Of a DNA stretch of 20,835 nucleotides, positions 1 through 20,835 are shown piece after piece. A model generated the notes under the pieces. The model ran no database searches. It was not told where the DNA came from and saw only the letters and a program-made list of their open reading frames with translations. The DNA is taken from IMG/VR virus record IMGVR_UViG_3300032249_001208, positions 1 to 20,835 of that record. One strand, given 5' to 3'. Each line of letters begins with the position of its first letter. The first letter of the stretch is position 1. Source of the stretch: a virus. The position numbers were made by a program, and so were the translations under genes.

Positions 1-374
1 AGACCGAATGTTCGGTCGTAGAAAATGTCTCTCTTCTGCCATGCCGGCCGTCGAGCACGTTTGCCGACGTGGCGAGGGGAGGGCGCAGGCTCGTCGCCTG
101 GCTTAAGGTTGCAAAGCCTTAAGTTTTCTTTGTTGCCGTCTATGCACATAATGTGCTGCGGGCTTGGACTCCCGTGTGCCAGCATCCATGCTATGGTTGC
201 GGCTTTGTGGTATTTCCCTTGCACGTAAATGCAAGGGAAACCGCCTTGTGTGCAGCCGGCCAGTTGGCCGGCCTTTTTTGGCCCCCTGTCAACTAGGTAG
301 CTGATTTCTCCGTTTATTGGATTGTAATGAAAAAGGAGCTGTAAAGACCGAAGCGACGGGAAGGCCATTTTGTC
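1..374. other. Hairpin-rich region without a convincing gene
   Basis: No reading frame here looks like a real protein; a plus-strand frame at 25-228 has an implausible composition. Instead there are four inverted repeats: GACCGAA/TTCGGTC at 2-17 with a 2-nt loop, CTTAAGG/CCTTAAG at 102-123 followed by TTTTCTTT, an 11-bp perfect stem at 213-223/230-240, and the GC-rich stem plus T-run at 255-279 (listed separately). Between 280 and 374 I see only unstructured sequence. The region could be the 3' untranslated end of a rightward transcript entering from the left, or a structured small RNA. No tRNA T-arm or cloverleaf could be built. Confidence 0.4.
255..279 (+). terminator. Rho-independent terminator, rightward
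   Basis: A perfect 8-bp GC-rich stem (255-262 with 265-272, 2-nt GT gap that would open to a larger loop in RNA) is followed by C and six Ts (274-279). The T-run lies only on the right side, so it would stop transcription moving rightward. No gene pointing right is visible before it in the window, so it probably ends a transcript that starts left of position 1 or within 1-250. It also faces the end of the leftward operon that finishes at 375. Confidence 0.7.
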
Positions 375-776
375 TCAGCAGGTCGGTGGCCTACAAGGTC
401 CGAAGAAAAGTCCGCCTATTCGGCCTACGAAGATTTCGTGGACACCGGAATTATTCCGCTGTTTTGCCGTCATAGACTCAGGGTTGGGATCGCTCTTTTT
501 GTTGTCTTCTGATTCTTGGGTAAACTCTCGCAGCTCCTTGTTTGCCTTTTCGAGCATAGAGCTGCAGAGGTTTGCGTGATCAAATCTCTTAAGCTCTTCA
601 CGAATTGCTACCTCAAGCAGTCCTTCAAGATTTTCCAGTTCGCGGCGTTTTGCCGAAATCTCGTTGCGCAGCCGAAATGCCTCCTGTTCGGCAAATGCAA
701 AATCGGAGAGTGCCAATGTGCAGCGGCCGGAAGCCGTTGACACTTCCTGGGAGAGTTGATAAAGGTCTTCGTCCAT
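375..776 (-). CDS. Hypothetical coiled-coil protein
   Basis: This is the last gene of the leftward operon, 133 residues from the ATG at 776. The frame stays open upstream to a TTG at 830, which would give 151 residues. I prefer 776 because a promoter-like -10 (TACACT, 836-841) would start the RNA near 829, on top of the TTG, and the extra residues are basic and low in complexity. Neither start has a Shine-Dalgarno sequence. The middle of the protein is rich in Glu, Arg, Leu and Ala with a heptad-like spacing (RLRNEISAKRRELENLEGL), suggesting a long coiled coil. The C-terminal third is polar, then ends in a short Gly/Pro/Phe-rich segment. No enzyme motif is visible and I do not recognise the family. 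Confidence 0.6.
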   Translation of the reverse strand: MDEDLYQLSQEVSTASGRCTLALSDFAFAEQEAFRLRNEISAKRRELENLEGLLEVAIREELKRFDHANLCSSMLEKANKELREFTQESEDNKKSDPNPESMTAKQRNNSGVHEIFVGRIGGLFFGPCRPPTC

Positions 777-833
777 TTGGGTGGAAGCGGTGGAATGCTG
801 GGACTTACGCGCTTTCGCGCTGCCCAGCAATGG

Positions 834-1096
834 CTAGTGTAGCACGTTCGCGGCTAACAGGACAAGCCCGACGACCAGGGCGGCGATAGATAGGGTTGGC
901 TCGTTGATGGAAGAGGCAAGCACAATGTCCGCAGCGGCAATCGCGAGCCAAGGAAACCTAGGGGTTCTTCCAGATCGGGCAAGACTTCTGCTGTTGCGCC
1001 TGCCACTGCTGAGGCAAGCGCCGTCATTTTCTTTTGGTTTCCGTAGAGGATCACCTCTGCGGAGTCTTCTCGGATGATCCATAAGTTAAATCGCAT
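834..1096 (-). CDS. Small membrane protein, reading frame apparently split
   Basis: Two overlapping minus-strand frames each contain half of a sensible protein. The frame opening with ATG at 1096 reads MRFNLWIIREDSAEVIL and continues well to about position 950 (DLEEPLGFLG), then becomes Leu/Pro/Ser-rich nonsense and stops at 854. The frame ending at 834 is Arg-rich nonsense upstream, but from about 945 it reads PWLAIAAADIVLASS and then a clear membrane segment, TLSIAALVVGLVLLAANVL. Joining them needs a -1 shift near 940-960, where the minus strand has a CCCC run and a TTT run. No canonical X XXY YYZ slippery site fits the frame. So this is either a sequencing indel, a real disruption, or an unusual recoding event. 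The family is unknown. Confidence 0.45.
836..865 (-). promoter_or_regulatory. Promoter upstream of the 375-776 gene
   Basis: On the minus strand TTGTCC (865-860) and TACACT (841-836) are separated by 18 bp, and the -10 is preceded by TGC, giving an extended -10 form TGCTACACT. It overlaps the end of the upstream gene (stop at 834-836). It resembles the TGCTACAAT and TGCTACGCT boxes at 9687 and 7458, which suggests a common phage promoter type. Confidence 0.45.
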
Positions 1097-1107
1097 TTAA
1101 GGCGGTT

Positions 1108-1149
1108 GCGAACAATGGAATACTAGCGTAAATGCCGCGTTGGAAACAA
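1108..1149 (-). promoter_or_regulatory. Promoter/leader element with TTGTTCGC
   Basis: In the 67-nt gap behind the helicase gene the minus strand has TTGTTT (1149-1144), 18 bp, then TAGTAT (1125-1120) preceded by GC, four bases, TTGTTCGC (1115-1108) and, 11 nt later, the ATG at 1096. The same arrangement recurs at 7458-7490 and 9687-9721, on the other strand. The element is therefore probably a promoter with a conserved start region or a translation leader. Confidence 0.5.
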
Positions 1150-1163
1150 GGGCTTAACATTTA

Positions 1164-2606
1164 TTAACTTTTGACGTTGCGTTCGCAGCAGTTGAGCGGC
1201 AGGCCAAGCGCTCGCTCGACTCTCCTACGTTCGCTAGGGCTTAGGCCGTCAGGGTTGCTTGCCCACGGCTTTAGGATCGCGGCAGGAAAATCTCTCTTTT
1301 CGACTAAGTAAAGGTTCCGCCGACAGCAGTTTAGTCGTGCTGTTGCTTTCTGCTCTTCTGGCGTAAGCCTCATGGCCGCCTCCTTCGCCCTGGCCCTCTT
1401 TCCCGTGATCTTGCGCAGCTCAGTGCTATTGCCTTGGGCTAGCTTTGGGGACAGCGGGTTGGCGGGCTTTTCAGGTTTTAAGATAATTAAACCGCTTTCA
1501 TTTTTCGACAAAGGCTTTACTTGAAATTTGACTTTCCCTTCGAGCGTCCAATTTATTGGGTCATCTGGAAGCGGCAAGGATTTCCAGCAGGCACCATGAT
1601 CAATGATAATGGCGATCTTGTTCGGGTTGTTTTTGTCGGCTCGCAGCACTCTGCCAATTAGCTGCTTCCATAGCCTTAAAGACTTGGTAGGCCGGATAAG
1701 CTGTAGGCATACTGCTTCGGGAATGTCTAGTCCTTCGTCTATCAACGCGACGCTAATAACTACCTTCAGTTTGCCATCGCTCAACTCTTCAAAGGCCTTG
1801 TCTCGTTCACCGTCTGAACTATCGCCAAGAATTACTCGTGCTGTTATGCCGGCCTCGTTATATTGCTCTGCTAACTTGTAAGCGTGAGCTTTGCTGACCG
1901 TGACTGATATAGTCGGCTTAAGGTCAGGGTTAAAGCGCAATAAGTCCCTAACAAAGTCTCCGTTGACTTCTACTATCCGCTCTTCTAGTTTTTTTGCGTT
2001 AAAATCTCCGTTGCTTGTCGGGACACCTTCAGTGTCTACTAGCGCATCTCCGCTGTATAATTCGTAATTGCATAACTTTCCTTCTTCGATTAACTGAGCT
2101 GGCTTGAGGCCTAGCAAAAGTTTCGTAATCCCAAACTTGCCCAAGCCTGCCCCAGTGGGCGTTACAGGTGTAGCCGTTGTAATGCCAAAGAAGCTAGGCT
2201 GTATTTCCCTGATAATCTCTTGATAGGATTTTGCGGCCAGGTGGTGTCCTTCGTCAAGAAGAAATACCCTGTTTCGGAACGTCGAGATAGCGTTGCGTCT
2301 CCGTGCTAGAGTTGGCATCATTGTTACCATGATGCCCGCATCTTCCGTCATGCGCTTAGCAGCGTAAAACCCTACAGGTTCTTGGCGGTGCTTTTGGCAG
2401 GAAGCTGCAATTTGCTTGATTATGCTCTTCCTGTGGGCTGCGAGTATCACTTTGTGGCCGTATGAGCGATAGTATCTTGTGATCTCTGCTAGAATGACAG
2501 TTTTGCCAGAACCAGTAGGAGACTCCCCGCAGGGAGCCCCGCCCTGATTCATGTGTTCGATCATTCTCCTGGCCATATCGGCCTGATAGTCATAAAGATC
2601 GAACAT
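1164..2606 (-). CDS. SF2 DEAD/DEAH-type helicase
   Basis: This 480-residue protein is a superfamily 2 helicase of the RAD25/SSL2-like (restriction-type) group, expected to unwind or translocate on nucleic acid using ATP. Visible motifs in order are a Q-motif-like start (YDYQADM, 5-11), Walker A SPTGSGKT (29-36), a DEGH box in place of DEAH (118-121), TATP (motif III, 144-147), the second RecA-like domain with DEGLDIPEAV (motif V), and QLIGRVLRA (motif VI). The final 100 or so residues are basic and carry repeated NCC pairs (RLNCCRRN and LNCCERN), of unknown role. Its ATG follows the TAA of the upstream gene with no spacing, so the two are probably translationally coupled. It likely works in phage replication or recombination together with the primase/ATPase at 4969-7401. 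Confidence 0.9.
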   Translation of the reverse strand: MFDLYDYQADMARRMIEHMNQGGAPCGESPTGSGKTVILAEITRYYRSYGHKVILAAHRKSIIKQIAASCQKHRQEPVGFYAAKRMTEDAGIMVTMMPTLARRRNAISTFRNRVFLLDEGHHLAAKSYQEIIREIQPSFFGITTATPVTPTGAGLGKFGITKLLLGLKPAQLIEEGKLCNYELYSGDALVDTEGVPTSNGDFNAKKLEERIVEVNGDFVRDLLRFNPDLKPTISVTVSKAHAYKLAEQYNEAGITARVILGDSSDGERDKAFEELSDGKLKVVISVALIDEGLDIPEAVCLQLIRPTKSLRLWKQLIGRVLRADKNNPNKIAIIIDHGACWKSLPLPDDPINWTLEGKVKFQVKPLSKNESGLIILKPEKPANPLSPKLAQGNSTELRKITGKRARAKEAAMRLTPEEQKATARLNCCRRNLYLVEKRDFPAAILKPWASNPDGLSPSERRRVERALGLPLNCCERNVKS

Positions 2607-2834
2607 TTAGTCTTTTGCGATGACTTCTTTTTCGCGTCGTGCAATTAAGCTGGGACATTGTCCAGCCTCCCACCCAAAACTGACTTTCCATCCTCCTCTT
2701 TGCAAGTCTTCTCGCAAGTAATCTTCTATGTCTTTCTGCGTGAATACGATCTCTTCTTTGGCCACTGCAGGCTGGATGGAGCTGTCTCTTACGGTTCCTA
2801 TGCTGCGGGGGGCGGGATTGCTTGCGCGTGCCAT
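2607..2834 (-). CDS. Hypothetical protein, 75 aa
   Basis: The ATG at 2834 shares a base with the TGA of the preceding gene (TGATG), which decides the start; a longer frame to 2861 lacks that logic. The N-terminal third is Ala/Ser-rich and probably disordered. The C-terminal half reads DIEDYLREDLQRGGWKVSF and then SLIARREKEVIAKD. The GW-K-V...LIARR pattern is loosely like the first part of restriction-endonuclease-type folds (Mrr-like), but the catalytic E-x-K strand is not there and the protein ends where it would be. I treat that as a weak hint only. It sits directly before the helicase and is probably co-translated with it. Confidence 0.6.
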   Translation of the reverse strand: MARASNPAPRSIGTVRDSSIQPAVAKEEIVFTQKDIEDYLREDLQRGGWKVSFGWEAGQCPSLIARREKEVIAKD

Positions 2835-3226
2835 CACTTTTTCACCGCTTTGGCGGTCCAAGAATTGGCTTTTTCTGCCATTTCGGCTCGGCCGTCAGCT
2901 AGAAAGCTTTCCTCTAGCTTTTTTCTTGCTTCTGTCCAAGCTTCCTTGGCTGCTTCGATTACCTTGAAATAGCTTCCTCCCGGAACTCGGCTCAGTCGGA
3001 TTTTTTGGGTTGACCCATCCGAGAACAGCGCGAGCGAATCGGTTTTTGCGGCTAATGAGCCAACGCGGTAAAAATCCTCACATCTCTCCTTGATTTGAAA
3101 AATTTCCTGCTTGACTGCTTTTTCCTGCTGGAGAAGATAAAGCAGCCTTGCGGCTAGCCGGCTTGCTTCTTCTTGGCCTGGGTTTTGGGGGGAAGGCGGT
3201 TGAGGGCTGTTGCTGGATTGCGTCAT
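2834..3226 (-). CDS. Hypothetical protein with helical segments
   Basis: A 130-residue protein with an ATG start 12 nt after the previous gene's stop. The first 17 residues are Ser/Pro/Gln-rich. Residues of about 18-52 form a likely coiled coil (EEASRLAARLLYLLQQEKAVKQ). A middle region, TQKIRLSRVPGGSYFKVIEA, looks like a small beta hairpin, and the C-terminal 40 residues are a charged helix rich in Ala, Glu and Lys. There is no recognisable enzyme motif. Its stop overlaps the start of the next gene by one base. Confidence 0.6.
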   Translation of the reverse strand: MTQSSNSPQPPSPQNPGQEEASRLAARLLYLLQQEKAVKQEIFQIKERCEDFYRVGSLAAKTDSLALFSDGSTQKIRLSRVPGGSYFKVIEAAKEAWTEARKKLEESFLADGRAEMAEKANSWTAKAVKK

Positions 3227-3238
3227 AGCGTTTGAAGG

Positions 3239-3553
3239 TCAACTCGTTAATCCTAGCACCTCTTTAAGGCGAAAGAGCAGCTCCTGCTTGTTTGAAGCCG
3301 AAAATTTTGTCTTCTCGCTTACAGAGGCGAAATGGTAGCACGAGCCGCCCCAGACCCATTTGACGCATTCAGCGCGACCGATGTGGTAGCCGTCTAGGAA
3401 AACCGGCACGGTTGAGAAGGGGGGAGCTGGGGGGTCCGGCTCTCCCAGGGCCAGCGCCATGGCCAGCCCAACCTCATCTGCCGGGTGAACGCCTCTGGCC
3501 AACTCGCCAAAAGTCGTCATTTCTCCGAAGGAGAGCCGAGATTGGTCCGTCAT
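3239..3553 (-). CDS. Hypothetical protein, about 104 aa
   Basis: I place the start at the ATG at 3553 (MTDQSRLSF). A TTG at 3571 would add six residues but lies only a few bases from where a weak -10-like TACACT (3588-3583) would begin transcription. No Shine-Dalgarno sequence is seen at either. Features include a Pro-rich stretch (EPDPPAPPF) near residue 45 and a more ordered C-terminal half containing VPVFLDGYHIGRAECVKWVW. The family is unknown. The 41-60 bp gap before it, AT-rich compared with its neighbours, is one of the few places in this operon where a secondary promoter could sit. Confidence 0.55.
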   Translation of the reverse strand: MTDQSRLSFGEMTTFGELARGVHPADEVGLAMALALGEPDPPAPPFSTVPVFLDGYHIGRAECVKWVWGGSCYHFASVSEKTKFSASNKQELLFRLKEVLGLTS

Positions 3554-3612
3554 TTGATGATGGAATTTCAATAAAATTAAAAAGTGTAGAAAATTGCTGA
3601 ACGGACCAGCTT

Positions 3613-3963
3613 TTATGGCATGGACGCCCCCTTTTTGGCGTCCGCATAGAGAGCAGCGAACTGCTCTGGAGTCATTACAACCCTAAATCCAGCCCTGTTT
3701 AAGCGAATCATGGTGATCGCCCAGCGAGTTCCGCGATTGATTCTTTGCTGTTCTGCCCCCTTGGGCTTGATTCTGATAGCGGACAATACGTCCGCCCAGA
3801 ATGCGACCTGGACAGTCAGGTCAGGGAGGCCGTCGATGTCTCCTTGATCATCCTTCCTGCCGGCTCCCAGCTCGCGTCGCGCAGTGTGACCAGTGAGTTC
3901 TGAAAGCAGCTCGGCCGCTTCGCGCTCTGCACGGTCGCCCTTGTTTTTGGCTGGGTTGCTCAT
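3613..3963 (-). CDS. PD-(D/E)XK resolvase-like protein, catalytic motif altered
   Basis: The 116-residue protein has the overall layout of the small phage Holliday-junction-resolvase-like nucleases: NKGDRAEREAAELL at the start, a basic RRELGAGRKDD stretch, GDIDGLPDL carrying the metal-binding Asp, and a C-terminal WAITMIRL...GFRVVMTPEQF region. In active relatives the strand after GDI-x-G carries E-x-K; here it reads LTVQVAFWAD, so Glu is Gln and Lys is Ala. I checked this against the codons (CAG GTC GCA). The protein may therefore bind DNA without cutting, or use other residues. Its ATG overlaps the upstream stop as ATGA. A 7-bp hairpin (3622-3628 with 3637-3643) lies across its last codons. 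The fold is inferred from motifs alone. Confidence 0.6.
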   Translation of the reverse strand: MSNPAKNKGDRAEREAAELLSELTGHTARRELGAGRKDDQGDIDGLPDLTVQVAFWADVLSAIRIKPKGAEQQRINRGTRWAITMIRLNRAGFRVVMTPEQFAALYADAKKGASMP

Positions 3964-4169
3964 GCTGGATCAGGTATGGAGAATTTACCCTTGCGATGCT
4001 TTAGCCAGCGTGAAGCCGTTTTAGCGCTTTTTTCGTGCTCCTGCGCTATTGCAAGGCACATTGCTTCGTTTTCGGGCTTCCCTGTTTTGCGAAAATACGC
4101 CGCCCTGCAGTTCTCCCAGCGCTGCGCCTTTCGGTGATATTCCGTAGTGCGGGTAGTTACCTTGGTCAT
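3960..4169 (-). CDS. Small basic protein, possible HTH
   Basis: A 69-residue basic protein starting with ATG at 4169, which overlaps the upstream TGA by one base. A Shine-Dalgarno GGAGG lies 7 nt before the ATG. Residues of about 32-58 (ENEAMCLAIAQEH, then SAKTASRWLKHRK) could fold as two helices of a helix-turn-helix, with the second as a basic recognition helix. That would suit a small DNA-binding protein, but the match is only by pattern. Its stop overlaps the resolvase-like gene as ATGA. Confidence 0.6.
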   Translation of the reverse strand: MTKVTTRTTEYHRKAQRWENCRAAYFRKTGKPENEAMCLAIAQEHEKSAKTASRWLKHRKGKFSIPDPA

Positions 4170-4606
4170 CAGTGGCCCTCCGTAGTTTTCCGGGGGGCAG
4201 GTCGCTTCAGGTCGGCTTCTGTTTTTTTGCGCTCGCCTTGGGCTTCTTTGCTTTTGGCCTGGTCTTCTTCTTGGGGTTCTGATACTTCTGGAATGACACT
4301 GGGTTGTGGGAAGGGTGAGGCTGGGATAGTTTTGAGATGCTCGATAGACCGAGCAAGCCGGCGGCAGGCAGCGTTTTGCTCTTTAAGCATTCTGCTGTTT
4401 TCCTGGACCATGGCTGCGCGACACTCTTCAAAAGTGTCAAACAGCCTCACCTCGGAAAAGGTGTGACCAGCCCGGCCAAACTTTTTGACTCTTAGATCGT
4501 AAACAGATAGCTTGTGCTCGCTGTCCAGCAGCGCTGGCAGTGGCGCCATGCCTTCAGGATCCCGAGCCCAAACCTGTCTTAGGTCGCTAGGAATGGTGTC
4601 GCTCAT
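4169..4606 (-). CDS. Hypothetical protein with coiled coil and charged tail
   Basis: The ATG at 4606 has a strong GGAGG upstream and overlaps the TGA of the small gene before it (ATGA). The 145-residue product has an ordered N-terminal half (KLSVYDLRVKKFGRAGHTF, then EVRLFDTFEECRAAM), a probable helix/coiled coil from about 60 to 92, and a disordered Pro/Lys/Glu-rich tail of about 50 residues. I do not recognise the family. Its place as the second gene of the leftward operon suggests early expression. Confidence 0.6.
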   Translation of the reverse strand: MSDTIPSDLRQVWARDPEGMAPLPALLDSEHKLSVYDLRVKKFGRAGHTFSEVRLFDTFEECRAAMVQENSRMLKEQNAACRRLARSIEHLKTIPASPFPQPSVIPEVSEPQEEDQAKSKEAQGERKKTEADLKRPAPRKTTEGH

Positions 4607-4779
4607 TTGCGCCTCCGTGTGGCAGGTTTACGAACGTTTGCTTTGGGGGTGGCCGCCTTGGGGGCTTCCTTGGCAGCCCTTTTTTCTGCGCTCCATGCAA
4701 CAGCGTCTTTTACTGCGCTGTCTCTTCCGGGCGGCGCGGCGATAACGCTTGCCCTTTCGAGCCCTGAACAATCAGGCAA
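4603..4779 (-). CDS. Short basic protein, TTG start, first gene of the leftward operon
   Basis: An open frame ends with the TGA at 4603-4605, overlapping the next gene's ATG as ATGA. It has no ATG or GTG, but two adjacent TTG codons occur at 4782 and 4779, and AAAGGA (4792-4787) lies 7 nt before the second, a good ribosome-binding distance. The 58-residue product opens with PDCSGLERASVIAAPPG and ends in an Ala/Lys/Arg-rich tail (PKANVRKPATRRRK). The -10 box TACAAT at 4811-4806 puts the RNA start just ahead of the ribosome site. The basic tail could contact nucleic acid. No family is recognised; the gene is short and rests on context. Confidence 0.5.
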   Translation of the reverse strand: MPDCSGLERASVIAAPPGRDSAVKDAVAWSAEKRAAKEAPKAATPKANVRKPATRRRK

Positions 4780-4804
4780 CAATGGATCCTTTGCGATGCC
4801 AGCC

Positions 4805-4835
4805 CATTGTAGCGCTTAGCATGTACGCTACAATG
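4805..4835. promoter_or_regulatory. Divergent overlapping promoters within an inverted repeat
   Basis: Ten-base arms CATTGTAGCG (4805-4814) and CGCTACAATG (4826-4835) are perfect inverted copies separated by 11 bp. Each arm contains TACAAT, a near-consensus -10, reading outward: minus strand at 4811-4806 and plus strand at 4829-4834. With a 16-bp spacer, TTGTAG serves as a poor -35 for each, so each promoter's -35 overlaps the other's -10. They would drive the leftward operon (first start 4779) and the rightward replication gene (start 4969). The symmetry also suits binding by a dimeric regulator. Confidence 0.6.
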
Positions 4836-4869
4836 TGACAGTCGCGGAAACTGGCACACTCCTCCAAGC

Positions 4870-4884
4870 GTGCCATAGTGGCAC
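4870..4884. promoter_or_regulatory. Operator-like palindrome
   Basis: GTGCCA-TAG-TGGCAC is a perfect 6-bp inverted repeat with a 3-bp centre, located in the 5' leader downstream of the rightward -10 box. It has the size and symmetry of a repressor site. No second copy was noticed in the window and no binding protein can be assigned. Confidence 0.3.
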
Positions 4885-4898
4885 AGCGCCCACGGCGC

Positions 4899-4938
4899 AA
4901 AAAAAGGGGCTGGGCGCCTCTGACGCACCCAGCCCCTT
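4899..4938 (-). terminator. Rho-independent terminator, leftward
   Basis: An 11-bp perfect stem (4904-4914 with 4928-4938) with a 13-nt loop is followed on the minus strand by a run of Ts (4905-4899). It would stop transcripts moving leftward into the divergent promoter region. In the other direction it is only a stable hairpin in the leader of the 4969 gene. It could shield the early promoters from leftward late transcripts running antisense through 10342-4969. Confidence 0.65.
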
Positions 4939-4968
4939 GTTGACCATTGTTAGCCTGACAATTCTACC

Positions 4969-7401
4969 ATGCAGCACAAGTGGCAGCCCTCCTCTCGCCG
5001 CAACCCGTGCCCAATTTGCGGCAGGACTAGCGATGGAGACTGCAGGATCAGGGATGATGAGCAAATGGTTCTATGCCATCGAGGCAAGAGCTTGGGGCCG
5101 CCCCCCGACCTGAAGGTCGGGGGGCTGATGGATGTCGTGGGCAGAACATGGGCCTACGCTGGAGACTCCGAAGACGGGCGGGGAGCGGTGTTTGTGGTTC
5201 ACGAGGAGAAGGTTGACGACCACCTGCCATCGTGCGGCCCGTTGCGCCTACCTACGCCGGCATTTGCTGTTAAAGACCAGAGAGAAACTGTTGCTACCAC
5301 GTATTACTACCGGCAAGATTTGAGGGTGGTTAGATATGATTATGTCGAGGGCGGGAAAAAAGATTTTTCAGCACAATTCTTTTCCGGCGATACCTGGAGG
5401 TCCAGCGCTGGCCCCGAAATATGGCCATTCTACGGATCTATTGGGGCAAATTCAAGCAATTTTATCATAGAGGTTGAGGGCGAAAAATGCGTTGACGTTT
5501 TACGAGCCAATGGCATTGCTGCGATAACGCATCCCGGCCACCAGCGGGACGAAGCTTCATGTAGAGCACGATATGCTGGCCTTGCGGCTGCGGGAATTAA
5601 AAAAGTTTGCTTTATATCTGATAACGATGTTGCCGGCAGGAGAAAAGCTGTTGCCTTCTCTGCCGCAGCTCAGCTTGCCAAAATTGAATTTTGCGTTATT
5701 CCTGCTGAGTCTATTTATGACGTTCCAGACGGCGGGAGCGTTGACGACATGCCGGCAGAAAATCTCTCTTTTTTAATAACAGCAGCCATCAAATCAGCGT
5801 CTGGCGTGAAGCCGGCGCCGCTCAATCGGATCAGTTATGGCAAGATAAAGCAAGATTTGCAGGATTTTTACGAAACGGAGCCTACCGGGGCTGCAAACAT
5901 TCAAGCCGCAATCGCGGACATCGCGTCCGCTAACAATGCCTCCGTATTCGACACCAAGCGTATATGGGATTCGCTGTCAGAGGATCGCCAGGCCACGTCT
6001 GAGGCGTTGTCCGCGACATCGGCCATATTCCAGCGACGAGAGCTTGAGACTAAGAGAGAAAGCGTAAATCTTTCTGACTATTTGCCGGAGTCAATATGTG
6101 GTGCCGTAGCAGAGTTGACCAGGAACTTGGCGTGCGACCCACTGATTGCCGCCTCCGTGGTCCTGACTACTGCTGCTGGCGTGTTTCAAGCTGGCCACCG
6201 GCTCGATGCTGGGGATGGCATGTTTGTGAAGCAGCCCGTAATCTGGTTGCTTTTGGCTGGCCCGTCCGGGAGCGGGAAGAGCCCCATTATGCGGCAGCTA
6301 TGCAAGGATCGCCTTAGCCTTGTGCTAAGCCACTATGATTTTCTTAGTAAAAGCGAAAAAGCTGAATATGACATGCGATATCTCGGAGTGGCGAAGGGGG
6401 CGAGGCCCGAAGAGCCTAAACCTTTAGAGACTTGCGTTGAAAACTTTACAACTGAATCTTTGACCGAGATTCTTGTTGACAATCATGCCAAGGGCTTGTC
6501 AACTTTTATCTATTCTGAGGAGATCAAAAGAGTCCTTGGAAACTTTGATGAGTACAAATCTCACGGCAAAGGCAGCGGCAAAGAAACATTTTTGTGTCTT
6601 TTCGACGGCAACGTGCCTTCGTCGCTGCGCATTGGCCGGCGGCTGAGGGGGAACAGCGGGAAAGTTCAAAACTCCCTCCTGGGAGGTGTTCAGCCGGGCG
6701 TATTTCGTACGATGGTGGAATATGGTGACGACGCCGGCTTGTTTGCCAGGTGCCTTGTAGTGCCATTGATAAACAAATATATCGAGCCCAATTTCTTTCG
6801 TTCGCCGGACGAGGTTACTGCTGTCCACATGGCGGGGCAGTGCCTGGAAAGCTTTTATCTGCGCTGCCTTGGCTTGAGGCCTCTTGTGCTACGGCTTGAA
6901 AGAGAGGCTGTCGAGTTGTTCACTATTTTGTCACGCGACACTTACGATAAGAGCCAGGCGGTATCTTTGGAGTCTCAGCGAGCTGTCTTTGGCAAACGGC
7001 TTGGATACGTGCTTCAGGTTGCCTTGACCATGCACCTATGCCGCGTTGTGGCTGGAGAGGAAAGGGGAGACGAGCTGTTCCTGTCTCGCCAAACCTTGGC
7101 CAGAGCAACTGTATTGGTTGACCTGCTGCAGAGCTATGCAGTCCTGGAGCAGCAGGAATCCCAGATGACCAGGCACGGATCTTTCGACTTGAACCGGAGA
7201 ATCCACACTTACGCCAAAGGCGTCAACGGCTGCAGCGCATCAGTTTTCGTCTCTCAATGCGTGCCGGCAAGGTACAGAAAGGAAATTTTGCCTACTCACG
7301 TCAAGGCTGCAATGGCACAGCTAGTTGATATGGGGCTGGGGGAATGGCGCCGAGAAGGCCGAGCAGCAGTTTTTGTTGCGCTAGGGCGCTTCCCAGATTA
7401 A
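4969..7401 (+). CDS. Zinc-ribbon/TOPRIM/DUF3987 replication protein (primase-helicase type)
   Basis: This 810-residue protein combines primase-like and ATPase parts. Residues 13-37 hold CPIC...C...LCHRG, a zinc-ribbon like those at the start of DnaG-type primases. Residues 165-225 resemble a TOPRIM domain, with IIEVEGEK (166-173) and SDNDVAGRR (217-225), including the D-x-D pair. The C-terminal half matches the DUF3987 family: YLPESICGAVAEL, then Walker A GPSGSGKS (431-438), a Walker B-like TFIYSEE (512-518), and LGGVQPGVFRTMVE (571-584). It probably makes primers and unwinds DNA for phage replication. The start at 4969 is needed to include the zinc ligands; no Shine-Dalgarno sequence is seen. 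It is the first gene of the rightward block, with a leader of about 130 nt. Confidence 0.85.
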   Translation: MQHKWQPSSRRNPCPICGRTSDGDCRIRDDEQMVLCHRGKSLGPPPDLKVGGLMDVVGRTWAYAGDSEDGRGAVFVVHEEKVDDHLPSCGPLRLPTPAFAVKDQRETVATTYYYRQDLRVVRYDYVEGGKKDFSAQFFSGDTWRSSAGPEIWPFYGSIGANSSNFIIEVEGEKCVDVLRANGIAAITHPGHQRDEASCRARYAGLAAAGIKKVCFISDNDVAGRRKAVAFSAAAQLAKIEFCVIPAESIYDVPDGGSVDDMPAENLSFLITAAIKSASGVKPAPLNRISYGKIKQDLQDFYETEPTGAANIQAAIADIASANNASVFDTKRIWDSLSEDRQATSEALSATSAIFQRRELETKRESVNLSDYLPESICGAVAELTRNLACDPLIAASVVLTTAAGVFQAGHRLDAGDGMFVKQPVIWLLLAGPSGSGKSPIMRQLCKDRLSLVLSHYDFLSKSEKAEYDMRYLGVAKGARPEEPKPLETCVENFTTESLTEILVDNHAKGLSTFIYSEEIKRVLGNFDEYKSHGKGSGKETFLCLFDGNVPSSLRIGRRLRGNSGKVQNSLLGGVQPGVFRTMVEYGDDAGLFARCLVVPLINKYIEPNFFRSPDEVTAVHMAGQCLESFYLRCLGLRPLVLRLEREAVELFTILSRDTYDKSQAVSLESQRAVFGKRLGYVLQVALTMHLCRVVAGEERGDELFLSRQTLARATVLVDLLQSYAVLEQQESQMTRHGSFDLNRRIHTYAKGVNGCSASVFVSQCVPARYRKEILPTHVKAAMAQLVDMGLGEWRREGRAAVFVALGRFPD

Positions 7402-7443
7402 GGGCTTGGGCAAAAGCGCCAAGCTTGCAACGCTTGCCCTTAA
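7398..7443. repeat. Nested inverted repeat in an intergenic gap
   Basis: TTAAGGGC (7398-7405) and GCCCTTAA (7436-7443) are perfect 8-bp arms. Between them CTTGG (7405-7409) pairs with CCAAG (7419-7423). The left arm covers the stop codon of the primase gene. No T-run follows on either strand, so this is not a standard terminator; it could be an RNA-processing or 3'-end protecting structure ahead of the promoter at 7458. Confidence 0.4.
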
Positions 7444-7457
7444 AACCGTCCTCCCTG

Positions 7458-7478
7458 TGCTACGCTTCTCTTGTTCGC
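7458..7478 (+). promoter_or_regulatory. Promoter/leader element with TTGTTCGC
   Basis: TGC-TACGCT (7458-7466) is an extended -10-like box with no good -35. After four bases comes TTGTTCGC (7471-7478), then nine bases to the ATG at 7488. It matches the arrangements at 1108-1127 (minus) and 9687-9708 (plus). It would give the recombination cassette its own transcript. Confidence 0.5.
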
Positions 7479-7487
7479 CCGCCTCTT

Positions 7488-8171
7488 ATGACGCGCTCCG
7501 CTCCAGACCAACACCCGCCTACTCCCATGGCATCTCTGCCGACTGGGCAGCTGCCTCCGATGGTTGCTCAGCCCGTAGCGCCAGCCCTGCACTCTTCGGC
7601 TGGCCTTGACAACCTTTCTCTTTTGGGGCGAATTGCTGCGGCTACTCCGCAATTCCAGCACCTTACTAAGGACACTGAGAACACGTTTCTCAAGAGCAGT
7701 TACCTCAAGTTGCCTTCGCTATTGGACGCGATCAGGGAGCCGCTTTTGGAGTACGGAGTAAAGGTCTATAGTCAGGGTTGCTTCGCTGACGGCCAGTGGC
7801 TTGTTAGGACAACGCTTTCCACTCTCGACGGAGGAGAAGAGTTGAGTAGCGACTTTCCCATCGTGGGCGAAGGGCTTACAATGCAAAAGGTCGCTGGTTG
7901 TTTCACGCTCGGGACGCGCTACAATTTGTTTGCGCTACTTAACATCTGCCCAGACTCAGGAGATGACGACGGAAACGTCGGCAATTCTTCTGCTTTTGCT
8001 TCTGGTCATTCCTTACCCGGCCTTGGGGCGCCCCAGCCTCAGCCGCCCCAGCAGTTCGCTCAGTCACTCCATCCCCAGCAGTACGCTCAGCCTTATCCTC
8101 AGCAGTTTGCTCAGGCGGCCCAGCCTGGCGCTATTGCCTACCCCGTAAACCCTCTCCCCGTCCTCTCGTGA
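7488..8171 (+). CDS. erf: ERF-family single-strand annealing protein
   Basis: The 227-residue product has the ERF recombinase pattern: SYLKLPSLLDAIREPLLEYGVKVYS (71-95), LVRTTLSTLDGGEE (105-118), MQKVAGCFTLGTRYNLFALLNI (132-153) and the closing acidic SGDDDGN (157-163). ERF proteins anneal complementary single strands for phage recombination and genome circularisation or repair. I start at the ATG at 7488, since upstream residues in this frame overlap the primase gene and are not protein-like, and a promoter element lies just before. The first 38 residues are Pro/Ala-rich. Beyond 175 is a low-complexity tail with QQFAQ, QQYAQ and QQFAQ, a motif repeated in the next gene. The stop overlaps the next start (GTGA). 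Confidence 0.85.
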   Translation: MTRSAPDQHPPTPMASLPTGQLPPMVAQPVAPALHSSAGLDNLSLLGRIAAATPQFQHLTKDTENTFLKSSYLKLPSLLDAIREPLLEYGVKVYSQGCFADGQWLVRTTLSTLDGGEELSSDFPIVGEGLTMQKVAGCFTLGTRYNLFALLNICPDSGDDDGNVGNSSAFASGHSLPGLGAPQPQPPQQFAQSLHPQQYAQPYPQQFAQAAQPGAIAYPVNPLPVLS

Positions 8172-8806
8172 CACAGTTTCCGCAGCAATCGCAACGTACC
8201 TACCGGCCTAATAGGTCTGCTTTGTGGGTCAACAACAAGAAGAATGCGAACCAGCCTGACTACAAGGGCAATGTTGAAATTTCTTACGGCTTGCTCCAGG
8301 AAATGTTGGCTGCTTTCAATGCAGGCCGATACCAGAAAGACTCAGGGGATCAGCCCTGTATCAAGCTGGATTTTGCCCTTTATGCACAGCAGGGGGGCAC
8401 GTCTCAGGGCGGCAAGCAAAAACCAATTTTGAGCGGCTATCTTAGCTCCGTCCAAGATACTGAGCAAAGCGCGGCTGCCAGGCAGCAGTACGCCCAAGCT
8501 CTTCAGCCGCCTCAGCAGTACGCTCAGCCGCCTCAGCAGTACGCTCAGCCGCCTCAGCAGTACGCTCAGCCGCCTCAGCAGTACGCTCAGCCGCCTCAGC
8601 AGGGGTACGTTGAGCCAGTCCAGCATCAGCCAGTCCAGCATCAGCAGCTTCCTCAGGGGTATGCCCAAGCTCAGCCTTTGCCGGCCTACTCGGGCCAGTA
8701 TCAGCCGGCCCAGGCGCCCGACCTGATGCCTCCGCCGGTTGTTCCGCCTGTCCCGATGCCTGGAGCCATTCACGGTCAGCATCCGCAACTTCCTGGGAAT
8801 TTCTGA
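8168..8806 (+). CDS. Candidate ssDNA-binding protein with QQYAQ repeat tail
   Basis: The start is GTG at 8168, overlapping the ERF stop as GTGA. The 212-residue product has a compact N-terminal part (about 12-92), beginning RSALWVNNKKNANQPDYKG, followed by short beta-type segments (CIKLDFALYAQQ, KPILSGYLS). The aromatic/Asn/Lys then PDYKG pattern resembles the start of small OB-fold, ssDNA-binding-like phage and plasmid proteins, so I propose an SSB role, helped by its place between an annealing protein and an exonuclease. This is not proven. Residues 93-212 are a disordered Gln/Pro tail with five PPQQYAQ-type repeats, then VQHQP duplicated, and PPVVPPVP. Bacterial SSBs also carry flexible tails that recruit partners, but the acidic tip is missing here. 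Confidence 0.65.
   Translation: MTQFPQQSQRTYRPNRSALWVNNKKNANQPDYKGNVEISYGLLQEMLAAFNAGRYQKDSGDQPCIKLDFALYAQQGGTSQGGKQKPILSGYLSSVQDTEQSAAARQQYAQALQPPQQYAQPPQQYAQPPQQYAQPPQQYAQPPQQGYVEPVQHQPVQHQQLPQGYAQAQPLPAYSGQYQPAQAPDLMPPPVVPPVPMPGAIHGQHPQLPGNF
8507..8602 (+). repeat. 21-bp tandem repeat, four copies plus a partial
   Basis: Four identical 21-bp units lie end to end at 8507-8527, 8528-8548, 8549-8569 and 8570-8590, with the first 12 bp of a fifth to 8602. Each encodes one PPQQYAQ heptapeptide in the tail of the SSB-like protein. Identical codons across copies imply recent expansion by slippage or recombination, so copy number may vary between isolates. Confidence 0.95.
8616..8645 (+). repeat. 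15-bp tandem duplication
   Basis: The 15-bp unit CAGTCCAGCATCAGC occurs twice in a row (8616-8630 and 8631-8645), encoding a doubled VQHQP/Q motif just after the QQYAQ repeats. It appears to be a second, independent expansion in the same tail. Confidence 0.9.
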
Positions 8807-9681
8807 TGCCTGAATTGTGCCTTTTGCCCCCGCAAGGGGGCGTTTTTTTCAGCGAACAGGATCACAGGTATTTTTGGAGAGGCCAGACAGAGGTAGAGGT
8901 TCCGTCCTCTTCGCACATTATTGATTTGGGTGGCGGCAAGGATTTTAACAAAGATCCCTGGCAGAGATCCCTAATGCGCAGGGGGCTCAGCGAGTCCGGG
9001 GCTCACTATTTTATGGAGCGTGTTAGGGACATACGAGCCGCGATCGGCACGGAGGTTCACGGGCACATTCAAACCCATCTTATTTACGGGGTGGAGCCGA
9101 CCAGATCAAGCGAAAGCGAAAAGATTTTTAGTTCATGGCTGAAACATGTTTATCCGAGAATTGGCAAAATTTATATTATTGAGCAGCCAATGATTCACGT
9201 TGGCGGCGTGTATGGATTCACTCCAGACCTGATTGCTGAAGTGGACGGAGTGCTTACAGGTTGCGATTGGAAGTCGAACCAGATGGAGAGCTTTGCAGAG
9301 CGCTATCAGCGCCTGGTTGATTACGCTCCTGAAGATGAAATACTGAGGGGAATTTGCGATCACCTGGCTAAGGTCGATGCGGCGGCCGGCAGAACGCGAG
9401 AAAAAACCGCTCGCGTTCGCTCGGGCTGGCAAATGCAGCAGGGGAGCTACGCCATGGGCGTAGAGGCGGTCAGGGGAGGGCTCCGCGTGCAACGGGGCAT
9501 CAATTTCATGCTCTCTGTCGATGGCGTTGCTGAGCATACCTGGAACCGGGCAGACTTGGATCAAGGATGGCTTCAGTTTGCCAATGGGCTGCTGCTGCAC
9601 CATCAAAGAGCCGTTATGGCTGGCACACATTCCGTTTTTCGCATGGCGCTTGATGCGCTTTGCCCATTGATGCGGCGTTGA
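8806..9681 (+). CDS. PD-(D/E)XK exonuclease, RecB/Cas4-like
   Basis: This 291-residue protein carries the full motif set of the RecB/Cas4-type phage exonucleases: GTEVHG with His85, a Glu in IIEQP (126), YGFTPD with Asp141, DWKS with Asp154 and Lys156, and QQGSYAMG (Q211...Y215). It should resect DNA ends to make single strands for the ERF protein. An insert of about 50 residues, rich in Arg, Asp and Glu, lies between DWK and the Q-x3-Y motif. The ATG overlaps the upstream TGA (TGATG). The conserved fold starts near residue 15 (FSEQDHRYFW), so the first codons are a short lead-in, and these contain a terminator hairpin (8826-8849). A 9-bp inverted repeat (9392-9400/9410-9418) lies in the insert. 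Confidence 0.85.
   Translation: MPELCLLPPQGGVFFSEQDHRYFWRGQTEVEVPSSSHIIDLGGGKDFNKDPWQRSLMRRGLSESGAHYFMERVRDIRAAIGTEVHGHIQTHLIYGVEPTRSSESEKIFSSWLKHVYPRIGKIYIIEQPMIHVGGVYGFTPDLIAEVDGVLTGCDWKSNQMESFAERYQRLVDYAPEDEILRGICDHLAKVDAAAGRTREKTARVRSGWQMQQGSYAMGVEAVRGGLRVQRGINFMLSVDGVAEHTWNRADLDQGWLQFANGLLLHHQRAVMAGTHSVFRMALDALCPLMRR
8826..8849 (+). terminator. Intragenic terminator-like hairpin in the exonuclease gene
   Basis: GCCCCC (8826-8831), a GCAA tetraloop (8832-8835), GGGGGC (8836-8841), one G and then seven Ts (8843-8849). This is a textbook rightward intrinsic terminator, but it sits within codons 7-15 of the nuclease. It could lower nuclease mRNA relative to the two genes upstream, with translating ribosomes preventing the hairpin. 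Confidence 0.65.
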
Positions 9682-9708
9682 TCATCTGCTACAATCCTTT
9701 TTGTTCGC
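9667..9708 (+). promoter_or_regulatory. Promoter with TTGTTCGC leader for the AbrB-like gene
   Basis: TTGATG (9667-9672), a 17-bp spacer, then TACAAT (9690-9695) preceded by TGC, making an extended -10. Five bases later is TTGTTCGC (9701-9708), and ten bases after that the ATG at 9719. This is the best sigma-70-like promoter in the window and the clearest of three copies of the element. Confidence 0.65.
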
Positions 9709-9718
9709 ACCCAGTTCG

Positions 9719-10342
9719 ATGCCTGTCAAACGCGCACCAAAGGCTGTTGAAGCCGTCTCCGTTCCCGCTCCCGTTTTTGCCCCCTCTCCTGTTCTTGCTT
9801 CCACCATTACGGCGCAGGAGGGGCTCACAATGGATGAGGTGTCCTTTTTGCCTGAGGAGGGCGATGAGAGCGATGAGAGCGAAGAAGCAGTTGGCCCCGC
9901 AACACGACTGACCGGCCAAGAGCTGCTTCAGGCCTATAGCGCCGGCCTCGAAGAGCAGCGGCCTTACACCGAAATCGCGAGAAATGCTGGCTATGTCAGC
10001 GTAACCGCTGCCGGCAAGGAGCGCGTCATGGTCGCTCAGTTCAACGCAGCGCTGCTTCGCGCTGAGGGGCACGAGGTTGGCAGCAGCAGTGGCGGAACCG
10101 GGCGGCCGCATCTTGGGCTTTCCCAGGCACGGGTGAGCGCTCAAGGGACGCTCCTTGTCAGCCAGCTCGCCACTCGGCACATCGAGGCCCTCCCTGGCGA
10201 CTGCTTTGCTGTCACCTATCCCGGCAACGGCCAAATTCTCTTGACGCCAACGGGGGAAAATAAGCCGGTGGCGCCTCGGAAAAAGCGGGGAGAGGGATCC
10301 GAGGAGCAGCCTGGTACTCCACTGCTTGATTCGCTTGATTGA
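9719..10342 (+). CDS. cyAbrB-like transcriptional regulator
   Basis: The 207-residue protein has the arrangement of cyanobacterial AbrB-type regulators. LTGQELLQAYSAG (64-76), TEIARNAGYVSVTAAGKERV (84-103) and QFNAALLRAEG (107-117) match their N-terminal half. ARVSAQGTLLVS (137-148), EALPGDCFAVTY (156-167) and GQILLTP (171-177) match an AbrB-type beta domain. In cyanobacteria such proteins bind DNA broadly and control nitrogen, carbon and redox genes. Ahead of the core is a 60-residue Pro/Ala-rich then acidic region (PEEGDESDESEE), and the C-terminus is basic then acidic. I start at the ATG at 9719; an in-frame TTG at 9701 lies at the predicted RNA start. It has its own promoter and is followed by a terminator. 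Confidence 0.75.
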   Translation: MPVKRAPKAVEAVSVPAPVFAPSPVLASTITAQEGLTMDEVSFLPEEGDESDESEEAVGPATRLTGQELLQAYSAGLEEQRPYTEIARNAGYVSVTAAGKERVMVAQFNAALLRAEGHEVGSSSGGTGRPHLGLSQARVSAQGTLLVSQLATRHIEALPGDCFAVTYPGNGQILLTPTGENKPVAPRKKRGEGSEEQPGTPLLDSLD

Positions 10343-10363
10343 GTTACCTGTCTTGCAAAGAGG

Positions 10364-10399
10364 AGCCCCCGGATTGCTGAGTCCGGGGGCTTTTGTTTT
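10364..10399 (+). terminator. Rho-independent terminator, rightward
   Basis: A perfect 10-bp stem, AGCCCCCGGA (10364-10373) with TCCGGGGGCT (10382-10391), encloses an 8-nt loop and is followed by TTTGTTTT. It ends the rightward block 22 bp after the regulator gene. On the minus strand no T-run follows, so it should not stop the leftward late transcripts. I see nothing else in 10343-10472. Confidence 0.85.
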
Positions 10400-10472
10400 G
10401 GGCCGACCAGTTTCAGTCAGTCATAAATCGGTGTACCCACATTTTCTTCTCTTCGGCTTTCACTCGATTTTC

Positions 10473-10994
10473 TTAGTAAATCCTCTTGGCGCTTGCGTCG
10501 CTGGAACTGGCAACACACGCGGCGTAAATTAACCGATCAGAGTAAAATCCGTCGTAAAATTTTGATCCAAGGTTGTAAGCCCAAGCTGAGGCGTTGAACT
10601 CTGACCATGGATCTTTCACGTTGATGTCGTAGCCTTTTCGCATTGGCGCTTCCCGAAGACCGTCCAGGCAGATCACATGGCCAGACCTGGTGAACCAGCC
10701 ATGGGTGATCAGAAACTCTCCCGCCTGGAGCCAGTCATAGACTTCGTTCAGAGATGCGTTTTCGTGGAAAGCGTATGGGCGCTTGTACGTCCTGATGACA
10801 TCGGCCATCACGTATGGGTTGCCGGCATCGCCGCGAGCAACAAGCTTACGGCGGATCGAGTACACACCGGCATCGCCTACCGCCATGCCGATACAGGCCG
10901 CCTGACAGGTGCTCCCGTCAGGCTGGCTGAGGTTTAGCGCCCTGATTCTTGTGACCCACTCTTGTCTTTCAGTGTTCGCCAATGGGCTTTTCAT
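10473..10994 (-). CDS. C39-like cysteine peptidase, candidate lysis enzyme
   Basis: From the ATG at 10994 the product has 173 residues. QPDGSTCQAAC (24-34) supplies the candidate nucleophile Cys30, SGHVICLDGL (104-113) the His106, and INVKDPW (124-130) the Asp128, the order seen in C39-like papain-fold peptidases. It is the last late gene and follows a two-helix membrane protein, so I infer a role as the endolysin, cutting peptide bonds in peptidoglycan. A processing protease is the alternative. Upstream residues in this frame overlap the preceding gene and look non-coding; the chosen start still overlaps it by 26 bp. No Shine-Dalgarno sequence is clear. Confidence 0.65.
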   Translation of the reverse strand: MKSPLANTERQEWVTRIRALNLSQPDGSTCQAACIGMAVGDAGVYSIRRKLVARGDAGNPYVMADVIRTYKRPYAFHENASLNEVYDWLQAGEFLITHGWFTRSGHVICLDGLREAPMRKGYDINVKDPWSEFNASAWAYNLGSKFYDGFYSDRLIYAACVASSSDASAKRIY

Positions 10995-11298
10995 CGTGGC
11001 TCTCGGGGTGAAGGTCGGGGTTGTAGGTATTGTAGCCTTCCTCAAATTTTCTCTGTTTCTCCCTTTCCTTGTCCAGCGTACCCAATATGTAACCAATCAC
11101 AACGGCAGCGCTTAGCGGGCCGCCCTCTCCCATGCCGGCAATAGCAAGCCCCTTGTCCCAGCATCGCTCAAAGTCTCCCTTTTGCGCTCGACATTCTTTT
11201 ATGTAAAACTGCCCTAGCATTATCAAAAGAGCAAGCATAGCTCCAGCGCCGACAAGCGCAGCGATAGCCTGCACGTCATTTTTGCGAACATGTTTCAT
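10969..11298 (-). CDS. Two-helix membrane protein, candidate holin
   Basis: The 109-residue protein has two hydrophobic segments, about 10-32 (QAIAALVGAGAMLALLIMLG) and about 58-75 (GGPLSAAVVIGYILG), separated by a polar, Cys-containing linker (ECRAQKGDFERCWDKG). The C-terminal 35 residues are highly charged. Size, two-helix layout, charged tail and position before a peptidase gene fit a holin, the protein that makes the membrane lesion at lysis. The evidence is contextual. Its ATG overlaps the preceding stop as ATGA. Confidence 0.65.
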   Translation of the reverse strand: MKHVRKNDVQAIAALVGAGAMLALLIMLGQFYIKECRAQKGDFERCWDKGLAIAGMGEGGPLSAAVVIGYILGTLDKEREKQRKFEEGYNTYNPDLHPESHDEKPIGEH

Positions 11299-11702
11299 GG
11301 TTGCTCAGGTATTGAAGCCGGCTGAGGCCGATCGTAGTGCAGCAGTACGGGAATTCGCTCAAGAGCAACACCGTCAACCCGGCCCGCGATGATTCGCAAT
11401 CCTTGTTCAAGGGCTGGGTCTGTAAGCTCGATGAATGGCCGACTGACCAATACTTGAACAAGGCCACCAACAATCAGATCAATCTCAGCGGCTCCATAAA
11501 TCGCTGTATATTCTGAAACGGTGAACCTTCGCATAAAAGCGGCTGGTGTAATTCTGCCAATCTCAAGGATGTTGGCATAAGCAACGCCTTGATTTTCCAG
11601 AAATTCAGATGCAAGATTTTCAACCGTTTGGCCGCTGCCATTGCTTGCCGCGATGAAGCCATCATAGGCTCGCTGGCTGATTTGTGTGCAGATGGATTGC
11701 AT
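11295..11702 (-). CDS. Hypothetical protein after the tail fibre
   Basis: A 135-residue protein starting with ATG at 11702, two bases after the tail-fibre stop. It appears to be a mixed alpha/beta protein without low complexity: helical start (QISQRAYDGFIAASN), RITPAAFMRRFTVSEYTAIYGA in the middle, and a Pro-rich end (RPQPASIPEQP). The position directly after a fibre suggests a fibre chaperone, assembly factor or accessory structural protein, but no motif confirms it. Confidence 0.6.
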   Translation of the reverse strand: MQSICTQISQRAYDGFIAASNGSGQTVENLASEFLENQGVAYANILEIGRITPAAFMRRFTVSEYTAIYGAAEIDLIVGGLVQVLVSRPFIELTDPALEQGLRIIAGRVDGVALERIPVLLHYDRPQPASIPEQP

Positions 11703-11704
11703 GG

Positions 11705-13381
11705 CTAGGTGGCAATGAGACCAACAAGGCGGGCAGCTGCGAGAAGTGCATTAACTGCAGTTATTGCGGATGCAAGATCGGTTGCGTCCGCAATCGCTGC
11801 CGGTCGTGCAACCGGAGTTGCACCCCAGAATCCAAGTAATTGCGCTGAGCTGGCGCCAATTCTGATACCACGCGCCGTTCCGGTTCCGCCCGCCTCGGTG
11901 CGAAACGTGAAAACATTGCTCTCCCATCCCATTCGCATTCGCTCAAAATTACTACCAGAACCAGAAATCGTGTTGGCAAGCCAATAAGATTGAGCGGTCG
12001 TGCCGCCCTGCTGATAGACCACTCCCGCACTAGCACGGCTCCAAAAGGTGTCCATAGAAAGACTTGTTGCGGCACCGCTATTCCAGCCAAGATTATTTAC
12101 ATTTCGCATGACAAGGCTTAGGCCGTCTATCAGCCATCCCTGGAATGAAGTAGGGCCTATCTCTATGGTGCTTCCATGCAACCTAAAGAAACTTGATCCA
12201 TTTACACCAGCGTCTATCAGCCGCTGGTTGATGGCCGAGCCGAAAACTGCGAGCCCAGTCCCATCTGTGTCCCAGGCCGTATTGGAGGTGGCGGCAGAAT
12301 GCTGGATGAGGATATGTGGCAGGTTGTTGCTTCCCGTGCCACCGCTAACCCAAGTCCCGGTAGTTAAGATAGCGGGAGCATTTGCGGCACTATTCCGAGA
12401 AGATATAATCCTCCCAGACAATGTAAGGTTTCCGCTTCCATCAATGGCGCTTGTCGATAGTCCGGTAAACGCTTCCCCGGAGTTCCATTGAAGCTCGCCG
12501 GGCGAGCCGCCAGGCGAGCCGCCCGCTGCATTGAGCTGTCCAGTGGAGATAGACAGGTTTGTGCCCAGTGCCAAAAACTCAAGCCGGCTTGTGGCAGGGT
12601 TCCAGTAATGCAGCCGCGTCAGATTCGCGCCAGGAGATTGCGCCGCCAGCTCTTGTCCTGAGAGGTCGAACACCGCCTGCAGGCTGGCGGCCAGGCTGGC
12701 GGGGGCGTGATGGCTGGCCGATTGCAGGTGGGCTGCAATCGCTGCGGCGGCCGTTCCGGCCGGGTCGGCGCCTACATCGCCGGGTCCCAGCGTGACAACC
12801 CCGGTCTGCCCATTGACCTGCAACACCACCCCGGAAGGGATAGGAAGCTCGACCCAACTTGCAAGCTGGGCTGGCGCGTCTGCGCTGAGAATCCAAACGC
12901 TATTCCTGTCCAGGCGAATCGCCCAGTCCCCCCTTTGCCCGGTCAACGCCAGAAGCGCGGCCTGGCTTGCGACGGCTCCCAGGTAGTCGGTGATCGCCAG
13001 GGCTGGTAGCTGGCTGCTCGGGATCGCCCCGTCAACAAGATCAGCCTTCCCAGCTAGGGCTGTGGCCAGCGCTGCAGGCTGCACAGCCGTCCCCGCCAGC
13101 ACGGCAGCCGCGTCCCACGCGGTCTTGTCCGTCGCTGCCAGTAGGCTTTGGCCTATTGGCAGCGACAGCGAAAGGGTTACGCTGCCAACAACATTTAGCG
13201 ATTGAGTTCCCCAGCCGGCGGGGAGGGCCAGAGCGACAGACTTGACAGGCGCTAATTGATTGAAAAAATCTAGGGCTGAAAGATCGACTGTCTGAGTCCC
13301 TTGATCAAAAATGATACGCTCAGCCCCTGTTAGCGGTAGCGTCGCATTTGGCAGCCCTGAAATCGTTGTGGTTTGGGTCAT
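11705..13381 (-). CDS. Tail fibre / receptor-binding protein
   Basis: The 558-residue protein is typical of phage fibres. The N-terminus reads TTISGLPNATLPLTGAERI, as in many virion-attached fibres. VNGQTGVVTLGPGDVGADP (about 190-210) is the recurring fibre-shaft motif, followed by AAAAIAAHLQSASHHAP. A Gly/Ser/Pro linker (GGSPGGSPGE) is encoded by a direct repeat at 12501-12523. The C-terminus has LLGFWGATPVARP and then an Ala-rich helix ending LVGLIAT, a common end module of fibres. It should bind the host surface. The start has AGGTGA five bases upstream and overlaps the preceding stop as ATGA. The central region, about 300-500, is Ser/Thr/Asn/Gly-rich and probably the variable receptor-binding part. 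Confidence 0.85.
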   Translation of the reverse strand: MTQTTTISGLPNATLPLTGAERIIFDQGTQTVDLSALDFFNQLAPVKSVALALPAGWGTQSLNVVGSVTLSLSLPIGQSLLAATDKTAWDAAAVLAGTAVQPAALATALAGKADLVDGAIPSSQLPALAITDYLGAVASQAALLALTGQRGDWAIRLDRNSVWILSADAPAQLASWVELPIPSGVVLQVNGQTGVVTLGPGDVGADPAGTAAAAIAAHLQSASHHAPASLAASLQAVFDLSGQELAAQSPGANLTRLHYWNPATSRLEFLALGTNLSISTGQLNAAGGSPGGSPGELQWNSGEAFTGLSTSAIDGSGNLTLSGRIISSRNSAANAPAILTTGTWVSGGTGSNNLPHILIQHSAATSNTAWDTDGTGLAVFGSAINQRLIDAGVNGSSFFRLHGSTIEIGPTSFQGWLIDGLSLVMRNVNNLGWNSGAATSLSMDTFWSRASAGVVYQQGGTTAQSYWLANTISGSGSNFERMRMGWESNVFTFRTEAGGTGTARGIRIGASSAQLLGFWGATPVARPAAIADATDLASAITAVNALLAAARLVGLIAT

Positions 13382-13776
13382 GGTTTCACCTGCGGCGGTC
13401 CGGCCTGCTGCAAGATGGGATGATTCCTTTCATTGTTTTTGCCCATCTGATAGCTGCCTGCAAACCCCGCTATCGCCAAAATTATGCTTACCACCCATCG
13501 GAGCGTGCCAACGGCGCCCACCGCCTTTGACTGGTTCATTAAAACGCTTGCGTCGATTGCGGAGCCCTTGTCTGCTAGTTTTTGCATTTCTTGTGTCAAA
13601 GATGTTATCGACTTCTCCACTTTGCTGCCCAATTCTCTTAGTGCTTCTCTGTCTCCGTCTCTCATCTCTTTTTGGTAGTCCCGCTCTGTGGCGACGGTTT
13701 TTACAAAAGCTTCTACGGTAACCTCCAGCCGGGCCATCCCCGTTTCCAGGGTTGAGATCCTTTTCTCGTAATCCAC
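13378..13776 (-). CDS. Coiled-coil protein with C-terminal membrane segment
   Basis: This 132-residue protein starts with GTG at 13776. Residues 3-70 form a likely coiled coil (RISTLETGMARLEVTVEAFV, ELGSKVEKSITSLTQEM), followed by one hydrophobic segment at about 92-110 (LRWVVSIILAIAGFAGSYQ) and a short basic/Pro tail. The layout resembles XhlA-type haemolysin/holin-associated proteins found in phage lysis regions. Its place before the tail fibre, away from the candidate lysis pair, means a tail or membrane-anchoring role is also possible. Confidence 0.65.
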   Translation of the reverse strand: MDYEKRISTLETGMARLEVTVEAFVKTVATERDYQKEMRDGDREALRELGSKVEKSITSLTQEMQKLADKGSAIDASVLMNQSKAVGAVGTLRWVVSIILAIAGFAGSYQMGKNNERNHPILQQAGPPQVKP

Positions 13777-13810
13777 TGCAGGCCTGGCCGGTCTAGGGCA
13801 CTATAGGCGA

Positions 13811-14287
13811 TCAGTCCCAGCCGAGGGCCAGCGGCCCATCGCCTTCCCAATCCGCTACAGCAATAAGCGGCTTTTCTGGGTTTTCGCAATTTAAGCGAAC
13901 CCTTGGGACCAGGACATTCCCAGATAGTCTTACAACTCCTGGCACGCTTGACCTGAACACATCGTAGTCAACCGCAATTCGGCTACGTTGCAAAATTAAG
14001 ACAATTTCGGCCTTCAATCCATCGCCAGTGCCATTGATAATGAAATTAAGCATCTGCAGGGCACTAAGGGCAAGCGCTGAGTCCTCGGAGAACTCTAAGT
14101 AAAATGAAAGACTTCCGCTTGAGTCTTTTAGGCCCCCAGTTCGCCTTTTGTGCGTGTCTGCCAAGCTTGTTTGGCTCAATGATTCAGAGCCGCCATCCAT
14201 TCCCCAGGAAAATATGTTAGCCATATACTTCAGCCCATCGCCAAGGTCAAATCGGACAGCGCCATCGGCGCCTACAGCGACTGACAT
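13811..14287 (-). CDS. Tail-tube-like structural protein
   Basis: The 158-residue protein opens VGADGAVRFDLGDGLKYMAN and has IFSWGMDGGSESLSQTSL, HKRRTGGLKDSSGSLSFYL and a C-terminal VADWEGDG. The pattern of an Ala/Gly/Val start, a W-G strand, an arginine pair and a Gly-x-SGSLS strand resembles small tail-tube or tube-like proteins of cyanosiphoviruses. If it were the main tube protein I would expect it before the tape measure, outside this window; here it follows the tip genes. It may be a tube-fold accessory protein. Its ATG overlaps the preceding stop by one base. Confidence 0.55.
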   Translation of the reverse strand: MSVAVGADGAVRFDLGDGLKYMANIFSWGMDGGSESLSQTSLADTHKRRTGGLKDSSGSLSFYLEFSEDSALALSALQMLNFIINGTGDGLKAEIVLILQRSRIAVDYDVFRSSVPGVVRLSGNVLVPRVRLNCENPEKPLIAVADWEGDGPLALGWD

Positions 14288-15357
14288 CAGGAAGGGAGCG
14301 TCCAGGTAAGGGGCACGCTAGCGAGAAAGTGCGCTGAAGCCCCATCGGTCACGATAGGGTTGTTTGCAAATTGCAAAACTGCCCACTTTGTTAAACCGTT
14401 TGGAGTATTGAACTGGTCTCCGTATGCAGATGTATTGTCTGCATAATGGAAATAGATGCCAAAATCTGAAGCCAGCCTCGTTGGGGTAAAAGGCAGCCAG
14501 CCCATATCGCTAACTATTGGAACGTAGTCTGTCAGGAATGCTCCATTGACAGACGCCTTCCCGATTGGGAGCAGGAACGCTGACCCGTTGAACCCCGTAA
14601 ATATGTTGGTAAGGTTATTGCTTGTATTGTTAGGTGCGCTACCTACCGCTGCATAGCATTGCGTGTTAAGCGCAATACCATGATATCTTCCAATGCCGCT
14701 GCCGTCAACGTCTGATCGCAAAGCGCTGCCAGTTATTAAGCACCTTCGCAAGTTTTCCTGAAGCTGGAAACTGACTGCTCCCATGTTGGCATAAGTAAAC
14801 GCTGCGATTGTTGCGAACCCGTTCAAAAGCCCCTTAGAAAGATCAACCCATGGCTGCAAGATTGTGTTTTGGTGCATAATTGTGAAAGGCGCCGATCTGT
14901 TCAAGCCCTGCCGGATCACGAACCAGCTTTGGTTGGTGTCAAATCCTGACGTGTAGCGATCCAGGTGGATAGCAGTATTCGTTTGCGGATTAAACGAAAC
15001 TCGACTTGCAGTCTGGTTCGACCCTGCGCCATTTACAAGTGAAGGCAAAGTGTGATAATCCAAGTATTGCGTGCCGGTCGGCACCTTGGTAGTAGTATTC
15101 CACCCGCTTGCTAGAGCTATTCCTGGAGAATCGCTGCCTCTAAAAACAAGATAATAAAACGTGGTGCCATAGGTCTTGGTGGAGTCGTAAGCGGTCCGTA
15201 AAACGCGGACCGTGTTGCTCTCGGTCACAAACTGATCGTGCCATCCACCTGCCGCCATCAGGCCGGCATCGGCAAAGGCAGCCCCAAACAAGCTGTCGGC
15301 CAGCGCTGCTTGAGTCCAGCCGGCGGGGAGAGAGTATGTTGCAACGCTGACGACCAT
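14287..15357 (-). CDS. Phage structural protein of unknown role
   Basis: The 356-residue protein begins ATYSLPAGWTQAALADSLFG and is rich in Ser, Thr, Asn, Gly and aromatics, with many beta-type stretches and no low-complexity repeats. This composition is typical of extracellular virion proteins. I cannot name a family. It lies between the tail-tip genes and a tail-tube-like gene, so a tail-tip, receptor-binding or decoration role is likely. The start has AGGA five bases upstream and follows a 63-bp gap, the longest gap among these late genes. Confidence 0.65.
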   Translation of the reverse strand: MVVSVATYSLPAGWTQAALADSLFGAAFADAGLMAAGGWHDQFVTESNTVRVLRTAYDSTKTYGTTFYYLVFRGSDSPGIALASGWNTTTKVPTGTQYLDYHTLPSLVNGAGSNQTASRVSFNPQTNTAIHLDRYTSGFDTNQSWFVIRQGLNRSAPFTIMHQNTILQPWVDLSKGLLNGFATIAAFTYANMGAVSFQLQENLRRCLITGSALRSDVDGSGIGRYHGIALNTQCYAAVGSAPNNTSNNLTNIFTGFNGSAFLLPIGKASVNGAFLTDYVPIVSDMGWLPFTPTRLASDFGIYFHYADNTSAYGDQFNTPNGLTKWAVLQFANNPIVTDGASAHFLASVPLTWTLPS

Positions 15358-15420
15358 TTCAGTCCTGCCGGCTTGCCCAGCTTAGCCCATGGAGCACTGG
15401 CCGCGCTCGCTCGCAGAAAA

Positions 15421-16092
15421 TTATCTAGTTGCTATCACGCTAATCTGCAGGCTTGCTCCCAGGCTGATAACCTCTTGCGCCTCTCTTTGACGGCCAAGCC
15501 TGCTGGTCGTGGCTGTTGTGCTTACAACGCCAAGAACCTGAGAAGACGCCAAGCCTAAAAGAAGCGAGGCAGTTCGCTGCCTGGGGGCTCTGGTAGTGGC
15601 AACAGGTATCGCCACCACTGTTATCACAGAGGAGTTCATAAGGCGCAATGGTATATCGGTCGTTTTTGGCGCCACTGGGTTGCCAGGGCCATAAACAGAG
15701 TCAAGCGTGAGTTCGTACGCCAGCTCGATAGTTACGTTATATCTGCCTCTCATCACGGGATCCTTTTTCGGCGCTCTGGCCATGGTCCAGGTAGTCCCCG
15801 TAAGGCGCAGCCTAAAACTTTCGCTATCAACGCCGCCCGCAATTTCGGGCGGCAACACCGAAAGAGGCCACTGCCCCATCCCGGTAGCTCGCCATGGCAG
15901 CAGCAGCGCAAGCGCCTCGGAGTCGCTCATGTTTTCAAAAAACAAGCGCCACTGAGAATCGCTTGGCAAAGAGCCCAGGATTTCTGGAAAAGCTGAAGAC
16001 CCCCAGCTATTTGTGATTACAGGATAGCTGGGTAGCCGCAATTCCCACGATGTCGGAGTAATCGCCGGCAGCGTAATTGAGCGTATTGTCAT
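15421..16092 (-). CDS. Tail-tip protein, paralogue of its upstream neighbour
   Basis: The first 130 or so residues share a layout with the 16089-16499 product: LPAITPT at the start, LFFENMSDSEALALLLPW in the middle, LPPEIAGGVDSE, then a TTWTMA strand and an R-x-NV strand. That points to duplication of one domain. The C-terminal 85 or so residues are unique to this copy, rich in Thr, Ser, Ala and Arg (TTRAPRQRTASLLLG). I infer a minor tail or baseplate-type role from position after the J-like hub. Its ATG overlaps the preceding stop as ATGA. Confidence 0.65.
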   Translation of the reverse strand: MTIRSITLPAITPTSWELRLPSYPVITNSWGSSAFPEILGSLPSDSQWRLFFENMSDSEALALLLPWRATGMGQWPLSVLPPEIAGGVDSESFRLRLTGTTWTMARAPKKDPVMRGRYNVTIELAYELTLDSVYGPGNPVAPKTTDIPLRLMNSSVITVVAIPVATTRAPRQRTASLLLGLASSQVLGVVSTTATTSRLGRQREAQEVISLGASLQISVIATR

Positions 16093-16499
16093 GTGTCGTA
16101 CCTGGCAAAGCCGCGAACTTTGATTTTCATTTTAACCGTGCAACGAAGTGCCCCGACTGAAACAACCTGCGGATTTTCAGTAAAATGCCATGTAGCACCT
16201 GGGAATGGAGCTATCAGTAAATTGCTTAGCTCGCTGCTTGTGCCGGTCAAAGCTTCAGGCGGTAGCGTAACTTGTCCGTAAATTCCGTAGTTGGCATCCC
16301 ATACTGAAACCAAAAGTTCCGCTTGGGCAAATGTTATGTTTTCCCAGGAAAGTTCCATGGTGTCACCAGTAGGGCGACTGCTGAGCGACCACCTTGCAAT
16401 TCGACCGTTGCGCATTTTCATGCGCTCCTGTGGCCATTCTCCCATAGAGTAAGGCCTGGCCGTTGGAGTGATGCCCGGCAAAGCAGTAATAATGCTCAT
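16089..16499 (-). CDS. Tail-tip protein, shorter paralogue
   Basis: The 136-residue product has ALPGITPTARPYSMG, LSWENITFAQAELLVSVW, LPPEALTGTSSEL, and ATWHF, in the same order as the neighbouring 223-residue protein, which suggests a tandem duplication. It follows the large hub gene with an ATGA overlap. No enzyme motif is seen. A structural role in the tail tip is the likeliest reading. Confidence 0.65.
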   Translation of the reverse strand: MSIITALPGITPTARPYSMGEWPQERMKMRNGRIARWSLSSRPTGDTMELSWENITFAQAELLVSVWDANYGIYGQVTLPPEALTGTSSELSNLLIAPFPGATWHFTENPQVVSVGALRCTVKMKIKVRGFARYDT

Positions 16500-19400
16500 A
16501 GCTCAATAATCCAATTTGCGTCTGTTTGGTAGGTCGTCCAGTTGACTCCAAGTAAGCTCATTCCATTTTCATTTACTGGATGGTGAAAAGCGTTTATTGT
16601 AATTACGCCTCTAGTGCTTATGTTCACTTTTTTAATTTCGTAGGTGCGCTGCCTTGATATGTTGTTTGCTATTGCGAAAAAATATCCTCTTGGCTCAGCG
16701 AGCCCACCAATGATTACAATATCTCTTTCTTGTGGCTCTCCGCGCATATCCCAAACTAGCCCAGGATAGTAACCATCCCTGGAAGGCACGAAGTCTGGGC
16801 GAGTGCTTACAATGTTCCCGTCTTTTTGTATAAATCCCTGAATAGCTGTATTGTACTTTGTCACGTCAATATCTAATTTGAAAAAATTGCCAGACCGCAA
16901 CTCTGACAGAAGAAGATCCGGCGTAGTAGCAAGACTTATTCGATGATCGTGAAGAGTCACGAACCGAATAAAGTAGCAAGCGGCATCAATCGCTTGCTTG
17001 TAATTTGTGCACCATTTAGAAAGGTCGAGTGTTTTGACCGGGGCGTTTACGCTAGTCCCGACTTGCCTGACTGTCGCTACTCGCTCTCTGGGGAACAGTG
17101 GAGCTTCGAGGCCGCCTGTTTCCTCTCGCCATTTGACTTGCACAATAAACGGCTGTCGGTCTAAATATCCAACGCTGTCCAACCTAAAAGCTTTTTCGCT
17201 TATGTTTCCATTGTTAAATTGACCTTTAATGTCAAGTGGCCGGTCAAATTCAATTGCTTTCTTTAGGTGATAAACTCCTCCAATTCTTACGAGCTTTAGC
17301 AAATGCGCAAGCGCAGCATCAGCCGCCCATTCAAGAACGTTTTCCGGCTCTTCTTCTACGGCATCGTAAAAATACATTCGATCTTGGCACCATTGGGCTG
17401 CCTCTTGAAAGCTGGCGCGATCAATCTGAGCGGCTTGCGTGAGAGGATCGGCTCCCAGCCCGGCGCTTGTCATTCGCTCGCGCAGCCAGTCTGGGAACAA
17501 ATGGCTTGGGCCTTTTGTGTCGCCGTCTAGCAACCTGGGCATTTCATAGCCATTATTGCAAAATCCGCTAAACGCGGCCAAGCTTTGCATTTCTAGCGAC
17601 GCCGATATATTCACGCCAGGAATCGACAGAGATTCGTAAGATGGCGTAACTTCGTCGTCGTAATAATTTATATGAGTAATTTCGTGCTCTGGCGCATTGC
17701 GAACACTTGCTTGCACGTTGTCGTAGCAAAACGCTTCGGCAAATCTTGCGTAGCCGTCAAACATTGACTGATATTCGTTGTCCGCCCATCCCAGGCCAAT
17801 GTTTACTTTTGGCTCAAGGTGAGCCATTTTGCGACGCACCCCTTCAGTTGGGTTTATCGCGTAACCAGTCGTAGAGATAGTCAGCCCTCCCGCAGTAGTG
17901 CTGACTTCTTGGTTGCTATTCGTGTCAAGCACTACGATTCTTGCAAGGCCGTTTTTCCGAATTTCCCAGCTAGAGATTGGCACAAGTCGCCGTTCCCATC
18001 GCTTGTAAGATGGAAAGCTCCAGCGCAAATAGTTGTAAACGTCTTCTGTTGCGATTCCGTCAACAGCAAACACTTCGGGGAAGGTTGTCCATGTCACTCC
18101 CCGGTCCGCGCTGTATTCAGCTACAAAAGCGCTATATCTGCGTGTCTTGGTCGTGACAAGACTTCCGCTGCTGTCATAGCGCGAAACTGTAAGCCTGCCG
18201 CCAGCAGTCTTGCCAACTTGTTTCTGACCTGCTTTTTCGTTGATTCGCTCTATTTTTTCGCATGACCCAAACCCAGTCATGCCGCTAACGTTTATTCCAA
18301 CCCTTGATTTGATGATAATTTCAGACGTTTTGAACTCTCTCACTGCGCCAATGGACGCTACCGCCATGCGAAAAATTTGCGCCGCCTGAGAGCAGACGCG
18401 GTATCGCCCCTCTGTCCCGCTGAGCAGCGTGGCCAAGTCAGAGTTGGGGTTGTACTCTGGCGGGGTTATCGTTGAATCTCCCTCGGGCGGATCAAGGAGG
18501 CCTGGCCCGATAAAATGCACGCTTCCAGGCCGCACTACTGTAAAAACGTAATCCATTGAGTTTCCGCCACCTATCGGCTCTTGTTCGCTGTCGCTGATAA
18601 AGATTGTTTCTCCTGCGTTATGCGGCAATCGCTCCGTCAGGACCGCCCAGCAGGTTCCGATTCTGTATAGCTCGTTTGGAATTAGCGCAGAGTCCGCGCT
18701 GTTCTGTATGCCGGCCACTGAGGCCGCTACGCCTCTCTGCTCCTCGTCTGAAGAAGCATCATTGTCTACAATGCGTGTGTTTGAAGTATCGAACCGGATC
18801 TTTGTCTCAGCATCAGTCGTTCTTGAAATAACGTACATTAAAGAATCCCCAACATTTACCGCCTCTTCCTTTACTTCAAATTGCTGGCTTGCTGGAGTAG
18901 TCCAGCCCGAAGAACCAGCGGCCTTGCGCTGGCGGAGCCCGCTTCTCATGGACCAATAAAATTTGCCTTTCCATATTTCGACTAATGCAGATGCGTCATC
19001 ATCGGTTCTTACTTTATCGTCTTCATCTACCCTGGCCACCACAGTAGGCTGTATCTGCACAGTGGCCCTGTGCATCATTGCGTTAGGGCACCATCCGTAC
19101 AGGCCAAATGCCGTACTTGTCGATGGCGTTTCGGTCATGCAAAAAGCCGTTTTGTACTGACCAACTCCAGTTGAAACAGAAAATACGTCCTCGCCCCCAG
19201 AATTTTGAAAATTTCCAGGATCGAACGCGGCTTCTCTGCCGGCGATCAGATCGCCGCTGACAATCCGGCCGCCATTCCGAGAATAATAAATTGAGTATCG
19301 GGATCCCCTTGTTATGCCAGCTCCAGTGTAAGCGTAGGCTCCTAGCGTGTTATTGCCAAATGCCCAGCCTCGCGGATCCCAGGCATCCTGCGACATTGAC

Positions 19401-19867
19401 GCTGCGCCGGCAAGAAAGATTCCGCGAAACATGAGCGACCCATTGTGGGCCAGTACCTGAGACCACAACAGCGGCATAGCGACTCGCACGCCGCCCAGGT
19501 TGTTTTCTCGCTTTGCCACCACCACTGGCACAACTTGGCCGACTTTGGCCGGTTCTTGGATTGAGCTGAATCCAAATCGCGGCGACATTCGCTGCCCTGT
19601 TGTGGAAGGGCCGCCACCGTCTCTTTTTACAGTGATACTGCTCTGCCTTCTAGCAGGTGAAGCAGGAAACAGCAGTGACGACAAAAGGCTCAGCCCAACA
19701 GATACCGCCAAATTGACAACCACGGGAACCAGCGGCCCGCACACTGGCCCCTCTGCTGGCCTTTCAAGCGACCGCTGCAGCGTAATCGCCTTCCACTCAG
19801 CGCAAACCTCCTCAGATACGCCCAGGATTTCGGCGAGGCGCTTTTCGTAGGGCAGGAGAGGAATCAT
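16496..19867 (-). CDS. Tail-tip hub / central tail protein (lambda J-like)
   Basis: At 1,123 residues this is the largest protein in the window. It follows L-like and NlpC/K-like genes, as the host-specificity protein J does in lambda-like phages. Near the N-terminus is a hydrophobic segment (VVVNLAVSVGLSLLSSLLFP), seen in many J-like proteins. The centre has a long beta-rich region (KVGQVVPVVVAKRENNLGG onward), and the C-terminal third has hub-like segments (AIDAACYFIRFVTLHDHRIS, then LRSGNFFKLDIDVTKYN). It likely forms the tail tip, binds the host and passes DNA. I choose the ATG at 19867, which overlaps the upstream stop as ATGA, over a TTG at 19897. Confidence 0.8.
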   Translation of the reverse strand: MIPLLPYEKRLAEILGVSEEVCAEWKAITLQRSLERPAEGPVCGPLVPVVVNLAVSVGLSLLSSLLFPASPARRQSSITVKRDGGGPSTTGQRMSPRFGFSSIQEPAKVGQVVPVVVAKRENNLGGVRVAMPLLWSQVLAHNGSLMFRGIFLAGAASMSQDAWDPRGWAFGNNTLGAYAYTGAGITRGSRYSIYYSRNGGRIVSGDLIAGREAAFDPGNFQNSGGEDVFSVSTGVGQYKTAFCMTETPSTSTAFGLYGWCPNAMMHRATVQIQPTVVARVDEDDKVRTDDDASALVEIWKGKFYWSMRSGLRQRKAAGSSGWTTPASQQFEVKEEAVNVGDSLMYVISRTTDAETKIRFDTSNTRIVDNDASSDEEQRGVAASVAGIQNSADSALIPNELYRIGTCWAVLTERLPHNAGETIFISDSEQEPIGGGNSMDYVFTVVRPGSVHFIGPGLLDPPEGDSTITPPEYNPNSDLATLLSGTEGRYRVCSQAAQIFRMAVASIGAVREFKTSEIIIKSRVGINVSGMTGFGSCEKIERINEKAGQKQVGKTAGGRLTVSRYDSSGSLVTTKTRRYSAFVAEYSADRGVTWTTFPEVFAVDGIATEDVYNYLRWSFPSYKRWERRLVPISSWEIRKNGLARIVVLDTNSNQEVSTTAGGLTISTTGYAINPTEGVRRKMAHLEPKVNIGLGWADNEYQSMFDGYARFAEAFCYDNVQASVRNAPEHEITHINYYDDEVTPSYESLSIPGVNISASLEMQSLAAFSGFCNNGYEMPRLLDGDTKGPSHLFPDWLRERMTSAGLGADPLTQAAQIDRASFQEAAQWCQDRMYFYDAVEEEPENVLEWAADAALAHLLKLVRIGGVYHLKKAIEFDRPLDIKGQFNNGNISEKAFRLDSVGYLDRQPFIVQVKWREETGGLEAPLFPRERVATVRQVGTSVNAPVKTLDLSKWCTNYKQAIDAACYFIRFVTLHDHRISLATTPDLLLSELRSGNFFKLDIDVTKYNTAIQGFIQKDGNIVSTRPDFVPSRDGYYPGLVWDMRGEPQERDIVIIGGLAEPRGYFFAIANNISRQRTYEIKKVNISTRGVITINAFHHPVNENGMSLLGVNWTTYQTDANWIIEL

Positions 19868-20253
19868 CTTAAGCGGTGCAACTTTAGGTTTCCGCAAGCA
19901 GCCAGCGGACCGGCAATCAAGCGGCCGTAATGGCGCACCGTAATCAAGGTTTCAGCATTTGGCAATACGCCTACGCCAAAAGAGCCATCTGCATTCCTGA
20001 ACTGGACCAATGCGCCAGCCTCCGGCGTTTCGATGAGCGCGGTCATTTGCTCCCAGTCGCGTTGCAGCCCCAGCCAGTCGCGGGCGCGAGCGCGGGAATA
20101 CCACTGTTTCATTTGCCTTGCCGGCCAAGGCATTCCCAATACTTCCCGCGCTGCCTGTGCAGTCGCAAAGCAGCACGCCGCCTTTCCCTGCCTGGGGTCT
20201 GCCCCGAGAGACCAAGGGAGCCCTACCCAGTCATGCCAAAATTCACTTGTCAA
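19864..20253 (-). CDS. NlpC/P60-like tail-tip protein, catalytic His not evident
   Basis: The 129-residue protein starts FWHDWVGLPWSLG, has KAACCFATAQAAREVLGMPWP (24-44) with candidate Cys27/28, and ALVQFRNADGSFGVGVLPN (81-99), following the K-like NlpC/P60 cell-wall hydrolases of phage tail tips. Where relatives have His in the H-V-G-I strand, this one has Gly93 (FGVGVL), so hydrolase activity is doubtful. The start is TTG at 20253, supported by GGAGGA eight bases upstream and by a TTGA overlap with the preceding stop. It may help local wall penetration or act only as a structural part of the tip. Confidence 0.7.
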   Translation of the reverse strand: MTSEFWHDWVGLPWSLGADPRQGKAACCFATAQAAREVLGMPWPARQMKQWYSRARARDWLGLQRDWEQMTALIETPEAGALVQFRNADGSFGVGVLPNAETLITVRHYGRLIAGPLAACGNLKLHRLR

Positions 20254-20774
20254 AATGTAATTCCTCCGCTGGATGGCAATGGCCCGACCTGAGCCGCTGT
20301 AAGCCTACGTGTCGGGGATGTCCCTGCCACAAAATTCAGCGGGCTAATCAACTTTAGCGTCATAGGCGAAAATTCGCCTTCTTCGCCTGGGACTGAATCG
20401 GCATAGCCAAACGCATCGCAGACGCAGAGCGTCTGTGTTAGCGTGCTGAGTTCGATATATGTCGGGATGCCGCTTGCCGTAGCAGGAGGAGTGCCAACCA
20501 GTAAAATCGTTTGCACTGAAATAAAGTAGCGACCTTCAGAAGCTTGCCATAGTGTTGACCCGGAAATAATGTTTGCTGGAGCAATCAACTCGTAATCCCC
20601 CGTCTCGCTTCCGTCCGTGGAGATGTCTCCCGCGATACTGAAAGGAGCGAACTGATAAGCCAAGCCATTGTATATCCGCGTCTCAGCGGGAAAGTAGGGC
20701 TGATAGCACTGATTCGAGCTGAACGGCGCAGCGTTAGCATCTAAAAATTCAATGTAGCAAGCGGTTGTTAGCAT
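20250..20774 (-). CDS. Minor tail protein, L-like
   Basis: The 174-residue protein comes directly before the NlpC-like and J-like genes, where lambda-type phages have gpL. It is beta-rich, with several Cys, and ends LKLISPLNFVAGTSPTRRLTAAQVGPLP, a form similar to the C-termini of minor tail-tip proteins. The functional call rests mainly on gene order. The ATG at 20774 shares its base with the TAA of the upstream gene (TAATG). Confidence 0.6.
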   Translation of the reverse strand: MLTTACYIEFLDANAAPFSSNQCYQPYFPAETRIYNGLAYQFAPFSIAGDISTDGSETGDYELIAPANIISGSTLWQASEGRYFISVQTILLVGTPPATASGIPTYIELSTLTQTLCVCDAFGYADSVPGEEGEFSPMTLKLISPLNFVAGTSPTRRLTAAQVGPLPSSGGITF

Positions 20775-20835
20775 TAGATTCCTACATAGCCTCTGATGTC
20801 ACTGTTGTTGCGCATCCCAGCGTAGGCCATAGCCC
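20774..20835 (-). CDS. Partial gene, C-terminus of a probable tail protein
   Basis: The frame ending with TAA at 20776-20774 is open to the right edge and gives AYAGMRNNSDIRGYVGI at its end. The coupled overlap with the next gene and the direction place it in the tail operon. Too little is present to identify it, though the position fits a minor tail protein before an L-like gene. Confidence 0.6.
   Translation of the reverse strand, partial: AMAYAGMRNNSDIRGYVGI

Follow-up and report, generated by a model that had tools for sequence, protein, structure and literature searches.

In bacterial promoters of the sigma-70 type, the modal transcription start lies 7 bp after the -10 element, at a purine with a pyrimidine before it (PMC5730371). 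An extended -10 is able to stand in for the -35 (PMC5730371; PMC10911233), and the sequence around +1 affects both start choice and escape (PMC5730371, PMC10911233). The -35 consensus is commonly absent from cyanobacterial promoters (PMC3219970), and the -10-only promoters of S. elongatus and Prochlorococcus MED4 combine a clear -10 and a purine start with the lack of a -35 consensus (PMC3219970, PMC6091082). For S. elongatus UTEX 2973, 52.3% of starts are A and 35.6% are G. Our literature search found nothing on phage initiating sequences in cyanobacteria.

The candidate phage promoters described here are similar to extended -10 sigma-70 promoters (TGnTAnnnT) in their TG and TANNNT, their weak or absent -35 and a predicted purine start 7 bp on. 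Unlike extended -10 promoters generally, however, those of this phage clade repeat TT(C/G) at +2 to +4 across gene families. They likewise resemble the cyanobacterial -10-only promoters, but favour G followed by T, unlike the starts of S. elongatus UTEX 2973. While the E. coli core recognition element favours a G just after the start, the phage class has its G at +1, followed by T, and its likeness to the initially transcribed sequence is one of position around +1, the function of the phage element being predicted. As such, these findings sharpen known sigma-70 promoter biology and do not constitute a new kind of system.

The viral record and its probable host

The window, i.e. the whole stretch of DNA that was analysed, is a linear piece of viral DNA, 20,835 bases long, and comprises the entire record; its wider genome can be checked only via relatives. 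It encodes an SF2 helicase, a DUF3987 primase-helicase-like protein, an ERF annealing protein, an exonuclease, an AbrB-like protein and a probable single-strand binding protein with a Q-rich tail. Tandem QQYAQPP-like repeats end both this last protein (8480-8610) and the ERF protein (8030-8120). Among cultured phages no match was found for the primase-like, exonuclease and AbrB-like proteins, nor for the DNA of the block, and the helicase has distant matches only (identity below 60%). The sole cultured-phage match of the large tail protein is a weak one (27%), to the freshwater Synechococcus phage S-LBS1. Among 14 control genomes, the AbrB-like family was matched only in Synechococcus elongatus. 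Together with the S-LBS1 match, this makes a cyanobacterial host likely, while the search for related loci in genomes confirmed no particular host.

Three octamer sites

A sequence-only reading of the window had described a repeated element at 1094-9721. Three sites do lie inside these coordinates, but the span is a mere range and not one element. Upon re-reading, all three arrangements of GC-TA-N3-T, TTGTTCGC and ATG proved exact, and the genes behind them are indeed unrelated: one codes for an ERF annealing protein, another for an AbrB-like protein, and the third is a small ORF whose membrane segment is split between frames. The features are as follows.

1127-1094, minus: arrangement of GCTAGTAT (1127-1120), TCCA, TTGTTCGC (1115-1108), 11 nt, ATG (1096-1094)
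1120..1127, minus: -10-like box GCTAGTAT without TG extension, candidate promoter of the small membrane-protein ORF(s); box retained in the closest relative
1108..1115, minus: TTGTTCGC, predicted +1 at G 1113, the 7th base after the -10
854..1096, minus: small ORF behind this site, with the conserved N-terminus MRFNLW
7459-7490, plus: arrangement of GCTACGCT (7459-7466), TCTC, TTGTTCGC (7471-7478), 9 nt, ATG (7488)
7458..7466, plus: extended -10 TGCTACGCT, candidate promoter of ERF; extended -10 and leader also found in relatives
7471..7478, plus: TTGTTCGC in the ERF leader, predicted +1 at G 7473
7488..8171, plus: gene of the ERF-family single-strand annealing protein (PF04404, 4e-6; phrog_155, 5e-15)
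9688-9721, plus: arrangement of GCTACAAT (9688-9695), CCTTT, TTGTTCGC (9701-9708), 10 nt, ATG (9719)
9687..9695, plus: extended -10 TGCTACAAT, candidate promoter of the AbrB-like gene; -10 conserved in all relatives
9701..9708, plus: TTGTTCGC in the AbrB-like leader, predicted +1 at G 9703, the 8th base after the -10
9719..10342, plus: AbrB-like gene (cyanobacterial family PF14250, weak match)

All three sites have a TANNNT box in non-coding DNA upstream of a gene. The ERF and AbrB-like sites carry a TG one base ahead of it; the minus-strand site does not, reading CGCTAGTAT where the extension would stand. The conserved G is found at 7 bp from the box, except at the AbrB-like site, where it lies at 8 bp, one base off the modal register; this site also has a -35-like hexamer, TTGATG, at 9667-9672 (plus strand) with a spacer of 17. 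The three sites would be separate sigma-70-type promoters, two of them with a TG extension. Transcription would begin 7-8 bases past the -10, with the G of TTGTTCGC as its first base, and the predicted leaders would read GUUCGC-N9-11-AUG.

The box by itself (GCTANNNT) occurs at chance frequency in the record, with 35 copies found versus 35.3 expected. The octamer is weakly above chance, with four copies versus a mean of 1.1 (at least four in 2 of 100 shuffles); three of these lie in the leaders and the fourth, at 18581 (plus strand), falls within a long minus-strand structural gene. In contrast to these single counts, three leaders with a common 8-mer in a register within one base were reached by none of 400,000 shuffles, and the same arrangement with a common 7-mer by three of 400,000. 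This joint arrangement is not due to chance.

Behind the minus-strand site, the small membrane protein (834-1096) is spread over two overlapping frames, its membrane segment lying in the frame at 834-1082 (minus strand). Two related loci (L004 and L007) retain this layout of a conserved N-terminus in one frame and a membrane segment in a second, so that overlapping genes or a frameshift seem more likely than an error of sequencing.

A predicted start-site motif in the clade

Candidate promoters were chosen blind to the octamer, by a regular expression: a box of the form TG.TA...T or G[CG]TA...T had to lie in non-coding DNA, between 10 and 64 bases ahead of a called gene start on the same strand, with gene calls from a simple in-house model. 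The first set drew on 16 records and comprised 238 promoters, which belong to 83 protein families. GTT(C/G) stood at offset 6 in 27 of these promoters and at any other offset in 0-3; counted by family, the figures were 9 of 83 and 0-3. When the ERF and AbrB families, which had given rise to the question, were left out, 18 promoters in 8 families still had GTT(C/G) at offset 6, a number that none of 20,000 family-wise rotations, in which orthologues were kept together, could reach (maximum 6). Three relatives fetched afterwards, one of which (G023) has some genes in common with an earlier record (G015), gave 7 of 44 at offset 6 and 0-1 elsewhere. With all 24 records pooled, 36 of 298 promoters have a GTT(C/G) whose first base is the seventh after the -10, and they represent 13 of 96 families; other offsets have 0-6 promoters and 0-4 families. 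In random phages, at control loci picked with the reversed octamer, the count at offset 6 was 1 of 73; this set replaced an earlier random-phage control that included octamer-selected loci and was thereby biased upwards at offsets 6-7. Three records at a greater distance (G024-G026, with primases 30-33% identical) gave 0 of 10, a small sample.

Sequence, register and recurrence are in this way observed directly, and the proposal that phage promoters of one class have an initiating sequence in common is supported, GTT(C/G) being concentrated at one offset. The idea of a chosen gene set has to be given up, as class members are functionally mixed and include recombination, sliding-clamp-like and late-region genes. 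Where a G occupies position 7, T follows it in 48% of families and a second G in only 8%, and the leader beyond is poor in G. Sharp conservation fades after about +4, and outside the window leaders have little in common beyond that point. The class-wide unit is G(+1)TT(C/G), often preceded by T.

Could the motif instead be a tag at the 5' end of the RNA (GUUCGC or GUUS), acting on the stability or translation of selected messages? Such a tag would give a register identical to that of a promoter element, and its predicted position, at the extreme 5' end of short leaders in which no Shine-Dalgarno sequence is evident, would suit it, as would the eight bases common to the three leaders of the window. 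However, these leaders fold no more stably than their shuffles and match no Rfam family, sharp conservation fades past about +4, and the genes concerned are of mixed function. Furthermore, the distance from +1 to the ATG ranges from 15 to 33 in the pooled set while that from the -10 to +1 is fixed, which ties the element to the start of transcription and not to translation. We regard an RNA tag as unlikely.

The families are not fully independent of one another, since copied cassettes are common to some members of the class. A near-identical promoter-leader, CGCTATGCTtacattgttcaaccaacaac, precedes differing short ORFs in four relatives (G009 at 35081, G013 at 42398, G015 at 26131, and G023), consistent with copied accessory-gene cassettes. 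A second, longer promoter-leader, close to GTGCCATTCATGCGCTATTGTATGGGRGCATTCATTCAAGAGGCATTC-ATG, is found ahead of several short ORFs of the accessory region that are unrelated to one another, and has no convincing match in cultured phages. Its sites (loci L166-L204) are as follows.

G001, about 14945-15700: GTGCCATTCATGCGCTATTGTATGGGRGCATTCATTCAAGAGGCATTC-like cassette
G003, about 19530-19860: GTGCCATTCATGCGCTATTGTATGGGRGCATTCATTCAAGAGGCATTC-like cassette
G005, about 42586-42667: GTGCCATTCATGCGCTATTGTATGGGRGCATTCATTCAAGAGGCATTC-like cassette
G009, about 28660-29147: GTGCCATTCATGCGCTATTGTATGGGRGCATTCATTCAAGAGGCATTC-like cassette
G011, about 42194: GTGCCATTCATGCGCTATTGTATGGGRGCATTCATTCAAGAGGCATTC-like cassette
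G015, about 33782-34167: GTGCCATTCATGCGCTATTGTATGGGRGCATTCATTCAAGAGGCATTC-like cassette

Since relatives do carry such cassettes ahead of different genes, the three sites of the window might also have arisen by copying of promoter cassettes between loci, with an octamer that has no selected function. Their flanks differ, though, leaving the -10 pattern and the octamer as the only common part, and for two of the sites relatives have orthologous promoters, which have diverged to different degrees. We therefore hold copying to be decidedly unlikely as the source of these sites.

The octamer in relatives and in the viral collection

Through the exonuclease, 21 loci were gathered as relatives. The closest, a sister record (G001) whose exonuclease is 96% identical, retains all three octamers, while in the 19 other relative records searched TTGTTCGC was not found after a -10 box; one of the relatives (G002) carries TCCATTGTTCG at the promoter of a different gene. 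Among orthologues of ERF, the extended -10 is retained, followed mostly by GTTC or GTCC at the identical offset. Orthologues of the AbrB-like gene retain the -10 as well, with leaders that mostly begin with GTNNCGCATTC or similar and mostly lack GTT, and upstream of the membrane-protein homologue no comparable promoter was seen in three loci (L006-L008). As orthologous leaders differ gene by gene among relatives, the three sites have different histories. Across the viral collection, the octamer gave 59 matches, fewer than the 81 of its reversed control, which rules out TTGTTCGC as a wide phage signature.

Judging from these comparisons, the full octamer is a local version within the lineage of this record and its sister, and its final GC may partly be coincidental. 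The sequence-only reading, which took all eight bases as the signature of the class, had thus sensed a real promoter feature with too long a signature: the octamer holds for the record and its sister, and the core that extends to the clade is GTT(C/G).

These leaders also bear on whether the octamer is an operator that overlaps the start site and serves a regulator of the phage, for instance the AbrB-like protein. One copy precedes the AbrB-like gene itself, which would suit autoregulation. Conversely, dyad symmetry and a paired half-site are absent, the common core amounts to about four bases, and orthologous AbrB leaders mostly lack it. An operator is in our opinion highly improbable.

Probable reading by the host RNA polymerase

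While S-LBS1 and S-CBS1 each encode a sigma factor, a domain search whose positive controls worked detected no Sigma70 r2/r4 domains in ten relatives, and tblastn with the sigma factor of S-LBS1 found no phage sigma factor. A search for single-subunit RNA polymerases matched none of the control genomes, and so came without a positive control. The absence of a sigma-70 domain from the ten relatives makes the host RNA polymerase the likely reader. Furthermore, since starts at the seventh base are standard for sigma-70, the class is assigned to the sigma-70 type, often with a TG-extended -10; the best -35 match of its promoters is 1-5 of 6, mostly 3-4.

The signature of the class would be TG(C)TANNNT, six bases and G(+1)TT(C/G), used ahead of many unrelated genes. 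As far as sequence can tell, this comprises two separable layers: a general one, in which position 7 and the purine at +1 would follow normal sigma-70 rules, and a clade-specific one, in which TT(C/G) at +2 to +4 would be the clade's added preference. The most likely role of the element would be to fix the start site and to ease initiation or escape where the -35 is weak or absent. We infer a start at this G, reading by the host RNA polymerase and a role in initiation, and we consider it probable that each of the three sites is a promoter in its own right, of the host-sigma-70 type, and belongs to a clade-wide class that starts at GTT(C/G) and in which the motif has its role in the promoter.

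It is quite conceivable, however, that the GTT(C/G) start is an ordinary promoter style of the host cyanobacterium that the phage has copied, without a phage-specific class. This overlaps with the reading above, the sole difference being whose preference GTT(C/G) is. It is in keeping with a register that obeys general sigma-70 rules, with ten relatives in which no sigma factor was found, and with the cyanobacterial host that the S-LBS1 match and the AbrB-like family make likely. Against this, GTT(C/G) at the offset was found in 0 of 26 candidate promoters of three cyanobacterial plasmids and in 0 of 6 of the cyanophages S-LBS1 and S-CBS1, both being small samples that do not come from the host. 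A more far-reaching proposal is that a fixed 5' GUU(C/G) serves the clade as a mark of its transcripts, recognised by a factor that the phage encodes or modifies; acting on RNA polymerase or on RNA during infection, this factor would favour phage genes over those of the host. We deem this very unlikely.

Under the preferred reading of a clade-wide promoter class, transcription starts are predicted at base resolution for an uncultivated clade that has no close cultured relative and probably infects cyanobacteria. It also provides a natural case of bases directly past +1 recurring over unrelated genes. Were the preference specific to the phage, it would illustrate how initiation can be shaped by a phage that lacks a sigma factor of its own; if it is a trait of the host, the promoter model of that host would be refined.

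Elsewhere in the window, two identical GCTACAAT boxes face outward between divergent operons at 4806-4834, 13 bases apart. In each case the seventh base past the box is a G, and the sister record retains the pair. The interval that separates the rightward promoter from the start of the primase gene (4904-4962) contains a strong leftward terminator-like hairpin of 14 pairs with a T-rich tail, and also an imperfect palindrome, ATTGTTAGCCTGACAAT, at 4946-4962.
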